From Falsiroseomonas oleicola (lineage in GTDB: Bacteria > Pseudomonadota > Alphaproteobacteria > Acetobacterales > Acetobacteraceae): a stretch of 64,000 nt of DNA. The translations under genes were made by a program, and so were the position numbers. Where the stretch lies: assembly GCF_019029495.1 (NCBI RefSeq), contig NZ_JAERQM010000001.1, positions 496,001-560,000 on the forward strand. Direction: 5' to 3'. The notes under the pieces are model-generated. The model saw nothing but the letters and a program-made list of their open reading frames with translations. It had not been told where the DNA came from and ran no database searches. Position 1 is the first letter of the stretch, and the number at the start of each line of letters is the position of its first letter. Below are positions 1 through 64,000 of the stretch, in pieces.

Positions 1-771
1 GAAGACGAATTCCGCCAGGTCGGGCACGATGTTCAGGATGCTGCCGGCCCGGAAGGTGCCGGTATGGACGGTGGTATAAGGCGGCACGAAGCCCTCCGCC
101 CGGCGCCCCTCGGCGGCGAAGCGGCGGGCGGCGTGTTTGAGAAACACCACGGCCTCCGCCGCCGCCTCCAGCGCATTGGCGGTGCGATGCGCCTGGGAAG
201 AATGGCCGGTACGGCCCGTGACCTCCACCTCCCAGGAGGCATAGCCCTTATGGGCCACCACCGGCGCCATCAGGCTCGGCTCGCCGACGATGCACAGCGC
301 CGGCGGCGGCCCGGCCTCGCTGAGGCTGTCCACCAGCAGGGGCGCACCCGCAAAAGTGGTTTCCTCGTCGAAGGACAGGCAGAGGTGGATCGGCCGCGCC
401 ATGGGCTTCGCGAGCAGGCCCGGCACGGCGGCCATGACGCAACTCCAAAAACCCTTCGTGTCGACGGTGCCACGCCCGGTCAGGCGGCCGTGGTCGCGGC
501 GCAGCCCGAAAGGGTCGGCGGCCCAGGCCTGGCCCTCCACCGGCACGCAGTCGCTATGGGCGGAGAGCGCGACGCCGCCCGCCACGCGCGGCCCCAGCAC
601 CGCATGCAGCGCCGCCTTGCCGCCTTCCGGGGCGAAGACGAGCCGGCTTTCCACGCCCTGCAGGGCGAGGTCGTCCCGCACGAAATGCACCAGGTCGAGG
701 TTGCTGCGCGCGCTGGTGGTGTCGAACCCCACCAGCCGGTCCAGCATCGCGACCGCCTGTTCCGCCGCCAT
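1..771 (-). CDS. argE: M20 family acetylornithine deacetylase-like peptidase (3' part cut by window edge)
   Basis: A frame on the minus strand begins with ATG at 771 and stays open to base 1, so 257 residues are visible and the C-terminal third lies outside the window. It reads as a zinc-dependent M20 amidohydrolase. A metal-binding SAHSD segment is followed by GRGTVDTKGF (family: GRGTxDMKGF), the catalytic DEE pair, GEPSLM, and the dimerisation-domain GHSS. The full family length is about 385 residues. ArgE removes acetyl from N-acetylornithine in arginine synthesis, but M20 members vary in substrate, so the exact reaction is inferred. A second ATG at 775 is in another frame and leads to a shadow. 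It lies downstream of the Bug receptor gene on the same strand after about 125 bases. Such receptor-hydrolase pairs are common in this family of organisms, but shared transcription is not shown. Confidence 0.82.
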   Translation of the reverse strand, partial: MAAEQAVAMLDRLVGFDTTSARSNLDLVHFVRDDLALQGVESRLVFAPEGGKAALHAVLGPRVAGGVALSAHSDCVPVEGQAWAADPFGLRRDHGRLTGRGTVDTKGFWSCVMAAVPGLLAKPMARPIHLCLSFDEETTFAGAPLLVDSLSEAGPPPALCIVGEPSLMAPVVAHKGYASWEVEVTGRTGHSSQAHRTANALEAAAEAVVFLKHAARRFAAEGRRAEGFVPPYTTVHTGTFRAGSILNIVPDLAEFVF

Positions 772-895
772 CCATGAATCTCCCGTAAGGCAGTCTATAC
801 GGCAGGGGGATGGCGGCAATCGCGGCTCCGTTTCGCGTATTTCAACGGCCTCCGCGTGACCGCGCCGTGCCGGTCAGGCGACCGGCCCGCCGGGA

Positions 896-1861
896 TTACT
901 GCGCCAGGCCCAGCTCCCGCAGCACGGTGCGGTTCATGGTGCTTTCCTCGGCGAAGCGGCTGCGGAAGGCGGCGCCGGGCAGGTAGCGCGGCACGGCGTT
1001 CAGCCGCTCCGCGGCCAGCTTGAAGGCGGGGCTGGCGACCGCGGTGGCGCAGGCGCGCTCGATGGCCGCCGCCGCGGCCTCCGGCATATTGGCCGGGCCG
1101 ATGAGGCCGCCGGCGGAGCTGCCATCGATCGGGAAGCCCAGCTCCGCCACCGTCGGCACCTGCGGCAGCGCCGGCATGCGTTCCCGGCCGAAGACGCCCA
1201 GCATCGGCAGGCCGGTATTGGTGGGGATGGAGGGGCTTTCGACGAAGACCTGGATCTGCCCGCCCAGCGCGGCCGTGGCCATCGGCCCGGCGCCGGTGAA
1301 GGGCACGTGCAGCCCATCCACCCCCGCCGCCTTCAGCAGGGCGGCCATCAGGATATGCTGGGTGCTGCCCTGGCCGGGGGAGCCATAGATCAGCGCCTCC
1401 CGCCCCGATTTCGCATGGGCGATCATGCCGGCGAAGTCCTGGAAGGGCGCGCCGCGGCCGCCCACCAGCACCTGCGGGTTGTCATAGACCAGGCAAAGGA
1501 AGCGGAAGCTGTCCATGGAATAGGACAGGCTTTGCAGATGCGGCTGCGCCGTCAGCGGATTGTTCGGCGACATGCCGATCGTGTAGCCATCGGGCGTCGC
1601 ACGGGCCAGGGCAGCATCGCCGATGGTGCCCGCCGCGCCGCCGCGATTGGCCACCACCACCGCCTGGCCGAGCGCCTGGCTGAGTTCCGTCTGCAGCGCG
1701 CGGGCCATCAGGTCGGTATTCCCGCCCGGCGGATAGGGCACGATCATCTGGATAGGCCGGGAGGGATAGGCGTCCTGGGCCAGAACGGCGGGGGCCATCG
1801 CAGGCACGGCAGCGAGGAGAAGGCCGCAGGCCAAAGCGGCGCGGCGCGTGAAATCGGACAT
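896..1861 (-). CDS. Bug/TctC-family tripartite tricarboxylate transporter substrate receptor
   Basis: A 321-residue periplasmic binding protein. Residues 1-29 are a signal peptide with a Tat-like TRRAAL start, cut after AVLA. The mature part opens with the family signature YPSRPIQMIVPYPPGGNTD. It continues with the ligand-loop features expected of the Bug fold (ANRGGAAGTIGDAALA, YGSPGQGSTQHI, VPFTGAGPMATAALGG, LPQVPTVAELGF). These receptors bind small carboxylates and hand them to TctAB permeases. No TctA or TctB gene is in the window, so it is an orphan receptor and its ligand cannot be read from sequence. Just upstream, 1872-1894 holds an 8-bp perfect hairpin (CCGGAGGT/ACCTCCGG) that falls in the probable leader. 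Confidence 0.93.
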   Translation of the reverse strand: MSDFTRRAALACGLLLAAVPAMAPAVLAQDAYPSRPIQMIVPYPPGGNTDLMARALQTELSQALGQAVVVANRGGAAGTIGDAALARATPDGYTIGMSPNNPLTAQPHLQSLSYSMDSFRFLCLVYDNPQVLVGGRGAPFQDFAGMIAHAKSGREALIYGSPGQGSTQHILMAALLKAAGVDGLHVPFTGAGPMATAALGGQIQVFVESPSIPTNTGLPMLGVFGRERMPALPQVPTVAELGFPIDGSSAGGLIGPANMPEAAAAAIERACATAVASPAFKLAAERLNAVPRYLPGAAFRSRFAEESTMNRTVLRELGLAQ

Positions 1862-1957
1862 GGATGTTTCCCCGGAGGTCTTGCTTACCTCCGGACGGAA
1901 GCCTGGGGGAACCGAGCGGTCAAGCGCGCCGGCCGGCGGCGGGCTCGGCGCAGGCCA

Positions 1958-2722
1958 TCACCGCGCCGCGCGCGCTTCCGCCACCAGCCGCTGCAGAGCC
2001 GGCAGGTCGACCGCGCCCGGCACCAGCGTCTGGCCGATGACCAAGGCGGGCGTGCCCTCGATGCCCAGCGCCTGGGCCAGGCCGAGATTGGCCTGGATGC
2101 GGGCCTGCACCGCCGGGTCGTCCATGTCGCGGCGCAGCCGCGACCAGTCGAGGCCTGCGCGTTCGGCCTGCTGGCGCATCACCGGCTCTGTGGGTTCGTT
2201 GCGCAGGACCATCAGCGCATCATACAGGCGGCTGTAGCCCCCCTGCCGCTGGGCGGCGAGCAAGGCGCGGGAGGCGAGCACGCTGTTCGGGCCGAGGATC
2301 GGCAGGTCCTTCATCACCACCCGCAGATTGGGGTCGCTGCGGATCAGCGCCTCCATGGTCGGATGCAGTTGCTTGCAGTAGCCGCAGCGGGCGTCGAAGA
2401 ACTCCACCAGCGTCACGTCGCCGCGCGGATTGCCCTTCACCGGGTCCGCGGGGTCCTCGAACAGGGCGGCCGCCTGGGCGGTGATGGCGGCGCGCTGCGC
2501 CTCCGCCCGCGCCTGCTGCTCCGCCGCCTCCAGCCCGCCGATGGCATCCCGCAGGATGGTCGGGTCCTCCCGCAGCGCCTGGCGCAGGATCTCGACGATC
2601 TCGGCCCGCTGGGCGGGGGTGAAGCCCTGGGCCCATACATGGGGGGCCAGAACCGTGACAGGCACCGCCAGGGCCAGGATGACGGCGGCACAGCGAAGCA
2701 TCTTGCGCATGGAATTCCTCAT
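1958..2722 (-). CDS. DsbA-family thiol oxidoreductase
   Basis: A secreted thioredoxin-fold protein of 254 residues. Residues 1-31 form a signal peptide ending VWAQ. Residues 33-90 are a helical N-terminal extension of the kind seen in Com1/ScsC-like DsbA proteins, which can drive oligomerisation. The active site is C113-GYC-C116, preceded by VTLVEFFD. The cis-proline loop reads EGTPALVI near residue 220. It should oxidise or isomerise disulfides in the periplasm; which of the two cannot be decided here. Its ATG overlaps the stop of the upstream M48 protease gene by four bases (ATGA), so the two are translationally coupled and probably form a small envelope-quality-control operon. Confidence 0.9.
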   Translation of the reverse strand: MRNSMRKMLRCAAVILALAVPVTVLAPHVWAQGFTPAQRAEIVEILRQALREDPTILRDAIGGLEAAEQQARAEAQRAAITAQAAALFEDPADPVKGNPRGDVTLVEFFDARCGYCKQLHPTMEALIRSDPNLRVVMKDLPILGPNSVLASRALLAAQRQGGYSRLYDALMVLRNEPTEPVMRQQAERAGLDWSRLRRDMDDPAVQARIQANLGLAQALGIEGTPALVIGQTLVPGAVDLPALQRLVAEARAAR

Positions 2723-4116
2723 CGGCCGCGTTGCGACGTGTTCTCGACCTCGGCCGCGTTGCGCAGATCCTGCGCCCGCAGCCGTTGCGGGCCTGCGGGC
2801 AGCGCCGCTTCCGCGCGGCGGGCCAGCATGCGGGCGGTGCGGGCGTCGCCCTGTAGCAGCGCCTCCTCCGCCAGGGCCAGGTCGGCCAGCGGCATGTTGC
2901 CCAAGCGGCCCTGGGCGATGGCCACCTGGCGCCAGACGAAGGCGCTTTCGCGTTCCGTCCGCAACGTCGCCTCCAGCTCCTCCAGCGCCTGGCGAAGCTG
3001 GGCCGGCTGGCCGAGCTCGATCAGCACGCGGGCATGGCTGAGCCGGATCATCGCCTCGTCCGGGGCGAGTCGGCTGGCCATGTCATAGGGGGCCAGCGCC
3101 TCCGCCGGGCGATGCCCCTCGAACAGGATCTGGCCCTTCAGCTCATGCAGCCAGGGGCTGCGCGGCGATTCGGCGATCAATTCATCGATCAGCACCACCG
3201 CCTCCGCGATGCGGCCGGAGCGGAACTGGGCGATGGCGCGGGCATAGCGGGCGGGGCGGGCATTGTTGCCCGGCGGGTAGCGGCGCCAGGTGCTGGAAGG
3301 CGGATCGATGAAGGCGTCCAGCTTCGCCCGCACCATGGCGAACTCCTCCTCGAACCCCGCCGGCAGCGGGGCGTCGGAGAAGCGGGACCGGGCGATATGC
3401 TCGCGGGCGAATTCCAGCCGGTCGCGCGACAGCGGGTGGGTGCGGAAATAGGGATCCTGCCGGCCGACGGCCAGAAGCTCCTGATCCAGCAGCTTTTCCA
3501 GCAATTGCTCCAAGCCGCGGGCGGACCAGCCGAGGCGGTCCAGATAGGTGACGCCCGCCTGGTCCGCCGCCTGTTCCTGGCTGCGGGTGAAGGCGTAGAA
3601 CTCCCCCATCGCGGCGGCCTGGCCACCCAGCACGCCGGCCATCACCGCGTCGGCCCGCCCGGTTGCCGCAGCCGCCGCACCGCCCAGCAGCATGGCCGCG
3701 ACGGAGCGCAGCATGGCCGCGCGCATCTCATCCGGCAGGCGCGCCAGGTGGCCGCCGGCGATATGGCCGGTCTCATGCGCCAGCACGCCAATCACCTCCC
3801 GCACCGATCCCGCCTGCTGGATCAGGCCGGTGTGGATGAACAGCCGGTTGCCGGTGCTGACGAAGGCGTTTATGGCGCGGTTCTGGATCAGCGTGGTCCG
3901 AACCAGTCCCGGATCCACCCCCGCGGTACGGAACAGGGGGTGGGACAGGCGCCGGATCAGGTTTTCGGTCTCGGCATCCCGGATGGTGACGATGCGCTGC
4001 GACGCCGCTTGCGCCGCGGCCTGTCCAGGGACGACCAGCACGGCGAGAAGGGCGAGGACAACCAGCATGACGACCAGCTTGGTGCCAGCGATCGAGAAGG
4101 CCAGGGGGCGCGACAT
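2719..4116 (-). CDS. M48 family periplasmic metalloprotease with TPR tail (BepA-like)
   Basis: A 465-residue protein if started at the ATG at 4116. The frame stays open upstream to 4398, but that part has no signal peptide and runs into the divergent gene, so I reject it. Residues 10-35 are a strong hydrophobic signal or anchor. The zinc motif HETGH is at residues 114-118, and the third ligand glutamate probably lies in SQEQAAD near 178. After the protease domain come tetratricopeptide-like helices (FRSGRIAEAVVLIDELI, FEGHRPAEALAPYDMASRL) to the end. This layout matches BepA/YfgC, which degrades or helps assemble outer-membrane beta-barrel proteins. It precedes the DsbA-like gene with an ATGA overlap, and BepA is itself linked to disulfide-dependent LptD maturation in E. 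coli, so the pairing makes sense. Confidence 0.9.
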   Translation of the reverse strand: MSRPLAFSIAGTKLVVMLVVLALLAVLVVPGQAAAQAASQRIVTIRDAETENLIRRLSHPLFRTAGVDPGLVRTTLIQNRAINAFVSTGNRLFIHTGLIQQAGSVREVIGVLAHETGHIAGGHLARLPDEMRAAMLRSVAAMLLGGAAAAATGRADAVMAGVLGGQAAAMGEFYAFTRSQEQAADQAGVTYLDRLGWSARGLEQLLEKLLDQELLAVGRQDPYFRTHPLSRDRLEFAREHIARSRFSDAPLPAGFEEEFAMVRAKLDAFIDPPSSTWRRYPPGNNARPARYARAIAQFRSGRIAEAVVLIDELIAESPRSPWLHELKGQILFEGHRPAEALAPYDMASRLAPDEAMIRLSHARVLIELGQPAQLRQALEELEATLRTERESAFVWRQVAIAQGRLGNMPLADLALAEEALLQGDARTARMLARRAEAALPAGPQRLRAQDLRNAAEVENTSQRGR

Positions 4117-4138
4117 GGGCGCCAGCCTAGCGCGATCG

Positions 4139-5578
4139 GTGCCCCCTTCACACCCTTCGCATCGGAACGCCGGCAAGGCGGCCCTGATGCTGGCCCTGCT
4201 GCCGGCGCTCGCGGCCTGCGGCGGGCTGACCGACTCGGGTGGCGGCGTGCAGGCGGGCCAGGAAGGCTTCGTGCGCGGCTTCCTGGGCGGCATCGCCACG
4301 GAGGAACCGCGCGCCTCGCTCACCGGGCGCAACACCCTGTCCACCGGCGGTTCCGCCGCCGATGCGGCGGTGTCCGCGGCGCTGATGCTGGCGGTCACCC
4401 AGCCCTCCCGCGCCGGGCTCGGCGGCGGCGGCGCCTGCCTCGTCTATACGCCGAGCCGCAATGAGGTGGAGGCCATCGTCTTCCCCGCCGGCGCCCGCGC
4501 CGCGGTGCCGGCCGGCGCCGACCGCCCGGCCGCCGTGCCGCTGATGGCGCGCGGGTTGTTCGCCCTGCATGCCCGCGCCGGCCGCCGGCCTTTCGAGGAG
4601 TTGATCGCGCCGGCCGAACAGGCCGCGCGCTTCGGCACCGAGGTCAGCCGCGCCTTCGCCGCCGACCTCGCCGCCGTCGCCGGCCCGCTGTTCCAGGACC
4701 CTCAGGTGGCCGCGGTCTTCGCGGGCCCCGGCGGGCAGCCGCTGCAGGCCGGGGCGCGGATGACCCAGGCCGACCTCGGCGCCACCCTCGCCACGCTGCG
4801 CACCGCGGGCGTCGGTGACCTGCACCAGGGCGGCTTGGCCCGGCGGCTGGAGGAAACCTCCCGCGCCGCCGGCGGCGGGCTGACGGTGGAGGAGCTGCGC
4901 GCGGCGGTGCCGCAGGTGATGCCGCCGCTGCAGCTGCGCGCCGGCAACGACCTGGTCTCCTTCCTGCCGCCGCCCGCCGATGGCGGCCTGGCGGCGGCGG
5001 CGGCCTTCGCGGCGCTGCAATCCGGCGCGGCGCCCGATGCGGCGGCGCTGCGGGCGGAGGCTTCGGCGGCGGCCTGGCGGGCGCGGGGTGGCGATGCCAT
5101 GGCGCTGCTCTCCGCCACCGACCTGCCCGGCGGCGGGCTCGGCGTGCTGCCGGCCTCGACCGGGCTGACGGTGGTGGACCGGGACGGCATGTCCGTGACC
5201 TGCGCCTTCAGCATGAACAACCTGTTCGGCACCGGTCGCATCGCACCGGGCACCGGCCTGCTGCTGGCCGCCGCGCCGGGCATCGGCCAGGTGCGGCCGG
5301 CGCTGCTCTCGGCCGGGCTGGTGCACAGCCCCAACCTGCGCGCCTTCCGCGCCGCCGCCGCCGGCAGCGGCCAGCAGGGCGCGCCGCTGGCGGTGGCGCT
5401 GCCGCTGGCGCGTGTGCTGGCGGGCAGCGACGCCGCCTCGGCGGTTGGTTCGGCGCCGGAGCCGGGGCGGACCCAGTTGATGGCCTGCCCGCGCTACCTG
5501 CCGGGCGACCTCAATAGCTGCCAGGGCCTGACCGACCCGCGCGGCGCCGGCCTCGCCTTGGGCGCCGTGGACCGCTGA
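4139..5578 (+). CDS. Gamma-glutamyltransferase-like lipoprotein
   Basis: About 479 residues from a GTG at 4139. Alternatives are ATG 4115, which overlaps the divergent gene's start, and ATG 4187, which has an AAGG-type ribosome site but leaves a signal peptide with no basic residue. The N-terminus carries HRNAGK followed by a hydrophobic run and the lipobox LAAC, so it is probably a lipid-anchored protein. The body follows the GGT fold: GGSAADAAVSAALMLAVTQP then GLGGGGACLVY. The later STGLTVVDRDG matches the TTHxSVVDxDG segment where family members autocleave before the nucleophilic threonine; a threonine is kept there. It is shorter than usual GGTs (530-580 residues), and the stretch downstream of the nucleophile is compressed. 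Whether it matures or acts on glutathione is uncertain. Its TGA overlaps the next gene's ATG. Confidence 0.78.
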   Translation: MPPSHPSHRNAGKAALMLALLPALAACGGLTDSGGGVQAGQEGFVRGFLGGIATEEPRASLTGRNTLSTGGSAADAAVSAALMLAVTQPSRAGLGGGGACLVYTPSRNEVEAIVFPAGARAAVPAGADRPAAVPLMARGLFALHARAGRRPFEELIAPAEQAARFGTEVSRAFAADLAAVAGPLFQDPQVAAVFAGPGGQPLQAGARMTQADLGATLATLRTAGVGDLHQGGLARRLEETSRAAGGGLTVEELRAAVPQVMPPLQLRAGNDLVSFLPPPADGGLAAAAAFAALQSGAAPDAAALRAEASAAAWRARGGDAMALLSATDLPGGGLGVLPASTGLTVVDRDGMSVTCAFSMNNLFGTGRIAPGTGLLLAAAPGIGQVRPALLSAGLVHSPNLRAFRAAAAGSGQQGAPLAVALPLARVLAGSDAASAVGSAPEPGRTQLMACPRYLPGDLNSCQGLTDPRGAGLALGAVDR

Positions 5579-6741
5579 TGGCGCTGAAGGCTGGCAAGGG
5601 GGCGGCGGCGCCGCCCTTCCTGGTGATGGATGTGATCGCGGCCGCCAATGCGCGCGCCGCGACCCTGCCGCCCGGCGCCATCCTGCGCATGGAGGTCGGC
5701 CAACCCGGCAGCGGCGCCCCGCGCGGCGCGGCGGAAGCGGCGATACGTGCGCTGCAGGCCGGCAATCCGATGGGCTATACGGAAGCCTTCGGCCTCGCCT
5801 CGCTGCGCGCCCGTATCGCTGCGCATTACGGGCAGAAGTACGGGGTGGCGGTGCCGGCCGGCCGGATCGCGGTGACGGTCGGTGCCTCCGGCGCCTTCCC
5901 CCTCGCCTTCCTGGCCGCCTTCGATGTCGGCGACCGGATCGCCATGGCCGCGCCCTTCTACCCGCCCTACGCCAATATCCTGGCCGCGCTCGGCATGGTG
6001 CCGCAGATGCTGGCCTGCGATGCCAGCACCCGCTTCCAGCCGACGCTGGACATGCTGGACAAGCTGGACCCGCGCCCGGATGGGCTGATCGTCGCCAGCC
6101 CCTGCAACCCCGCAGGCACCATGCTGGCGCCGGAGGAGTTGGCCGCCATCGCACGCTGGTGCCATGCCAATGGGGTGCGGCTGGTCTCCGACGAGATCTA
6201 TCACGGCCTGTCCTATGGCACGGTGGCGGAGAGCACGGCGGCGGCCTTCTCCCCCAGCGCCATCGTGGTGAACAGCTTCTCCAAGTACTTCTCCATGACC
6301 GGCTGGCGCATCGGCTGGCTGGTGCTGCCGGAGGATCTGATCCGCCCGGTGGAATGCCTGGCGCAGAACATGTTCATCAGCGCGCCGCATATCGCCCAGG
6401 TGGCGGCCGAGGCGGCCTTCGACTGCACGGAGGAGCTGGAGGCCAACAAGGCCGGCTATGCCCGCGCCCGCGCCGCCCTGCTGGCGGGCCTGCCCGCCGC
6501 CGGCTTCGACCGCATCGCCGCCGCCGATGGCGCTTTTTATCTGTGGTGCGATGTCGGGCACCTGACCAATGACAGCCTGGATTTCTGCGCCCGGATGCTG
6601 GAAGGGGCGGGCATCGCCGCCTCCGCCGGCGTCGACTTCGACCGCGATCGCGGTGCTCGCTTTCTCCGCTTCAGCTATTGCGGGGCGGAGGCGGCGATGG
6701 TGCAGGCGCCCGCGCGGCTGAGGGAATGGCTGGGGCGCTGA
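5578..6741 (+). CDS. Class I/II pyridoxal-phosphate aminotransferase
   Basis: A 387-residue fold-type I aminotransferase. Recognisable sites are MEVGQP near the N-terminus, GYTEAFGLASLR, ASPCNPAGT with the pyridine-contacting asparagine (about 177), SDEIYHG with the PLP-ring aspartate (205), and SFSKYFSMTGWRIGW carrying the Schiff-base lysine K236. It resembles the aspartate/aromatic aminotransferase group; the amino donor cannot be told from sequence. Start and upstream stop share TGATG at 5576-5580, so it is coupled to the gamma-glutamyltransferase-like gene. That pairing suggests use of amino acids released from gamma-glutamyl peptides, which is inference. Its last 71 bases overlap a convergent minus-strand gene. 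Confidence 0.93.
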   Translation: MALKAGKGAAAPPFLVMDVIAAANARAATLPPGAILRMEVGQPGSGAPRGAAEAAIRALQAGNPMGYTEAFGLASLRARIAAHYGQKYGVAVPAGRIAVTVGASGAFPLAFLAAFDVGDRIAMAAPFYPPYANILAALGMVPQMLACDASTRFQPTLDMLDKLDPRPDGLIVASPCNPAGTMLAPEELAAIARWCHANGVRLVSDEIYHGLSYGTVAESTAAAFSPSAIVVNSFSKYFSMTGWRIGWLVLPEDLIRPVECLAQNMFISAPHIAQVAAEAAFDCTEELEANKAGYARARAALLAGLPAAGFDRIAAADGAFYLWCDVGHLTNDSLDFCARMLEGAGIAASAGVDFDRDRGARFLRFSYCGAEAAMVQAPARLREWLGR

Positions 6742-7201
6742 CCCCGCCGGCCCTGGCGGCGGCCTCCAGCGCCCGCAGCGGCAGGTCGCGCCCGGTGGCG
6801 GCAAGGTCGTTGACCAGCATGGCCGCCGCGGCGCCCTGCTCCGCCAGCACCTCGCGCGCCACGGCCTCCAGCCAGGCGATCCGGGCCGGGACGCAGGCCG
6901 CCCAGTAATCCGCGCCCGGGTCGGGTTCCAACGTCTCCAGCCGCCGCAGCGCGGTCCGGTCGCCGGCCAGGGCGTCCCGGGCCAAAGCGAGGGGCACGGC
7001 GAGGCCGGGGCGGGGCTCCAGCAGGTCGAGGCAGGCCTGAAGGAAACGTTCGAGCACCGCCGCCTGCCCGTCCGGCCCCGCGGCCTGTTGCCGCAGCAGG
7101 GCCAGGACGGCGGCCAGTCGGCGCCCTGCCCTACGCCGTCCGCGCCGGCGCCGTGCCATGAAGTGCAGGCGCTGGGCGACAGCCGCGAGCCAGGTGGGCA
7201 T
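6671..7201 (-). CDS. Hypothetical protein downstream of ispE
   Basis: A 176-residue frame whose ATG at 7201 overlaps the TAA of ispE (TAATG), which is the reason for choosing this start over the longer frame open to 7381. Residues 10-30 are extremely arginine-rich (MARRRRGRRRAGRR). The rest is alanine- and leucine-rich, probably helical, with a proline-rich end. I do not recognise a family. Third-position GC and the stop-free overlap with ispE favour a real gene translated by coupling, but the 71-base convergent overlap with the aminotransferase and the low-complexity ends keep confidence moderate. Confidence 0.45.
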   Translation of the reverse strand: MPTWLAAVAQRLHFMARRRRGRRRAGRRLAAVLALLRQQAAGPDGQAAVLERFLQACLDLLEPRPGLAVPLALARDALAGDRTALRRLETLEPDPGADYWAACVPARIAWLEAVAREVLAEQGAAAAMLVNDLAATGRDLPLRALEAAARAGGVSAPAIPSAARAPAPSPPPPRNS

Positions 7202-8046
7202 TACGTCGCCAGCGCTCCACCCCACCGCCACCATCCAGCGGGCAGCGCGGCGGCCGCGCCGGCTGCCTCCGCCGCCGTGGCGAACAGGCCGAAACAGGTG
7301 GCGCCGGAGCCGCTCATGCGGGCCAGCAGACAGCCTGGCCGGGCCGCGATGGCGGCCAGCACTTCGGCCACAGGCGGGCACAGGGTGATGGCGGCGGCCT
7401 GAAGGTCGTTGCCCAGCGGGCGCAGCCAGTCGGCCAGATCGGCAGCATCGGCCCAGGCTTCGGGCAGGCTGGCCTCGGGCGAGAAGCCACCCTGCCGGGC
7501 GCGGAAGACGGCGGGGGTGGCCAGAGGCAGGCGCGGATTGGCCAGCAGGAGCCCGCAGGGCGGCAAAGACGGCACGGGGGACAGCACCTCCCCCACCCCC
7601 TGCATCCGCGCCGGCTGGCCGGTGACGCAGACCGGCACATCGGCGCCCAGCCTCTCGGCCATCGCCGGCAGATCGGCCGAGACGCCCCAGAGCGCGGCCA
7701 GCACCCGCAGCGCGGCGGCCGCATCGGCCGAGCCGCCGCCGATGCCGGAGGCGATGGGCAGATTCTTTTCCAGCCGCAGCGCCGCGCCCCGGCTCACGCC
7801 GGCGGCCTGCGCCAGGGCGCGGGCGGCGCGCAGAACCAGATTGTCCGGCTCCGCCGCCAGCGCCCCCGCCTCCGGCCCCGCCAGGGACAGCGCCAGCGTG
7901 TCGGCGGGGGTCGCGCTGACGCGATCACCCACCCCGGCGAACACCGCCAGACTGTCCAGCAGATGAAACCCGTCCGCCCGCCGTCCGGTGACGCGCAGAT
8001 ACAGGTTCACCTTCGCCGGGGCGAAGCCCGGATCGAGCCTGCTCAA
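7201..8046 (-). CDS. ispE: 4-diphosphocytidyl-2-C-methyl-D-erythritol kinase
   Basis: The fourth enzyme of the MEP isoprenoid pathway, phosphorylating CDP-methylerythritol with ATP in the cytoplasm. The 281-residue product shows APAKVNLYLRVTGRRADGFHLLDS at the N-terminus (substrate-binding lysine and GYH-type segment) and the GHMP-kinase ATP loop PIASGIGGGSADAAAALR near 95-112. The C-terminal GHMP motif is MSGSGATCFGLFA. The start is a rare TTG at 8046 inside TTGA, overlapping the stop of the TPR lipoprotein gene. No ATG or GTG lies between it and the conserved AKVN segment, and a frame extended further upstream contains no family sequence. Coupling to the upstream TPR gene is therefore likely. 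Family length about 280-300 residues fits. Confidence 0.92.
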   Translation of the reverse strand: MSRLDPGFAPAKVNLYLRVTGRRADGFHLLDSLAVFAGVGDRVSATPADTLALSLAGPEAGALAAEPDNLVLRAARALAQAAGVSRGAALRLEKNLPIASGIGGGSADAAAALRVLAALWGVSADLPAMAERLGADVPVCVTGQPARMQGVGEVLSPVPSLPPCGLLLANPRLPLATPAVFRARQGGFSPEASLPEAWADAADLADWLRPLGNDLQAAAITLCPPVAEVLAAIAARPGCLLARMSGSGATCFGLFATAAEAAGAAAALPAGWWRWGGALAT

Positions 8047-9761
8047 TCGCGGCGCTGCGCCGTGGAGGCCGGCGGGTCCGGCAATCCGTCGCGCAGTTTC
8101 GCGGTGATCTTCGCCAATTCCTCCGCCTCCGGCTCCAGCCCCATCGCCCGGCGCCACTGGAAGCGCGCCTCCTGCTGGCGGCCGGCGGCCCAATAGGCGT
8201 CGCCCAGATGGTCGTTGATGACGGAATTGCGCGGCTCCAGCTCCACCGCGCGTTCCAGCGTGCGGATGGCAGCCGGGATGTCGCCCATGCGGAACAGCGC
8301 CCAGCCGAGGCTGTCGACGATATTGCCATCCTCCGGCCGCAGCTGCACCGCGCGTTCCAGCATGGCCCGCGCCTCCGCCAGGCGGTTGCCCTGCTCCACC
8401 CAGGTGTAGGCCAAATAGTTCAGGACATAGGGCTGTTCGGGCGCGAGCTGGAGCGCGCGCTGGAAATCCGCCTCCGCCCCAGGCCAGTCACCGGAGCGTT
8501 CGCGGCTGATGCCGCGGGCGTAGAACAGCGGCCAATCGGTGGCATTCGGCGCGGCGATGCGGGCGACGGCGCCATCATAGGCGACCACCGCCTCCGGAAA
8601 GCGGCTGCGGGCACGCAGCAGGTCGCCGAGCCGGGCGAGCGGCTGCGGCGACTGCGGCAGGTCGGCGGCCAGCCCGCGCAAGGCGGCCTCGGCCTCCGGC
8701 ACCCGGTCCATGCGGTCGAACAGGGCGGCGCGGCGGAGCGCGATGATGGGTGCCAGCGGGTCGCTCGCCGGCACCGCTTCCAGCACCGTCAGCGCGGTTT
8801 CCGGGTGGCGTTCCTCGGCATAGTTTTCGGCGATCAGCAGCAGGGTCGGGCTGAAATCCGGGCGCAGCCGCAGCGACAGCCGCGCCAGGATCAGCGCCGC
8901 ATCCCCACCGCCCTGCTGGCGCAGCGCGGCGGCCAGAGCGAGGTAGGATTCGGCGATGCCCTCCACCGGCGAGGACACGGCGCGGCTTTCCATCAGCGCG
9001 CGCCGGCCGGCCGGGGTGGCGGCAGCGAGCGCGTAGTCCCCGAGCCCGCGGGCCAGGCCATCGACCAGCGCCATCGACTCCGCCTCCCGCCCGCTGCGGG
9101 CCAGGATGGCGGTGGCGAGTTGCAGCAGGCGAAGGGAGGGTTCCGGCGTTTCCGTCAGGGCTAGCCGGATGGCGCGCTCCGCCTCCCGCGGTCGGCCGGC
9201 GACATCGGCGATCAGCGCCATGTGCAGCAGGTGCAGGCCGCGCAACCGCCCGGCCTCCGCCAGCGGGCGCAGGGTGGCCAGGGCCGCATCGGTCTGGCCG
9301 CGTCCCTGCTGCACCCAGGCCAGCAGCAGCGGCTTCAGCAATTGGGAGGGACCCTGGTTCGGCAGGGCGCGGATGCGCTGCTCGGCCCGTTCCCAGCGCC
9401 CGGCGGTCGCCTCCGCCCCGACCAGCAGCAGGGCGGCGGCCTGGTTGTTGGGCAGGCGGCGGGCCAGGCGCAGGGCCTCCGGCCGCCCATCGAGCAGCGC
9501 GGCGGCGAAGGCGCGGTTCAGCAATTCCGGCTGGTTCGGTTCCCGCCGCAGCGCCTCCAGCAGCCGTTCGGCGGCGATGCGCGTATCCGTCTCGCTCTGG
9601 GCGAAGCGGCCGGCGAGGTAGTTGCCGAAGACGCCATCGGGTTCCGCCTCCGCCACCGGGGTGGCGGTGGTGGCGGGGCTGGGCGTGCCGGCCGCAGCGC
9701 AGCCGGACAGCAGCGCGGCCGCGAGGAGGAGGGCACGGCGGGGCGGGACGGACCAGATCAT
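8043..9761 (-). CDS. TPR-repeat lipoprotein
   Basis: A 572-residue tetratricopeptide protein. The first 21 residues (VPPRRALLLAAALLSGC) give a basic n-region, hydrophobic core and an LLSGC lipobox, so it is probably an outer-membrane lipoprotein facing the periplasm. At least eight TPR-like helix pairs can be followed. The clearest are near the C-terminus: PLFYARGISRERSGDWPGAEADFQRAL, the YVLNYLAYTWVEQGNRLAEARAMLERAV block, then NIVDSLGWALFRMGDIPAAIRTLERAVELEP. The conserved G-A-P spacing of TPR motifs is visible in each. It sits just upstream of ispE with a four-base overlap, a linkage common in Rhodospirillales. TPR proteins of this place and type are scaffolds for envelope assembly; no specific partner can be named. 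Confidence 0.85.
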   Translation of the reverse strand: MIWSVPPRRALLLAAALLSGCAAAGTPSPATTATPVAEAEPDGVFGNYLAGRFAQSETDTRIAAERLLEALRREPNQPELLNRAFAAALLDGRPEALRLARRLPNNQAAALLLVGAEATAGRWERAEQRIRALPNQGPSQLLKPLLLAWVQQGRGQTDAALATLRPLAEAGRLRGLHLLHMALIADVAGRPREAERAIRLALTETPEPSLRLLQLATAILARSGREAESMALVDGLARGLGDYALAAATPAGRRALMESRAVSSPVEGIAESYLALAAALRQQGGGDAALILARLSLRLRPDFSPTLLLIAENYAEERHPETALTVLEAVPASDPLAPIIALRRAALFDRMDRVPEAEAALRGLAADLPQSPQPLARLGDLLRARSRFPEAVVAYDGAVARIAAPNATDWPLFYARGISRERSGDWPGAEADFQRALQLAPEQPYVLNYLAYTWVEQGNRLAEARAMLERAVQLRPEDGNIVDSLGWALFRMGDIPAAIRTLERAVELEPRNSVINDHLGDAYWAAGRQQEARFQWRRAMGLEPEAEELAKITAKLRDGLPDPPASTAQRRD

Positions 9762-9928
9762 GGCGGAACCCTAGCAGGCAAATCCGGCGCTCCGCCAGCA
9801 GGGCTTGGCTGCGCCGCAGCATGACGCCAGCCACGCCATATGTCGAAATATTATGACCGCGCTTTCATCCATGGCCCATATTGCTGGCTGTTACACGTTC
9901 CGGCTCAATCGTCACTTGCGGGAGTAGA

Positions 9929-10558
9929 ATGCCAATGCGTCGCCCTGTCCTCGCCCTTTTCGCGCTGCTCGCGGGCTTGTTGGCCGCCGGAGCCGCCGAG
10001 GCACAGAACCGCTTCTGGCTGGTCAATGAGACCGGCCGCACGATCGAACGTGCCTATGTCTCATCCTCCCGCGTCCAGGATTGGGGGCCGGACATCCTCG
10101 GCACCTCGGTGCTGCCGTTCCGCGAGAGGGTCTGGGTGGTCCCGGCCTTCGGGGACTGCATCCTGGATATCCGGGTGACCTATCAGGGTGGCGGCGAAGC
10201 GACCCGGATGCGGGTGAATGCCTGCGGGCTGAGCCAGGTGGTCTTCGGCGGCCGCGGCAGTGCGGGCGCCGGAGCGCAGGTCTCCCCGGCGCGGCCGGCG
10301 GGGATGAATCCCTCCTTCAACTTCGTCAACGGCACCGGCATCACGATCCGGGAGTTGTATGTCTCGCTGTCCACGGATGGTGGCTGGGGGCCTGACCGGC
10401 TGGGCACGCAGGTGATGCAGCCGGGCCAGCGCATCTCGGTGCGGCTGCCGGCGGGCGTGACCTGCGCGGTGGATATGCGCGTGGTCTATATGGACGGTCG
10501 CGCCTTCGAACGGCGGCGGCAGGAAACCTGCAGCCTGAACAGCTTCGTCTGGCGCTGA
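9929..10558 (+). CDS. Secreted protein with two tandem copies of a Cys-containing beta-rich domain
   Basis: A 209-residue product started at the ATG at 9929, which has a GGGAG site six bases upstream; an earlier start at 9881 in the same frame lacks both that site and a clean signal peptide. Residues 1-27 are a signal peptide ending AAEA. The mature protein is two copies of one domain of about 80 residues. Copy 1 (about 28-110) has FWLVNETGRTIERAYVSSS, DWGPDILGTSVLP and CILDIRVTYQGG. Copy 2 (about 128-209) has FNFVNGTGITIRELYVSLS, GWGPDRLGTQVMQP and CAVDMRVVYMDG. Each ends with a second cysteine, so one disulfide per copy is likely. Single-domain relatives are common in alphaproteobacteria under names such as Tat pathway signal protein, with no known function. 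It is transcribed divergently from the TPR lipoprotein gene. Confidence 0.8.
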   Translation: MPMRRPVLALFALLAGLLAAGAAEAQNRFWLVNETGRTIERAYVSSSRVQDWGPDILGTSVLPFRERVWVVPAFGDCILDIRVTYQGGGEATRMRVNACGLSQVVFGGRGSAGAGAQVSPARPAGMNPSFNFVNGTGITIRELYVSLSTDGGWGPDRLGTQVMQPGQRISVRLPAGVTCAVDMRVVYMDGRAFERRRQETCSLNSFVWR

Positions 10559-10559
10559 T

Positions 10560-10850
10560 TCATACCCAGCCGAGCAGCAGCCACAGCGCCGCGCCACCGG
10601 CCCAGAGGCCCATGGTGGCGCGCTCGCTGGCCCCCAGCCGCTCCGCGATCGCGGCGGGGATGGCGGCGCTGAGCAGGGTGGCGGTCGCCACGATCAGGCT
10701 GGCGCCATAATAGACCAGCTCATGCACCGGGGTGACCACCTGCGGATACCACAGCGGCCACAGGCCGAAGACCAGCCCGGTGGCGGGGCTGGTCATGCCG
10801 GTCAGCAGGCTGGCCGAGATGGCGAAAAGAAACAGGGTCTGCGGGGTCAT
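10560..10850 (-). CDS. Small integral membrane protein, unknown
   Basis: A 96-residue product from the ATG at 10850 (MTPQTLFLFAISASLLTG). The frame extends to 10994, but the upstream part is arginine/proline/tryptophan shadow sequence. Three hydrophobic segments are visible at about 4-25, 38-60 and 76-96, so it is an inner-membrane protein with little outside the bilayer. I do not recognise a family. It begins ten bases after the stop of the preceding small membrane-protein gene and ends two bases before the convergent duplicated-domain gene, so it is the last gene of the symporter operon. Confidence 0.6.
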   Translation of the reverse strand: MTPQTLFLFAISASLLTGMTSPATGLVFGLWPLWYPQVVTPVHELVYYGASLIVATATLLSAAIPAAIAERLGASERATMGLWAGGAALWLLLGWV

Positions 10851-10860
10851 GCGCGCGCCC

Positions 10861-11193
10861 TCATCCCGCCGCCGGGGCCGCCGCCGGGGCCAGCGAGGGG
10901 GCCATCCCGGCGGTCCACATGGCGATGCCGAAGGCCATGCGGAAGGTGAAGACCCAGAAGGCGGCCACCAGCGGCAGGAAGACCGGCGCCACATAGCGCG
11001 GCACCAGCAGCGCCGCCCCGCGCACCGCCCAATCCGTCAGCCGCCGGAACCAGCGCCAGATATACAGGGGACTGTCGGGCGGGACGAAGAACTGCATGGT
11101 GAAGCGGCCAATCAGTGTCCAGCCCACCACGGCGAGGCCATAGGTCACCAGCCAGAAGGGCAGATGGCCCAGGATGAAATGCGGTTGGTCCAT
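10861..11193 (-). CDS. Small membrane protein, YggT-like
   Basis: A 110-residue product from the ATG at 11193 (MDQPHFILGHLPFWLVTYG). Two hydrophobic regions flank a segment PDSPLYIWRWFRRLTDWAVR followed by LVPRYVAPVFLPLVAAFWVF. This resembles the P-x-NP-...-RLTDPLLRPIR and later P-L-x-x-x-x-A-F pattern of YggT-family inner-membrane proteins, though only one such unit is present. YggT proteins have loosely defined roles in osmotic response and division-protein placement. The gene lies 88 bases after the sodium/solute symporter and ten bases before another small membrane-protein gene, on the same strand, so the three may be cotranscribed. Confidence 0.6.
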   Translation of the reverse strand: MDQPHFILGHLPFWLVTYGLAVVGWTLIGRFTMQFFVPPDSPLYIWRWFRRLTDWAVRGAALLVPRYVAPVFLPLVAAFWVFTFRMAFGIAMWTAGMAPSLAPAAAPAAG

Positions 11194-11281
11194 TTGGTCC
11201 CTGTATTCGCAACAGCGGAACATGAGTCGGGCGGGGCACCTTCCGGCACCCCGCCCGGGTTTCAGGCACGGAAGCGGCGGA

Positions 11282-13069
11282 TCAGTCCAGCACCTTCTCG
11301 CCCGCCACCATGCGCACGCCGCCGCGCGGGGTGCGGATGCTGTCGATGAAGTCCTGCATCGCCTGGGACGGCGCGGGCGTCATCAGGCTGACCACGAAGG
11401 TCGTCAGGAAGGCCGCCGGAATGCCGAACAAGCCGCAGGAAATGTTGCGGATGCCAAACCACAGCGGCATGCCGTAGTACTGCGTGCCGACCAGGTAGAA
11501 CAGGCAGACGCCATAGCCCACCACCATGCCAGCCACCGCGCCCGCGGAGGTGGTTCGCTTCCACCACACCCCCATGACCAGCGCCGGGAACAGCCCCGAT
11601 GCGGCAATGGAGAAGGCCCAGGCCACCATGGCCAGGATGCCCGCGGGCCGCGTACTGGCCACCCAGGCGGCGACGATGGCGACGACGATCAGCAGCACGC
11701 GCGCCACCACCAGCCGGCGCTTGGAATTCGCCTGCGGGTCGATCATCCGGTAGTAGATGTCGTGGCTGAGCGCATTGGCGATGGCCAGCAGCAACCCGTC
11801 CGCGGTGGACAGCGCCGCCGCCAGGCCACCGGCGGCCACCAGCCCCGCGATGACATAGGGCAGGCCGGCGATTTCCGGCGTCGCCAGCACGATGGCGTCG
11901 GCATTGATGATGAATTCGCGGAATTGCAGGATGCCGTCGGCATTCGCGTCATTGATCCGCACCAGGCCGATATTGGACCAGATGCTGACCCATTCCGGCA
12001 GGCTGGCGATCGGCGCGCCGATGACGTTGGTGAAGACTTCCAGCTTGGCGAAGGCCGCATAGGCCGGCGCGGTGAAATACAGCAGGAAGATGAAGAACAG
12101 GCTCCAGGCCACGGACTGCCGCGCATCCCGCACCGAAGGCGTGGTGAAGTAGCGCATCAGGATATGCGGCAGGGAGGCGGTGCCCAGCATCAGGCAGAAG
12201 ATCAGCCCGAAGAAGTTGATCGGGTCGGAGTTGATGAAGGGCGTGATATGCGATGGCGCGCCCGCCAGGGCCTCCTTCGTCTGGCGCAGCATCTCGATCT
12301 GCTCCAGCGCCTGGCCGTACATCAGTTGCGGCACCGGCACGCCGGTGACCTTGGCCGAAAGCAGCACCACCGGCAGCAGATAGGCGATGATGAGGATGAT
12401 GTACTGCGCCACCTGGGTCCAGGTGACCGCGCGCATGCCACCCAGCATCGAACAGACCAGGATGCCCGCAAGGCCGACGAAGACCGCCAGTTCGAAGGAA
12501 ATACCGAGGAAGCGCGAGGCGATGATGCCCGTGCCGAAGATCTGCGCCACGACATAGGTGAAGGACGCCGACATCAGCACGATCACGCCCGCCAGCCGCG
12601 CCAGGTTGCCGCCATAGCGCGCGCCCAGGAAGTCAGGCACGGTATAGGCGCCGAACTTGCGCAGATAGGGCGCGAGCAGGATGGCCACCAGCACATAGCC
12701 GCCGGTCCAGCCGAGCACGAAGGCCAGGCCGTCATAGCCCTGGATGTACAGCGTGCCGGCCATGCCGATGAAGGAGGCGGCGGACATCCAGTCCGACCCC
12801 GTCGCCATGCCGTTGTAGAGTGCCGGGACCCGCCGCCCCGCCACGTAGTATTCCGAGACCTGCGCGGTGCGCGACAGGTAGCCGATCAGCGCATAGACGC
12901 CGATGGTCAGGAAGACGAAGAGGTAGCCGATGATCCGGTTCGGAACGCCGACCTGCTCCAGCACCGCCAGCACCAGCACGAAGGCGGCGAAGCCGCCCGT
13001 GTACCAGCCGTAGATGCGCCCGAGATTGGAGAGGAAGTCGCCGGATTGCGCCTTGGGGGAGTCGGACAT
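11282..13069 (-). CDS. Sodium/solute symporter (SSS family, ActP/VC_2705-like)
   Basis: A 595-residue integral membrane protein with about 13-14 hydrophobic segments. SSS hallmarks are YYVAGRRVPALYNGMATGSDWMSAASFIG near the N-terminus, GGMRAVTWTQVAQYIILI in the middle, and GLAAALSTADGLLLAIANALSHDIY. It is closest to the acetate/pyruvate-type cation symporters that pair with a DUF4212 small subunit, and that subunit is encoded directly upstream with one base between stop and start. It probably imports a short carboxylate with sodium. A polar loop NDANADGILQFREF around residue 360 looks like a calcium-binding EF-hand loop, which is unusual for the family (inference). About 40 extra residues follow the last membrane segment. 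Confidence 0.93.
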   Translation of the reverse strand: MSDSPKAQSGDFLSNLGRIYGWYTGGFAAFVLVLAVLEQVGVPNRIIGYLFVFLTIGVYALIGYLSRTAQVSEYYVAGRRVPALYNGMATGSDWMSAASFIGMAGTLYIQGYDGLAFVLGWTGGYVLVAILLAPYLRKFGAYTVPDFLGARYGGNLARLAGVIVLMSASFTYVVAQIFGTGIIASRFLGISFELAVFVGLAGILVCSMLGGMRAVTWTQVAQYIILIIAYLLPVVLLSAKVTGVPVPQLMYGQALEQIEMLRQTKEALAGAPSHITPFINSDPINFFGLIFCLMLGTASLPHILMRYFTTPSVRDARQSVAWSLFFIFLLYFTAPAYAAFAKLEVFTNVIGAPIASLPEWVSIWSNIGLVRINDANADGILQFREFIINADAIVLATPEIAGLPYVIAGLVAAGGLAAALSTADGLLLAIANALSHDIYYRMIDPQANSKRRLVVARVLLIVVAIVAAWVASTRPAGILAMVAWAFSIAASGLFPALVMGVWWKRTTSAGAVAGMVVGYGVCLFYLVGTQYYGMPLWFGIRNISCGLFGIPAAFLTTFVVSLMTPAPSQAMQDFIDSIRTPRGGVRMVAGEKVLD

Positions 13070-13070
13070 C

Positions 13071-13376
13071 TCATTCCTCCTCCACGCCGAATTCCTCGTC
13101 GATCGCGTTCTGGCGCTTGGCGAACCAGAACAACTGAACGACGAAGATGATCAGGCTGCCCTGGGCCGCCATGTAGAAGCCCAGCGGAAAGCCGAAGATC
13201 GTGATGGTGTTCAGGCTGGTGGCGAACAGATGCACACCGAAACCCGCCACCGCCCAGATCGCCAGCATGGTCCACATCAGGCTGGAGGTGCGCCGCCAAT
13301 AGGCGTCGCCCGTTGCCCGATCCACCGCGGCCGTGTCCGGCCCACGCGGTCCCTTCACATCCCCCACGAGCGGCAT
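13071..13376 (-). CDS. DUF4212 symporter small subunit
   Basis: A 101-residue membrane protein from the ATG at 13376. The frame runs further upstream to 13484, but only the shorter form begins near a purine-rich site (GAGGGAAAG) and matches family length. Two hydrophobic segments lie at about 33-54 and 62-85, with FGFPLGFYMAAQGSLIIF and the ending FWFAKRQNAIDEEFGVEEE typical of DUF4212. These small proteins accompany SSS symporters. Here the symporter gene begins two bases after the stop codon, so translation is probably coupled. The promoter should lie in the 158-base divergent gap to 13535, but I see no clear hexamers there. Confidence 0.88.
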   Translation of the reverse strand: MPLVGDVKGPRGPDTAAVDRATGDAYWRRTSSLMWTMLAIWAVAGFGVHLFATSLNTITIFGFPLGFYMAAQGSLIIFVVQLFWFAKRQNAIDEEFGVEEE

Positions 13377-13534
13377 GCGAAACTTTCCCTCTTTCCTGGT
13401 GCCGACTTTGCGGCTTGTTCCCCACCCTCCCGGCGCGCAGGACACGATCCGGGAGTAAATCGTATGCGATCCATCGGCTAGCACGTTCCGGAATCGTCAC
13501 GCAATATCGTTGCTCATCGGGAGATCAGAACGCA

Positions 13535-14149
13535 ATGCTCTCGTGGCTCACGCGCCACTTTCAGGATGCACGAAGCAGCGATCCGGCCGGCTTCGGGGAT
13601 TTCCTGGCCCGCCAATCCGCCTTTCTGGCCCAGAAGCCGCTGGTCGATTACTGCAAGGTCAAGGCCGGACGGGGGGAAAGGGCGCTCTTCGCCGACCCGG
13701 ACTTCCAGGCCGCGCTGGCGCATTGCCGCTGGCAGACCCTGTCCGGCGCCACGCTGGATATCCTGGCGGCGGCGGAGGCCTGGCTGCGGCCGCATGCAAC
13801 AGGGGCCGAACCGATCTTGGCCACAGCCCTGGCCGCACTCGGCCGCCAGGGCCTGGCCGAGGCGCCGGCGCCTGCCGAGGAACGCCCGGGGCTGGAGGCG
13901 ACGGCGGCGGTGCTGGAGGCGCATCTGCTGGCGCTGCAACAGGACCCGCCCCTCGGCGCGGACCGGCTGCGGATGCGCTGCGAGGCGCCGCTGATGGCCA
14001 CCCTGCCGGTCCATCCGGACCAGCGAATTGGCGAGACCCCGGCGATCCGCGGCGCGCTGCGCTTCCATCTGGTGGCGGCGCAGCAGATGATGGAAAAGCG
14101 CTTCGACGCGGCCCCGCTGACCCGCAACCTGCTGGCAGCATCCCATTGA
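13535..14149 (+). CDS. Conserved-looking hypothetical protein
   Basis: A 204-residue soluble protein from the ATG at 13535, chosen because GGGAGA lies about 11 bases upstream; an earlier frame opening at 13313 overlaps the divergent DUF4212 gene. There is no signal peptide or membrane segment. It opens MLSWLTRHFQDARSSDP and has several alpha-helical, alanine/leucine-rich stretches. A central CRWQTLSGATLDILAAAEAWL segment and a basic ending with MMEKRFDAAPLTRNLL can be seen. I do not recognise a catalytic motif. It sits 92 bases before the enoyl-CoA hydratase gene on the same strand and may share its transcript; no role can be assigned from context alone. Confidence 0.65.
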   Translation: MLSWLTRHFQDARSSDPAGFGDFLARQSAFLAQKPLVDYCKVKAGRGERALFADPDFQAALAHCRWQTLSGATLDILAAAEAWLRPHATGAEPILATALAALGRQGLAEAPAPAEERPGLEATAAVLEAHLLALQQDPPLGADRLRMRCEAPLMATLPVHPDQRIGETPAIRGALRFHLVAAQQMMEKRFDAAPLTRNLLAASH

Positions 14150-14241
14150 GGCAGGCCGTGCCGATGGTTGCGCGACGCCGCATCCCCGGCGCAGGCTATA
14201 GCCAAGGCCGCCCGCGCGCGGTCGCAGGAGGATCACCCACC

Positions 14242-15045
14242 ATGCCGGACGGCACCGCCCCCCTTTTGCAGCGCCAGGACTGCGAAGGGGGCGTCACCCG
14301 CCTGACCCTGAACCGGCCGGACAGCCGCAACAGCCTGTCCTTCGCCATGCTCGGCGCGCTGCGCCATGGGCTGGAGGAGATCGCCCAGGATCCGCGCATC
14401 TGCGTGCTGGTGCTGGCCGCCGCCGGCCCGGTCTTCTGCGCCGGCCACGACCTGCGGGAGATCACCGCCCATCGCAATGACGAGGATGCCGGCCGCGCCT
14501 TCTTCGACGCCGCCATGCACCGCTGCGCGGAGGTGATGCAGGCCATCACCGCTTTGCCCCAGCCGGTGATCGCGGAGGTGCAGGGCGTGGCCACCGCCGC
14601 CGGCTGCCAGCTCGTCGCCACCTGCGACCTGGCGGTGGCCAGCGAGGCGGCGCGGTTCTGCACGCCCGGCGTCGATATCGGCCTGTTCTGCTCCACCCCC
14701 GCCGTGGCGCTGTCCCGCGCCGTGGCGGCCAAGCCGGCGATGGAGATGCTGCTGACCGGCGCCATGGTGTCAGCGGCGGAGGCCCAGCGGATCGGGCTGG
14801 TGAACCGCGTCGTGCCGGCGGCCGAATTGTCGGAGGCGACCATGGCGCTGGCGCGGCACATCGCCGATCGCAGCGCCCATGCGGTGCAACTCGGCAAGGC
14901 CGCCTTCTATCGCCAGCGCGGCCTGCCTTTGGCGGAGGCCTATGCGCATTGCGCGGCGGTGATGACGGACAACCTGATGGCGACGGATGCCGAGGAGGGT
15001 ATCGGCGCCTTCCTCGGCAAGCGGAAGCCTGTCTGGGGCCGCTGA
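14242..15045 (+). CDS. Enoyl-CoA hydratase/isomerase family protein (ECHDC3-like)
   Basis: A 267-residue crotonase-fold protein started at ATG 14242, with GGAGG ten bases upstream. Residues near 20-30 read LTLNRPDSRNSLSFAMLG. The oxyanion-hole CoA loop is VFCAGHDLREI (about 70-80), and the second loop is GVATAAGCQLVATCDLAVAS. The following PGVDIGLFCSTPAVALSRAV lacks the two glutamates used by true hydratases, a pattern of the ECHDC3-like subgroup. It may therefore not hydrate enoyl-CoA; an isomerase or acyl-CoA-binding role is possible. It precedes the acyl-CoA synthetase by 45 bases on the same strand, which supports a shared fatty-acid or carboxylate degradation transcript. Confidence 0.88.
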   Translation: MPDGTAPLLQRQDCEGGVTRLTLNRPDSRNSLSFAMLGALRHGLEEIAQDPRICVLVLAAAGPVFCAGHDLREITAHRNDEDAGRAFFDAAMHRCAEVMQAITALPQPVIAEVQGVATAAGCQLVATCDLAVASEAARFCTPGVDIGLFCSTPAVALSRAVAAKPAMEMLLTGAMVSAAEAQRIGLVNRVVPAAELSEATMALARHIADRSAHAVQLGKAAFYRQRGLPLAEAYAHCAAVMTDNLMATDAEEGIGAFLGKRKPVWGR

Positions 15046-15090
15046 CAAGAACCAGGCGCCAAGCCGCAGAGACGACCGAGGAATCCGAGA

Positions 15091-16731
15091 ATGGCTGCCA
15101 TCGATTACGACGCCCTGCCCCGCACCCCGGCCAACCACCAGCCGCTGACGCCGCTGCTGTTCCTGGAACGCGCCGCACTGACCTTCCCGGATCACCTCGC
15201 CGTGGTGCACGGCGCGACGCGCCGGAATTACCGCGACCTGCGCGCGCGCTGCGTGGCACTGGCCGATGCGCTGACGAAGCGCGGCGTGGCGCGGGGCGAT
15301 ACGGTGGCCGTGCTGCTGCCCAATACGCCCGCGATGCTGGAATGCCATTACGGCGTGCCGATGGCCGGCGCCGTGCTGAACACGCTGAACACGCGGCTCG
15401 ATGCCGGGACCATCGCCTATTGCCTCGACCATGGGGAGGCGAAGGTGCTGGTGGTGGACCGCGAATTCGTGCCGCTGGCGCGCCTGGCGCTGACGCAATG
15501 CGCGGTGAAGCCCTTGCTGGTGGAAGTCGACGACGCCGAGGCCAGCGACGCAGCGCGGGCCAACCGCCTGGACGGCGCGCTGGATTATGAGGCGCTGGTG
15601 GCGGGGGGCTCGGCGGATTTCGCCTGGACGCTGCCGGGCGATGAATGGGACGCCATCTCGCTCAACTACACCTCCGGCACCACGGGGCGGCCGAAGGGCG
15701 TGGTCTATCATCACCGCGGCGCGCAGTTGCTGGCCATCGGCAACATGCTCTCGGCCGGTATCGGCAAGCATCCGGTCTATCTCTGGACGCTGCCGATGTT
15801 CCATTGCAATGGCTGGTGCTTCCCCTGGTCGATCACCGCCCAGGCCGGCACGCATGTCTGCCTGCGCGCGGTGCGCGGCAATGCGATGTGGGCGCTGATG
15901 GCGAGCGAGGGCGTGACGCATATGTGCGGCGCGCCGATCGTCATGGCGACGCTGCTGGCCACCGCCGAGGCCGAGAAGAAGCCGCTGCCGCATCAGGTGC
16001 AATTCGTCACCGCCGGCGCGCCGCCGCCGGAGGCCGTGCTGGGCGCGATGAAGGAAGCCGGCTTTGCCGTCTGCCATGTCTACGGCCTGACCGAATGCTA
16101 CGGCCCCTCCGTGGTGAATGAGTGGAACCATGCCTGGGACGCGAAATCCGCCCAGGAGCAGGCGGCGCTGATGGCGCGCCAGGGCGTGCGCTACATCGCG
16201 CTGGAGGGTCTGACCGTGATGGACCCCGATACCATGGCGCCGATCCCCGCCGATGGCGTGACGATGGGCGAGGTGATGATGCGCGGCAACGTCGTGATGA
16301 AGGGCTATCTCAAGGACGCCGCCGCCACCGAAAAGGCCTTCGCCGGCGGCTGGTTCCACACCGGCGACCTCGCGGTGACCTATCCGGATGGCTACATCCA
16401 GCTCAAGGATCGCTCCAAGGACATCATCATCTCGGGCGGCGAAAACATCTCCTCCATCGAGGTGGAGGATGCGCTGTACAAGCACCCGGCCGTTGCCGTC
16501 GCCGCCGTGGTGGCAAGGCCCGATGCGAAATGGGGCGAGACGCCCTGCGCCTTCATCGAACTGAAGCCGGGTGCTGCGGCGACGGCGGAGGATCTGATCG
16601 GCTGGTGCAAGGACCACCTGGCCAGCTTCAAGGTGCCGCGCCATGTGGTCTTCGCGGAATTGCCGAAGACCAGCACCGGCAAGATCCAGAAGCACATCCT
16701 GCGCACGCAGGCGCGTGAAGGCACGGTATGA
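15091..16731 (+). CDS. AMP-dependent acyl-CoA synthetase
   Basis: A 546-residue ANL-superfamily adenylate-forming enzyme that activates a carboxylate with ATP and loads it on CoA. The P-loop-like YTSGTTGRPKGVVYHH is at about residue 190-205. LPMFHCNGWCFPW, VYGLTECYGP (adenine pocket), FHTGDLAVTYPDGYIQLKDRSKD (ribose aspartate and hinge) and the C-terminal lysine in STGKIQKHILR are all present, so it should be active. The LPMFHCNGW segment places it near medium-chain and methylmercaptopropionate-type ligases; the substrate is not determined. Start ATG at 15091 follows a GAGGAATCCGAGA stretch. Downstream, a hairpin at 16741-16762 lies next to the stop. Confidence 0.94.
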   Translation: MAAIDYDALPRTPANHQPLTPLLFLERAALTFPDHLAVVHGATRRNYRDLRARCVALADALTKRGVARGDTVAVLLPNTPAMLECHYGVPMAGAVLNTLNTRLDAGTIAYCLDHGEAKVLVVDREFVPLARLALTQCAVKPLLVEVDDAEASDAARANRLDGALDYEALVAGGSADFAWTLPGDEWDAISLNYTSGTTGRPKGVVYHHRGAQLLAIGNMLSAGIGKHPVYLWTLPMFHCNGWCFPWSITAQAGTHVCLRAVRGNAMWALMASEGVTHMCGAPIVMATLLATAEAEKKPLPHQVQFVTAGAPPPEAVLGAMKEAGFAVCHVYGLTECYGPSVVNEWNHAWDAKSAQEQAALMARQGVRYIALEGLTVMDPDTMAPIPADGVTMGEVMMRGNVVMKGYLKDAAATEKAFAGGWFHTGDLAVTYPDGYIQLKDRSKDIIISGGENISSIEVEDALYKHPAVAVAAVVARPDAKWGETPCAFIELKPGAAATAEDLIGWCKDHLASFKVPRHVVFAELPKTSTGKIQKHILRTQAREGTV

Positions 16732-16791
16732 TTTTTTCCCTTGCGGCGCGGCATCGCCGCAAGGCAAGCTTTCCACAGTCGTCAACAACCG

Positions 16792-16854
16792 AAAGGAGGT
16801 GATCCAGTGTCTCATGGAATGCAGGCGGGCGCCGGGTCCGCGGGCTGGATCATT
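16792..16854 (+). promoter_or_regulatory. Extended Shine-Dalgarno complementary to the 16S 3' end, with a potential sequestering stem
   Basis: Bases 16792-16807 (AAAGGAGGTGATCCAG) are an exact 16-base complement of the conserved bacterial 16S rRNA 3' tail CTGGATCACCTCCTTT. GGAGG at 16795-16799 is seven bases ahead of a GTG at 16807. Downstream, 16843-16852 (GGCTGGATCA) repeats the 16S tail itself. CTGGATCA at 16845-16852 is the perfect complement of TGATCCAG at 16800-16807, and two G-U pairs extend the stem to ten pairs. The transcript could therefore fold to hide its own ribosome site, or compete with 16S ends. This is directly visible; any regulatory function is inference. Confidence 0.6.
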
Positions 16855-16884
16855 GCCACCGCCACAGCGGGGGCGAGTCACTAG
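16807..16884 (+). CDS. Candidate 25-residue small protein with a hyper-strong ribosome site
   Basis: GTG at 16807 opens 25 codons ending in TAG at 16882-16884, reading (M)SHGMQAGAGSAGWIIATA then TAGASH. It is short and hydrophobic in the middle, with no charged side chain except two histidines. Three things argue for expression: the 16-base 16S-complementary site at ideal spacing, a perfect intrinsic terminator 40 bases after the stop, and its place as an independent unit between two unrelated genes. It could instead be a leader or an RNA gene whose 16S-like pairing matters and whose peptide does not. I do not recognise the peptide. An overlapping frame from 16814 runs through the terminator and is not credible. 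Confidence 0.5.
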   Translation: MSHGMQAGAGSAGWIIATATAGASH

Positions 16885-16923
16885 GCTCGAAGGCGGCGAC
16901 GCCACATCACCCATGCCAAAAGG

Positions 16924-16956
16924 CCCCGGCGGAGCGATCCGCCGGGGTTTTTCTTT
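16924..16956 (+). terminator. Strong intrinsic terminator
   Basis: A perfect ten-base-pair stem, CCCCGGCGGA (16924-16933) and TCCGCCGGGG (16938-16947), closes a GCGA tetraloop. It is followed on the plus strand by TTTTTCTTT (16948-16956). It ends the short unit with the 25-codon frame and insulates it from the receptor gene at 17025. Confidence 0.92.
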
Positions 16957-16961
16957 GCCAA

Positions 16962-16990
16962 TTGACAGGACTCCCCGGGCGGCGTGACGA
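16962..16990 (+). promoter_or_regulatory. Possible sigma-70 -35 element before the ABC receptor gene
   Basis: TTGACA at 16962-16967 matches the -35 consensus exactly and lies directly after the terminator, 57 bases before the start codon at 17025. At 17-18 bases spacing only a weak -10 (TGACGA or GACGAT) is present. TAAAAT at 17004-17009 is a better hexamer but is too far away. The assignment rests on the -35 and the position. Confidence 0.3.
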
Positions 16991-17024
16991 TCCGTCCTCG
17001 CCATAAAATCGGGGGCTTCAATCA

Positions 17025-18056
17025 ATGTCTTGGGCACGGGGCCTTTCGGCCGCGTTCGTCGCCGCTTGCGCGACCTTCTTCCAACCCGCACCGGCCGCCG
17101 CCGGGCCGACGCTGGATGCGATCCGCGCGCGCGGACTGCTGGTCTGCGGCATCCATACCGGCGTCGCCGGCTTCGCACTGCCGGACAGCCGCGGCGAATG
17201 GCAGGGCATGGATGCGGATCTCTGCCGCGGCGTCGCCGTCGCCATCTTTAACGATGCCAGCAAGGTGCGCTTCGTCGCGCTGTCCTCCTCCACCCGCTTC
17301 ACCGCGCTGGGCTCGGGCGAGGTCGATGTGCTGTTCCGCACCTCCACCCAGACCATGCTGCGCGACGTCACGCTCGGCCTGCGCCATGCGGTGACCTATT
17401 TCTACGACGGCCACGGCTTCATGGTGCGCAACAACCTCGGCGTCTCCAAGGTGTCGGAGATGCGCGGCGCCACCATCTGCCTGATCCAGGGCACGACGAA
17501 CGAGCAGGTGACGGCGGACTACTTCCGCAGCATCAACGTGCCCTTCACCCCGGTGCTGTATGAACGCACGGACCAGGCCAGCGCCGCGCTCCAGGCCGGC
17601 CGCTGCGACGCCTTCGGCACGGATGCCTCCCAGCTCGCCGGCGTGCGGTCCTCGATGACCCGTCCGGCGGATTGGACCATCCTGGATGAGCGATTCTCGA
17701 AGGAGCCCTATGGCGCCTATCTCCGCCGCGGCGACGACGAATGGTTCGACCTTGTGCGCTGGTTCACCTATGCGGTGATCGAGGCGGAGGAACAGGGCGT
17801 GACGCGCGCGAATGCGGAACAGATGCGCCGCACCAGCGTGAACCCGAACACCCGCCGGTTGTTGGGCGTGACGCCGGAACTCGGCCAGTCGCTGAAGCTG
17901 GACCCGGCCTGGGCCTATAATGTGGTCCGCACGCTGGGCAATTATGGCGAGATCTACGACCGCCACTTCGGGCCGAGCACGCCGGTGAACCTGCCGCGCG
18001 GGCCGAACCGGCTCTGGACCGACAGTGGGCTGATCTACGCGCTGCCGTTGCGTTGA
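17025..18056 (+). CDS. Amino-acid ABC transporter periplasmic receptor (AapJ/BztA-like)
   Basis: A 343-residue solute-binding protein with a signal peptide (residues 1-26, ending PAAAG). The mature N-terminus DAIRARGLLVCGIHTGVAGFALPD and GEWQGMDADLCRGVAVAIF match the general L-amino-acid receptor AapJ group (LxxVxARGxLxCGV..GFxxPD..GxWxGxDVDxCRAVAAAxF). The ligand-binding arginine region reads DVLFRTSTQTMLRD, and the C-terminal LGxYGEIYDRHFG segment is also kept. It should bind polar amino acids such as glutamate. No permease or ATPase gene is adjacent, so it is an orphan or works with components encoded elsewhere. The AapJ-typical glutamate/aspartate-binding segment WTxxR is changed to RTSTQ, so specificity may differ. 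Confidence 0.9.
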   Translation: MSWARGLSAAFVAACATFFQPAPAAAGPTLDAIRARGLLVCGIHTGVAGFALPDSRGEWQGMDADLCRGVAVAIFNDASKVRFVALSSSTRFTALGSGEVDVLFRTSTQTMLRDVTLGLRHAVTYFYDGHGFMVRNNLGVSKVSEMRGATICLIQGTTNEQVTADYFRSINVPFTPVLYERTDQASAALQAGRCDAFGTDASQLAGVRSSMTRPADWTILDERFSKEPYGAYLRRGDDEWFDLVRWFTYAVIEAEEQGVTRANAEQMRRTSVNPNTRRLLGVTPELGQSLKLDPAWAYNVVRTLGNYGEIYDRHFGPSTPVNLPRGPNRLWTDSGLIYALPLR

Positions 18057-18074
18057 GGCATGGGCGGCGGCGGG

Positions 18075-18821
18075 TCAGATCCCGCCGCCATCCACGACAA
18101 AGCTCTGCGACGTGACCATGGCGCTGTCATCCGCAGCCAGCCACAGCACCATGCGCGCGAGATCCGGCGGCATCACCTTCCGCTTCAGGCACTGCTTCGC
18201 CATGTGCCGCTCCACGGCTTCCGGCGTCGCCCACAGCGCCTCCTGCCGCTCGGTGAACACCCAGCCAGGCACAACCTCGTTCACCCTGATGCCGTCCACG
18301 CCCAGGTCGCGCGCCAGGCCGCGGGTCAGGCCGCGCACGGCGGATTTCGCGGTGGTATAGGCGGGCATGCCGCCGGTGCCGCTCAGCCAGCTGACGCTGC
18401 CCATATTGATGATGGACCCCGCCTTCGCCTCGCGCATGGCCGGCGCCACGGCCTGGGCGCAGAAGAACATGTGGCGCAGGTTGGTCGCCATGCGCTCGTC
18501 CCAGTAGTCGGGCTCCACCGTCTCCAGCCCATGCCGGTCGTCGCGCGCGGCATTGTTCACCAGGACCTGCACCGGGCCGAGCAGATTCGCGACATGGGCC
18601 ATGGCGGCCCGCAGCGCGGCGATGTCGCGCAGGTCGCAATGGACGAACAGCGCGCCGGTTTCCGCCGCCACGCGCTGGCCGCCGGCATCGTCGAAATCCA
18701 GGAAGGCGACGCGCGCCTGCTGGGACGCGAATTGCGCCACCACCTCCGCCCCGATGCCCGAAGCCCCGCCCGTCACCAGCACCACGCGCCCGGACAGCGA
18801 CGGGTAGATCGCGAAGCTCAT
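18075..18821 (-). CDS. Short-chain dehydrogenase/reductase
   Basis: A 248-residue classical SDR. The cofactor loop is VTGGASGIGAEV (about 16-27), followed by an acidic LDFDD that favours NAD over NADP. NNAARD is the structural NNAG-type motif. The catalytic serine lies in MGSVSWLSG, and tyrosine and lysine in YTTAKSA (YxxxK). The C-terminus SQSFVVDGGGI is usual for sugar- and secondary-alcohol-oxidising members such as xylose or galactose dehydrogenases; the substrate is unresolved. Its ATG overlaps the stop of the M23 peptidase gene by four bases, and that gene overlaps xseA likewise, so the three form one tightly coupled operon. Confidence 0.92.
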   Translation of the reverse strand: MSFAIYPSLSGRVVLVTGGASGIGAEVVAQFASQQARVAFLDFDDAGGQRVAAETGALFVHCDLRDIAALRAAMAHVANLLGPVQVLVNNAARDDRHGLETVEPDYWDERMATNLRHMFFCAQAVAPAMREAKAGSIINMGSVSWLSGTGGMPAYTTAKSAVRGLTRGLARDLGVDGIRVNEVVPGWVFTERQEALWATPEAVERHMAKQCLKRKVMPPDLARMVLWLAADDSAMVTSQSFVVDGGGI

Positions 18822-19627
18822 GGCTGTTCTCCCGTCAGCAGCGGCCGGGGATCGAGGAAAAGCTGGTACCAGGACAGCGAGAAATGCAGATGCGGCCCGG
18901 TGACGCGGCCGGTGGCGCCCATCAGCGCGATGCGCTCCCCCTGCGTCACCACCTGGCCTTCGCGGGCGATGCGCTGGGACAGATGCGCATAGAGCGTGTT
19001 CACCCCATGGCCGTGATCCACCACCAGGATCTGCCCGAAGAAGTAGAAATCGCCCGACAGCGTGACGCGCCCCGGCAGCACGGCATGGATCGGCGTGCCG
19101 GTCGGCGAGGCCACGTCCAGCCCGTAATGCGGCTGGCGCGGCTGGCCGTTCAGGATGCGCTGGCTGCCGAAGACGCCGCTGATGCGGCCGCGCGCCGGCC
19201 AGGTCAGGTCGCGCATGAAGTCGGTGCCGGCGCTGTCCACGCCGCGCGCCGTGGCCAGCCGGGCCCGTTCCGCCGTGATGCGCGCCAGCGCGGACTCGTC
19301 CGGCGTCACCATGGCCGGCGGCAGGCCGGTGATGCGCTGCACGTCCCAGTCCCGTTTTTGCACGGGCAGGCGCCGCGTTTCGCGCCGGCCACCGGGATGG
19401 GTGATGGTGAGGTTCGCCGAGTCATCATGGTCGCGGCCGAATCCCATGGCGAAGAAGCCCTCCGGCGAGACGCGCACGGCGCGGCCCTCCAGCGCCAGGG
19501 TCGTGCCGGGCGGCGCCTGGCCGCGCAGCAGCGCGCCCTGGGCGGCCTCCCCTTTCCAGGTGATGGCCTGCGCCGCCCGGGCGAGCAGCAGTGCGGGGGC
19601 GGCAAGAATCAGGCGTCGTGCGATCAT
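18818..19627 (-). CDS. Secreted M23 family peptidase (LytM-type)
   Basis: A 269-residue protein with a signal peptide (residues 1-21, ending RAAQA), so it is periplasmic. The catalytic LytM domain occupies the C-terminal half. Its zinc site is complete: HYGLDVASPTGTPI gives the first histidine and aspartate, then HGHGVNTLYAHLS and GPHLHFS supply the HxH pair. It should cut peptide cross-links in peptidoglycan. The N-terminal half is beta-rich, with a LPVQKRDWDVQRITGLPPAMVTP linker that is conserved in alphaproteobacterial M23 proteins. It is coupled on both sides by four-base ATGA overlaps, with xseA upstream and the dehydrogenase gene downstream. Confidence 0.92.
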   Translation of the reverse strand: MIARRLILAAPALLLARAAQAITWKGEAAQGALLRGQAPPGTTLALEGRAVRVSPEGFFAMGFGRDHDDSANLTITHPGGRRETRRLPVQKRDWDVQRITGLPPAMVTPDESALARITAERARLATARGVDSAGTDFMRDLTWPARGRISGVFGSQRILNGQPRQPHYGLDVASPTGTPIHAVLPGRVTLSGDFYFFGQILVVDHGHGVNTLYAHLSQRIAREGQVVTQGERIALMGATGRVTGPHLHFSLSWYQLFLDPRPLLTGEQP

Positions 19628-21093
19628 AGCAGGCTCTCCTGTGCCGGAGGTTTCTTCGGCGCGCGCGCGCGCTTCGGCGCCTCGCCGTCGGCCGTCGCGG
19701 CGACCTCGCCATCGGCGAAGACAATGGCCAGCTTCGCCCCCGGCGCCACCTGGGCGGCCCGGGTCAGCGCCTGCCCCTGCGCGTCGCGCACCAGGGAAAA
19801 TCCGCGCGCCAGCACGGATTGGTAGGACCCGGCTTCCAGCCGCGCCGAGGCCCCGGCCAGCCGCGCCGCCTTTTCGCGCAGCAAGGCGGCGAGCGGCGCA
19901 GGGGAAAATGCCTGCAAGGCGCGGGCGCCCTGGGCGCGCTGGACCAGCCGGGCGAAGGCCGCGCTTTTGCGGCCTTCCAGCAGCGCCAGCGTCGCGCGGC
20001 GGGCGGCGATGCCGGCGCGGGGGTGGGGCATGGGCAGGCGGGCCAGCGAGTCCCGCCGCCGGTCCAGGAAGTGGCGCAGGGCGGGGGCCAGCCCCTCCCC
20101 GGCCTCGTCCAGGCGGCGACGCAGGTCGGTCACGCGGGCGGGCACATCCGGCAGGCGGCGTTCCAGCCGCAGCAGCACCGTCTCCGCCGCGCGCAACTGC
20201 CGCATCATGGCGCCGCGCAGCCGCGCCTCCCGCTGCGCCAGGTCGGCCAGCAGGTCGAGCCGCGCCGGCACCGCCAGTTCCGCCGCCGCCGTGGGCGTGG
20301 GCGCCCGGCGGTCGGAGGCAAAATCGATCAGCGTGGTGTCGGTCTCATGCCCCACGGCGGAGATCAGCGGGATGGGGGAGGCCGCGGCGGCGCGCACCAC
20401 CACCTCCTCGTTGAAGGCCATCAGGTCTTCCAGGCTGCCGCCGCCGCGCGCCACGATGATGACATCCGGGCGCGGGATCGGTCCGCCTTCCGGCAGCGCG
20501 CCGAAGCCACGGATGGCGGCGGCGATCTTCTCCGCCGCGCCCTGCCCCTGCACCGGCACCGGCCACAGGATGATCCGGCGCGGGAAGCGGCGCAGGATGG
20601 TGGTGCGGATGTCCTGGATCACCGCGCCGGATTCGCTGGTGACCACGCCGATCACCAGCGGCAGGCGCGGCAGGGGCCGCTTCCTGTCCTCCTCGAACAG
20701 ACCCTCGGCCAGCAGCTTCTTGCGCAGCATTTCGATGCGCGCCAGCAGCGCGCCCTCGCCGGCGAATTCCAGGCGGTCGATCACAAGCTGGTATTTGGAG
20801 CGGTCGGCATAGGTGGTGATGCGGCCGGTGGCGATCACCTCCACCCCGTTCTCCGGCTGGATCGACAGGCGCGGCACGGCGGTCTTCCAGATCACCGCCT
20901 CCAGCTTCGCATTCTCGTCCTTCAGCGAGAGATACCAGTGGCCGGAGGGGTAGCGCTTGGCCTCGCACACCTCGCCCCGCACGCGGACGCGGCCGAAGGC
21001 GCCTTCCAGCGTGCGGCGCACCGCGCCGGCGATCTCGGCCACCGCATATTCGGGGATGTTGCTGGGGGGGTTTTCGGCGGGCGTCGTGTCCAT
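19624..21093 (-). CDS. xseA: Exodeoxyribonuclease VII large subunit
   Basis: A 489-residue cytoplasmic nuclease subunit that, with XseB, degrades single-stranded DNA to short oligonucleotides. The N-terminal OB-fold domain is clear ([35 protein letters not shown]). It is followed by the core with [37 protein letters not shown] and the [29 protein letters not shown] signature. The long helical stalk and a basic C-terminal segment end the protein. It starts at 21093, 55 bases from the divergently transcribed purD start. The xseB partner is not in the window. Confidence 0.97.
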
Positions 21094-21148
21094 CGGCGGA
21101 CCCTATGCTAGGAGGCCCCCGACGCGGAAGCCGGGCGGGGATATCGTG

Positions 21149-22417
21149 ATGCGGGTGCTGGTGGTGGGCGGCGGTGGCCGGGAACATGCGCTGTGCTGGG
21201 CGATCGCCAAATCGCCGCGTCTGGGCAAGCTGTTCTGCGCCCCGGGCAATCCGGGCATCGCCGAAGTGGCGGAATGCGTCGCCATCGGCGCAGAAGATAT
21301 TCCCGCGCTTGCCGCCTTCGCCATGTCCCAAAAGATCGACCTGGTGGTGGCGGGGCCGGAGGCGCCTTTGACCCTGGGGCTCGCCGATGCCTGCGCCGCG
21401 CTGGGCATTCCCTGTTTCGGCCCCTCCGCCGCCGCCGCGCAGCTCGAGGGCAGCAAGGCCTTCTGCAAGCAGGTGGCGGATGCCGCCGGCGTGCCCACCG
21501 CCGCCTGGGCGCGCTTCGAGGATGCCGACGCCGCCCGCGCTTACCTGCGCGACAAGGGCGCGCCGATCGTGGTGAAGGCGGATGGGCTGGCCGCCGGCAA
21601 GGGCGTGGTGGTGGCCATGACCATGGCGGAGGCCGAGGCGGCCATCGCCGCCATCATGGAGGACCGCATCCATGGCAGCGCCGGCGCCGCCGTGGTGATC
21701 GAGGAGTTTCTGGAGGGCGAGGAAGTCTCCTTCTTCGCGCTCTGCGATGGGACGGAAGCGCTCGCCTTCGGCGCGGCGCAGGACCACAAGCGCGTCGGCG
21801 ATGGCGATACCGGCCCGAACACGGGCGGCATGGGCGCCTATTCCCCCGCCCCGGCTTTCACGAATGCCCTGCGGGACGAGGTGATGGGCCGCTTCATCCG
21901 CCCGACCCTGGCGGAAATGGCGAAGCGCGGCGCGCCCTTCCGGGGTGTGCTCTTCGCCGGGCTGATGCTGACCGCCAGCGGCCCGAAACTCATCGAATAC
22001 AACGTCCGCTTCGGCGATCCGGAATGCGAGACGCTTCTGCCTTTGCTGCGCAGCGACCTGCTGCCCGTGCTGCTGGCCGCCGCCAGCGGCAGCCTCGCCA
22101 GCCTGACGCTGGACTGGGAAGCGGCGCATAGCCTGGTCGTGATCCTGGCCGCCGAGGGCTATCCCGGCACACCGCGCCGCGGCACCGAAATCCGTGGCCT
22201 GGAGCGCGCGGCGGCGATCCCCGGCGTGCAGCTCTTCCACGCCGGCACGGTGCGGGACGCGGCGGGCGCGGTGCGGGCCAATGGCGGCCGCGTGCTGGCC
22301 GTGCAGGCCAGCGGCGAGACCCTGGCCGCCGCGCGGGAGGCCGCCTATGCGGCGGTGGATGCCATCGACTGGCCGGAAGGTTTTGGGCGGCGCGATATCG
22401 GCTGGCGGGCGCTGTAG
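21149..22417 (+). CDS. purD: Phosphoribosylamine-glycine ligase
   Basis: A 422-residue GARS enzyme that joins glycine to phosphoribosylamine with ATP in purine synthesis. It begins [19 protein letters not shown] at the ATG at 21149; the frame is open further upstream to 20957, but only this start gives the family N-terminus. ATP-grasp elements follow: [43 protein letters not shown], the [18 protein letters not shown] signature, and [15 protein letters not shown] with the metal-binding asparagine and glutamate. It is divergent from xseA and ends four bases from the convergent glycosyltransferase gene. Confidence 0.97.
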
Positions 22418-22421
22418 CGCC

Positions 22422-24599
22422 TCACACCGGCTCCGGCCAGACGAAGCGCTGCCGTTCCAGATAGGCGAGCCGGGCCGCCAGGTCATCCGACGCGCAGGCC
22501 ATGGCGGAGACAACGCCGACCCCCACTTGCCGGGCCTGCGGCGCATCCGTCTCCGGCGCCGCTGCCGCCTCGATGGCGATCTCCAGAACCGCGCCCGGAT
22601 CGGCGATTTCCAGCGCCGCCACGGCCTGGGCGCCGGCGGCCAGTTCCAGCAGCAGCGGCTCCGCCCCCGGCGTCGAGAGGGTGACGCTCTGTGCCGTGGC
22701 CGGGGCGCGCAGCATCAGATGCAGCCGCAGCAGCCCGGGCGCCGGCTGGCCCTGGGGCGTGTCCAGCGGCAGGCGCAGCAGCGCGCGGCCCGGGCGGGTC
22801 CAGCAGCCCCAGGCCTCCGCCCGATGCCAGCCCTCCCCCGCGCGCAGCAGGTCGGCCAGCGCCATGGCGGGGTCGGGCAGCGGGGCGGCGATCTCCGCCA
22901 GCCGGTGCACGGCGCCCAGGGCGGCGGCCATCGGCGCGGCCTCCGCCAACGGTGGCGCGGCGGCGAGGCGGCCGAGCAGGTCATCCGTCACCTGCCGCCA
23001 ATCGCGCAACTTCAGCCCGGCGCGGACCTTCGCCTCCTGCGCCTGCCGGAAGCCCGGCTCGAAGACCAGCCGTTCCACCGCATCCAGGAAATCCGGCTCG
23101 CTCTGGTGGCGGAAATGCAGGGCAAGGCCGAGCCCGGCCTCCTTCAGCCCGCTATGGTCCGGCGCCAGCGTCGCCTTGCCGTGGGACAGGGCCTCCGTCA
23201 CCGGCAGGCCCCAGCCCTCATGGAAGGAGTTGTAGAGGGTGAACAGCGCGCCCTCATACAGCCCGGCCAGGGCGGAATCCGGCACATCCGACAGCAGCCG
23301 CACGCCGTCCCGCAGGGCGGGCGCATTGCGCAGCAGCGCCAGAGTGGGGTCGGAGAGGTAGCCGGGGCGGCCCACCAGCACCAGCAGCGGCAGGGCGCCC
23401 GGCCCGTGCCGTCGCGTCAGCGCCAGCCAGGCATTCAGCACGAACAGATGGTTCTTCCGGGACTCCAGCGTGCCGACGAACAGCACATAGGGCCGCCCGG
23501 CCAGGGCCGCTGCGCCCGGATGCTGCCGCGCGCCCGGCGGCACCCGCGCCGGCAAAGCATCCAGCCCCAGCACCTCGGCCGGGGGTTGCGGCAGGCCGGG
23601 CAGGTGCTTGTCCCGCAACGCCTCCAGATCCCGCCTTGTGGCGTCGGAGACGGTCAGCAGCAGGTCGGCATGGGCGCCGAGGCCGGCGAACCAGCGGGCG
23701 AATTCCGCCACCGTCGCCGGCGCATTGTGCTCCGGCACCAGCAGCGGGCCGCAATCATGCACCAGCGCCGCATAGCGCACCCCATGCCGCGCCTTCACCG
23801 CGCGCAGCGCCAGGTGATAATCGCCCAGCCACCAGGAGGAGCCGAGGTTGACCAGCCAGGCGCCCTGCGGAAAGACCAGCTCCGGCGAGGCCGCCACCGC
23901 CTGCCGCCCGAGCCCCACCGCCTCCCGCCAGGCCGGGTCCAGCGGATCGGCGCCGGCGCGGGCCAGCGCGGCCAGGCGCAGGAAGATCTCCCGCGGCAGG
24001 CCGCGCCAGAAGCCGGCCTCCGCATCGAAGACCGCCAGCAGCACCGTGGTCGCGGCCACCCCCGGGCGCAGAGCCGGGCCGACGAGTTCCATCTGCACCC
24101 GCTGGATGCCGGATGGCGCACGGTTGCCGCCGAACCAGGACAGCAGGTCGGAGAGGTCGAAGACCACCGCCAGGTCGCCGAGCAGGGTCAGCCCACCGGC
24201 CTCCGCCGAGGCCGCCTCGCCCAGCCCGCCCTCGGCCAGCAGCGTCGCCACCTCCCGCCAGGCCTGCTCATTCTCGGGCGCGAGGTCCAGGGCGCGGCCA
24301 TAGGCGAGGCGGGCGCCGGCGCGGTCGCCGGCCAGCTTCAGGGCATGGCCGATCTGGATCTGGAGGTCGGCATCGCCCGGCATCCCCCGCTCCGCCTGGC
24401 GATAGGAGGCGACGGCGCCGAGCGCGTCGCCCTGTTCCTTCACGCAATGGCCGTGCTGGACCCAGATGCCCCAATCCTCCGGCTGCCGCGCCAGCCAGGC
24501 GGCGTAGCCCTCGGCGGCGCCGCGCCAGTCGCGCGCATCGCGCCGGCGATCCGCCTCGCCCAGCAGGCCCGCACCCTCGCTCCGCCGCACACCATCCAT
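22422..24599 (-). CDS. TPR-glycosyltransferase (GT4) fusion
   Basis: A 725-residue three-part protein. Residues 1-125 hold about three tetratricopeptide units (GYAAWLARQPEDWGIWVQHG, SYRQAERGMPGDADLQIQIG, AYGRALDLAPENEQAWREV). Residues 140-575 are a GT-B glycosyltransferase: an NRAPSGIQRVQMEL start, VGTLESRKNHLFVLNAW at the inter-domain turn, GRPGYLSD, and SFHEGWGLPVTEALSHGKATLAP with the nucleotide-sugar E-x7-E pattern. Residues 590-725 are a beta-rich C-terminal region without a recognised motif. The SGIQRV start is shared with the capsule-locus glycosyltransferase at 56495, so the two may be related in substrate. The fusion of a TPR module suggests docking to an assembly complex. Acceptor and donor are unknown. 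Confidence 0.87.
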   Translation of the reverse strand: MDGVRRSEGAGLLGEADRRRDARDWRGAAEGYAAWLARQPEDWGIWVQHGHCVKEQGDALGAVASYRQAERGMPGDADLQIQIGHALKLAGDRAGARLAYGRALDLAPENEQAWREVATLLAEGGLGEAASAEAGGLTLLGDLAVVFDLSDLLSWFGGNRAPSGIQRVQMELVGPALRPGVAATTVLLAVFDAEAGFWRGLPREIFLRLAALARAGADPLDPAWREAVGLGRQAVAASPELVFPQGAWLVNLGSSWWLGDYHLALRAVKARHGVRYAALVHDCGPLLVPEHNAPATVAEFARWFAGLGAHADLLLTVSDATRRDLEALRDKHLPGLPQPPAEVLGLDALPARVPPGARQHPGAAALAGRPYVLFVGTLESRKNHLFVLNAWLALTRRHGPGALPLLVLVGRPGYLSDPTLALLRNAPALRDGVRLLSDVPDSALAGLYEGALFTLYNSFHEGWGLPVTEALSHGKATLAPDHSGLKEAGLGLALHFRHQSEPDFLDAVERLVFEPGFRQAQEAKVRAGLKLRDWRQVTDDLLGRLAAAPPLAEAAPMAAALGAVHRLAEIAAPLPDPAMALADLLRAGEGWHRAEAWGCWTRPGRALLRLPLDTPQGQPAPGLLRLHLMLRAPATAQSVTLSTPGAEPLLLELAAGAQAVAALEIADPGAVLEIAIEAAAAPETDAPQARQVGVGVVSAMACASDDLAARLAYLERQRFVWPEPV

Positions 24600-24637
24600 G
24601 CCCGAAGAATCCCGCCCACCGTGTTGCGGGGGATGGT

Positions 24638-25432
24638 CTAGCGCATGCCAACGGGTTCGGGCAGCGGCATCATGGCCAGGGCCTCCAGCAGCGCCGCCGG
24701 GTCCGTCACCCGCCGGGGCAGGCTGATGCGGGCCAGGGCATGGCCGAAGCGCAGGTCGATCCCTTCCGGGTCCAGGCCGATGGCGCGCCAGCCACCCACC
24801 TCGCCGCCCTGCCGCAAGGCATGCGCGCGCAGGGTGGCGGCGTGGTCGGCGTTCAGCCGGCGCAGCAGTTCCGGCTCAGCCGCCACCAGCGCCTCCGCCC
24901 CGGCGAGGTCGGTCAAAAGATCGGCACCGGTCAGTTCGGGGGCGAGCCGCGTGCCGCCCAGCAGGTCGATGCCATTCGGCGTCACCCGCCACAGGTCGAA
25001 GCTGTCCAGGGTGGTGGTCACCATCATTTTAGGATGCCGGGCCAGGTAGCGGCGCAGCGCATCGGGGTCTTCGACCGGCGCCGCATGCCCGGTCAGGGTC
25101 AGCCGGACGCCGGGCAGGGGCGCGCCATCATCGCCGTGGGCCTGCACCATCAGCGAGATTCGCTGATCGGCCAGCAGGTTGCGGGTGTGCAGCGCGATGC
25201 GGTTCAGCCGCAGCAGCGGCGCGCCGGACATGTCTGTGGCGATCGGCGCGGAGGAGACGAAGGGATAGCCGCTGCCGGCATCCAGCGTTCCCAGGGCGGC
25301 GAGACGGGCCAGCCGCAGCACCCGGCGCGCATGCGCGCCCATATCCGCATCCGGATCGCCCACCGGCGGCAGGTCATGGGGACGGGGCGTGATGGGGGGT
25401 GGAGTCGGCATCGAATGGGTCACTGGCGTCAT
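24638..25432 (-). CDS. HugZ-like pyridoxamine-phosphate-oxidase-fold protein with DUF2470 domain
   Basis: A 264-residue cytoplasmic protein. The N-terminal split-barrel begins near residue 33 (ARRVLRLARLAALGTLDAGSGYPFVSSAPIATD) and includes LLADQRISLMVQ and the VRLTLTGHAAPV strand. The C-terminal 85 residues are a DUF2470-type helical domain (LLRRLNADHAATLRAHA, then GWRAIGLDPEGIDLRFG). This layout is shared by HugZ haem-degrading proteins and by relatives of unknown function. The histidine of the haem-binding DUF2470 LNxDHxxxL motif is present, so haem handling is plausible but unproven. It stands alone between two sugar-metabolism genes with about 40-60 base gaps. Confidence 0.82.
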   Translation of the reverse strand: MTPVTHSMPTPPPITPRPHDLPPVGDPDADMGAHARRVLRLARLAALGTLDAGSGYPFVSSAPIATDMSGAPLLRLNRIALHTRNLLADQRISLMVQAHGDDGAPLPGVRLTLTGHAAPVEDPDALRRYLARHPKMMVTTTLDSFDLWRVTPNGIDLLGGTRLAPELTGADLLTDLAGAEALVAAEPELLRRLNADHAATLRAHALRQGGEVGGWRAIGLDPEGIDLRFGHALARISLPRRVTDPAALLEALAMMPLPEPVGMR

Positions 25433-25495
25433 GGGCCGGGGACCTTAACCACCAGCGTCGGGCCAGGACATCGATTTCCTGGCCGCCGGGCCGGC

Positions 25496-26947
25496 TCAGA
25501 CGCGGCCGTAGGTGTCTTCCAGCCGGATGATGTCATCCTCGCCGAGGTAGGAGCCGGACTGCACCTCGATCAGGGTCAGGGGGATCATCCCCGGATTTTC
25601 CAGCCGGTGCACGCAGCCCAGCGGCAGGTACAGGCTCTCATTCTCCCGCAGCAGGATGCGCTCGCCATCCCGCTCCACCATGGCGGTGCCCGCCACCACC
25701 ACCCAGTGCTCCGCCCGGTGATAGTGCTTCTGCAGGCTCAGCTTGCCGCCCGGCCGCACATTGATCTTCTTCACCTGGAAGCGCGTGCCCAGCGCCACCC
25801 CCTCATACGACCCCCAGGGGCGGTAGACCCGGCGATGTTCCGTCGCCTCCCGCTGCCCGGCGGCCTTCAGCTTCTCCACCATCCTCTTCACGTCCTGGGC
25901 GCGATCGCGATGGCAGGCCAGCACCGCGTCGTCGGTGACCACCAGCACCACATCCTCCAGCCCGATCACCGCCGCCAGGATGCCTTCCGACCGCACGAAG
26001 CAGCGCTTCGCATCCAGCAGCGCCACCGGTCCCTTCGTCGCATTCCCCGCCCCGTCCTTCGGCGCGATATCCCAGAGCGACGACCAGCTTCCCACATCCG
26101 ACCAGCCCGGCTCGCAGGGCACCACGGCGGCCAACTGCGTGCGCTCCATCACCGAGGTGTCGATGGAAACCGACGGCGCCGATACGAAGCCCGGACCCAG
26201 CCGCACGAAGCCGAGGTCCCGCACCGCCTCCGCCACCGCGCCCCGGGCGGCGGCCAGAACCTCCGGCGCATGGGCGGCGATTTCCGCCAGCAGCGTCGCC
26301 GCGCGGGCCACGAACATGCCGCTGTTCCACAGATGCCGCCCGCCCTGCAGGAAGCGCTCCGCCGTCGCCGCATCCGGCTTCTCGACGAAGCGGGCGATCT
26401 GCTGCGCGCCTTCCACGCCGGGCAGCGGCGCGCCGACCTCGATATAGCCGTAGCCGGTCTCCGGCATGGTCGGGCGGATGCCGAAGGTGGCGATGCGGCC
26501 GGTGCCGGCGGCGGCGGCGGCGATCGCCAGGGCCTGGCGCAGGGCCGGCACATCCTGCACGGCCGCATCGGCCGCCATGATCCAGAGCGTGGCGCCCGGC
26601 GTCTCCTCCCCGATCAGCACGGCCGCGGCGGCGATGGCGGCGGCGCTGTTGCGCGCCTCCGGCTCCAGAACGATGCGCGCGCCGTCGATCCCGGCTTCCC
26701 GCAATTGTTCCGCGACCAGGAAGCGATGCGCCTCCCCACAGACCACCACCGGGGCGGCGAAGCCTGGACCCCGCGCCCGCGCCGCAGTCTCCTGCAACAT
26801 GGTTCCGGCCGAGATCAGCGGCCAGAACTGCTTCGGATAACCCTCCCGCGACAGCGGCCACAGCCGGCTGCCCGTGCCACCACACAAGATCACGGGAACA
26901 ATCGAGTCACCCGGATGCCCGGCGAGAGGCACGGTGTCTTGAGGCAT
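25496..26947 (-). CDS. Bifunctional mannose-1-phosphate guanylyltransferase / mannose-6-phosphate isomerase
   Basis: A 483-residue type II enzyme that makes GDP-mannose for surface polysaccharide; AlgA, ManC and CpsB are family names. Started at ATG 26947, after AGGAAAGAGAG; the longer frame to 27049 has no matching sequence. The nucleotidyltransferase domain has CGGTGSRLWPLSREGYPKQF (about 20-40), TGRIATFGIRPTMPETGYGYIE, FVEKPD, WNSGMFVA and GWSDVGSWSSLW. The C-terminal cupin isomerase domain has RPWGSYE, GGKLSLQKHYHRAEHWVVV with metal-binding histidines and a glutamate, and GCVHRLEN. It starts the cluster of sugar genes divergent from the glycosyltransferase at 27127 and may supply GDP-mannose to it or to the capsule system. 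Confidence 0.95.
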   Translation of the reverse strand: MPQDTVPLAGHPGDSIVPVILCGGTGSRLWPLSREGYPKQFWPLISAGTMLQETAARARGPGFAAPVVVCGEAHRFLVAEQLREAGIDGARIVLEPEARNSAAAIAAAAVLIGEETPGATLWIMAADAAVQDVPALRQALAIAAAAAGTGRIATFGIRPTMPETGYGYIEVGAPLPGVEGAQQIARFVEKPDAATAERFLQGGRHLWNSGMFVARAATLLAEIAAHAPEVLAAARGAVAEAVRDLGFVRLGPGFVSAPSVSIDTSVMERTQLAAVVPCEPGWSDVGSWSSLWDIAPKDGAGNATKGPVALLDAKRCFVRSEGILAAVIGLEDVVLVVTDDAVLACHRDRAQDVKRMVEKLKAAGQREATEHRRVYRPWGSYEGVALGTRFQVKKINVRPGGKLSLQKHYHRAEHWVVVAGTAMVERDGERILLRENESLYLPLGCVHRLENPGMIPLTLIEVQSGSYLGEDDIIRLEDTYGRV

Positions 26948-27126
26948 CGGGGGCTCTCTTTCCTGCGGCGCTGCCGGTATGTCGCAGGGGTAGGGAAAAA
27001 GAAAGGCGAGGCGGCGGCGCAACCGTGTCATCCCATGTCGCCCCACCACCCCGCAGGTTGACGCCGGCCACCACAGGCCGTCTACGAGGCCAGGGCGATC
27101 AGGCCGTGAGCAGGAGAGGATGACCG

Positions 27127-28482
27127 TTGGCGAAGCCCCGCATCGCGATCGACGGCTACAACCTGGCGCTGGACCAGGGCACCGGCGTCGCCACCTATGC
27201 CCGCAACCTGTCGCATCGGCTCGGCGCCATGGGGGCAGAGGTCGGCGTCCTGTACGGCCAGCGCGGCTCCAGCGGCAAGGATGAGTTGCTGCGGGAGGTC
27301 ACGCTGTACGACGCCCGCCCGAAGCCGCCGCACTGGCTGAAGCGGGCCATCGACGACTTCGTCCACAGCCTGAGGCTGTCGATGGGGGAGGAGGCGAAGC
27401 GCGTCCAACTGACGGATGCCGTGATCCGCAAGGGGCTGGAAGCCCGCCTGCCCTATGCCGACACAGCCTGGAACATCCCGGAGCTGTTCCGCGCGGCGGT
27501 GCAGAGCTTTGGTGCCAAGAACAGCATGGGCAAGGTGCGGCTGCCGGACCGGCAGGATGTGATGCACTGGACCTATCCGCTGCCGCTGCGGGTGGAGGGT
27601 GCGAAGAACATCTACACCATCCACGACCTGGTGCCGCTGCGCATGCCCTATGCGACGCTGGACGTGAAGCGCCGCTACCTGGGCACCTGCCGCGCCATCG
27701 CCGCGACCGCCGACCACATCGTGACGGTCAGCGAAGCCTCGAAGCGGGACATCATCAACCTGCTCGGCATCCCGGCGGAGAAGATCTCCAACACCTTCCA
27801 ATGCGTGGAAATCCCCGACCGCCTGGCGCGCAAGCCGGAGAACCTGGCGCGCGGGGAGGTGGAGGGCGCCTTCGGGCTGGAATGGGGCAATTACTGGCTG
27901 TTCTTTGGCGCCATCGAGCCGAAGAAGAATGTCGGCCGGCTGATCGAGGCCTATCTCGCCTCCGGCAGCACCGCGCCGCTGGTGATCTGCGGCAAGCAGG
28001 CCTGGCAGATGCGCCAGGAACTTGGCCTGATCTATGAGGACGACCAGCGGATCATGGCCGATCCAGGCCCCTTCGACGGTGTCCAGGCGCTGACCCGCAA
28101 GCTGCGGGACCGCGTGATCCTGCTGGACTACGCGCCCTTCCGCCTGCTCATCAGCCTGATCCGCGGCGCCAAGGGCATGCTGTTCCCCTCATTGTATGAG
28201 GGCTTCGGCCTGCCGGCGCTGGAGGCGATGCTGCTCGGCACCCCGGTGATGACCAGCAACACCTCCTCCCTGCCGGAGGTGGTGGGCGATGCCGCGCTGA
28301 CCGTCGATCCCTATGACACCAGGGCGATGGCGGAGGCGATCCAGGCGCTGGACGGCGATGCCAATCTGCGCGCCGAGCTGTCCGCACGCGGTCCACGCCA
28401 GGCGGCGCTGTTCGACGCCGCGCATTACGACCGCCGGCTGGCGGAGATGTACAGCCGGATCGGGATAACACTGAATAGCTGA
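27127..28482 (+). CDS. Glycosyltransferase family 4
   Basis: A 451-residue GT-B enzyme. Translation must begin at TTG 27127: the codon just upstream in frame is TGA (27121), GGAGAGG lies about eight bases before, and the first residues after it, [27 protein letters not shown], are the conserved N-terminal loop of mannosyl/rhamnosyl GT4 enzymes. Later features are [44 protein letters not shown], and [23 protein letters not shown] with the E-x7-E donor site. It is cytoplasmic or membrane-associated. The divergent neighbour makes GDP-mannose, so mannosyl transfer is a reasonable guess. An overlapping ATG at 27120 is in a different frame. Confidence 0.92.
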
Positions 28483-28502
28483 TTGCCTCAGGCACCGGCG
28501 CG

Positions 28503-29981
28503 CTACCGCACCAGCACCTCCGCCGCTTCCCGCGTCTTGGCCACCGCTTCCGCCGCCTGCGCCACCGCGCCCGAAATGCCGGCGATATTGCCGGAGACGG
28601 TGGAGACGGCGGCGGAGGCGTTGTGCATGCTGGCCGACATGCTGCGGGTGACCACGCTCTGCTCCTCCACCGCCGAGGCGGTGGCCGCGACGCTTTCGCG
28701 CACGGTCGTCACCGCATCCCGGATCGCGCCCAGGGCGGAGGCGACGGTGGCCGATGTGGCCTGGATGCCGTCGATCTCGCGCGAGATCTGCTGCGTCGCC
28801 TGCGCCGCCTGCACCGCCAGGTTCTTCACCTCGCTCGCCACCACGGCGAAGCCCTTCCCGGCCTCCCCGGCGCGGGCGGCCTCGATCGTCGCGTTCAGTG
28901 CCAGCAGGTTGATCTGGCTGGCGACGTTGCGGATCAGGCCGACGATGCTGCTCATCGCCTGCGCCGCGCTGGCCAGGGATTCGGTGTTGTCGGCGACCGA
29001 GACGGTCTGGGTGAAGGCATCGTCGGTGGCGCTGCGGGAACGCGCCATGCTCTGGGCAATCTCCCCGATCGAGGCGGCAAGCTGTTCGGCACTGGCCGCC
29101 ACCTGCTGCACGCTCTGCGCCGTCTCATCCGCCGCGCCGGAGGCCGAATGCGCCTCCGCGGTGGATTGCGCGATGGCGCCGTCGATCTCGGTGAAATTGC
29201 TGTCGATCAGCGTCTTGAGATCGGCCAGCAGTCGCATCTGCAGGCTGATGTCGGTGGCGAACTTCACCACCTTGCAAGGCTTGCCGCTGGCATCGAAGAT
29301 CGGGTTGTAGGCGCCCTCGATCCAGACCACGCGGCCCGCCTTGCCCAGGCGGCGGAACTGGCCCACATGGTGTTCGCCCCGCCGCAGCTTGTCCCAGAAG
29401 GTGGTGTAGTCGGGGCTGTCGCGGGTCGCGGCATCGACGAACATGCTGTGCGGGCGGCCGCGCACTTCCTCGATCGTATAGCCCAGCGCCTTCAGGAAAT
29501 TCGCATTGGCATCGAGGATGGTGCCATCGAGCCCGAATTCGACAACGGCCTGGGATCGGTCGATGGCGGCGATCTGCCCAGCGAAATCCACATTCAGCAG
29601 GCGCTCGCGGGCATCGGCCCATTCCACCACGAAGCCGGTGCGCTGGCCCTGTTCGACCAGCGGCGTCACCAGCAGGTCGAAGGCGCGGCCGCCGACGCGG
29701 ATGGTGGCGGCATGCGGCACCTTCAGCGCCGACAACATGCCGCGCTGATGTCCCGGATTCTTGTGGAAGACGTCGATGCTGCTGCCGATCAGCCGGGCCG
29801 CGCTGAAGTTCGGCAGGTCGCGCTTCAACTCCGCCTCCGCCTCCTGCATCAGCTTGATGGCGGCGTGGTTCATGTAGCGGATGACCAGGTCATTGTCGGC
29901 GACCATGACGCTCGCGCGCAGTGCGTCGAGGGCGCGGGCCGTGGCGGGAGGCTGGGCTTTGCGGGTCAGGGTGGCGAACAT
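28503..29981 (-). CDS. Soluble PAS-PAS methyl-accepting chemotaxis protein
   Basis: A 492-residue receptor started at ATG 29981. There is no signal peptide or membrane segment, so it is cytoplasmic. Residues about 15-125 and 138-255 are two PAS folds; the second contains [24 protein letters not shown] and a C-terminal PAC strand [28 protein letters not shown]. Residues 270-492 are the signalling helices with the CheA/CheW-contacting hairpin [33 protein letters not shown] linker [12 protein letters not shown] joins them. PAS-PAC type receptors often bind haem or flavin and sense redox or oxygen; no ligand residue can be fixed here. The EAL gene lies 104 bases upstream on the same strand. Confidence 0.93.
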
Positions 29982-30085
29982 GGTGGAGGTGACCTTGTTG
30001 GGGCAACCCGCACACAATGCGGTGAGTCTGGTTAATCGCGGCCTCATACCACGGCCCAATTCGTCATGAAATCATGACGAATCCG

Positions 30086-30844
30086 TCACATGACGCGATG
30101 CAGGGCCACAGTCGGGGAAGCCAGCCCCTCGAAGACCGGCCGGGCGAAGTAGAAGCCCTGCATGTAGCGCAGCCCCATGTCGCGCAGCGTCGCCACCTCC
30201 GCCGCCCGCTCCACCCCTTCGGCCACCACCTTGATGCCGAGTTCGGCGCCGAGCCCGATCAGGCTGGCCAGGATCGCCCGGCGCACGCGGTCCTGGTCGC
30301 AATCCCGCACCAGGCCACGGTCGATCTTGATGATGTCCGGCTTCAACTCCGCCAGGCGCAGCAGGCCGGAATAGCCGGTGGAAAAATCATCCAGGGCGAT
30401 GCGGAAGCCATGGCGCCGGTATTCCGTGATGATCGCCTGAGTATGGGCGACATCGACGATATGCTCATTCTCGACGAATTCGAAGGTCAGCCGGTCCAGC
30501 GGAAAGCCGCTGCGCGCGGCGGCCTGCAGCGTGCGGAGAATACAGGCGCGCGGCTCATAGACCGCATTCGGCATGAAGTTGATGTTGAGCTGGGTGGTCA
30601 TGCCGAGCCGGGCGGCCAGTTCGATCGCCTTTACCCGGCAGGCCTGGTCGAAGGCATAGATCGTCTCCGCATCGACCTGGTCCAGCACGCTCTGCGCCCC
30701 CTCCCCGCCCGGGCCACGCACCAGCGCCTCATGCGCATCGATCCGCTGTGTCTCGACGTCGATGATCGGCTGGAAGGCCATGGTGAAGGGAAAGAGCGGA
30801 CTGGGCGTCCGACAGGCGGCGCAGGCCGTGGCGGAGGAACGCAT
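30086..30844 (-). CDS. EAL-domain cyclic-di-GMP phosphodiesterase
   Basis: A 252-residue stand-alone EAL protein. All catalytic and metal sites seem present: HEALVRG (E39), the QLNINFMPNA asparagine, FEFVENE, ALDDFSTGYSGL (double aspartate and loop 6), IKIDRGLVRD lysine, VVAEGVE and the closing MQGFYFARP glutamine. It should therefore hydrolyse c-di-GMP to pGpG. There is no sensory or membrane domain, so control is by expression or partner binding. It lies upstream of the soluble chemoreceptor gene on the same strand with 104 bases between, which suggests a link between c-di-GMP level and chemotaxis; cotranscription is inferred. Confidence 0.93.
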   Translation of the reverse strand: MRSSATACAACRTPSPLFPFTMAFQPIIDVETQRIDAHEALVRGPGGEGAQSVLDQVDAETIYAFDQACRVKAIELAARLGMTTQLNINFMPNAVYEPRACILRTLQAAARSGFPLDRLTFEFVENEHIVDVAHTQAIITEYRRHGFRIALDDFSTGYSGLLRLAELKPDIIKIDRGLVRDCDQDRVRRAILASLIGLGAELGIKVVAEGVERAAEVATLRDMGLRYMQGFYFARPVFEGLASPTVALHRVM

Positions 30845-30933
30845 GGGCGGGTTGTCCGGAGAGAATAAGTCAACAACGCGACCAAGTAGCCGGAGGTTCT
30901 GACGAAACCGCTAACACCAGGCCAACAGGCCGC

Positions 30934-31641
30934 TCAGCCCAGGCTTTCGGGATAGAAGCGCCGCAGCAGCGGTTCCAGATGCGCGCGCAGATAGGCGACG
31001 GCGGAGGCTGGCAGCGCGCGCCGTCCTTCGCCCGGCAGGCCAGACCGGTAATGGGACGTCGCATCCACCTGCCCCGGCGCGCGGCCCGTCACCGCGCCAA
31101 AACTGTGGCGTTCGGCGGGGGGCAGCAGGTGGCCGGGATGGGCGGCCTTCAGCAGGGCGCCGAGGCGTTCATTCGGGCGCAGCACCATCTCCTCCATCCG
31201 CAGGGTGGTGAATCGGGCATCGTCGAAATCCCAGCGCCGCAGCGCGTGCAGCGGGCCGACCGCCTCGGGGTGGAAATCCGCGCGTTCCAGGAAGGCAATG
31301 GTCAGCAGCATGCCCTCCGCCTCCGGCACCCTGCGCAACAGCGCCTGCTGCGCCGCCAGCTGCGGCCAGCCCTCGGTCGGATGGGTGTTGCGGTGGGAAT
31401 GGTAGGCGGAGACCACCAGGTCCAGCGGGTTGCGGATGATGTGGATGCCGCCCGGGATGCGCCCGGCCAGGAAGCCGTGATCGGCATTGGCCAGGATCGC
31501 CACATCCGCCGGCCGGTCCGGCAGGGCGGCGCTGTGGTGGGTGGCGATGCTCGCCAGCCCGTTCATCCGGGCATAGTCATTCACATAGCCCGCCAGCCAG
31601 GCACTGGCGCATTTGTGGTGGGTGAGGACGTAGACCGGCAT
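30934..31641 (-). CDS. Small sulfotransferase-family protein
   Basis: A 235-residue protein from the ATG at 31641. The frame continues upstream to 32100, but that part is antisense-like sequence within rsmD. MPVYVLTHHKCASAWLAGYV matches the 5'-phosphosulfate-binding loop of PAPS sulfotransferases (HPKSGTTWL). IHIIRNPLDLVVSAYHSHRN matches the 3'-phosphate-binding RNPLDxxVSxY motif, and the YRSGLPGEGRRAL segment near the end resembles the terminal RKGxxGDWK-type motif. It probably moves sulfate from PAPS to a sugar or small acceptor. It lies 11 bases downstream of rsmD and about 6 kb from the capsule locus; sulfation of the capsule is possible but not shown. Confidence 0.8.
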   Translation of the reverse strand: MPVYVLTHHKCASAWLAGYVNDYARMNGLASIATHHSAALPDRPADVAILANADHGFLAGRIPGGIHIIRNPLDLVVSAYHSHRNTHPTEGWPQLAAQQALLRRVPEAEGMLLTIAFLERADFHPEAVGPLHALRRWDFDDARFTTLRMEEMVLRPNERLGALLKAAHPGHLLPPAERHSFGAVTGRAPGQVDATSHYRSGLPGEGRRALPASAVAYLRAHLEPLLRRFYPESLG

Positions 31642-32172
31642 CGGACCTTCCCTCAGCCCGCGCGCAAAAACACCACCCGCGCCGCCCCATGCTCCCGCGT
31701 CGCAACCTCCGCCCAGCCCGGAACCTCCAGCGTCTCCTCCCGCCCCAGCTCCGCCGCCACCAGCGCGCCGGGCGCGATCCAGCCGGCGGCGCCGAGCGCG
31801 GCGAGGGCCTTCGGCACCAGATCCTTGCCATAGGGCGGGTCGAGCAGGATCAGCTCGCAGGGTGCGACGGGCGCGCGCGGACGCAGAACGTCGCCGCCCA
31901 GCACGGTGCAGCGCGCTTCCTCCTTCAGGCTGGCCACGTTCTGGCGCAACACCGCCAGCGCCACGCGGTCCTGTTCCAGGAAGCTCGCATGGGCGGCGCC
32001 GCGCGACAGCGCCTCCAGCCCCAGGGCGCCACTGCCGGCGAAGGCGTCCAGCACGCGCCTTTCCTCCACCGCCTCCCGGCCCGCCCAGGGGGCGTGCCAA
32101 AGCATGTCGAAGATGGCCTGGCGGACACGGTCGCTGGTCGGCCGCGTGGTCTCCCCCGGCGGCGCGGCCAGC

Positions 32173-33104
<932 letters not shown>

Positions 33105-33108
<4 letters not shown>

Positions 33109-33818
33109 CGGCGTGCTGCTTCCACGAAGGCCGCGAGGATGTCGGGGTCGCGCGGGTCCACGGCATATTCCGGGTGCCATTGCACGCCGAGGGCGAAGCG
33201 GTGGCCGGGCAGCTCGATGCCCTCCACCACGCCATCCGGTGCCACGGCATTCACCACGCCGGACCCCGCCGTGGCGACCGCCTGGTGATGCGCGCTGTTC
33301 ACCGCCATGCGGGGCGCGCCGACGATGCTGGCCAGCAGCGTGTCGGGCGTGATCGCCACCTCATGCCCCGGCTCCGTGCGCGGATTGGGCTGTTCATGCG
33401 CCAGCGCGCCCGGCACCTCATCCGGAATATGTTGTATGAGTGTCCCGCCCAGCGCCACCGCCAGCAGTTGCTGGCCGCCGCAGATGCCGAGAACGGGCAT
33501 GTCCCGGTTCAGCGCGGCGCGCACCGCGGCGAGTTCGAAATCCGTCCGGCCCGGCTTCAGCGTGACCTTCGGATGCGGCGCCCCGCCGCCCCAGAGCGCC
33601 GGGTCGACGTCGAAGGCGCCGCCCGTGACGAGCAGCCCATCGATGGCGTCGAGGTAGTCCACCGCCAATTCGGGAAAATGCGGCAAGGCGACGGGCAGGC
33701 CGCCGGCGGCGATGATGCTGGCAAAATAGTTCTGGCGGAGCGCGTACCAGGGCAGCTTCGACCAGCCACCGGCCGGCTCCGCATCCAGGGTCACGCCGAT
33801 GACCGGGCGTTTGTTCAT
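33105..33818 (-). CDS. Class I glutamine-amidotransferase-like gamma-glutamyl hydrolase (PuuD-like)
   Basis: A 237-residue C26-family hydrolase from ATG 33818. It begins RPVIGVTLDAEPAGGWSKLPWYALRQNYF. It carries the nucleophile cysteine in GICGGQQLLAVALGG (about 105-119) and the histidine-glutamate pair in GVQWHPEYAVDPRD near the end, so the triad is complete. PuuD cleaves gamma-glutamyl-GABA in putrescine breakdown, and other members act on related gamma-glutamyl amides. The neighbours are rRNA-modification genes rather than polyamine genes, so the substrate is uncertain. It starts 45 bases from the divergent tadA gene. Confidence 0.88.
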
Positions 33819-33863
33819 GCCGGTTGCTAGACCGCGGCCCGCCGTCAGGGCAAGCATCGCGCC

Positions 33864-34304
33864 ATGTCCCCGATGGAAATCGCATTGCAAGAGGCCCATT
33901 CCGCCGCCGCAAGGGGGGAAGTGCCGGTGGGCGCCGTGGTGACGGACGCTGCCGGCCGGGTGCTGGCGCAGGCGGGCAATGAGGTGGAGGCCCGGCGCGA
34001 CCCCTCCGCCCATGCCGAGATGCTGGCCCTGCGCGCCGCCGCCGCGACCCTGGGCGACAAGCTGCTGCCCGAGGCGACGCTGTGGGTGACGCTGGAGCCC
34101 TGCGCCATGTGCGCCCAGGCGATTGCCTTCTTCCGGGTGAAGCGCCTGGTCTTCGGCGCCTATGACCCGAAGGGCGGCGCCGTGGACCACGGCCCCCGCC
34201 TGTTCACCCAACCCACCTGCCACCACGCCCCGGAGGTGGTGGGCGGGGTGCGGGAGCGCGAGTCGGCCGCGCTGCTGCGGGGGTTTTTCGCAGGGCTCCG
34301 CTGA
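33864..34304 (+). CDS. tadA: tRNA-specific adenosine deaminase
   Basis: A 146-residue zinc deaminase that converts A34 to inosine in tRNA-Arg(ACG), allowing it to read three arginine codons. The catalytic HAEMLAL (histidine ligand and proton-shuttle glutamate, about residue 51-53) and TLEPCAMCAQAI (two cysteine ligands, about 81-84) are intact. The ending, with FFAGLR after a RERESAALLRGFF helix, is usual. The gene is divergent from the puuD-like gene, and a palindrome at 34318-34362 separates it from the convergent Bug receptor gene. Confidence 0.95.
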   Translation: MSPMEIALQEAHSAAARGEVPVGAVVTDAAGRVLAQAGNEVEARRDPSAHAEMLALRAAAATLGDKLLPEATLWVTLEPCAMCAQAIAFFRVKRLVFGAYDPKGGAVDHGPRLFTQPTCHHAPEVVGGVRERESAALLRGFFAGLR

Positions 34305-34317
34305 CTCTTGTTTGATC

Positions 34318-34362
34318 GCGTGATTCAGACCTCCGGTGCGGTCGCACCTTCGGTCATCACGC
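34318..34362. repeat. Compound palindrome between convergent genes
   Basis: Nested inverted repeats are centred on 34341: GCGTGAT (34318-34324) with ATCACGC (34356-34362), GACC (34328-34331) with GGTC (34352-34355), and GGTGCG (34335-34340) with CGCACC (34343-34348). The fold is symmetric on both strands and lies between the tadA stop and the convergent receptor stop. No long U run follows, so it is either a rho-independent terminator of a weak type or a repeated extragenic palindrome. Other copies cannot be checked here. Confidence 0.6.
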
Positions 34363-34363
34363 T

Positions 34364-35317
34364 CTAATCCATCTGGATGTTGAAGCGCCGGATCACCGCC
34401 CCGTACTGCGTGACCGTGTCCTGCATCAGCCGCCCCAGCTCCTCCGGCGTCGAGGACACCGCGGCGGCGCCCGTGCCTTCCACCGCCGTGCGGTATTCCG
34501 GGGAGGCGACGGCCGCGGTGACCAGCTCATTCACCCGCCGCACGACGGCGGGCGGCGTGCCGGCACCGCCGCAGATGCCGAGCCAGCCGAAGGCCACCAG
34601 GTTCATCCCCTGCTCGGTCAGCGTCGGCACCCCCGGCGCCACGCCCAGTCGTTCCGGGCTGGTGACACCGATGGCGCGCACCTGGCCGCCCTGGGCGAGC
34701 GGCATGGTGTTCACGAGGGGACCGACGAACAACTGCAGCCGCCCGGCGATAAGGTCCTGCAGCACCGGCGGCGTCCCGCGATAGGGCACCTCCACCATGG
34801 TCACGCCGGCCGCGCCCTCGAACATCCGGGCGACGAGATTGGGCATGGAGGCGGGGCCGACATGGCCGAAGGCCATCCCCTCCGGCCGCGCCTTCGCCAG
34901 GGCGACGAATTCCGCGACATTGGTCGCCGGCACGCTGTTGGGCACCACCAGCGCGTAATAGGCGCGGGTGATCTGGCTGATCGGCGCCATCTCCCCCAGC
35001 CCATAGGGGCGGCTGGCGCTCATCGTGTTCAGCGCGTCGATATAGGTGCAGACCAGCAGCGTATGGCCGTCCCGCGGCTGGGACAGCACATGGTCCAGCG
35101 CGATGCGGCCGCCGGCGCCGCTGCGATTCTCCACCACCAGAGGCTGGCCGAGCTGGCTGCGCAGCTTCTCCGCGATGATGCGGGCGGGGATGTCGGTGGG
35201 GCCACCGGCCGGGAAGCCCACCACCAGGCGCACCGGCCGCGTCGGCCAGGCCTCCTGCGCCACGGCCGGCATTCCGCACAGCAGCGCCAAGGCCGCCGCG
35301 AGTCCTCGCATTCCCAT
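34364..35317 (-). CDS. Bug/TctC-family receptor (second copy)
   Basis: A 317-residue periplasmic receptor with a cleavable signal peptide (residues 1-20, ending AVAQEA). The family start WPTRPVRLVVGFPAGGPTDIPAR, the ENRSGAGGRIALDHV loop, VPYRGTPPVLQDLIAGRLQ and VPTLTEQGMN are all visible. It differs clearly from the other two receptors in the window, so these are old paralogues and not recent copies. No permease genes are adjacent. Its likely ligand, a small organic acid, is not readable from sequence. The start at 35317 is followed upstream by a gap to the DUF1835 gene of 54 bases. Confidence 0.93.
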   Translation of the reverse strand: MGMRGLAAALALLCGMPAVAQEAWPTRPVRLVVGFPAGGPTDIPARIIAEKLRSQLGQPLVVENRSGAGGRIALDHVLSQPRDGHTLLVCTYIDALNTMSASRPYGLGEMAPISQITRAYYALVVPNSVPATNVAEFVALAKARPEGMAFGHVGPASMPNLVARMFEGAAGVTMVEVPYRGTPPVLQDLIAGRLQLFVGPLVNTMPLAQGGQVRAIGVTSPERLGVAPGVPTLTEQGMNLVAFGWLGICGGAGTPPAVVRRVNELVTAAVASPEYRTAVEGTGAAAVSSTPEELGRLMQDTVTQYGAVIRRFNIQMD

Positions 35318-35371
35318 CGTATTTGTCCTGACGTTTCCCAGGGCGCAGCGTGGCGCAGCCGGGCGGCAGGC

Positions 35372-36295
35372 TCAAGCCCCGATGGGTCGCCCCAGCACCC
35401 CCGCCGCGCGCGGGTCCCACCACCAGGCGGGGTCCGGCCCGACCATCACCCCGGCCTGGAAACGCGGCGCCGGGCGGTGCTTCGCCGTGCCGGCCAGCAC
35501 CTCCTGCCCCCGCTCGGTCAATCGCCAGGGCGTGTCCCGCGCGATCAGCCGCAGCGGGCCGGTGGAAAGCCGCTCCGCCAGGTCGCGCACGATCAGGTCG
35601 GTCATGTGGAAGACGGGATCGCCCTCGCGCAGCGCGCGATGCGCGGCGGCCAGGTCGCCCGCCCCCTCCGCCACGGCGCGCAGCAGCAGCCGCTCGCTCA
35701 GCGCCAGGCCGTCGGCGCGCCAGGGCAGGTCCTGCAGATGCCGGCGCATCGCCCCGGCGAGATGCGGCAGGGGCGAGGCACGGCGGGTCAGGCTGTCCAG
35801 CGCCACCGGATCGGGGCTGGCGAAGGCGGCCCAGGCCTCGGCGCCGGCTTCCAGCTGCAGCGCCGTCAGCGGCCGCGGTTCCAGCGCCGCCACCTCCTCC
35901 GCCGGCATCATGGCGAAGGGGCGCCTGCCATCCGCCGGCATCAGGAACAGCCGCCCGTCCAGCGGCGCGCGGCCTGCCAGCAGCGACAGCACCCGGATCA
36001 GGCAGGCCTGGTCCCAGAGGTCATGCTCGAACCACAGCAGCACTCGGTCGAACTTCGCCAGCGCGTTCAGCGCCATGTATTCGCGGCCGAGCCGCAGCCG
36101 CGCCGCCTCCACATCCACCCCGGCATGCAGGGCGATGACGCGGGCGCGGCGGCCCATATAGGGGATCAGCTCCTCATCGGAGACGGCGCCGATGCAGACC
36201 GGATCGGCGATCGGCAGGTAGTCGCCCTGCCATCCAGCCAGGGGCAGAAGGTCGCGGAGATCGTCGCCGCAGCGGATATGGGCCGTGGAGGTCAT
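35372..36295 (-). CDS. DUF1835 domain protein
   Basis: A 307-residue cytoplasmic protein from ATG 36295 (MTSTAHIRCGDDLRDLLP). Residues 5-125 match DUF1835: HIRCGDDLRDLLPLAGWQGDYLPIADPVCIGAV, then LWFEHDLWDQACLIRVLSLLA. The C-terminal half includes a winged-helix-like region (DPVFHMTDLIVRDLAERLSTGPLRL, then LTERGQEVL), as in DUF3658-type partners. The family has no known biochemical function; the HDLWDQ segment is highly conserved and may be part of an active site. It stands between two Bug receptor genes on the same strand; I see no functional link. Confidence 0.85.
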   Translation of the reverse strand: MTSTAHIRCGDDLRDLLPLAGWQGDYLPIADPVCIGAVSDEELIPYMGRRARVIALHAGVDVEAARLRLGREYMALNALAKFDRVLLWFEHDLWDQACLIRVLSLLAGRAPLDGRLFLMPADGRRPFAMMPAEEVAALEPRPLTALQLEAGAEAWAAFASPDPVALDSLTRRASPLPHLAGAMRRHLQDLPWRADGLALSERLLLRAVAEGAGDLAAAHRALREGDPVFHMTDLIVRDLAERLSTGPLRLIARDTPWRLTERGQEVLAGTAKHRPAPRFQAGVMVGPDPAWWWDPRAAGVLGRPIGA

Positions 36296-36362
36296 GCCCG
36301 CCCATGCCACGATGCGGCGGGGCGGAAAAGAGGCGCGGGCGGTGTCACCCGCGCCCCCCCTG

Positions 36363-37343
36363 TCAGAGCCGCAGGCCGAGGCGACGGATCATCGCCCCCT
36401 CCTCCTCATATTGGCGGCGCATGAAGGCGGCGTAGTCGTCCGGGCCCATATGGAAGGGCGCCATGTCGAAGCGGTCGAGGATGGCGACATGGGCCGGGTC
36501 GAACAGCGCCTCCCGGAACGCGTCGTGCAGCACCTTCACATGATCGGGATTCATCCCTTTCGGCCCGGCCAGGCCGTAGGGAGAGGCCGAGACGATGTCG
36601 ATGCCGCTTTCCTTCAGCGTCGGCACATTGGGGAAGCGCTTGGCGCGCTCCGCCGTCCAGGTCACCAGCAGCCGCATCCGGCCCGACAGCACCAGTTCCG
36701 ACCAGCCGGAGCTATCGGCGCTGGCCTGGATCTGGTTGCCGAGCAGCGCCTGGCTGTTCTCCGCCCAGCCGCGGAAGGGCACATGCGTCCATTCGATGCC
36801 GCGCTGGCCCGCGATCTGCTCCATGGTGATGTGCAGCGAGGTGCCGACGCCCGGCGTGCCGTAGTTCACCCGGCCCGGATTGGCCTTCGCATAGTCCAGG
36901 AACTGCTCCAGGTTCTGCCAGGGGCTTTCCGCATTCACCACGATGCCGAACAGATAGCCGGTCAGGTGGATGACGTAGGAATAGTCCTCCAGCGGGTTGA
37001 ACAGCGCCCGCTGCGCCATCTGCGGGTGGCGCAGCACGCTGATCGGCATCTGCGACAGCACATAGCCATCCGGCCGCTCGTTGAGCAGTTGCTGGGGGCC
37101 GAGGATACCACCCGCGCCGGCGCGGTTCTCGATGATGATGGGCTGGCCGAGGCGCTTGGAGGCCTGGTCGGCCAAAGCGCGCATCTGGATATCGGTGGTG
37201 CCGCCGGCGCCCCAGGGCACGATCACGCGGATCGGCCGGTTGGGATAGCGGTCCTGCGCCCAGACGGTGGGGGCGGCGAGCAGTGACGCCCCCAGCCCCA
37301 GCGTGGCGCGGCGACCCATGGCGAAACGGATTGGGCTGGTCAT
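36363..37343 (-). CDS. Bug/TctC-family receptor (third copy)
   Basis: A 326-residue receptor from ATG 37343, placed after an AGGGGAA ribosome site; the frame stays open to 37394 without adding family sequence. The signal peptide carries a twin arginine (FAMGRRATLGLGASLLAAP), suggesting Tat export. Family signatures are YPNRPIRVIVPWGAGGTTDI, ENRAGAGGILGPQQLL, YGTPGVGTSLHITMEQIAG, VPFRGWAENSQALLGNQ and FPNVPTLKESGID. As with the others there is no adjacent TctAB transporter. It is the last gene before the capsule locus, separated from the export gene by about 150 bases. Confidence 0.93.
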   Translation of the reverse strand: MTSPIRFAMGRRATLGLGASLLAAPTVWAQDRYPNRPIRVIVPWGAGGTTDIQMRALADQASKRLGQPIIIENRAGAGGILGPQQLLNERPDGYVLSQMPISVLRHPQMAQRALFNPLEDYSYVIHLTGYLFGIVVNAESPWQNLEQFLDYAKANPGRVNYGTPGVGTSLHITMEQIAGQRGIEWTHVPFRGWAENSQALLGNQIQASADSSGWSELVLSGRMRLLVTWTAERAKRFPNVPTLKESGIDIVSASPYGLAGPKGMNPDHVKVLHDAFREALFDPAHVAILDRFDMAPFHMGPDDYAAFMRRQYEEEGAMIRRLGLRL

Positions 37344-37496
37344 CGAACGTGTTCCCCTGCAACGCGCCGGCCTTCGGGCCGGTTCTGGCCTCAATGCCTA
37401 TCGCGCGCCGTTCCGGGCCGCAACAGCCGGATGGATGACCAGGGGGTGATGTTGCGGATGCCACCGCCGCGCGGCGCGCGGCGGTGGCAGGCCTGC

Positions 37497-39260
37497 TCAG
37501 TTCATGAAGACGCGGGCGGAGAGCGCCGACTGGAAGATCAGGTTCAGCAGGTCGCGCGCGATCTGGAAGTTCTTCGGATCCAGGCGCGGCAGGGCGATCA
37601 GCTCATCGCCCGGCGCCGGGCCTTCCGTCGGCTCCAGGATCAGCTCGCCCGAAGCCTTGCGGATCATCACCTGGGTTTCCACGCCGCGCTCGGCGAAGCC
37701 ACCGGCCGCCCGGACATAATCGGGAATGCGCATGTCGGGGCGCCAGACCACGGCCTGCGGCACCGACACCTCGCCCGAGACCAGCACGGTCTGCACCCGC
37801 TCCGGGATCACGACGACGTCGCCATCCTCCAGCCGCACATCGGCGCAGCGGCCGGTGCGGTCCATGACCACCAGGCGGCCCTCGGGGCGCGTGCGCCGGG
37901 CGCGCTGGATGTAGGTGGAGACCAGGTTGGCCTCCACCGCGCGGATCTCCGCCACGCCGGTGGTGGAGGAGACGGCCATGAACAACTGCCGTTCCAGCCG
38001 GTCCATCGCCTCATTGATGACGCGGGTCTGCTGGGCCGCGACGGAGGGGCGCAGCAGGAAGACGCCGGCGGGATTGGCCAGCACCGGATCCACCGCGACA
38101 TGGTCGAGCAGGGTGCAGAGCGTGGTGTCGCGATCGGCGATCAGGACGGAGGGGCCGATGCGGCTGCCCTCGATGCTGACGCGCACGGTCGGCGCCGGGC
38201 TGTCGGTGATGAAGGTGATGGTGTCCTGGTCCATCAGCTGCAGGCTGCCCAGCTCCCGCACCGTGGCGTAGCGGGCGAAGGGCTGGCTGCCGCGGGTGCC
38301 GCGGATCACCGCATTGGTGGCGGAAGGCAGCGGGGAGGCGAGGCGCAGCAATTCGCTGCCCGGCATGGCGCGGCCGGAGACCTCGAACAGGAAGTTGTTG
38401 CGCACCGCGCCATCGGCCCCGACCATGGCGCCCTGCGGCGCGACAACGACCGTGTCGCCTTCCTGCATCGTGATATTGGGCAATTGTCCGGTCAGTAGGA
38501 AGCGATACAGGTCCACCCGGGCCACGGTGCGGCCACCCCGGTTCACCGCGATGTCGCGATAGGAACCACGGCCCGGATCGACGCCGCCGGCACGGGTCAG
38601 GTAGTCGAGGATGCTGTCGGAACCCGCGCCCATGTGGCGGCCCGGCAGGCGGACATAGCCGGTGACGAAGACGCCGACCTGACTGGCATTGAGCAGCACG
38701 GCATAGACCTGCACCTGCTGCGAATAGACGCGGCGCACCTCCGCCTCCACCACCCGCTGGACATCGCCCGCGCGGGTGCCGGCGACGCGGATCGGGCCGA
38801 TTTGCGGCAGGAACAGGTTGCCCTCCGGGTCCACGACGCCGACCACCGAGGCCTCGATGAAGCCCCAGATGGTGACGGAAACGCGGTCCCCGGCACGGAT
38901 CACGTAGTTCGGATTGGGCGAATCAGTGGCCGACGGCGGCGCCCGGGTGAACAAGGCGGCGCCGAACACCACCGTGGCGGGACCCGCGGCGCGGGAGGGG
39001 TCGCCGATCGGCCCGACCGCCGTGGGGCCACCCTCCGCCGCGGTGGCGGAGCCGGCGCGAGAGGTGGTGATGGCATCCCCGGCCGCGCCAAGCAGGTTCG
39101 GCAGCGTGCCGACCTGCGGGCCACGTGCGCCCTGGCCCGTCGCGGTGCCGGGTGGCATCACCTGCGCACTGGCCAGGGCAGGCAACAGCAGCGCCAGCGC
39201 CAAGGCCAGGCGTGGCAGCAGGTGGGGCAGGCGGCGAAGCAAGTCGGTCATGTCGGGCAC
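37497..39260 (-). CDS. kpsD: Outer-membrane polysaccharide export protein (KpsD/OPX family)
   Basis: A 587-residue periplasmic/outer-membrane OPX protein, the last gene of the capsule-export operon. Residues 1-32 are a signal peptide (PRLALALALLLPALASAQ). The polysaccharide export domain spans about 115-235 (NYVIRAGDRVSVTIWGFIEAS, then VDPEGNLFLPQIGPIRVAG). Several SLBB-like beta-grasp units follow (VFVTGYVRLPGRHMGAGSDSIL, FEVSGRAMPGSELL, VLVSGEVSVPQAVVWRPDMRI). No lipobox is present, as in KpsD and unlike Wza. It would form the channel by which capsule crosses the outer membrane, joined to the periplasmic KpsE. The gap to kpsE is 107 bases and contains GC-rich palindromic sequence. Confidence 0.92.
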   Translation of the reverse strand: MPDMTDLLRRLPHLLPRLALALALLLPALASAQVMPPGTATGQGARGPQVGTLPNLLGAAGDAITTSRAGSATAAEGGPTAVGPIGDPSRAAGPATVVFGAALFTRAPPSATDSPNPNYVIRAGDRVSVTIWGFIEASVVGVVDPEGNLFLPQIGPIRVAGTRAGDVQRVVEAEVRRVYSQQVQVYAVLLNASQVGVFVTGYVRLPGRHMGAGSDSILDYLTRAGGVDPGRGSYRDIAVNRGGRTVARVDLYRFLLTGQLPNITMQEGDTVVVAPQGAMVGADGAVRNNFLFEVSGRAMPGSELLRLASPLPSATNAVIRGTRGSQPFARYATVRELGSLQLMDQDTITFITDSPAPTVRVSIEGSRIGPSVLIADRDTTLCTLLDHVAVDPVLANPAGVFLLRPSVAAQQTRVINEAMDRLERQLFMAVSSTTGVAEIRAVEANLVSTYIQRARRTRPEGRLVVMDRTGRCADVRLEDGDVVVIPERVQTVLVSGEVSVPQAVVWRPDMRIPDYVRAAGGFAERGVETQVMIRKASGELILEPTEGPAPGDELIALPRLDPKNFQIARDLLNLIFQSALSARVFMN

Positions 39261-39367
39261 AATCCGGAAGTAGGGCCGGCCGAGGCCGGCCGGCCGTTAA
39301 ACTGTCCTGTCTCGTTGCAGAATGCCAGGACATGGGCGCGCGCCGGAAGGGGCGTGCGTGACGGCCC

Positions 39368-40579
39368 TCAGCTTGCGTGTTCGCGTGCCCCGGCAATGAC
39401 CAGCCAGCCGATCGCGTAAAGCACGGTCAGTGCCACCAGCAGGGTCATGGTGTTGAACATCGCCTTGGGGAAGGTGGCGCGTTCCGGCAGGTTGGGTTCG
39501 ACCACCCGCATCAGGAAGACCTGCTGGCGCTGCGCATCGGCGCGCGCCGCTTCCAACGATCCGATGGCGGAGGAATAGACCCGCTCGGCGAATTCGCGTT
39601 CGAGTTGAAGGCGCTCATAGCCGGAAAGCTGCTGCGTCAGCGTTTCGGAGCCGCTGGTACGGCGCGATCTCTCGCTGGCGATCTGCGCCTGAAGCGCCGC
39701 GATTCGGTTGTTCAGCACCTGGATCTGCGGATTGTCCGGCCGCATGAAGGCCTGCTTCTCCTGCAACTCCGCCCGGGTCTGGGCCAGGGCCCCCTCCAGC
39801 CGCGCGACGGTCTGCACGGCGCTGCCGACGGCGGCCGTGGGGTCCAGCGTCTGCTCGCGCTCACGGAAGGCGGTCAGCGCGGCGCGGGCGGCAACCACCC
39901 GTTCCTCGGCGATCGCCACCTCCTCGCGTCCGACGCGCAGCGTGTCCTGGGAAGTGCGGGCGGAGAAGCGGTTGACCAGCCCTTCCGACATGGTCAGCAG
40001 TGCCTCGGCGATGGCGGTCGCATCGTCCGGCCGGTAGGCCTGCACCTTCAGGGTGATGATGCTGGTCTCCATGTCGTAATCGACCGAGACGCGGCGACGA
40101 TAGTAGCTCAGCAGCCGCTCGGCCTCCGGATCCTCATACATCAGGCGGGACACCCGGTCGGCCTCGGGCCGGCGCCAGATCGCCGCGAGGTCGAGTTGCT
40201 CCTGCAACGCGGTCACGGCGGAGATGCTGTCGACGAAGGAGGTGACGGCCTGCGCCTCCTCCCCACCCGGACGCATGGACCCGGCGCTGGCGCCGAGGAT
40301 GCTGGCGATGCCGCCCGCACCGCCGCCACCGCTGGCGCCGGGGCGGCCGCGCACCAGGATGCGGGCTTCGGCCTCATACATGTCGGAGGCGTAGGTCGCG
40401 TAGTACAGCCCGACCACCAGGGTCGGCAGCAGCACCAGCAGTATGTACCATCCCAAGGGACCGCGCGGCTTCAGCCGCGCCAGGATGCTGCGGCGCGGCC
40501 GCACCTGTGCGCGCGGCAATGCGCCCGGGCCGGAGGTGGTGGCAGCCTCAGAGGGCCGTATAGGTGGCGACAGCTTCAT
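39368..40579 (-). CDS. kpsE: Capsule export inner-membrane/periplasmic adaptor (KpsE/CtrB family)
   Basis: A 403-residue polysaccharide copolymerase-3 protein. One transmembrane segment lies near residues 43-62 (WYILLVLLPTLVVGLYYATY) and a second near the end (MTLLVALTVLYAIGWLVIAG). Between them is a large periplasmic coiled-coil region, with AVGSAVQTVARLEGALAQT and heptad-rich stretches around residues 190-320. The RVVEPNLPERATFPK segment before the last helix is the family hallmark. A glycine-rich GRPGASGGGGAGG insert near residue 80 is unusual. It couples the ABC transporter to the OPX channel. Its ATG lies 31 bases inside the end of kpsT, so the genes overlap. Confidence 0.92.
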   Translation of the reverse strand: MKLSPPIRPSEAATTSGPGALPRAQVRPRRSILARLKPRGPLGWYILLVLLPTLVVGLYYATYASDMYEAEARILVRGRPGASGGGGAGGIASILGASAGSMRPGGEEAQAVTSFVDSISAVTALQEQLDLAAIWRRPEADRVSRLMYEDPEAERLLSYYRRRVSVDYDMETSIITLKVQAYRPDDATAIAEALLTMSEGLVNRFSARTSQDTLRVGREEVAIAEERVVAARAALTAFREREQTLDPTAAVGSAVQTVARLEGALAQTRAELQEKQAFMRPDNPQIQVLNNRIAALQAQIASERSRRTSGSETLTQQLSGYERLQLEREFAERVYSSAIGSLEAARADAQRQQVFLMRVVEPNLPERATFPKAMFNTMTLLVALTVLYAIGWLVIAGAREHAS

Positions 40580-41198
40580 CGACGTCCTCGAAGAAGGTCA
40601 GGCTGCCTTCATTCAGCACCGCGGCCGTGCGGCAATACAGCTTCAGGTGATCGGGCACATGGGTAACGAGCACCAGGGAACGCCCCCGCGTCTTCTCGGC
40701 CAGGATCTTCTGCGCCCGGTTGACGAAGCGCTGGTCGCCGGTCGCCGTCACCTCGTCGATCAGGTAGCAGTCGAAATCGACGGCGAAGGACAGGCCCAGC
40801 AGAAGCCTACCCATCATGCCGACCGAATAGGTCTTGGCCGGCATGTTCATATAGGGGCCAAGTTCGGCGAAGTCCTCGACGAAGTCGAGAACGCGCTGGA
40901 CCGGCTGGTTGTAGATGCGGGCGATGAAGCGGGCATTGTCGGCGCCGCTCATGGAATTCTGCAGGCCGACGCCATGCGCCAGGGGCCAGGAGACGGACAT
41001 GCGCCGCTCGATCCGGCCGGAGGTCGGGTGCTCCACCCCGGCCAGCATGCGCACCAGGGTCGATTTTCCCGCGCCGTTGCGGCCAAGGATGCCGACCGAA
41101 TCGCCCGGCCGGATGATGCCGGAGACATTGCGCAGCACGTGCTTCTTGCCGCCGCCGCGCAGGTCGTAGTGTTTTGAGACGCGATCGAAATAGATCAA
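40548..41198 (-). CDS. kpsT: Capsule ABC transporter ATPase (KpsT)
   Basis: A 216-residue ATPase that powers export of lipid-linked capsule across the inner membrane. Walker A is ILGRNGAGKST (residues 37-47). The region AKTYSVGMMGRLLLGLS holds the signature motif in the short form typical of KpsT/CtrD (YSxGMxxRLxFGLS), and Walker B is DCYLIDEV. The H-loop histidine lies in LVLVTHVPDHLKLYC. It starts ten bases after the kpsM stop and overlaps kpsE at its 3' end, so it is part of the operon lipoprotein-kpsM-kpsT-kpsE-kpsD. Confidence 0.95.
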   Translation of the reverse strand: MIYFDRVSKHYDLRGGGKKHVLRNVSGIIRPGDSVGILGRNGAGKSTLVRMLAGVEHPTSGRIERRMSVSWPLAHGVGLQNSMSGADNARFIARIYNQPVQRVLDFVEDFAELGPYMNMPAKTYSVGMMGRLLLGLSFAVDFDCYLIDEVTATGDQRFVNRAQKILAEKTRGRSLVLVTHVPDHLKLYCRTAAVLNEGSLTFFEDVDEAVATYTAL

Positions 41199-41207
41199 GG
41201 CGGCGGC

Positions 41208-42047
41208 TCAGAATTCAAGGCGCGCGCGCACCGCGCGCACCGCCGCCAGGCCAAGAAGGTTCACCGCCACCACCCAGCCGAGCACATAGGCCAGATCGTA
41301 ATAGGCTGGGATCATGTTGCCGAACATGCCGTCGCGCATCATCTCATGGATATGGGCCTGGGGATTCCACAGCAGCATCTCGCGCCATTGGCGGGGCAGG
41401 TAGTGCAGTGCGAAGAGCGCACCGGAAAACGGCAGCGCGACATAGGTCATCGGGTGGACGATGCGGTCCACCACCTCCCACCGCGCGGCACCGGCGGCGA
41501 CCAGCAGGCCGAGGCCATTGGCCAATGCGAAAAGCAGCATCAGAGCGCCCACCAGGGTCGGCACGTCATGCGGAGTCGCGCCCGTCCACCAGGCGGTGCC
41601 GGAGATGACGACCAGCAGAACGCAGGTGACCGCGCCCATCTCCAGGAGATTTCGCGCCAGCATGATGTCCACCAGCCGGACCTGGCGGTGGTACATCAGC
41701 GTCATGTTGGCCTGGAAGGCGGTGGTGGCGCGGTTGATGATGGCGCGAAAGGCAAAATACGGCGCATAGCCGATCACCACGAACAGGAAGGGCGGCACAT
41801 TGCCCATCTCCCGCGAACTGACCAGCGTCTTCAGCAGGCCGATGAGCGAGGCCAGCAGCAGCGGTTCCAGGAACAGCCACAGAAAGCCGAGATGGCCGCG
41901 ACCAAAGCGGGTCTGCAATTCGCGCAGCAGCAGGGCATGGATGACACGCCGCTGGACCGCCAGACCCTCCATGGTCCGCGCCAGGCCGCTCTTGCGCTGC
42001 GGCATACCCTCGGGCAGCCCATGCATGCCGCCGCTCGCGGCACTCAT
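41208..42047 (-). CDS. kpsM: Capsule ABC transporter permease (KpsM)
   Basis: A 279-residue ABC-2 type permease from ATG 42047; ATG 42026 is an alternative. Six hydrophobic segments can be counted. Family features are VIHALLLRELQTRFGRGHLGFLWLFLEP at the N-terminus, FVVIGYAPYFAFRAIINR, and the late WNPQAHIHEMMRDGMFG loop. The protein forms the membrane channel for the lipid-linked polysaccharide and is driven by KpsT, encoded next. Ten bases separate it from the preceding lipoprotein gene. Confidence 0.94.
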   Translation of the reverse strand: MSAASGGMHGLPEGMPQRKSGLARTMEGLAVQRRVIHALLLRELQTRFGRGHLGFLWLFLEPLLLASLIGLLKTLVSSREMGNVPPFLFVVIGYAPYFAFRAIINRATTAFQANMTLMYHRQVRLVDIMLARNLLEMGAVTCVLLVVISGTAWWTGATPHDVPTLVGALMLLFALANGLGLLVAAGAARWEVVDRIVHPMTYVALPFSGALFALHYLPRQWREMLLWNPQAHIHEMMRDGMFGNMIPAYYDLAYVLGWVVAVNLLGLAAVRAVRARLEF

Positions 42048-42057
42048 GGCGCGGATC

Positions 42058-42492
42058 TCACGGGCGGGCGGAGCCGCCGCCGCGCAGCAGCGGGCGGGCT
42101 TCCACCCAGCCACCTTCGGGCGCGGCGCAGACCAGGCGGGCACGCTCCGCCATGCCGGCATCCACCCGCAATTCACGGCATTCGCGACCGCTGGCGGCAT
42201 TGTAGCTGCGCACCAGCCGCACCTGCGCGGTGCGGCCATCGGCCAGGGCCAGGCGCGTCGACGCGCCGGGCTGGGCCTGGCTGGCGAAGATCACCACCGG
42301 GTCGGTGGACACAACGGCCGGCCGGGCGGTCACCGCGGCATTGCTGAAGGCGCGATCACCGCTGCGTGCACACCCCATCAGGGCAGCAACCCCGATCACG
42401 GCCACCAGGGCGCGCAGGGGCCGCGTTGCCGAGGAGGTTCCGGCCAGGCGGGCTGAAACGGGCCGGGTTGCGGCTTGTGTGCGGTGCATCAT
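42058..42492 (-). CDS. Small lipoprotein heading the capsule-export operon
   Basis: A 144-residue product from the ATG at 42492 (a second ATG follows at once). The longer frame toward 43455 is a shadow of kpsC. After a basic n-region (TRPVSARLAGTSSATRPLR) comes a hydrophobic core and the lipobox ALMGC at about residue 44. The mature part has a PVVIFASQAQPGASTRLALADG strand region. A pair of cysteines (ECRELRVDAGMAERARLVC) may form a disulfide. I do not recognise a family. Its place, ten bases before kpsM and divergent from kpsC, suggests a role in capsule surface attachment or export; this is inferred only from context. Confidence 0.72.
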   Translation of the reverse strand: MMHRTQAATRPVSARLAGTSSATRPLRALVAVIGVAALMGCARSGDRAFSNAAVTARPAVVSTDPVVIFASQAQPGASTRLALADGRTAQVRLVRSYNAASGRECRELRVDAGMAERARLVCAAPEGGWVEARPLLRGGGSARP

Positions 42493-42530
42493 GATGAAGA
42501 ACACTAGCCGAAGGCCGGGCCTTAGGCAAA

Positions 42531-44444
42531 ATGCAAATAACTTCATCTGTTTCACAGCAAGCGGCGCGGCGCGGTGGCGTCGTGGGCCGGTTTCGCCCCA
42601 ACCCCGAGGATGCCCCGCTGCCGATACTCCGGCTTCCCCCGGCTGAGCTGGCCGCCCTGCCTCACCTGCCGGCCTTTTTCCCCGGCCATGAGGTGCAAGC
42701 CGCCGAGCCGGCCGATGCCCGTGCCGCCGATGCCCAAGGGATGGGGGCGCCCGGCGCCGCAGCGCTGCGCTACAGCCCCGGCCCCTTCCGCCCGCCTCGC
42801 CTCGCCGGGCGTGAGGTGCCGGTGCTGCTGGTGGTGGGCCAGGGACCGGACCCGCTGGCCAGCGCCCTCGCCAACCCGCCGGCCAGGCCCGATCTCGCCC
42901 AGGCCAGGGCTGTGATGGCGGCGCTGCTGGCGATGCGGCCCGGGGCGCTCGGCACGGCGATGGATGCGAAGGGCGCGCGCGCCATCCTGCTCGACCCCTG
43001 CGACCCCGCCCGCCAGGCCACGGCCATCGCCCAGCTCGTGCAACACCGCGCCGCCGGCACCCCGCCGCTGCTGCTGCGCGACCCTTTCGGCCCCGGCGAG
43101 GCGGTGCTGCCCGGCAGCCTGCCGGCGCCGGACCCCTGGGCGCTGCTCGATCTCGGCCTGCCGCTGCATGGCGCCAGCCTGCCGCTGGGGCTGCTGGCGC
43201 TGGCCGCCGGGGTCCCCCTGGCCGATGGCCGCCTGGCCGGCGCCGACCCGGCCCTGTCCTGGGCCGCGCTGCTCGCCGCCACCCGCGCGGCCGACCCCTT
43301 CCACAACCGCCCCTGCCCGATTCCCCAGGCGCTGGATCTGCTGGCGCTGTGGCAGGCGCGCGCCACCGAATCGCGCGGCATCGCCGCCTGCCTCGGCGTG
43401 CATCCCTACAAGCGCGACCGGCTGCGGGAATTGCTGGCCAGCGACGCGCCGCCACCCGCCTTCGCCGCCACCCCTGCCCGCGCGATCACCATCGCGCGAG
43501 AGCGTGGCGGCGCGGTGCTGGCCTGGGCCGCCAGCGCGCCGCCGGACCTGCCCGCGCGCTGCGCGGAAGCCGGGGTGCCACTGCGCTGGCTGGAGGATGG
43601 CTTCATCCGCTCCGCCGGCCTCGGCGCCGCCTTCCGCGCCGGCGCCTCCTTCGCCCTCGACCAGGGCGGCCCCTATTACGATCCGCAGGTGGAAAGCGAC
43701 CTGGCGCGGCTGCTGGCCGAGGCCCCCTTCCCGCCGGACCTGCTGGAACGCGCCCGGTCCCTGCGCCGCGCGGTGGTGAACCGGGGGGTCACCAAGTACA
43801 ACCTGCCCGGCGCCATGCCGGAGATCACCGCCCCCGCCGGCCGCCGCCGCATCCTTGTGCCGGGCCAGGTGGAGGGCGATGCCTCCATCCGCCAGGGCGC
43901 CGGCGACATCCGCCGCAACCTCGACCTGCTGCGCGCGGTGCGCGCCGCAGCACCGGAGGCCTGGCTGATCTACAAGCCGCATCCGGATATCGAGGCCGGC
44001 TTCCGGCGCGGCCGCATCGCCGCCGCCGACCTCGACGGCCTGGCCGACCAGGTGCTGCGCCACGCCCCGATGGCGCCGCTGCTCGGCCTGGTGGACGAGG
44101 TTCATACCATCACCTCCCTCACCGGCTTCGAGGCGCTGCTGCGCGGCCGGGAGGTAACCTGCTGGGGCACGCCCTTCTATGCCGGCTGGGGCCTGACCCG
44201 GGATCGCGGCCCCGACGCCGCCCCGCCCCGCAGCCGCCGCCTGACCCTGGACGAGCTGGTGGCCGGCGCACTGATCCTCTACCCCCGCTGCATCGACCCG
44301 CTGACGCGCCTGCCCTGCCCGCCGGAGGTGCTGCTGGACCGCATGGACCGCCCCGACCTGTTCCCCCCCGGCCGCCGCGCCCGCCTCCGCGCCGCCCAGG
44401 GTTTTGTCACGCGCGCCGTCGCCTGGATTCGGGGCTGGCGGTGA
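42531..44444 (+). CDS. kpsC: KpsC-like beta-Kdo transferase for capsule lipid anchor
   Basis: A 637-residue PF05159-type protein. In E. coli KpsC has two Kdo-transferase domains that build the poly-Kdo linker joining the capsule to lysophosphatidylglycerol. Here residues about 285-620 form a complete C-terminal-type domain: LGVHPYKRDRLREL, WLEDGFIRSAGLG, GVTKYNLPG, LVPGQVEGDASIRQGAGDI, IYKPHPDIEAG, SLTGFEALLRGREVTCWG, then PFYAGWGLTRD. Residues 1-285 are alanine/proline-rich and keep none of those motifs, so the first domain appears degenerate or replaced. Rhizobial RkpJ is a relative. It starts at 42531, 38 bases from the divergent lipoprotein gene, and its TGA overlaps the GTG of the following dehydrogenase gene. 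Confidence 0.87.
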   Translation: MQITSSVSQQAARRGGVVGRFRPNPEDAPLPILRLPPAELAALPHLPAFFPGHEVQAAEPADARAADAQGMGAPGAAALRYSPGPFRPPRLAGREVPVLLVVGQGPDPLASALANPPARPDLAQARAVMAALLAMRPGALGTAMDAKGARAILLDPCDPARQATAIAQLVQHRAAGTPPLLLRDPFGPGEAVLPGSLPAPDPWALLDLGLPLHGASLPLGLLALAAGVPLADGRLAGADPALSWAALLAATRAADPFHNRPCPIPQALDLLALWQARATESRGIAACLGVHPYKRDRLRELLASDAPPPAFAATPARAITIARERGGAVLAWAASAPPDLPARCAEAGVPLRWLEDGFIRSAGLGAAFRAGASFALDQGGPYYDPQVESDLARLLAEAPFPPDLLERARSLRRAVVNRGVTKYNLPGAMPEITAPAGRRRILVPGQVEGDASIRQGAGDIRRNLDLLRAVRAAAPEAWLIYKPHPDIEAGFRRGRIAAADLDGLADQVLRHAPMAPLLGLVDEVHTITSLTGFEALLRGREVTCWGTPFYAGWGLTRDRGPDAAPPRSRRLTLDELVAGALILYPRCIDPLTRLPCPPEVLLDRMDRPDLFPPGRRARLRAAQGFVTRAVAWIRGWR

Positions 44445-45211
44445 GCGGGGTCGTCATCAGCGGCGCCTCCCGCGGGCTCGGCGCGGCGCTGGCCCGGCGC
44501 TACGCCGTGCCGGGCGCGCGGCTGCTGCTGACCGCGCGTTCCGCCGCGGCGCTGGAAGGCGTGGCCGAGGCCTGCCGTGCGCAGGGCGCCAGCGTCACCA
44601 CCCTGGCCTGCGACATCACGGAGGCCGCGCCGCTCGCCGCCGCCCTGGCCGTGTTCGAAGCAGCCGGGCCGGTCGATCTGGTGATCGCCAATGCCGGCAC
44701 CTCCGCCGGCACCGCACCGGATGGCACGCCGGAGGATGCGGCGGCGGCGGCACGGCAGGTGGCGGTGAACCTGATCGGCGCCATCAACCTCGTAGGTCCC
44801 CTGCTGCCGGGCATGCGGGCACGGCGCGCGGGGCGGGTCGGGCTGATCGCCTCCGTCGCCGGGCTGCGCGGCCTGCCCGATTTCCCGGGCTATTGCGCCA
44901 GCAAGGCCGGGCTGATCGGCTGGGGCGAGGGGCTGCGCGCCCAGCTCGGCCCGCTCGGCATCCGGGTGACGGTGGTGACGCCCGGCTTCTTCGACAGCGC
45001 CATGGGTGCGCGCTTCCACGGGCGGCGGATGTTCGTGCTGAGCCAGGACCAGGCGGCGGATCGCGTGTGGCGCGCGCTGGAAGCCGGCGCGCCGCGCGCC
45101 GCCTTCCCCTGGCCGCTGGCGCTCGGCCTGCGCCTGCTGGCGCTGCTGCCGCCCCGCCTGGGTGACTGGGCGGTGCGGCGCATGCGCTTCCGGGTCAGCC
45201 CGGAGGGGTAG
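44441..45211 (+). CDS. Short-chain dehydrogenase in capsule locus (RkpH-like)
   Basis: A 256-residue classical SDR beginning at GTG 44441, which overlaps the kpsC stop (GTGA); no ATG precedes the cofactor loop. VVISGASRGLGAALARRYA is the nucleotide-binding loop, NAGTS the structural motif, and catalytic residues lie in IASVAGLRG (serine) and YCASKAG (YxxxK). Residues 190-230 carry VVTPGFFDSAM and a hydrophobic C-terminus (ALGLRLLALLPPRLGDW) that may touch the membrane, as in 3-ketosphinganine reductases. In Sinorhizobium meliloti the SDR RkpH acts with a PKS (RkpA) and an oxoamine synthase (RkpG) in capsule lipid formation. The same partners are encoded in this locus, so reduction of a 3-keto-amino lipid is my inference. 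Confidence 0.85.
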   Translation: MSGVVISGASRGLGAALARRYAVPGARLLLTARSAAALEGVAEACRAQGASVTTLACDITEAAPLAAALAVFEAAGPVDLVIANAGTSAGTAPDGTPEDAAAAARQVAVNLIGAINLVGPLLPGMRARRAGRVGLIASVAGLRGLPDFPGYCASKAGLIGWGEGLRAQLGPLGIRVTVVTPGFFDSAMGARFHGRRMFVLSQDQAADRVWRALEAGAPRAAFPWPLALGLRLLALLPPRLGDWAVRRMRFRVSPEG

Positions 45212-45255
45212 CGACGCATCAGCCGGGCTTCGAATCCGGCAGGACGCGGCAAGCT

Positions 45256-46593
45256 TCAATCCGCGCCGCGCACCGGCTCCGCCACCGGCGCCATCCGCCC
45301 CTGCGCCAGCGGCAGGAAGGGGCCGACACGGTCCTCATCCAGCGTGGCGACAATGGCGCGCACCAGCTCCGCCCGCCCTTCCCGCGCGTAGAAGACGCCG
45401 CGAAGCTGGGTGGTGCCCTGAAGCGCCGCCAGGAAGTCGTCGCGCAGATGCAGGTCGGGCAGCGCCGCCTCGGCCCAGAAACGGTCGAGCGGCCCCTGAT
45501 GTGCCAGCCCGGGCACGTTCCACACCGCCTGCCCCAGCGCCTTGGCCGGCCGGCCCAGCGCCAAAGCGCGCAGCCCCACGGTGCTGTTGATGGTGATCAG
45601 GCCGCGCGCGCGCAGCAGCATCGCATCCAGCGGCCCGTGATGGGCGACATGCACCCGCCCCGTCAGCCCCGCCCGCTGCGCCATCAGCCCGATGCGCCGG
45701 CCCCAGCTTTTCAGGCAGGGGTCGAGCGGATGCACCTTCACCAGCAGCCGCGCCTCCGGCGGCGCCATCCGCGCGAAACTCTCCAGCACCTCCGCCATCG
45801 GGGTGTCGAGGTCGGGATAGGGCGAATAGGCGCGGACGGAAAAATCCGTCTCCATCTGCATGGCGAACAGCCAGAAGGGCGCGTCGCCGATGGCGGCCAG
45901 CGCCTGGGCGCCCTCCGCATGCTCCGCCCGCCGGCGCAGCAGGCGCCGGCCGATGCCGAGATAGGTCGCCACCGGATGGTGCAGCTGGTGGCTGCGGTAA
46001 TGCGGGAAGGGCCAGGGCGCGAGATTGGCCAGGTGGTAGGCCATGTCCCACATCGCCTGAAGGCGGAAATCGTCGCGGTAGCGTTCCGTCAGGTCGGCCC
46101 TCGGCAGGCTGGCGGCCAGGGCGCGGATGCTGTCGGGGTCGCGCGGGAAATGGCTGTCCCCGCCCATGCCATCCTGTTCGAGCGTCACCCAGTCGGGGCG
46201 GAAATAGCCGAAATCGGTCACCGCGACGAAGATGCCCCGGCGCTGCGCCGCGGCGATGGCGGCGCGGTGATAGGCGCGCTGCTCGCCCAGCAACAGGATG
46301 TCGGTGACGCCGTGGCGGTCGAGGTAGCCGGCGATGAACTCCGGCCAGGCTTCCGCCGTGCCGCCATACTGCACCGCCGGCGGCGCGCCGGGCGGCTGGC
46401 GCCAGAACAGCCGGTCGCCGAGCGAAAGGTTGATCCGATGCACCGCATGGCCGAGCTGCGCCAGCCCGGCCGCGACCTCCGCGAAGACCGGGCTGATCGG
46501 CCCCTGCAGGAACAGGAAGCAGCGCGGCCCGGCGCGCCTCGTCCGGCGTCGCGGTTCCGCCGTCCCGCTCAAGCATGAGTCCATTGCCGACAT
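45256..46593 (-). CDS. kpsS: KpsS-like capsule Kdo transferase
   Basis: A 445-residue protein from ATG 46593 (ATG 46584 is also possible). PF05159-type features are CFLFLQGPISPVFAEVAAGLAQLGHAVHRINL, the LLLGEQRAYHRAAIAAAQRRGI segment, VTDFGYFRPDWVTLE, WLFAMQMETDFSVRAYSPY, LLVKVHPLDP and LITINSTVGLRALALGRPA. KpsS adds the first Kdo to the phospholipid acceptor in E. coli group 2 capsules, before KpsC extends it. Here it is the last gene of the PKS operon, 71 bases after the GNAT gene, so its lipid acceptor may be the PKS-derived product (inference). It converges on the dehydrogenase gene with 44 bases between them. Confidence 0.9.
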   Translation of the reverse strand: MSAMDSCLSGTAEPRRRTRRAGPRCFLFLQGPISPVFAEVAAGLAQLGHAVHRINLSLGDRLFWRQPPGAPPAVQYGGTAEAWPEFIAGYLDRHGVTDILLLGEQRAYHRAAIAAAQRRGIFVAVTDFGYFRPDWVTLEQDGMGGDSHFPRDPDSIRALAASLPRADLTERYRDDFRLQAMWDMAYHLANLAPWPFPHYRSHQLHHPVATYLGIGRRLLRRRAEHAEGAQALAAIGDAPFWLFAMQMETDFSVRAYSPYPDLDTPMAEVLESFARMAPPEARLLVKVHPLDPCLKSWGRRIGLMAQRAGLTGRVHVAHHGPLDAMLLRARGLITINSTVGLRALALGRPAKALGQAVWNVPGLAHQGPLDRFWAEAALPDLHLRDDFLAALQGTTQLRGVFYAREGRAELVRAIVATLDEDRVGPFLPLAQGRMAPVAEPVRGAD

Positions 46594-46664
46594 ACTGTGC
46601 CCATAGCCATCATCGGTGGCGGGACTGTCAATGCCACCCGGGGCAGGGCTGGTTTCACGACATT

Positions 46665-47777
46665 TCAATCGAGGCCGCCGCGCCACAGCCGCCAGCGCCC
46701 ATCGACCGGCGCGGGCAGCCGCGCCATGGCATTCAGCATCGCCGCATTGCTGTCCAGAATCCATGAAATTTCAAGATGTTGCCACCCCCGCAGCCGGCAG
46801 TGCCCGATCGCCTCCCGCAGCAGCGCGCCCATCGCCAGGGCGGAGGCGGGGTGGCCACGAAAATCCTGCGTGATGCCGAGCATCGGCAGCCGCGCGCCGC
46901 GCACCTGCCCGGCCAGAGCAAGGCCGAGCCGCGCCCAGCCGAAGGGCAGCAGCCGCCCATTGCCGGGGATGGCTTCGGCGATGTTCGGCACCACGGAGAC
47001 CAGCCCGACCGGCTTGCGGTCCCATTCGGCGAAGATCACCTCCCCCCGCCACAGCAGCGGGCGCAGCAGCCGGCCGAGGCCCTTCACCTCCGCAGCCCCC
47101 AGCGGCACCGCGCCCCAATTGGCGCCCCAGGCGTCGTTGTAGAGCGCGGCGATGCGGCGCAGCTCGCCATCGAAGTCGCGCCGGACCAGCGGCCGCAGCC
47201 GCAGCCGCGCCATCTCCGCCGGGCGCTTCAGGGCCAGCGCGGCGAAACGCGCCGAATGGCGCTCCGCCGCCACATCCAGCGTGCAGGCCAGCATGTCCCG
47301 CACCGGGGCCAGGCCGGCGGCGTCCAGCATCCCGGGCAGCCAGTCCGGCGAGCCGGGCATGCGGAGCATCGGCGCGCGGCCGAAGAAGCCGGCCTGGGCG
47401 CCGACCTCATGGTTGATGGTGAAGGAGAGCGGGCCGGTCATCTCCGCCCTGCCCTGCTCCCGGATGAAGCCGCGCGCCGCCGCCAGCAGCGCCGCCAGCA
47501 CCGCCGGGTCCCGTTCCAGGCAGAGGAAGCCGAAGGTCGCGGGCGCGGCGGGGTCCTTCGGCACGCAGGCGGCGATGCGCCCGGCCACGGCGCCGTCCTT
47601 CCAGGCCAGGAAGCGCTGCACCGCATGGTCCGCCAGGAAGGTGAATACCGCCGGGTCGAACATCCGCGCCTCGTCCCAGCGCAGCGGCACGGACCAGCCC
47701 AGCGGGCGCAGGCGCGCCGGCAGGGCGTGGAAGGCGCGTGCCTCCGCCCCGCCGCTGACAGGCCGCGCGACGATCAC
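46665..47777 (-). CDS. GNAT-fold acyltransferase resembling bacterial ceramide synthase
   Basis: A 370-residue protein from GTG 47777, which overlaps the oxoamine synthase stop (GTGA); the frame open to 48047 is antisense-like. It belongs to the large two-lobed GNAT group with an N-terminal AFHALPARLRPLGWSVPLRWD, a FLAWKDGAVAGRIAACV strand, and MTGPLSFTINHEVGAQAGFF. The C-terminal lobe has RGEVIFAEWDRKPVGLVSVVP and the acyl-CoA loop-like ITQDFRGHPASALAMGALL. As I recall it, this architecture is shared by the Caulobacter ceramide synthase (bCerS), which N-acylates sphinganine. Placed directly after a serine-palmitoyltransferase-like enzyme, N-acylation of a long-chain amino-ketone or amino-alcohol is a strong inference. 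Acetyl transfer to a sugar remains possible. Confidence 0.8.
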   Translation of the reverse strand: MIVARPVSGGAEARAFHALPARLRPLGWSVPLRWDEARMFDPAVFTFLADHAVQRFLAWKDGAVAGRIAACVPKDPAAPATFGFLCLERDPAVLAALLAAARGFIREQGRAEMTGPLSFTINHEVGAQAGFFGRAPMLRMPGSPDWLPGMLDAAGLAPVRDMLACTLDVAAERHSARFAALALKRPAEMARLRLRPLVRRDFDGELRRIAALYNDAWGANWGAVPLGAAEVKGLGRLLRPLLWRGEVIFAEWDRKPVGLVSVVPNIAEAIPGNGRLLPFGWARLGLALAGQVRGARLPMLGITQDFRGHPASALAMGALLREAIGHCRLRGWQHLEISWILDSNAAMLNAMARLPAPVDGRWRLWRGGLD

Positions 47778-49096
47778 CCGGCGAGGTCGGCCGGCGCCAC
47801 TCCATCGGTGGCGGCCACCAGCGCCGCCACGGCGTCGCGCACATCCTGTTCGGAATGCTCGGCCGAGAGGAAGAAGCGCAGCCGCGCCAGCTTCTCCGGC
47901 ACCGCCGGGAAGACGATGGGCAGGGCGTTCACCCCGTGTTCGAGCAAGGCGACGGCAACCCGCACCGCCCGCACCGAGCTGCCCAGCACCACCGGCACGA
48001 TGCTCAACCCCTCGGAGGCGCCGGTGTCGAAGCCATGCTGCCGGCACAGGTCGCGGAACAGCCGGGCATTGGCCTGAAGCTTCGCCACCCGCCAGGGCTC
48101 CGCCAGCATCACATCCAGCGCCGCGGCGGCGGAGGCGGCGAGCGGCGGCGACAGGCCGACGGAATAGACGAAGCCCGGCACCGTATGGCGCAGCCAGTCG
48201 ATCAGGTCGGCACGGGCGGCGATATAGCCACCGGCGGCGCAGAGGGTCTTGGAGAGCGTCCCCATCCAGATATCGACCTCGGCGGGATCGACGCCGGCGG
48301 CCTCGAACACCCCCTTGCCGGTGGCGCCGACGCAGCCCAGGCCGTGTGCGTCGTCCACCATCAGCCAGGCATCGTGCTTGCGGGCGATGCGGACCAGCGC
48401 GGCCAGGTCCGGCACGTCGCCATCCATGGAATAGTGCCCCTCCACCAGCAGCAGCGCCCGCCCGGCGCTGCGGCGGACGCTGGCCATCTCCCGCTCCGCG
48501 GCGCGGACATCGTTATGCGGGAAGGAGACGCGCCGCGCGCCCGAAAGCTTGGCGCCCTCGACGCAGGAATTGTGGATGGCGGCGTCGTGCACGATCACGT
48601 CGCGCGGCCCCATCAGATGGCCGATGACGGTCACATTGGTGGCATGCCCGCTGACGAAGGCCAGCGCCGCCTCCTGCCCATACAGCGCGGCCAGGCGCTG
48701 TTCCAGCACGCCATGCACCGGCCGCTCGCCGGAGACCAGGCGGGATGCGCTGGCGGAGATGCCGTAGCGCGCCATGGCCTCCGCCGCCGCCTGGTGCAGC
48801 CGGGGGTCGCCATTCAGGCCCAGATAGTCGTAGGAGCCGAAGTTCAGCGTCTCCCGATTGCCGATCAGGCTATGCGCCCCGGCACGGCCCTCATGCACCC
48901 GGAAGAACGGGCTCTCGATGGCCAGCGCGCCCATCGCCTCCCGCATCAGGCCCCAGTCGCGCAGGCCCTGGATGGCGCCGAAGCCCCGGTGGTCGGAGGC
49001 GGCCTGCGCCTCCTGCCCCTCACGGCGCTTGGCCAGGCGTTGCACCAGCGCGAGCCGCGCGGCGTTGGAAAGCCCGAAACCTTGCCCACGACTCAT
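47774..49096 (-). CDS. Alpha-oxoamine synthase (serine palmitoyltransferase/KAPA-synthase family)
   Basis: A 440-residue PLP enzyme that condenses an acyl thioester with an amino acid and releases CO2. About 45 extra residues precede the core. Core motifs are NFGSYDYLGLNGDPRL, ISASASRLVSGERPVHGVLE, AFVSGHATNVTVIG, IVHDAAIHNSCVEGAKLSGA, FPHND, VDDAHGLGCVGATGKG (D248, H251) and the Schiff-base K283 in MGTLSKTLCAAGGY. No biotin gene is nearby. Its gene begins 36 bases after the PKS stop on the same strand. The PKS lacks a thioesterase, so this enzyme is the likely release step, as in fumonisin biosynthesis and in the rhizobial RkpA/RkpG pair. The amino-acid substrate (serine, alanine or glycine) is unknown. 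Confidence 0.9.
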   Translation of the reverse strand: MSRGQGFGLSNAARLALVQRLAKRREGQEAQAASDHRGFGAIQGLRDWGLMREAMGALAIESPFFRVHEGRAGAHSLIGNRETLNFGSYDYLGLNGDPRLHQAAAEAMARYGISASASRLVSGERPVHGVLEQRLAALYGQEAALAFVSGHATNVTVIGHLMGPRDVIVHDAAIHNSCVEGAKLSGARRVSFPHNDVRAAEREMASVRRSAGRALLLVEGHYSMDGDVPDLAALVRIARKHDAWLMVDDAHGLGCVGATGKGVFEAAGVDPAEVDIWMGTLSKTLCAAGGYIAARADLIDWLRHTVPGFVYSVGLSPPLAASAAAALDVMLAEPWRVAKLQANARLFRDLCRQHGFDTGASEGLSIVPVVLGSSVRAVRVAVALLEHGVNALPIVFPAVPEKLARLRFFLSAEHSEQDVRDAVAALVAATDGVAPADLAG

Positions 49097-49132
49097 GCTG
49101 TGGTGCGAACCCCCGAATGACCCATGCCGTCG

Positions 49133-52100
49133 CTACTCAGCGGCGCGCACCGTATCTGTGCTGGGTTCGAAGGATTCCATCAGGGTGGAGATGGTCGCCT
49201 CATCGCCCGACGGCGCCAGCGCCGCATCGGCGATCTGCCGTGCCAACCCCCCCACCGTCAACTCCTCGGTCAGCGCCGCCAGCGCCACCTGCAGGCCGAG
49301 CCGCTGTTCCAGCGCCCCGCGCAGCTCCAGCGCGCCCAGGCTGTCCAGGCCGAGGCCGGTCACGGCGGCATCGATGGCCACCGCCTCCGGCGGCAGGCGC
49401 AGGATGCGGGCGATCTCCTCCGTCACCAGCCGCAGGATCAGCGCCTCCGCCTCCGGCCGTGGCAGGCTGGGCAGGCGGGCGCGAAGGTCCTCGCCGGCGG
49501 CGGGGGCCTCGGAGCCGGCCAGCACGGCCAGCATCGGCTCCACCATGATCGGCAGGGCCAGCCGCCCCTCGCCATTGGACAACCGCACCAGCAGCGGCGC
49601 GGCATCGGCGGCGGCGAGCATGGCGGACAAGGCGGAGAGCGACTCCGCCGCCGTCATCGCCGTGACGCCCAGGCGGCGGTTCAGCTTCTCCGCCTTCTCC
49701 CGGTCATCGGCCAGCATGCCGACATCGGCGATCGGCCCCCAGGCGACGGCCAGGGCCGGGCGGCCGGCGGCGCGGCGGCGCCGGGCCAGCGCCTCCAGCG
49801 CCGCATTGGCGGCGACGTAATTGGCCTGGCCCGGATTACCGAAGGCCGTGGTGGCGGAGCTGAACAGCAGGAAAAGGCCCAGCGGATCGCCCGCCGTCAG
49901 CCGGTCCAGATTTTCGGCCGCCTGCAGTTTCGGTGACAACACCCGCTGGAAGCGCGCCGCATTCATCGCCGTGGCGGCACCGTCATCCAGCACCGCCGCG
50001 GCATGCACCACGCCCCCGATCGGCCGCGCCGCCCGGATCTTCTTCAGTGTCGCATCCAGCGCCACCGCATCCGTCGCATCGCACAGATGCAAGGCAGGGC
50101 GGGCGCCGAGGGCCGAAAGCTCCCGCAATGCGGCGGCGGCCTCGTCGCCACCGCTGCGGCCGATCAGCGCCAGGTGCTTGGCGCCCTGGCCCACCAGCCA
50201 GCGCGCGGTCGCCAGGCCGAAGCCGCGGGTGCCGCCGACCACCACGATGGTCTGGTCGGCCGGCGGCGCCCAGGCGGCGGCGGCGGCCGGGCGTTCCGCC
50301 GGCGGGCGGATCACCAGCTTGCCGATATGGGCGGAGGTCTGGAGGGTGCGGAAGGCGGCCTCCACCTCCTCCGGCCCGAACAGCGCATGCGGCAGCGGCC
50401 GCAGCGTGCCGTCCTGCAAGCGGTCCCGCACCCGGCCCAGAAGGCGGGAGGCCTGGCCCGGCCGGGCGCGCGGCAATTCGTCCACATCCACGGCGAAATA
50501 GCTGGCATTGCGCCGCAGCGGCCGGATCGGCGCGCGGCGGTTCTCGACATAGTCGCGCTTGCCGAGTTCCACGAAGCGCCCGAAGGGTTTTACGAGTCCC
50601 AGCGAGCGTTCCATCGCCTCCCCGGCAAGGGAATTCAGCACCACATCGACTCCCTCGGGCCAGGCAGCGCGCAGCGCATCGGCGAAACCGGGGTCGCGGC
50701 TGTCCAGCACCAGCTCGGCGCCGGCGGCGCGCAGGAAGGCGCGCTTGGCGGCGCTGCCGGCCGTCATGGCGATGCGCGCGCCGATCGCCTGCGCCACCTG
50801 CAGCGCCGCGAGGCCGACGGCGCCGGCGCCGCCATGGATCAGCACCGTCTCGCCGGCCTGAAGGTCGGCGCAGGTCTCCAGCGCATGCAGCGCGGTCATG
50901 AAGGCCACAGGGATGGTCGCGGCCTGCACCGGGTCCAGCCCTTCCGGCAGCGGCGCGATCGCCTCCACCCGGGTGACGACGCGGGCGGCGAGCGCCCCCG
51001 GCGCGAAGCCGAACACCCGCGTGCCGGGGCGCAGCGCGACCCCCGGCCCGGCCTGCTCGACGATGCCGGCGCATTCCATGCCCAGCGTCGGCCCGGCGAA
51101 GCCGGCTTCCAGAACCTCCTCCGGCAGCAGCCCCTGCGCCCACATCAGGTCACGAAAGTTCAGCCCGGCAGCCTCGACCCGCAGAACCACCTCCCCCGGC
51201 CCCGGGGCGCGGAGGCTGGCGGGTTCCCAGCGCAGCGTGCCGAGCCGGCCCGGCTGGCCGATGCCCAGCGCCAGCGGACCGCCCGGGGCGGGGCTGGTCA
51301 GGCCGCGTTGCAGGCGCGGCACCAGCCGCGCATCCGGGCCGAGCGTCACCTCCGGCTCCGGCGCCAGTTGCGCCAGTTCGGCGGTCAGGCGTCGCGCGGC
51401 GGCCTCCGGCGCCATGCCCGGCGCCAGGTCGATGCGCCGCGCGCGCAGCGCCGGCATTTCATTGGCCAGCACCCGGGCGAGGCCCTGCAAGGCGGCAGCG
51501 GCGGGCATATGCACGCCCTCCGCCGGCTGCTGGCCACCCTGGGTCACCAGCACGAAACCATTGGCGAGGCCGGCCGCGGCCTCCGCAATGGCGGTGACCG
51601 TGGCCAGGCGCTCCGCCAGTTCCGACGTCTCCGGCGCGGCCAGCAGCAGCAGCCGCGCGCCGCGCAGGGCGCTGGCGGGTGGCACGTCCTCCAGCGCCGC
51701 CTGTTCCACCATGCCGCCGCGCCGCGTCAGCCGCGCGGCCAAAGCGGCGGCGAGAGGGGCGGAGGCGATGTCGGCCAGGATCAGGCTGCGCGGCGGTGCC
51801 GGCTGGGCGGCGGCGGGCGGCGGCGGCGGTTCGGCCGCCAGCAGCAGCGCCGGCCAGGGCGCGCAGGCCAGTTCCTCCGCCACCGTGGCGCGGAACCCGG
51901 CCTCGGCCAGCCGGCCGAGCCAGAGCGCGGCATCCGGCAAAGCACCACCGGCCGAACCGCCCACCGTCTCCGGCCCGAGCCCAGTCCACCAGGACGGGTC
52001 CTGCCCACAGACAAAAGTCCAGACGCGGCCGGGCAGCGGTTCCACCAGCAGCAGCGCCCCACCCTCCGCCAGCGCCGGGCGCAGCGCGGTGGTCAAGGCG

Positions 52101-55100
52101 GAGCCGGCGCGGGCGCGGGCGGCGGGGGCCAGGCCGATGACGAGGTCGGCCACCAGCGGCGGCGGCGCATCGCCGAGCGGGTCCCAGACCACGCCACGAA
52201 TCTCGCTGCCGGCCGGCATGCCTTCCGGCAATTCGGGCAGCGGCACGCGGCCATCGCCGGCCGCGACATAGACCAAAGCGCGGCCGAGCGGCGCCAGGCG
52301 CGCCAGCACGCGACGGGCCAGAACGCCGCTGGCGGCGCCGACTTCCAGGATGCGCAGCGGCCGGGTCTCCGGCCAGGCGGCGGCGAGCGCGCCAACCGCG
52401 GCGGCCAGCGCCTCCGCCAGCCTTGCCATCGCCTCGCCCTGGGGCGGCGGCGGCGGCAGATCGCGCAACCGGCCACGCAGGGCCTCCGGCAGGCGTTCCG
52501 CCGCCTCCGCGATCCAGGCCAGATCGAGCGCCAGGCCAGGCTGTTCCGCCAGGACGGAGCGCCAGATCTCGGCGGCCTCCGGCAGGGCATTGTCGGGCAG
52601 CAGGCGGATGCCGCCACCGCCCTTGCCCGCCGGCTCCGCCGCCCCGTCCTCGACCAGGGCACGACGGAGGAAGGCCTCATAGGCCGAGGCCTCGGGCGCG
52701 GCCTCATGCAAGGTGGGCTCGGCGGCATAGAGGCCCTGGGCGGCGGCGGCGACATGCGCCTCCAGCAGCAGCGCGGCCTCGGTCAGATCGAGCCCGGCGG
52801 CGGCGGCGCGCGCCGCTTCCAGCGCCGGAGCCAGGGCAGGCGCGGGCGGCGCGCCTTCCGCCGCGGGGGCGAGCCCGATGCGATAGGCGGCTTCGGTGGC
52901 GGCGCTCTGCCCCGGCAGGGCGAAACGCTGGAACACCGCATCCTCGACGCGGGCGACGACATTGCCGAGCGCGTCGCGCAGCACCAGCCGCGCGGTGGCG
53001 GAACGCGCGCCGCGCCGGGTCAGCGTGACCTCCGCCGTGACGGCGGCGGCGGCCCCCGGCAGGGCGACCAGCCGCGCGAAGCGCACCGGCACCAGCCCGG
53101 TGCCGGGCGGCGGCGGCGTCTCGGCCAGCAGGGCGAACAGCCCCTGCATGGCGCCATCGAGGCGGGAGGGATGCAGCAGGAAGGCGGCATCCGGCGGCGC
53201 GGAATCGGGCAGCACCAGCCGCACCCGCACCTGGCCGGGCACGGTGGTGGGCGCCACACTGTCCACGGCCGCGAAGGCCGGGCCGTAGGTCAGACCCAGC
53301 CGGGCGGCGATGCCGCGCAGCGTCGCGCCATCCATCGCCTTCGGCGCGCCACCGGGGCCGGGCGGCAGAGCGGGCGGCGCCAGCGCGGCGAGGGTCGCGG
53401 CGCGGACCTCGCCCTCGGCATGCAGCGCCCAGGCTTCCTCGGACAGGCGACGGCGACCCTCGATGCGGAAGCCGCCCTCCGCCTCCAGCGTGCAGCGGAA
53501 TTCGCGGGCACGGCCTTCCTCCAGCGTCGCGGCGCGCAGGATGCGGAATTCCGCCACCTCCAGCGCCGGCGCCTCGGGGAAGCGGGCGCGGGCGGCGGCC
53601 AGCGCCATGTCCAGCATGCCGGAGGCCGGCAGCACCGCATCCGCGCCCAGCCGGTGATCGGCCAGCCAGGGAAACAGCTCCGTATCGATGGCGCGATGCC
53701 AGACGCCCGGCTCGCCCCGCCGGAAACCGAGCAGCGGATGGTCCAGCACCGGGTCCACCAGATGGCTGGCCTCCACCGTCTCCGGCTGCCAGACCGGCTT
53801 GCGGTCCAGCGGCGTCGGCGGCAGGCCGTGCGTGGCCGGGCCGGTGAAGGCCGGGCCCTGGCGCGGATCGGCGCCGGCGGCGAAGGCGCGGTCGGCGATG
53901 GCGGGGAAAGGGTCCGCCCCCTCCCCGTCCCGCTTGCTCAGGCTGACGAGATTCGCCGCCTCCACCGCGGCGGCGCGGGCCGTCTCCCGGATATAGGATT
54001 GCAGCACCGGGTTGGGGCCGACTTCCAGGAACAGCCGGGCGCCCTGCGCCAGCGCCGTGCGCAAGGCGGGTTCGAAACGCACCGGCTGGCGCAGGTTGCG
54101 CCACCAATAGACGGCACCGACCGCCTCCGGCGCCAGCATCTCCCCCGTCACGGTGGAGATCATCGGCACCTGGCCGGGCTGGCCGGCGAGGCCGAGCAAG
54201 TCGCCCAGCAGCCCTTCCCGCACCGGCTCCATCGCCGCGCTGTGGAAAGCATAGTCCAGGTCCAGGGCCACATAGGCGTGGCGCTTCGCCTCCGCCGCCT
54301 GGCGCAAAGTGGCGAGTGCCGCCTCCGGCCCGGCCAGGGTCACAGCGGCCGGGCCGTTGATGGCGCCGATCTCGACCATGCCCGCAAGCCCGGCCTCGGC
54401 GATCAGCGCCGTGGCCTCGGCCGGGGTGGCGCCGAGGGCTGCCATGCGCCCCTGGCCGCGGGTGCGGTGCTGCTGGCGCGAACGCGCCACCACCAGCCGC
54501 GCGGCGGCGGGCAGGTCGAGCAGCCCGGCGGCATGGGCGGCCGCCACCTCCCCCACCGAATGGCCGAGCACAAGGTCCGGGCGCAGGCCTTCGGCGGCCA
54601 GCGCATCCAGGCTCGCCACCTGGATGGCGAAGAGCAGCGGCTGGGCGATGTCGGTGCCGGCGAGCTGTTCCGCCGTGACGCCGGCTTCCAGCATCGCCAA
54701 AGGCGACCAGCCGAGCACCGGCGCCAGCGCCGCATCCGCCCGCGCCATGCCGGCGCGGAAGGGGGCGGAGGTGGCGAGGGCGATGCGGCCCATGCCGGCG
54801 AATTGCGCGCCATTGCCGCTGAAGACAAAGCACAGCCCGCCGGGCGTCGCCGCCGCCGGCCGCTGTTCCGCCCGCCGCCAGGCGGCCAGCGCGCCGGCCA
54901 GGGCCGGGCCATCGCTGCCGCGCAGGACCAGCCGATGCGCATGCAGGTCCCGGTGCCGCGCCGCGCCGCGCGCGAGCGCCGCGACCTCCGCCACTGGCGC
55001 CGCGGCCAGCCGGGTCTCCCAGCTCGCGACCAGGGCGGACAGGGCGGCGTTGGAGCGGGCGGAGAGCAGCAGTGGCGGCTGTGGCGCGCCCTTCGGCGGC

Positions 55101-56431
55101 GTGGCCTGGCGCTTCGGCGGCGGCGCCGGGCCGAGCAGGACGGCGGCATTGGTGCCGCCGAAGCCGAAGGAATTCACCCCGGCGACCGGCTGTTCGATGG
55201 CCGCCAGATCCTCCAGCGTCCCGGGCACGCGGATGTTCAGGGCGGCGAAATCGATGTTCGGATTGGGCTGGGCCTGATGCAGGCTGGGCGGCACCTGGCG
55301 CTTTTCCAGCACCAGCATGGCCTTGAGCAGGCCAGCGACGCCGGAGGCCGGCTCCAGATGGCCGATATTGGTCTTGATCGAGCCCACCGGCAGCGGCGTG
55401 GCACGGCCGGTGGCGGCCTGGCCGATGGCCCAGGCCTCCGCCGGGTCGCCCGCCTGGGTGCCGGTGCCATGCGCCTCGTAATAGGCCATCCGGTCCGGCG
55501 TGGCGCCGACATCGGCCATCACCTGCCGGATCAGCCGCGCCTGCGCGTCCCGGCTCGGCAGCGACAGGCCGATGCTGCGGCCGACCGCGCTGACGCCGCT
55601 GGCCAGCACCACGCCACGGATCGCATCGCCTGCCGCCAGCGCCGCATCCAGCGGCTTCAGCAGGAAGGCCGCCGCGCCCTCTGCCCGCACATAGCCATCC
55701 GCCCCCGCATCGAAGGCGCGGCAGCGCCCGGTGGGGGAGAGCATGGAAGCGCGGGAGAAGCCGACGAAAGGAAAGGGCGAGAGCAGCACCTGCACCCCCG
55801 CCACCACCGCCGCCTCCAGCCGCCCATCCGCCAAAGCCTGGCAGGCAGCATGCAGCGCAACGAGGGAGGAGGCGCAGGCGGTGTCGATGGTCTCGGCCGG
55901 GCCGCGCAGGTCGAAGACATTGGTCAGGCGGTTGGACAGGATCGACAGCGCATTGCCGGTCATGAAGTAGCGATCGCCGCCACTGTGATCCAGCAGCCGC
56001 AGGTCGCTGTAGTCGGTGGAGGACCCGCCGACGAAGACACCGATGTCCCGCCCCGCCAAGGCGGAGGGTCGACAGCCGGCATCCTCCATCGCCGCCAGCG
56101 TCACCTCCAGCAGCAGGCGCTGCTGAGGGTCCATCTCTGCTGCCTCGCGCGGGGAAATGCCGAAGGCGCCGGCATCGAAGCCGCGCAGATCGCCGATGGT
56201 GCCGGCGGCGAAGGTATAGGACCGCCCCGGCTCGCCGCGGCGCGGATGCAGGAACAGCGCCTGGTTGAAGCGGTCGGCCGGCAGCGTCGACACGGCATCC
56301 CTGCCGGCGGCCAGCATCGACCACAGCGAAGCGGGATCGGCGGCCCCCGGCAGACGGCAACCCACGCCAAGGATGGCGATCGGGCGGACGCTGCGGTTCT
56401 GGGCCGCCCGGCGGTGGCGGGCGGGGGTCAT
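49133..56431 (-). CDS. Reducing type I polyketide synthase (KS-AT-DH-(MT)-ER-KR-ACP)
   Basis: A single-module synthase of 2432 residues. KS: C186 in DTACASS, H321 in YEAHGTGTQAGDP, H358 in KTNIGHLEPASG. AT: S625 in LGHSVGEVAA and YAFHS (H730), most like malonyl-specific domains. DH: H926 in DHRLGADAVLP and D1092 in HPSRLDGAMQG. Residues about 1355-1535 contain a methyltransferase-like fold with ILEVGAASGVLARR but no clear catalytic residues, probably degenerate. ER: about 1735-2040 with LIHGGAGAVGLAALQVA. KR: GGTRGFGLATARWL near 2066, S2191/S2192, Y2205, N2209 and an LDD motif. ACP: S2364 in LGLDSLGALEL. All four beta-processing activities look intact, so it should act repeatedly to make a saturated chain like a fatty acid. 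There is no thioesterase; the next gene is an oxoamine synthase. Comparable to rhizobial RkpA. Confidence 0.95.
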   Translation of the reverse strand: MTPARHRRAAQNRSVRPIAILGVGCRLPGAADPASLWSMLAAGRDAVSTLPADRFNQALFLHPRRGEPGRSYTFAAGTIGDLRGFDAGAFGISPREAAEMDPQQRLLLEVTLAAMEDAGCRPSALAGRDIGVFVGGSSTDYSDLRLLDHSGGDRYFMTGNALSILSNRLTNVFDLRGPAETIDTACASSLVALHAACQALADGRLEAAVVAGVQVLLSPFPFVGFSRASMLSPTGRCRAFDAGADGYVRAEGAAAFLLKPLDAALAAGDAIRGVVLASGVSAVGRSIGLSLPSRDAQARLIRQVMADVGATPDRMAYYEAHGTGTQAGDPAEAWAIGQAATGRATPLPVGSIKTNIGHLEPASGVAGLLKAMLVLEKRQVPPSLHQAQPNPNIDFAALNIRVPGTLEDLAAIEQPVAGVNSFGFGGTNAAVLLGPAPPPKRQATPPKGAPQPPLLLSARSNAALSALVASWETRLAAAPVAEVAALARGAARHRDLHAHRLVLRGSDGPALAGALAAWRRAEQRPAAATPGGLCFVFSGNGAQFAGMGRIALATSAPFRAGMARADAALAPVLGWSPLAMLEAGVTAEQLAGTDIAQPLLFAIQVASLDALAAEGLRPDLVLGHSVGEVAAAHAAGLLDLPAAARLVVARSRQQHRTRGQGRMAALGATPAEATALIAEAGLAGMVEIGAINGPAAVTLAGPEAALATLRQAAEAKRHAYVALDLDYAFHSAAMEPVREGLLGDLLGLAGQPGQVPMISTVTGEMLAPEAVGAVYWWRNLRQPVRFEPALRTALAQGARLFLEVGPNPVLQSYIRETARAAAVEAANLVSLSKRDGEGADPFPAIADRAFAAGADPRQGPAFTGPATHGLPPTPLDRKPVWQPETVEASHLVDPVLDHPLLGFRRGEPGVWHRAIDTELFPWLADHRLGADAVLPASGMLDMALAAARARFPEAPALEVAEFRILRAATLEEGRAREFRCTLEAEGGFRIEGRRRLSEEAWALHAEGEVRAATLAALAPPALPPGPGGAPKAMDGATLRGIAARLGLTYGPAFAAVDSVAPTTVPGQVRVRLVLPDSAPPDAAFLLHPSRLDGAMQGLFALLAETPPPPGTGLVPVRFARLVALPGAAAAVTAEVTLTRRGARSATARLVLRDALGNVVARVEDAVFQRFALPGQSAATEAAYRIGLAPAAEGAPPAPALAPALEAARAAAAGLDLTEAALLLEAHVAAAAQGLYAAEPTLHEAAPEASAYEAFLRRALVEDGAAEPAGKGGGGIRLLPDNALPEAAEIWRSVLAEQPGLALDLAWIAEAAERLPEALRGRLRDLPPPPPQGEAMARLAEALAAAVGALAAAWPETRPLRILEVGAASGVLARRVLARLAPLGRALVYVAAGDGRVPLPELPEGMPAGSEIRGVVWDPLGDAPPPLVADLVIGLAPAARARAGSALTTALRPALAEGGALLLVEPLPGRVWTFVCGQDPSWWTGLGPETVGGSAGGALPDAALWLGRLAEAGFRATVAEELACAPWPALLLAAEPPPPPAAAQPAPPRSLILADIASAPLAAALAARLTRRGGMVEQAALEDVPPASALRGARLLLLAAPETSELAERLATVTAIAEAAAGLANGFVLVTQGGQQPAEGVHMPAAAALQGLARVLANEMPALRARRIDLAPGMAPEAAARRLTAELAQLAPEPEVTLGPDARLVPRLQRGLTSPAPGGPLALGIGQPGRLGTLRWEPASLRAPGPGEVVLRVEAAGLNFRDLMWAQGLLPEEVLEAGFAGPTLGMECAGIVEQAGPGVALRPGTRVFGFAPGALAARVVTRVEAIAPLPEGLDPVQAATIPVAFMTALHALETCADLQAGETVLIHGGAGAVGLAALQVAQAIGARIAMTAGSAAKRAFLRAAGAELVLDSRDPGFADALRAAWPEGVDVVLNSLAGEAMERSLGLVKPFGRFVELGKRDYVENRRAPIRPLRRNASYFAVDVDELPRARPGQASRLLGRVRDRLQDGTLRPLPHALFGPEEVEAAFRTLQTSAHIGKLVIRPPAERPAAAAAWAPPADQTIVVVGGTRGFGLATARWLVGQGAKHLALIGRSGGDEAAAALRELSALGARPALHLCDATDAVALDATLKKIRAARPIGGVVHAAAVLDDGAATAMNAARFQRVLSPKLQAAENLDRLTAGDPLGLFLLFSSATTAFGNPGQANYVAANAALEALARRRRAAGRPALAVAWGPIADVGMLADDREKAEKLNRRLGVTAMTAAESLSALSAMLAAADAAPLLVRLSNGEGRLALPIMVEPMLAVLAGSEAPAAGEDLRARLPSLPRPEAEALILRLVTEEIARILRLPPEAVAIDAAVTGLGLDSLGALELRGALEQRLGLQVALAALTEELTVGGLARQIADAALAPSGDEATISTLMESFEPSTDTVRAAE

Positions 56432-56494
56432 GCGGGGGTCGCGCTCAGCGCAGACGCCCCGGCGCCTGGGCGCGCGGCCGGGAAATGGGGTGCC

Positions 56495-57769
56495 TCATGG
56501 CATGCCCTCGTCACGCCGCGCGGTGCCGCGGCGGACCATGTCGTGGTGGGGCTCACTGACGCGCGGCGCCAAGGGTTCCGTCGGTCGTCGCACGAGGTCG
56601 CTGAATAGTTGTTCCACTTCAATGAAATGCTCATCCCAGCTTGGCGGACGCCATTGTGTCAGCCGGCTGAGCTGGGCGCGGCGGCCAGGACTGTCAGGCC
56701 GGGCGTAGTCCAGCACCGCATTGCGCCAGGCGGGGCCGTCCAGCGGGTCCAGGTAGTCCGGCACCTTCCGCCCCACCTCCCGCAACGCCGGCAGGTCGGA
56801 GGCCAGAGCGGGCACGCCGAGCGCCAGGCTTTCCGCCAGCGGCAGGCCAAAGCCCTCGGCGAAGGAGGGAAACAGCAGGGCCCGCGCGCCGCGCAGCAGG
56901 GAGGCAACCTCCCGATCGGGCAGGGAGCCGGATTCGCGCACCAGCCCGTCGAGGGCGGAGCAGCGTTCCAGCATGTCCAGCACGTTCTCATTCTCCCAGC
57001 CACGACGGCCCACCACGACGAGGCGCGGCGCGGCGCCGCCCATGGCGTTGGCGAACTGGCGCCACAGGTTCAGCAGCAGCAGGTGGTTCTTGCGTGGCTC
57101 GATGGTGCCCAGGGCGACGAAATAGGGGCGCAGCGAAACCGGCGGCGCATCCACGCTGGAAGGGCTGACGCCCAGCGGGGCGACGGCAATCAGCGGCCGG
57201 TCATTGCGCGCCGACAGCCAGGGCGCCAATTCCTCCGCCGTCGCCGCGGAATTGACGATGATGCCATCGGCGAGCGCGGCCGTGGTGACGATGCGCCGCT
57301 TGTGCCGCTCGGCCTGTCCGTCCCGGGCGAATTCCGGATGCTGCAAAGGGATCAGGTCGTGGATCAGGGGCACGAAATGGCAGCCATTGCGCCGCATGGC
57401 CGCGATGCGGCCGGGCCGTTCCAGCGCACGGTGGGAGACGAGGAGGAAGCTTTTCGGCCCGGGCTTGCGCAGGGCCTCGTTCATCGCGGGGCGGCCGAAG
57501 GGCAGCGCCAGGCGGGCGCGGCGCGCGGCATTGGCGGCGAGCCGGGTGCCGCTTTCCCAGGATTCCTCCAGGGCCGCCACCAGTTCCCGCACCAGCGACA
57601 GCGGCAGGGCGGCGAAACCGAGCAGGGGAACTTCCGCGACAAAGGTGCAGTTCTGCGGGTGATGCAGCATCCAGTGCCGGGCATAGGCCATTTCCACCCG
57701 GTCGATGCCGGAAGGGGCCGGCCGATGGGCCACCGTCAGCAGGCGGGAGATGTCGAGGAAGACATGCAT
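56495..57769 (-). CDS. Glycosyltransferase family 4, first gene of PKS operon
   Basis: A 424-residue GT-B enzyme from ATG 57769; the frame open to 57853 lacks a ribosome site, while GGAGG and AGGGG lie before 57769. It opens HVFLDISRLLTVAHRPAPSGIDRVEMAYARHW, a start shared with capsule GT4 enzymes. Further sites are VPLIHDLIPLQHPEF, FVALGTIEPRKNHLLLL, GRRGWENENVLDML and LFPSFAEGFGLPLAESLALGVPAL with the E-x7-E donor motif. It is cytosolic or membrane-bound. The PKS start is 63 bases downstream on the same strand. It may add a sugar to the lipid product or to the repeat unit of the capsule. Confidence 0.9.
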   Translation of the reverse strand: MHVFLDISRLLTVAHRPAPSGIDRVEMAYARHWMLHHPQNCTFVAEVPLLGFAALPLSLVRELVAALEESWESGTRLAANAARRARLALPFGRPAMNEALRKPGPKSFLLVSHRALERPGRIAAMRRNGCHFVPLIHDLIPLQHPEFARDGQAERHKRRIVTTAALADGIIVNSAATAEELAPWLSARNDRPLIAVAPLGVSPSSVDAPPVSLRPYFVALGTIEPRKNHLLLLNLWRQFANAMGGAAPRLVVVGRRGWENENVLDMLERCSALDGLVRESGSLPDREVASLLRGARALLFPSFAEGFGLPLAESLALGVPALASDLPALREVGRKVPDYLDPLDGPAWRNAVLDYARPDSPGRRAQLSRLTQWRPPSWDEHFIEVEQLFSDLVRRPTEPLAPRVSEPHHDMVRRGTARRDEGMP

Positions 57770-57931
57770 ACCCCTACGACCTCCCCATGTCTTCGCCGCC
57801 CCCCGGAATGGCGGGCGCGCCCCAGAGCGCGGTGACTTACCGCAGCCTAACACAGTGATACCCGAGATCCTTGGGACCGCTGCCGCGTGCGGTGCAATAA
57901 TGTCGCGGCATCAGCCGCTTCGTGCCTCACA

Positions 57932-57972
57932 AGACTGTGTGGATTCCGCTAACGGGTCAATCTCTTTTTTTC
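57932..57972 (-). promoter_or_regulatory. Possible promoter with A-tract upstream of the PKS operon
   Basis: On the minus strand, a run of seven A with flanking purines (57962-57972) directly precedes TTGACC (57960-57955), a good -35 with an UP-element-like A-tract. At 17-18 bases spacing only weak -10 sequences (CAGTCT/AGTCTT) occur. The region is visibly richer in A/T than its surroundings and lies about 165 bases upstream of the glycosyltransferase start. It may drive the operon of glycosyltransferase, PKS, oxoamine synthase, GNAT protein and KpsS. Confidence 0.35.
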
Positions 57973-58034
57973 AACACATTTCAGAGATGGCGCCTAGCGG
58001 CGTCATCATCCGGCATTGCCATTCGAGGTCGGGC

Positions 58035-58202
58035 CTAGGGCCTGTGGACTGTTGGGGCCGGGATGCGGCCGGCGAGGGATTTTTCGTGCTGGGCAGGAAG
58101 CCAGCGGAGCCGATGGCTGTCCATCGGCGAGCATGGCTGACGCACCCAGCGCGGAAAAGCACCGCCGGACGCGCCCGCAACCCAACTGTCCACAGGCCCT
58201 AG
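58035..58202. mobile_element. MITE-like inverted-repeat element with TA target duplication
   Basis: Ends are CTAGGGCCTGTGGACTGTTGGG (58035-58056, quoted as GGGCCTGTGGACTGTTGGG from 58038) and its inverted copy at 58181-58202, matching 21 of 22 bases. Similarity continues more loosely inward for about 35 further bases on each side (shared GGCGAGGG/GGCGGTGC and TTTTTCGTGCTGGG/TTTTCCGCGCTGGG blocks). TA at 58036-58037 and 58200-58201 fits a two-base target duplication, typical of some IS5-family (IS427-like) or IS630-type elements. No transposase is encoded in the 168 bases, so it would move in trans. Its right end provides the TAG stop of the dehydrogenase gene; removal of the element would recreate TAG there. 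Confidence 0.75.
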
Positions 58203-59218
58203 TCGTGATCGGGCGCGATCACATTGGTGCGAAGCCCCAACAGCAGCACATCCCGCATCGTTTCCGCGCTTTTGCGGCGGATGTCGAACCAGGCTTCGGG
58301 CGTGTGGAAGGCGCTGTGCGGGGTGATGACCACCCGCCCCTGAAGCCAGGGTTCCCGCCGCCGATAGGCCGCGAGCAGGCCGGGCACCGGGTCCACCGGC
58401 GGCTCCACCGGGATCACGTCCAGCCCGGCACCGGCGATCCGGCCGCCGCGCAGCCCGGCTTCCAGCGCATCGATATCCAGGCTGGTGCCCCGCGCGGTGT
58501 TCACCACGATCGCGCCTTCCGGCAGCCAGGCCAGTTCCCGCGCGCCAATCATCCCGCGCGTCTCCTTCGTGTCCGGCGCATGGATCGACAGCACATCGGC
58601 GCCGGACATCAACTCCTCCAGCGTCCGGCAGCGGGTGATGCCGAGCGCGCGGTCCACGCCATTGGGCAGATGCGGGTCGTAGAAGCGCACCTTGAAGCCG
58701 AAGGCCTTGGCGCGCAGCGCCACAGCCATGCCGATGCGGCCGAGGCCGACGATGCCAAAACCCTGCACCTCCGCCCGGCGGATCAGCGGGCTGTCGACAT
58801 AGCGCCAGGGCGCCGGCGGGTCGGCGCGCTGGAGGTCATGATGCAGGATGATGCCGCGCCGCAGGGCCAGCGCCAGGGACACGGCATGGTCCGCCACTTC
58901 CTGCGTGCCGTAGTCGGGCACGTTGCAGACGGTGATGCCGCGGGCGGCGCAGGTCGCGCGGTCCAGCCGGTCGTAGCCGACGCCCATGCGCACCACCACG
59001 CGCAGCTTCGGGAAGCGCGCGAGGTCCTTGGGCTGGAGCCAGTGGCGGAAGATCAGCAGGCCATCGACCTTGGCGCAGAGGTCATCCGGCAGCGCATCCA
59101 GCGTGCCGGTATGCGGCGCGCCGCCATGGAGGATGTCGACCCCGGGGCCGAACACCTCCTGCTCCAGCAGGGTGTCCGGATACATGCCCTCCGGTTCGAG
59201 GACGGTCAGTTGCGCCAC
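58199..59218 (-). CDS. D-2-hydroxyacid dehydrogenase (CtBP-like)
   Basis: A 339-residue NAD-dependent dehydrogenase from GTG 59218, which has GGGAGA eight bases upstream; the frame open to 59512 lies within the rne 3' end. The catalytic outer domain begins LTVLEPEGMYPDTLLEQEVF. The Rossmann loop is GFGIVGLGRIGMAVALRA followed by VRFYDPH (aspartate for NAD). Catalytic residues are the arginine in VVNTARGTSLD, the glutamate in DVIPVEPP and the histidine in TPHSAFHTPEAW. C-terminal-binding-protein-like members of bacteria act on hydroxy acids; the substrate is unknown. The final codons and TAG abut the MITE-like element. Confidence 0.92.
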   Translation of the reverse strand: MAQLTVLEPEGMYPDTLLEQEVFGPGVDILHGGAPHTGTLDALPDDLCAKVDGLLIFRHWLQPKDLARFPKLRVVVRMGVGYDRLDRATCAARGITVCNVPDYGTQEVADHAVSLALALRRGIILHHDLQRADPPAPWRYVDSPLIRRAEVQGFGIVGLGRIGMAVALRAKAFGFKVRFYDPHLPNGVDRALGITRCRTLEELMSGADVLSIHAPDTKETRGMIGARELAWLPEGAIVVNTARGTSLDIDALEAGLRGGRIAGAGLDVIPVEPPVDPVPGLLAAYRRREPWLQGRVVITPHSAFHTPEAWFDIRRKSAETMRDVLLLGLRTNVIAPDHD

Positions 59219-59333
59219 GCCTGGATCTCCCACCCGCCGCCACCCTGTCAGCCGGGTGGCGGTTCTGGGGGTATCCTTGCCGCTCAGGCGCCGCGCCGCA
59301 ACCGGGCGAGGCGCCTGAACGACAGGTTTCAGA

Positions 59334-62300
59334 TCAGGCGCGCCACCAGCCGCGCTTGCGCGGCAGGTCGGCCGGCGCGCCCTCGCCCAGCACGATCGGC
59401 GCGACCGGCGGCGCGGCCAGCGGCTCCGTCGCCGCCGCGGGTTCCGGCGCGGCAGGAGCCTCCGCGACGGGGGCTTCCGCAGGCGCTGCCTCAGCCGGCG
59501 GCGGCGCGGCAACCGGCGCTTCCGCCACCGCCGCGGGCGTCTCGGCCAGCGGAGCCTCAGCCACCGGAGCCTCAGCCATGGGGGCCTCAGCCACCGAAGC
59601 CTCGACCGTCACCGGCACCTCGACCGCCGACACCTCAACCACCGGCGCTACCACTGGCGGCACGACAGCCGCCGGGGCGGCCGCGACGGGGGCGGGGCTG
59701 GGACGACGGATGGTCGCGGCGCGCTCGGCGGCCTGCTCGGCCGCCTCCATCGCCATGAAGATGTCGTCCATATGCCCGGCGAAGGGGTCCGCCGGGGTCG
59801 GCGCGCGGCGCGGCGGCGGCGGGGCCTGGGCCGGGGTCGGGCTCAGCGGCGCCGGGCTCGGAGCGGCCTGCACCGGCTCGGCCGTGCCCTCACCCTCCTC
59901 GCGCCGGCGACGGCCACCGCGACGGCCGCGGCGGCGGCGGCGCGCGGCCTCATCCTCCGGACCCTCATCGGTGTCGGATTCGACGGCCTCGACCTCGCCG
60001 GCCACGGCGGCGTCGGCCACGGCGGCATCAGCAACGGCGTCGGGCTCGGCGGCGGCCACCGGGGTCTCGGTCGGCTCCGCGCCGTCCTCACCCTCCTCGG
60101 ACTCCTCCGACTCACCTTGGGCGTCCCCGGCCTGGCCTTCCACCCCATCGCGACGGCCGCCACGGCGGCGGCGGCGGCGGCGGCGGCGAGCCTCACCCTC
60201 GGCACCCTCGGCCGGACGCTCCGCCGGAGCCTCGGCACGCGGCGCGGCTGCGACCTCGGCCACAGGTTCCGGCTCGACCGGCTCGGGCTCGGGCGCCTCG
60301 AAGACCTCGGCTTCCGGCGCGTAATCCATGCGCAGGGCGGAGGGGCGTTCCGCGATCGCATCCGGATTGGCGGCGCGGGTGCGTTCGATGCGCAGCGCCG
60401 GCGGGATCAGCGTGTCGTCCGGCTGCACCATCACGCGCATGCCGAAGCGCTGCTCGATCTGGCCCAGGCGCTCCCGCTTCAGGTTCAGCAGCCACAGCAT
60501 CACCGGCATGGCGCAATGCACCACGATCTCGGCGGCGCGGCGCTTGGCGCCTTCCTCCTCGATCGCGCGCAGCACCTGCAACCCGCTGCTTTCCACGCTG
60601 CGGACCAGGCCGCGGCCCTGGCAATGCGGGCAGGCGACATAGGCGTGTTCGACGACCGAGGGGCGCAGCCGCTGGCGCGACATCTCCAGCAGGCCGAAAT
60701 GGCTGATCCGGCCGACCTGGATGCGGGCGCGGTCCTGCTTCAGGGCCTCCTTCAACCGGCGCTCGACCTGCGCGTCGTTGCGGGCCGATTCCATGTCGAT
60801 GAAGTCGATGACGATCAGCCCGGCCAGGTCGCGCAGGCGAAGCTGGCGCGCCACCTCGTCAGCGGCCTCCAGGTTGGTGCGCAGCGCGGTGTCCTCGATG
60901 TGCCGGTCGCGCGTGGCGCGGCCGGAGTTCACGTCGATGGAGACCAGCGCCTCGGTCTGGTTGATGACGATATAGCCGCCCGACTTGAGCTGCACATTCG
61001 GGCTGTGCATGGCATCGAGCTGGGCATCGACGCCGAAGCGGGCGAAGAGCGGCACGCCGTCGCGCACCGGCTTCACCTTGTTCACATGCTGCGGCATCAG
61101 CATGCGCATGAAGTCGCGCGCATCCTGATAGGCCTGCTCGCCCTCCACATGCACGTCCTCGACATCCTTGCCGAAGACGTCGCGGATCGAGCGCTTGATG
61201 AGGTCCGCCTCCTCATAGATCAGGGCGGGGGCAGTGCTGGCAAAGGTGCGCTCGCGGATGCCGTCCCACAGGCGCAGCAGGTATTCGCAGTCGCGCTTGA
61301 TTTCCGGCTTCGGGCGCTGGGCGCCGGCGGTGCGGACGATCAGCGACATGCCCTGCGGCAGTTGCTGCTCGTCGATGATCTCCCGCAGCCGCTTGCGGTC
61401 ACCGGTGGAGGTGATCTTGCGGGAGACGCCGCCGCCACGCGGGCTGTTCGGCATGAGCACGGAGAAGCGGCCGGCGAGCGAGATGTAGGTGGTCAGCGCG
61501 GCACCCTTTCCGCCGCGCTCCTCCTTCACCACCTGGATCAGCATGATCTGGCGGCGCTTGATGACCTCCTGGATCTTGTAGTGGCGCAGGAAGCGCGGCG
61601 GGATGCGGCGCTCGCGCGCGTCGTCCTCGGTGCTGCCGCCGACGGATTCGGGCGGTGGCGCATCGGCATTGCCGACGCTTTCCACATCATCCTCGCCCCG
61701 AGGAGCATCACGCGGGCCGTCACGGTCGCCGCGCGACGAATCGCGGTCGCGACCGCCACGGTCGCGCCGGCCACGGCCACGCTCACCGCGATCCTGGCGC
61801 GGGCCGCGGGCGGCGCGCGGGGCGTCGGTGCCGGCGGATTCGCCATCGGTGGCGCTTTCGCCCGAGTCCAGCCCCCCCGGCTCCGAACCCGCCGAGTCCG
61901 GGTCACCTGACTCGGCGCCATCGGCATCGGAATCGGCATTGTCCTGGGCGGCCTCCGCATTCTCGCGGGCCTCCTCGCGCAGCGCCGCATCCTCGGCGGC
62001 GTCGCCCTCGGCCTCATCGCCTTCCGGCACGGCCGGGCCGGTGCGGCGCTCGGTTTCGATCGCCATCGGCATGGCGGTGTCGCCGCGCTCCGATCCCTCA
62101 TCCGGCGCGTCGGAGGAAGCTTCGGGGGCGGCAGCCGCCTCCTGCGCCTCACCCTCGATCTCCCGGGCCGTCCCGGCGACGGCGGATTCCAGCGCTTCGT
62201 TCAGCGCCTCATCGACCTCGCGCGCGGCGTCCTCGGCCTCCTCGCGCTCCTGCTCCTCGCGCGCCTCGGCCTGCTGCATCTCGATCAGGCGCTGCCGGTC

Positions 62301-62552
62301 GGCGACGGGAAGCTGGTAGTAGTCGGGGTGGATTTCGCCGAAGGCGAGGAAGCCGTGCCGGTTGCCGCCATATTCGACGAAGGCGGCCTGCAGGCTGGGT
62401 TCGACCCGCACGACGCGGGCCAGGTAGATATTGCCCTTGAGGGGCATCTTGTTCGCCGACTCGATGTCGAAGGCTTCGAGGCGGTTGCCATCCAGCACCA
62501 CCACCCGGGTTTCCTCGGGGTGGGATGCGTCGATCAGCATGCGCTTGGTCAT
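59334..62552 (-). CDS. rne: Ribonuclease E
   Basis: The 1072-residue central endonuclease of mRNA decay and rRNA/tRNA processing. The N-terminal S1 domain (NIYLARVVRVEPSLQAAFVEYGGNRHGFLAF) is split: residues about 92-318 are an acidic, then arginine/glycine-rich, low-complexity insertion before the S1 fold resumes at RRIPPRFLRHYKIQEVIK. The RNase H/DNase I part follows, with catalytic aspartates in LVSIDVNSGRATR (D540) and VIDFIDM. The zinc-link is C641-PHC-C644. The C-terminal 350 residues are disordered: arginine clusters (EARRRRRRRRRGGRR), acidic blocks and AEAPVAEAP repeats, ending RKRGWWRA. Such tails bind RNA and degradosome partners. The SD before ATG 62552 is poor, and the gene is preceded by an unusually long gene-free region. 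Confidence 0.95.
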   Translation of the reverse strand: MTKRMLIDASHPEETRVVVLDGNRLEAFDIESANKMPLKGNIYLARVVRVEPSLQAAFVEYGGNRHGFLAFGEIHPDYYQLPVADRQRLIEMQQAEAREEQEREEAEDAAREVDEALNEALESAVAGTAREIEGEAQEAAAAPEASSDAPDEGSERGDTAMPMAIETERRTGPAVPEGDEAEGDAAEDAALREEARENAEAAQDNADSDADGAESGDPDSAGSEPGGLDSGESATDGESAGTDAPRAARGPRQDRGERGRGRRDRGGRDRDSSRGDRDGPRDAPRGEDDVESVGNADAPPPESVGGSTEDDARERRIPPRFLRHYKIQEVIKRRQIMLIQVVKEERGGKGAALTTYISLAGRFSVLMPNSPRGGGVSRKITSTGDRKRLREIIDEQQLPQGMSLIVRTAGAQRPKPEIKRDCEYLLRLWDGIRERTFASTAPALIYEEADLIKRSIRDVFGKDVEDVHVEGEQAYQDARDFMRMLMPQHVNKVKPVRDGVPLFARFGVDAQLDAMHSPNVQLKSGGYIVINQTEALVSIDVNSGRATRDRHIEDTALRTNLEAADEVARQLRLRDLAGLIVIDFIDMESARNDAQVERRLKEALKQDRARIQVGRISHFGLLEMSRQRLRPSVVEHAYVACPHCQGRGLVRSVESSGLQVLRAIEEEGAKRRAAEIVVHCAMPVMLWLLNLKRERLGQIEQRFGMRVMVQPDDTLIPPALRIERTRAANPDAIAERPSALRMDYAPEAEVFEAPEPEPVEPEPVAEVAAAPRAEAPAERPAEGAEGEARRRRRRRRRGGRRDGVEGQAGDAQGESEESEEGEDGAEPTETPVAAAEPDAVADAAVADAAVAGEVEAVESDTDEGPEDEAARRRRRGRRGGRRRREEGEGTAEPVQAAPSPAPLSPTPAQAPPPPRRAPTPADPFAGHMDDIFMAMEAAEQAAERAATIRRPSPAPVAAAPAAVVPPVVAPVVEVSAVEVPVTVEASVAEAPMAEAPVAEAPLAETPAAVAEAPVAAPPPAEAAPAEAPVAEAPAAPEPAAATEPLAAPPVAPIVLGEGAPADLPRKRGWWRA

Positions 62553-63413
62553 GGGGGAGAGGACTCCGCACCGCGCTGCCCAGGGGGATCACCGGTGGGC
62601 CGGTCGCGGCGACAGGGGGTGGCGGGGCCCGAGACAGGACGGATCGGCGGCAGGAAATCGTCCATGCGGCGGCGATCCGGTCCTTGTCGCGGCGGGCCTT
62701 GCACGGGGGTCCGTGGGCAGGCCCTGTTGGGTTCAGTGGGGCCGATGCACCTGGATCACTCCAGGCAAACCGGTCCCGGCGGGCGCGCCTCGCGCTGCCC
62801 CGGAAACCCTTCAATCGGCGGCCCCAGGCGGGGCGCCGGTCGCAGGCGCAATCGGGCGGGCGGCAGGCCTGCGGGCCGGTTCCGTGCCGCCGGCGGATTT
62901 CCATCGAAGGATTTCCGCCAGGGAAACGTGACGGCCACGCAGGCTCCACGCCGGCCGGGCAGGCACCGCTGTTCCTGGCGAAGCACGGAGAGGAACAAGG
63001 TCCCTCCCCCATGCCAGGATCTCGGCCATTGACCCGACACCCCCTGCGCCGCGACAAGGCGGGCAGATCTGGGGAGGGACGGCCGCGCGACACGCAAACC
63101 AGGCCGGCGGCGGATGCCACCGGGGCAGGTCACCATAGGCGGCAAGTCCGCGCTCCACAAGGCGCCGTCACGCCGCACCTGCAAAAGGGCCAGGGGCCAC
63201 GCCCGGCCACGCGAATCTCATCCCAGCTCTCAACCTTCCCTGGCAACCCACGGGCAGGATGTGGCATTCTGGGCCTTGAGGTCGGCACCGGGGGGTGGTC
63301 CGACCTTCCGCGTCCCTGGCCGTAGGACTGGCCATATCAGGGGCGTGGCGTGCCGGGCGGCATGGCCCAGACCGGGCCGCGATGCCGCCGGAAACTTAGG
63401 GGGGTCCAAACCC
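62553..63413. other. 861-bp gene-free region between divergent rne and amidase genes
   Basis: No frame here looks coding on either strand: candidate frames lack ribosome sites and have mixed, proline/arginine-rich translations. The region must hold both divergent promoters and a long rne leader. I see short hairpins such as CCTGGA-TCAC-TCCAGG (62751-62766) and several G-rich runs, plus TTGACC at 63029-63034 without a convincing -10. RNase E genes in other bacteria are controlled through a long 5' leader cleaved by RNase E itself, which would fit this gap, but I cannot identify the element. Confidence 0.6.
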
Positions 63414-64000
63414 ATGCTCGGACGTCGAGCCCTGGCGAGCCTCGTGCTCGGCCTTGCGGCGCTGCCCGCGCCGCGTGAAGTCCTGGCCGCCGTCACCGGC
63501 GCCACATTGCAAGGGGTGGGGCCGGGGGCGCGCCTCACCATTACCCTGCCGGCCGGGGCGTCCTGGCGGCTGATCGCCGCCCGCCGCCCGAACCGGCTGC
63601 TGCTGGAGGTGCCGGGCCAGGCCTGGCGCGCCGCCACCAGCCTGCGCGGCGCAGGGCCGGTGCGCGGGGCGCGGGTGGAGCGCGGCCGGCTGCGGCTCGA
63701 CCTCTCCGCCCCCGTGGCCCTGCAAAGGGCGGAGGCCAGCGGCACACGGCTGGTGATCGAGCTGGTGCCCGGCTCCGCCGCCGCCTTCGCCCGGCTGGCC
63801 GGCGGCAGCGGCACCATGGCCCAAGGCGGGGCCCAAGCGGCTGGACGCACCGCGCGGGCCGAAAGCCTGCCGCTGGTGGTGCTCGACCCGGGCCATGGCG
63901 GCCGCGACCCCGGCGCCATTGGCCGCGCCGGCACGCAGGAAAAGCGCATCGTGCTGGCCGCCGCCCTGCAGCTGAAGCGGGTGCTGGAGGCCGGCGGCCG
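63414..64000 (+). CDS. N-acetylmuramoyl-L-alanine amidase, AmiC-type (5' part, cut by window edge)
   Basis: The first 195 codons of a periplasmic amidase that removes stem peptides from peptidoglycan at division. ATG 63414 follows AGGGGGG about 13 bases upstream. A signal peptide, LGRRALASLVLGLAALPAP with a twin arginine, suggests Tat export as for AmiC. Residues about 30-130 form a beta-rich AMIN-like domain (LTITLPAGASWRLIAARRPNRLLLEVP, then RLRLDLSAPVALQRAEASGTRLVIELVPG). The zinc amidase domain begins LVVLDPGHGGRDPGAIGRAGTQEKRIVLAAALQLKRVLE, with the histidine and glutamate ligands present. The remaining metal and catalytic residues lie past the window. In alphaproteobacteria this gene is usually next to rne, as here. 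Confidence 0.92.
   Translation, partial: MLGRRALASLVLGLAALPAPREVLAAVTGATLQGVGPGARLTITLPAGASWRLIAARRPNRLLLEVPGQAWRAATSLRGAGPVRGARVERGRLRLDLSAPVALQRAEASGTRLVIELVPGSAAAFARLAGGSGTMAQGGAQAAGRTARAESLPLVVLDPGHGGRDPGAIGRAGTQEKRIVLAAALQLKRVLEAGG

Follow-up and report, generated by a model that had tools for sequence, protein, structure and literature searches.

The capsule locus of a Roseomonas-group bacterium carries a compact gene set that appears fit for making a ceramide-like lipid. We consider it probable that a polyketide synthase (PKS), an alpha-oxoamine synthase (AOS) and an SDR, together with a GNAT protein or, in some relatives, a formyltransferase, produce a sphingoid lipid with a capped amine, to which KpsS adds the priming Kdo. 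Behind this reading stand gene content, sequence kinship, the exchange of proteins in one gene slot and co-occurrence across genomes, and, by analogy, the formation of sphinganine from serine shown for another PKS-AOS pair; N-acylation by this GNAT protein, the use of the lipid by KpsS and its attachment to the capsule are what we infer.

Gene content and proposed pathway

Reading frames and Pfam searches located all the genes of the original prediction in the window, i.e. the whole stretch of 64,000 nucleotides that was analysed. One strand carries the genes for a GT4 glycosyltransferase, a single-module PKS, the AOS, a tandem-GNAT protein and KpsS, the opposite strand carries those for KpsC and the SDR, and kpsMTED adjoins them:

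37497..39260, minus strand, kpsD-like export protein (Poly_export and SLBB, Pfam)
39368..40579, minus strand, kpsE-like chain-length/export protein (Wzz below its cut-off; by position and synteny)
40548..41198, minus strand, kpsT, ABC transporter ATPase (PF00005)
41208..42239, minus strand, kpsM, ABC-2 permease (PF01061)
42531..44444, plus strand, kpsC, beta-Kdo transferase family (PF05159, 5e-34)
44441..45211, plus strand, SDR, candidate 3-keto-sphinganine reductase (adh_short; role by analogy with RkpH/SgaC, and synteny)
45256..46593, minus strand, kpsS, first Kdo transferase family (PF05159, 5e-70; the start at 46593 is one choice among several possible starts)
46665..47777, minus strand, tandem-GNAT N-acyltransferase of the capsule clade (putative ceramide synthase family by neighbourhood, its relatives lying beside SPT)
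47774..49096, minus strand, AOS of the rkpG-type clade (Aminotran_1_2; GTLSKT lysine motif)
49133..56431, minus strand, single-module PKS, KS-AT-DH-(stretch without Pfam match)-ER-KR-ACP (Pfam)
56495..57769, minus strand, GT4 glycosyltransferase, conserved operon head (Pfam, synteny)

The gene set for a Kdo-primed, ABC-exported (group 2/3) capsule is complete, with KpsS, KpsC, KpsM, KpsT, KpsE (by a weak match plus synteny) and KpsD. KpsS, KpsC and KpsMTED are shared with the E. coli group 2 kps locus, in which we know of no PKS or AOS; unlike the E. coli group 2 type, the window KpsS falls far under the cut-off of the curated KpsS model (158 bits against 600). The PKS, whose DH domain is found as two parts, has no thioesterase in a Pfam search and precedes the AOS by 36 bases. 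The GNAT start codon is a GTG that overlaps the AOS stop by GTGA, and a GTGA overlap also joins the end of kpsC to the start of the SDR gene. The gene order GT4-PKS-AOS-GNAT-KpsS, in full or as far as the fetched stretch reaches, is repeated across 13 loci (L033-L045) belonging to as many other genomes, which excludes a chance arrangement.

In the proposed pathway, the PKS would build a long saturated chain and retain it on its own ACP, and the AOS would release the chain by condensation with an amino acid, of which L-serine is the likeliest, to give a 3-keto-sphingoid base. The SDR would reduce the ketone and the GNAT protein would add an acyl chain to the amine, yielding a ceramide-like lipid; the amine cap would come from a formyltransferase in three relatives. 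KpsS would then place the first Kdo on the sphingoid lipid, KpsC would extend the Kdo, and KpsMTED would export the capsule chain. The early steps, as originally predicted, have a precedent in Pseudomonas fluorescens MYb115, where another PKS-AOS pair, PfSgaA/B, is reported to make C24-C28 sphinganines and most likely also yields phosphoglycerol sphingolipids (PMC12134224, 2025). The sga cluster (PfSgaA/B/C) comprises an iterative PKS, a serine-specific AOS (PfSgaB prefers L-serine) and an SDR presumed to act as the reductase, and in this PKS-AOS-SDR make-up it resembles the window. It differs in that the publication draws no link to capsule ('capsul' occurs 0 times) and, in the sections consulted, reports no N-acylation step. 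AOS, N-acyltransferase and reductase also make up the Caulobacter-type ceramide pathway (Spt, bCerS, CerR; PMC11087976, PMC11324152), from which the window differs in its capsule-locus setting, in having an SDR instead of a CerR-like reductase and, presumably, in taking the chain from a PKS-borne ACP instead of acyl-AcpR.

The AOS and its association with KpsS

Against three curated SPT models, the window AOS scores 210.8, 275.7 and 294.6 bits (cut-offs 670, 500 and 640) and is therefore not an SPT proper by score; its best NCBIfam model is bioF, also under cut-off. The lysine motif GTLSKT, on the other hand, is SPT-like. A quick-method tree of 68 of 100 AOS rows (loci on contigs already represented omitted, SPT rows thinned to one in three; no BioF or KBL rows) places the window AOS in a 27-row clade (99*) with those of rkp-type PKS capsule loci (L083-L085, L180, L182; 50-53% identity), in keeping with the earlier likening to rkpG-type enzymes. 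The clade also includes one AOS without adjacent kps genes (L186). PKS similarity alone was dropped as a guide because matches in the plasmid search span the KS part only; the top 15 comprise capsule-type loci plus PKSs from Streptomyces and Thioclava, and no capsule gene is annotated in the single Thioclava stretch inspected. In the window genome the AOS scores are 241 and 210 bits, compared with 443-835 in five SPT genomes, and a genome search yields no SPT-like AOS besides that of the capsule operon, which rules out that the GNAT protein works in a conventional ceramide pathway encoded at another place in this genome.

The PKS, AOS, SDR and KpsS of the window together constitute an rkp-1-type set. 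In Sinorhizobium meliloti, the rkp-1 genes likewise lie in a single locus (L083, on pSymB), with an AOS 52% identical to that of the window. The two loci differ in that rkp-1 has no GNAT match and carries, between the SDR and KpsS genes, an LTA-synthase-like reading frame in what we take to be the position of RkpI, whereas the window has the GNAT gene and lacks the LTA-synthase-like one. Across 35 genomes of the family, a sphingoid-base synthase is present in 22 of 24 with KpsS versus 2 of 11 without (by genus, 10/10 versus 2/11); these genomes are related to one another, making p-values for the association too small. The two genomes with KpsS and no synthase both have short contigs. Two others have SPT and the GNAT protein and lack KpsS, indicating that the lipid also has other uses.

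The strongest alternative, which we nevertheless regard as unlikely, is that a free sphingolipid serves capsule assembly or export, or the outer membrane, and that the covalent anchor is an ordinary (lyso)phosphatidylglycerol, the acceptor reported for E. coli K5 (PMC7694667). S. meliloti 1021, which carries rkp-1, has a Kdo capsule (K polysaccharide) reported to be phospholipid-anchored, and the same report counts against the original prediction of a capsule carried on this lipid rather than on lysophosphatidylglycerol. A review moreover assigns the rkp-1 products to making or modifying a specific lipid carrier for secretion, MYb115 contains free sphinganines (PMC12134224), and the SPT genomes devoid of KpsS fit lipid uses beyond capsule. 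Arguing against a free lipid, KpsS is encoded in the operon itself or nearby in several genera, and within the family KpsS without a synthase was found only in two genomes, both with short contigs.

Kinship of the GNAT protein and its exchange with a formyltransferase

No Pfam or NCBIfam model matches the GNAT protein at E 0.001, and a profile built from its alignment finds nothing among PDB sequences at E 0.01. Its AlphaFold2 model (pLDDT 91) resembles tandem GNAT structures, but the Foldseek matches have many functions, glucosamine N-acetyltransferases included, so that the structure search was dropped as a test of lipid versus sugar substrates. Among the best 80 of at least 499 loci, 72 have a GNAT under 44% identity, and the fetched flank contains SPT in 45 of these, another ceramide-cluster match in 7 and neither in 20. 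When 16 genomes without SPT in the flank (14 of the 20 no-match loci and 2 of the 7 other-match loci) were searched whole, 15 had an SPT over the curated cut-off. The GNAT protein is 27-36% identical to N-acyltransferases whose genes accompany those for SPT, ACP, reductase and acyl-AMP ligase, with invariant residues in common, and 31% identical to E. coli YghO, which adjoins an AOS, an ACP, an epimerase/reductase and an acyl-AMP ligase. Gene neighbourhood thus suggests, as originally proposed, that it belongs with bacterial ceramide synthases rather than among sugar genes.

In a quick-method tree of 97 rows (loci on contigs already represented omitted), the capsule-type GNATs, of which the window genome has one, form their own branch. 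One relative at 45% identity (L046/L096) has neither AOS nor capsule gene nearby. A second GNAT type occurs in two capsule loci that also encode AOS, SDR, a fatty-acid hydroxylase and KpsS, with no PKS in the stretch; these GNATs fall in another clade, with four from family genomes having SPT. GNATs of this kinship have therefore been recruited into capsule loci at least twice.

Among 18 genomes with a window-type AOS (at least 60% identity), a capsule-type GNAT is present in 15 (at a distance in G025), a formyltransferase in 3 and both in 0. The three formyltransferases are 54-100% identical to the one in G010, and the starred branches of the AOS tree require three GNAT/formyltransferase changes. 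This mutual exclusion beside the window-type AOS is new, and the exchange amounts to a natural experiment, in that the anchors of near relatives should differ in their amine cap. An amino sugar would likewise be compatible with an acetyl/formyl exchange, the closest solved protein to the formyltransferase is ArnA, an amino-sugar enzyme, and the Foldseek list has glucosamine N-acetyltransferases among general tandem GNATs. We nevertheless think it quite improbable that GNAT and formyltransferase modify an amino sugar in the capsule repeat, with the lipid made by PKS, AOS and SDR only: the sequence relatives of the GNAT protein come mostly from ceramide clusters, and its reading frame overlaps with the end of the AOS one. 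In addition, a search around the slot for DegT-type sugar aminotransferases, limited to 100 kb and to the same contig (some contigs being shorter), gave no strong match in 6 of 7 genomes and one 16 kb away in the seventh (G006).

A possible shared starter lipid for KpsS

A broader reading, which we put forward only tentatively, is that the PKS-AOS sets of rkp-1, sga and Roseomonas type belong to a single system that makes the starter lipid for KpsS. The anchor would be a very-long-chain sphingoid lipid replacing lysophosphatidylglycerol, with interchangeable amine caps: a long acyl chain from ceramide-synthase-type GNATs, formyl, or perhaps a small acyl group from other GNATs. Through the cap type, close relatives would alternate between two-chain and one-chain anchors. 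In MYb115 (NZ_CP078138) the locus tags of PKS, AOS and SDR (RS19805, RS19800, RS19775) are spaced as in the capsule locus L085, from which kpsC and an LTA-synthase-like gene would be predicted to lie between them. It is very improbable that PKS and AOS make a secreted signal or a secondary metabolite and merely happen to lie in a capsule locus, as the MYb115 sga products are interpreted, being regarded as acting on a nematode host (PMC12134224), given a gene order constant over several genera, KpsS in the operon and rhizobial rkp-1 mutants described as capsule-deficient (PMC4881576).

Part of the novelty originally claimed has been superseded, as a 2025 publication (PMC12134224) already describes sphingolipids made by a polyketide route. 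In literature searches covering few subscription papers, none of the titles listed links capsule and sphingolipid for such loci, and the papers examined give no answer as to the product of PKS and AOS in rhizobial capsule loci. Taking these rhizobial genes together with the 2025 sphinganine work points to a specific product that can be tested and would explain how the genes are ordered. If the reading is true, capsule anchoring would be a further bacterial role of sphingolipids, rhizobial capsule genes would be linked with a recently described sphingolipid-making route, and SPT gene counts alone would overlook sphingolipid makers.

The LTA-synthase-like gene is present in several other such loci. 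Its protein might add a phosphoglycerol that KpsS would recognise, which in the one-system reading would turn the sphingoid base into a mimic of lysophosphatidylglycerol. In this genus it is ruled out as a constant part of the system, with 0 of 15 genus genomes positive at E 1e-15. A search of the window genome, for which the family supplied no positive control, found no homologue, a point against the main reading, and a second search was also empty; the five PF00884 proteins of this genome are all encoded away from the capsule locus.

Layout of the capsule locus

The minus strand of the window carries, in this order, genes for GT4, a polyketide synthase (PKS), an alpha-oxoamine synthase (AOS), a GNAT protein and KpsS; 36 bases separate PKS and AOS, and AOS and GNAT share a GTGA overlap. 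The opposite-facing kpsC and SDR genes are likewise joined by a GTGA overlap, and kpsM, T, E and D are next to this set. The original prediction described this gene content correctly, all the named genes being found.

44441-45211, opposite-facing, SDR, in the frame adopted for it
56495-57769, minus strand, GT4

Pfam places KS, AT, DH, ER, KR and ACP domains on the PKS and finds no thioesterase domain on it; the long DH-ER stretch has no Pfam match. The AT motif is YAFH, similar to an IAFH motif interpreted as malonyl-type in an excerpt of PMC3908369.

Family and partner of the GNAT protein

The GNAT matches no Pfam or NCBIfam model, and we assign it to a bacterial ceramide-synthase-type family, a name taken from gene neighbourhood alone. 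It is present in 23 of 59 genomes searched: the window's own, 16 at 45-78% identity (two cut by contig ends) and six at 27-35%. A scan of named genomes, from which the best 80 of 499 loci were kept, gave eight relatives at 44% identity or more. Seven of these sit in a PKS-AOS-GNAT-KpsS locus, six with GT4 and the seventh ending at a contig edge before it; the eighth (L096) has no GT4, PKS, AOS or KpsS nearby. Among the remaining 72 of these best 80 loci, the fetched flank holds a serine palmitoyltransferase (SPT) in 45, another ceramide-cluster query match, sometimes weak, in seven, and neither in 20; the query labels SPT, CerR and FAAL are our own, modelled on a plasmid-borne cluster of Klebsiella and, from G046, a protein above the SPT cut-off. 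A whole-genome search of 16 ammonia-oxidiser genomes, all from loci without flank SPT (14 of the 20, two of the seven; 11 such loci lie outside this count), found SPT above the curated cut-off in 15, the exception being a 1.5 Mb assembly. One GNAT relative is E. coli YghO (L191 8983-10125, plasmid record NZ_MG591698.1), annotated merely as 'protein YghO', whose neighbours encode an AOS, an ACP, an epimerase/reductase, a fatty acyl-AMP ligase and LptF/LptG, likely a ceramide set. Four genomes of the family whose SPT lies at another site (L049-L052) have GNAT and SDR genes head to head, and this SDR may be the reductase in place of CerR.

In a quick tree of 97 GNAT proteins, with some long branches, the 15 capsule-PKS GNATs and L046 fall on one side of a branch (100*), and capsule GNATs from two PKS-less loci (L048, L086) group with four from SPT-bearing family genomes (99*). 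This separate placement implies that the family was recruited to capsule loci at least twice.

The window's own genome holds one GNAT of this family, and its two SPT-model matches reach 241 and 210 bits, compared with the 443-835 bits given by the five SPT genomes. The 241-bit protein groups with L065-type enzymes, neither SPT nor capsule AOS, in an AOS tree made without BioF and KBL sequences; we take these to be probably 5-aminolevulinate synthases. The 210-bit protein is the capsule AOS itself. Given a single GNAT and no protein scoring like SPT, the AOS preceding the GNAT is its likely partner. By sequence, the best solved relatives of this AOS are a Sphingobacterium SPT (234 bits) and then KBL (201). 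Its lysine motif is GTLSKT, the rkp-type AOSs and SPTs examined having GTLSK or GTFSK and L065 GTLAK. The top NCBIfam model is bioF, below its cut-off, so family models do not decide its identity. In the same AOS tree a single clade (99*) unites the capsule AOSs of the window group with those of, among others, S. meliloti, Caballeronia and Pseudomonas; L186, an AOS without adjoining kps genes, falls inside it too.

Exchange of the GNAT for a formyltransferase

Capsule AOS at 60% identity or more occurs in 18 genomes, of which 15 have a capsule-type GNAT and three (G006, G010, G017) instead have a formyltransferase of 256-274 residues; none has both and none has neither. Both formyltransferases tested match PF00551, and matches in the rest of the 18 are weak (at most 50 bits), as expected for general formyltransferases. 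The replacements lie beside kpsS:

L174, 6545-7342, formyltransferase
L176, 7651-8421, formyltransferase
L177, 10729-11553, formyltransferase

The slot that separates AOS from kpsS holds the formyltransferase in G010 and G017. In G006 the formyltransferase directly precedes kpsS, with the PKS-AOS pair some 190 kb distant; that pair (L175 6515-10161), remote from kpsS, has lpxK and a gene for a waaA-type Kdo transferase as neighbours. In G025, the GNAT, PKS-AOS pair and kps genes are widely separated. The three formyltransferase loci are scattered on the AOS tree, where starred branches force three changes; L175, one of the formyltransferase loci, is sister to the GNAT-bearing L039 (97*). In two further genomes, G004 and G014, we found no AOS; short contigs there carry kpsS and one end of a GNAT. 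G026, also without AOS, has a formyltransferase at 50% identity on a 4 kb contig without a visible capsule gene.

Different small GNATs occur in other capsule loci, immediately past the AOS in Paraburkholderia and adjoining an LTA-synthase-like gene in Pseudomonas. The shared requirement across these loci seems to be capping of an amine, which the AOS product carries. The main other reading is that the swap exchanges acetyl for formyl on an amino sugar; the GNAT's kinship speaks against this, as does, less strongly, the rarity of sugar aminotransferases nearby. The capsule loci of Caballeronia (L084 13937-14863) and Paraburkholderia (L193 10887-11801) have a gene for an LpxC-type deacetylase placed between those for PKS and AOS.

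Sphingoid bases and the proposed capsule anchor

A precedent for such a lipid is the sga set (PfSgaA/B/C) of Pseudomonas fluorescens MYb115. According to PMC12134224, the AOS PfSgaB uses L-serine nearly exclusively and with its iterative PKS partner produces C24-C28 sphinganines, phosphoglycerol sphingolipids being in the authors' view the most likely identity of further compounds; the text of that paper nowhere contains 'capsul'. A Pseudomonas plasmid locus (L085) carries PKS and AOS, followed on the opposite strand by genes for a dioxygenase, one capsule protein, a GNAT of 200 residues, an LTA-synthase-like protein, an SDR and two more capsule proteins; KpsS and KpsC matches are found in it. 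Since the tag spacing of the PKS, AOS and SDR genes is identical in sga and L085, we predict that sga is a capsule locus. The window system is a variant of the kind represented by sga and the Sinorhizobium rkp-1 cluster; what is new in it is the predicted ceramide-synthase-type GNAT step, together with the replacement of the GNAT by a formyltransferase in relatives.

KpsS is found in 24 of the 35 family genomes searched (G000-G034), 22 of which also have a sphingoid-base synthase, counted as capsule-clade AOS (at least 44%) or SPT; the exceptions are G004 and G014. Of the 11 KpsS-less genomes, two have SPT and nine neither enzyme (Fisher p = 4e-5 when genomes are counted and 2e-4 when genera are, both made too small by relatedness). 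G022 and G023 combine KpsS with SPT and the distantly related GNAT, and no AOS match surrounds KpsS in their stretches; close to KpsS, G022 has genes for a hydroxylase and an LTA-synthase-like protein.

The original prediction of a polyketide-derived, sphingolipid-like capsule anchor is likely in its lipid chemistry, given the GNAT's kinship, the AOS clade and the PfSgaA/B precedent; among single explanations, a putative use of this lipid as the anchor fits best. Against this use, the primary paper's title and one secondary sentence call the capsule of S. meliloti 1021 phospholipid-anchored; a further paper has simply the term lipid anchor. Were rkp-1 loci in general to have a glycerophospholipid anchor, the PKS lipid would not fill that role; phosphate would be present in a phosphoglycerol sphingolipid as well. 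LTA-synthase-like matches lie near KpsS or within the locus in S. meliloti, Caballeronia, Pseudomonas, Acidisoma, G020, G022, G024 and G025. The G025 query (E 1e-15) matched none of 15 genus genomes and none of five others of the family, in a search of 34 genomes whose family members were not known to bear the gene and whose one match lay outside the family. In the window type, KpsS would act directly on the ceramide hydroxyl; alternatively, the conserved GT4 may add a sugar first. GT4 matches adjoin KpsS also in PKS-less stretches (L048, L086, L184, L185), so GT4 may act on the anchor or on the first linker sugar.
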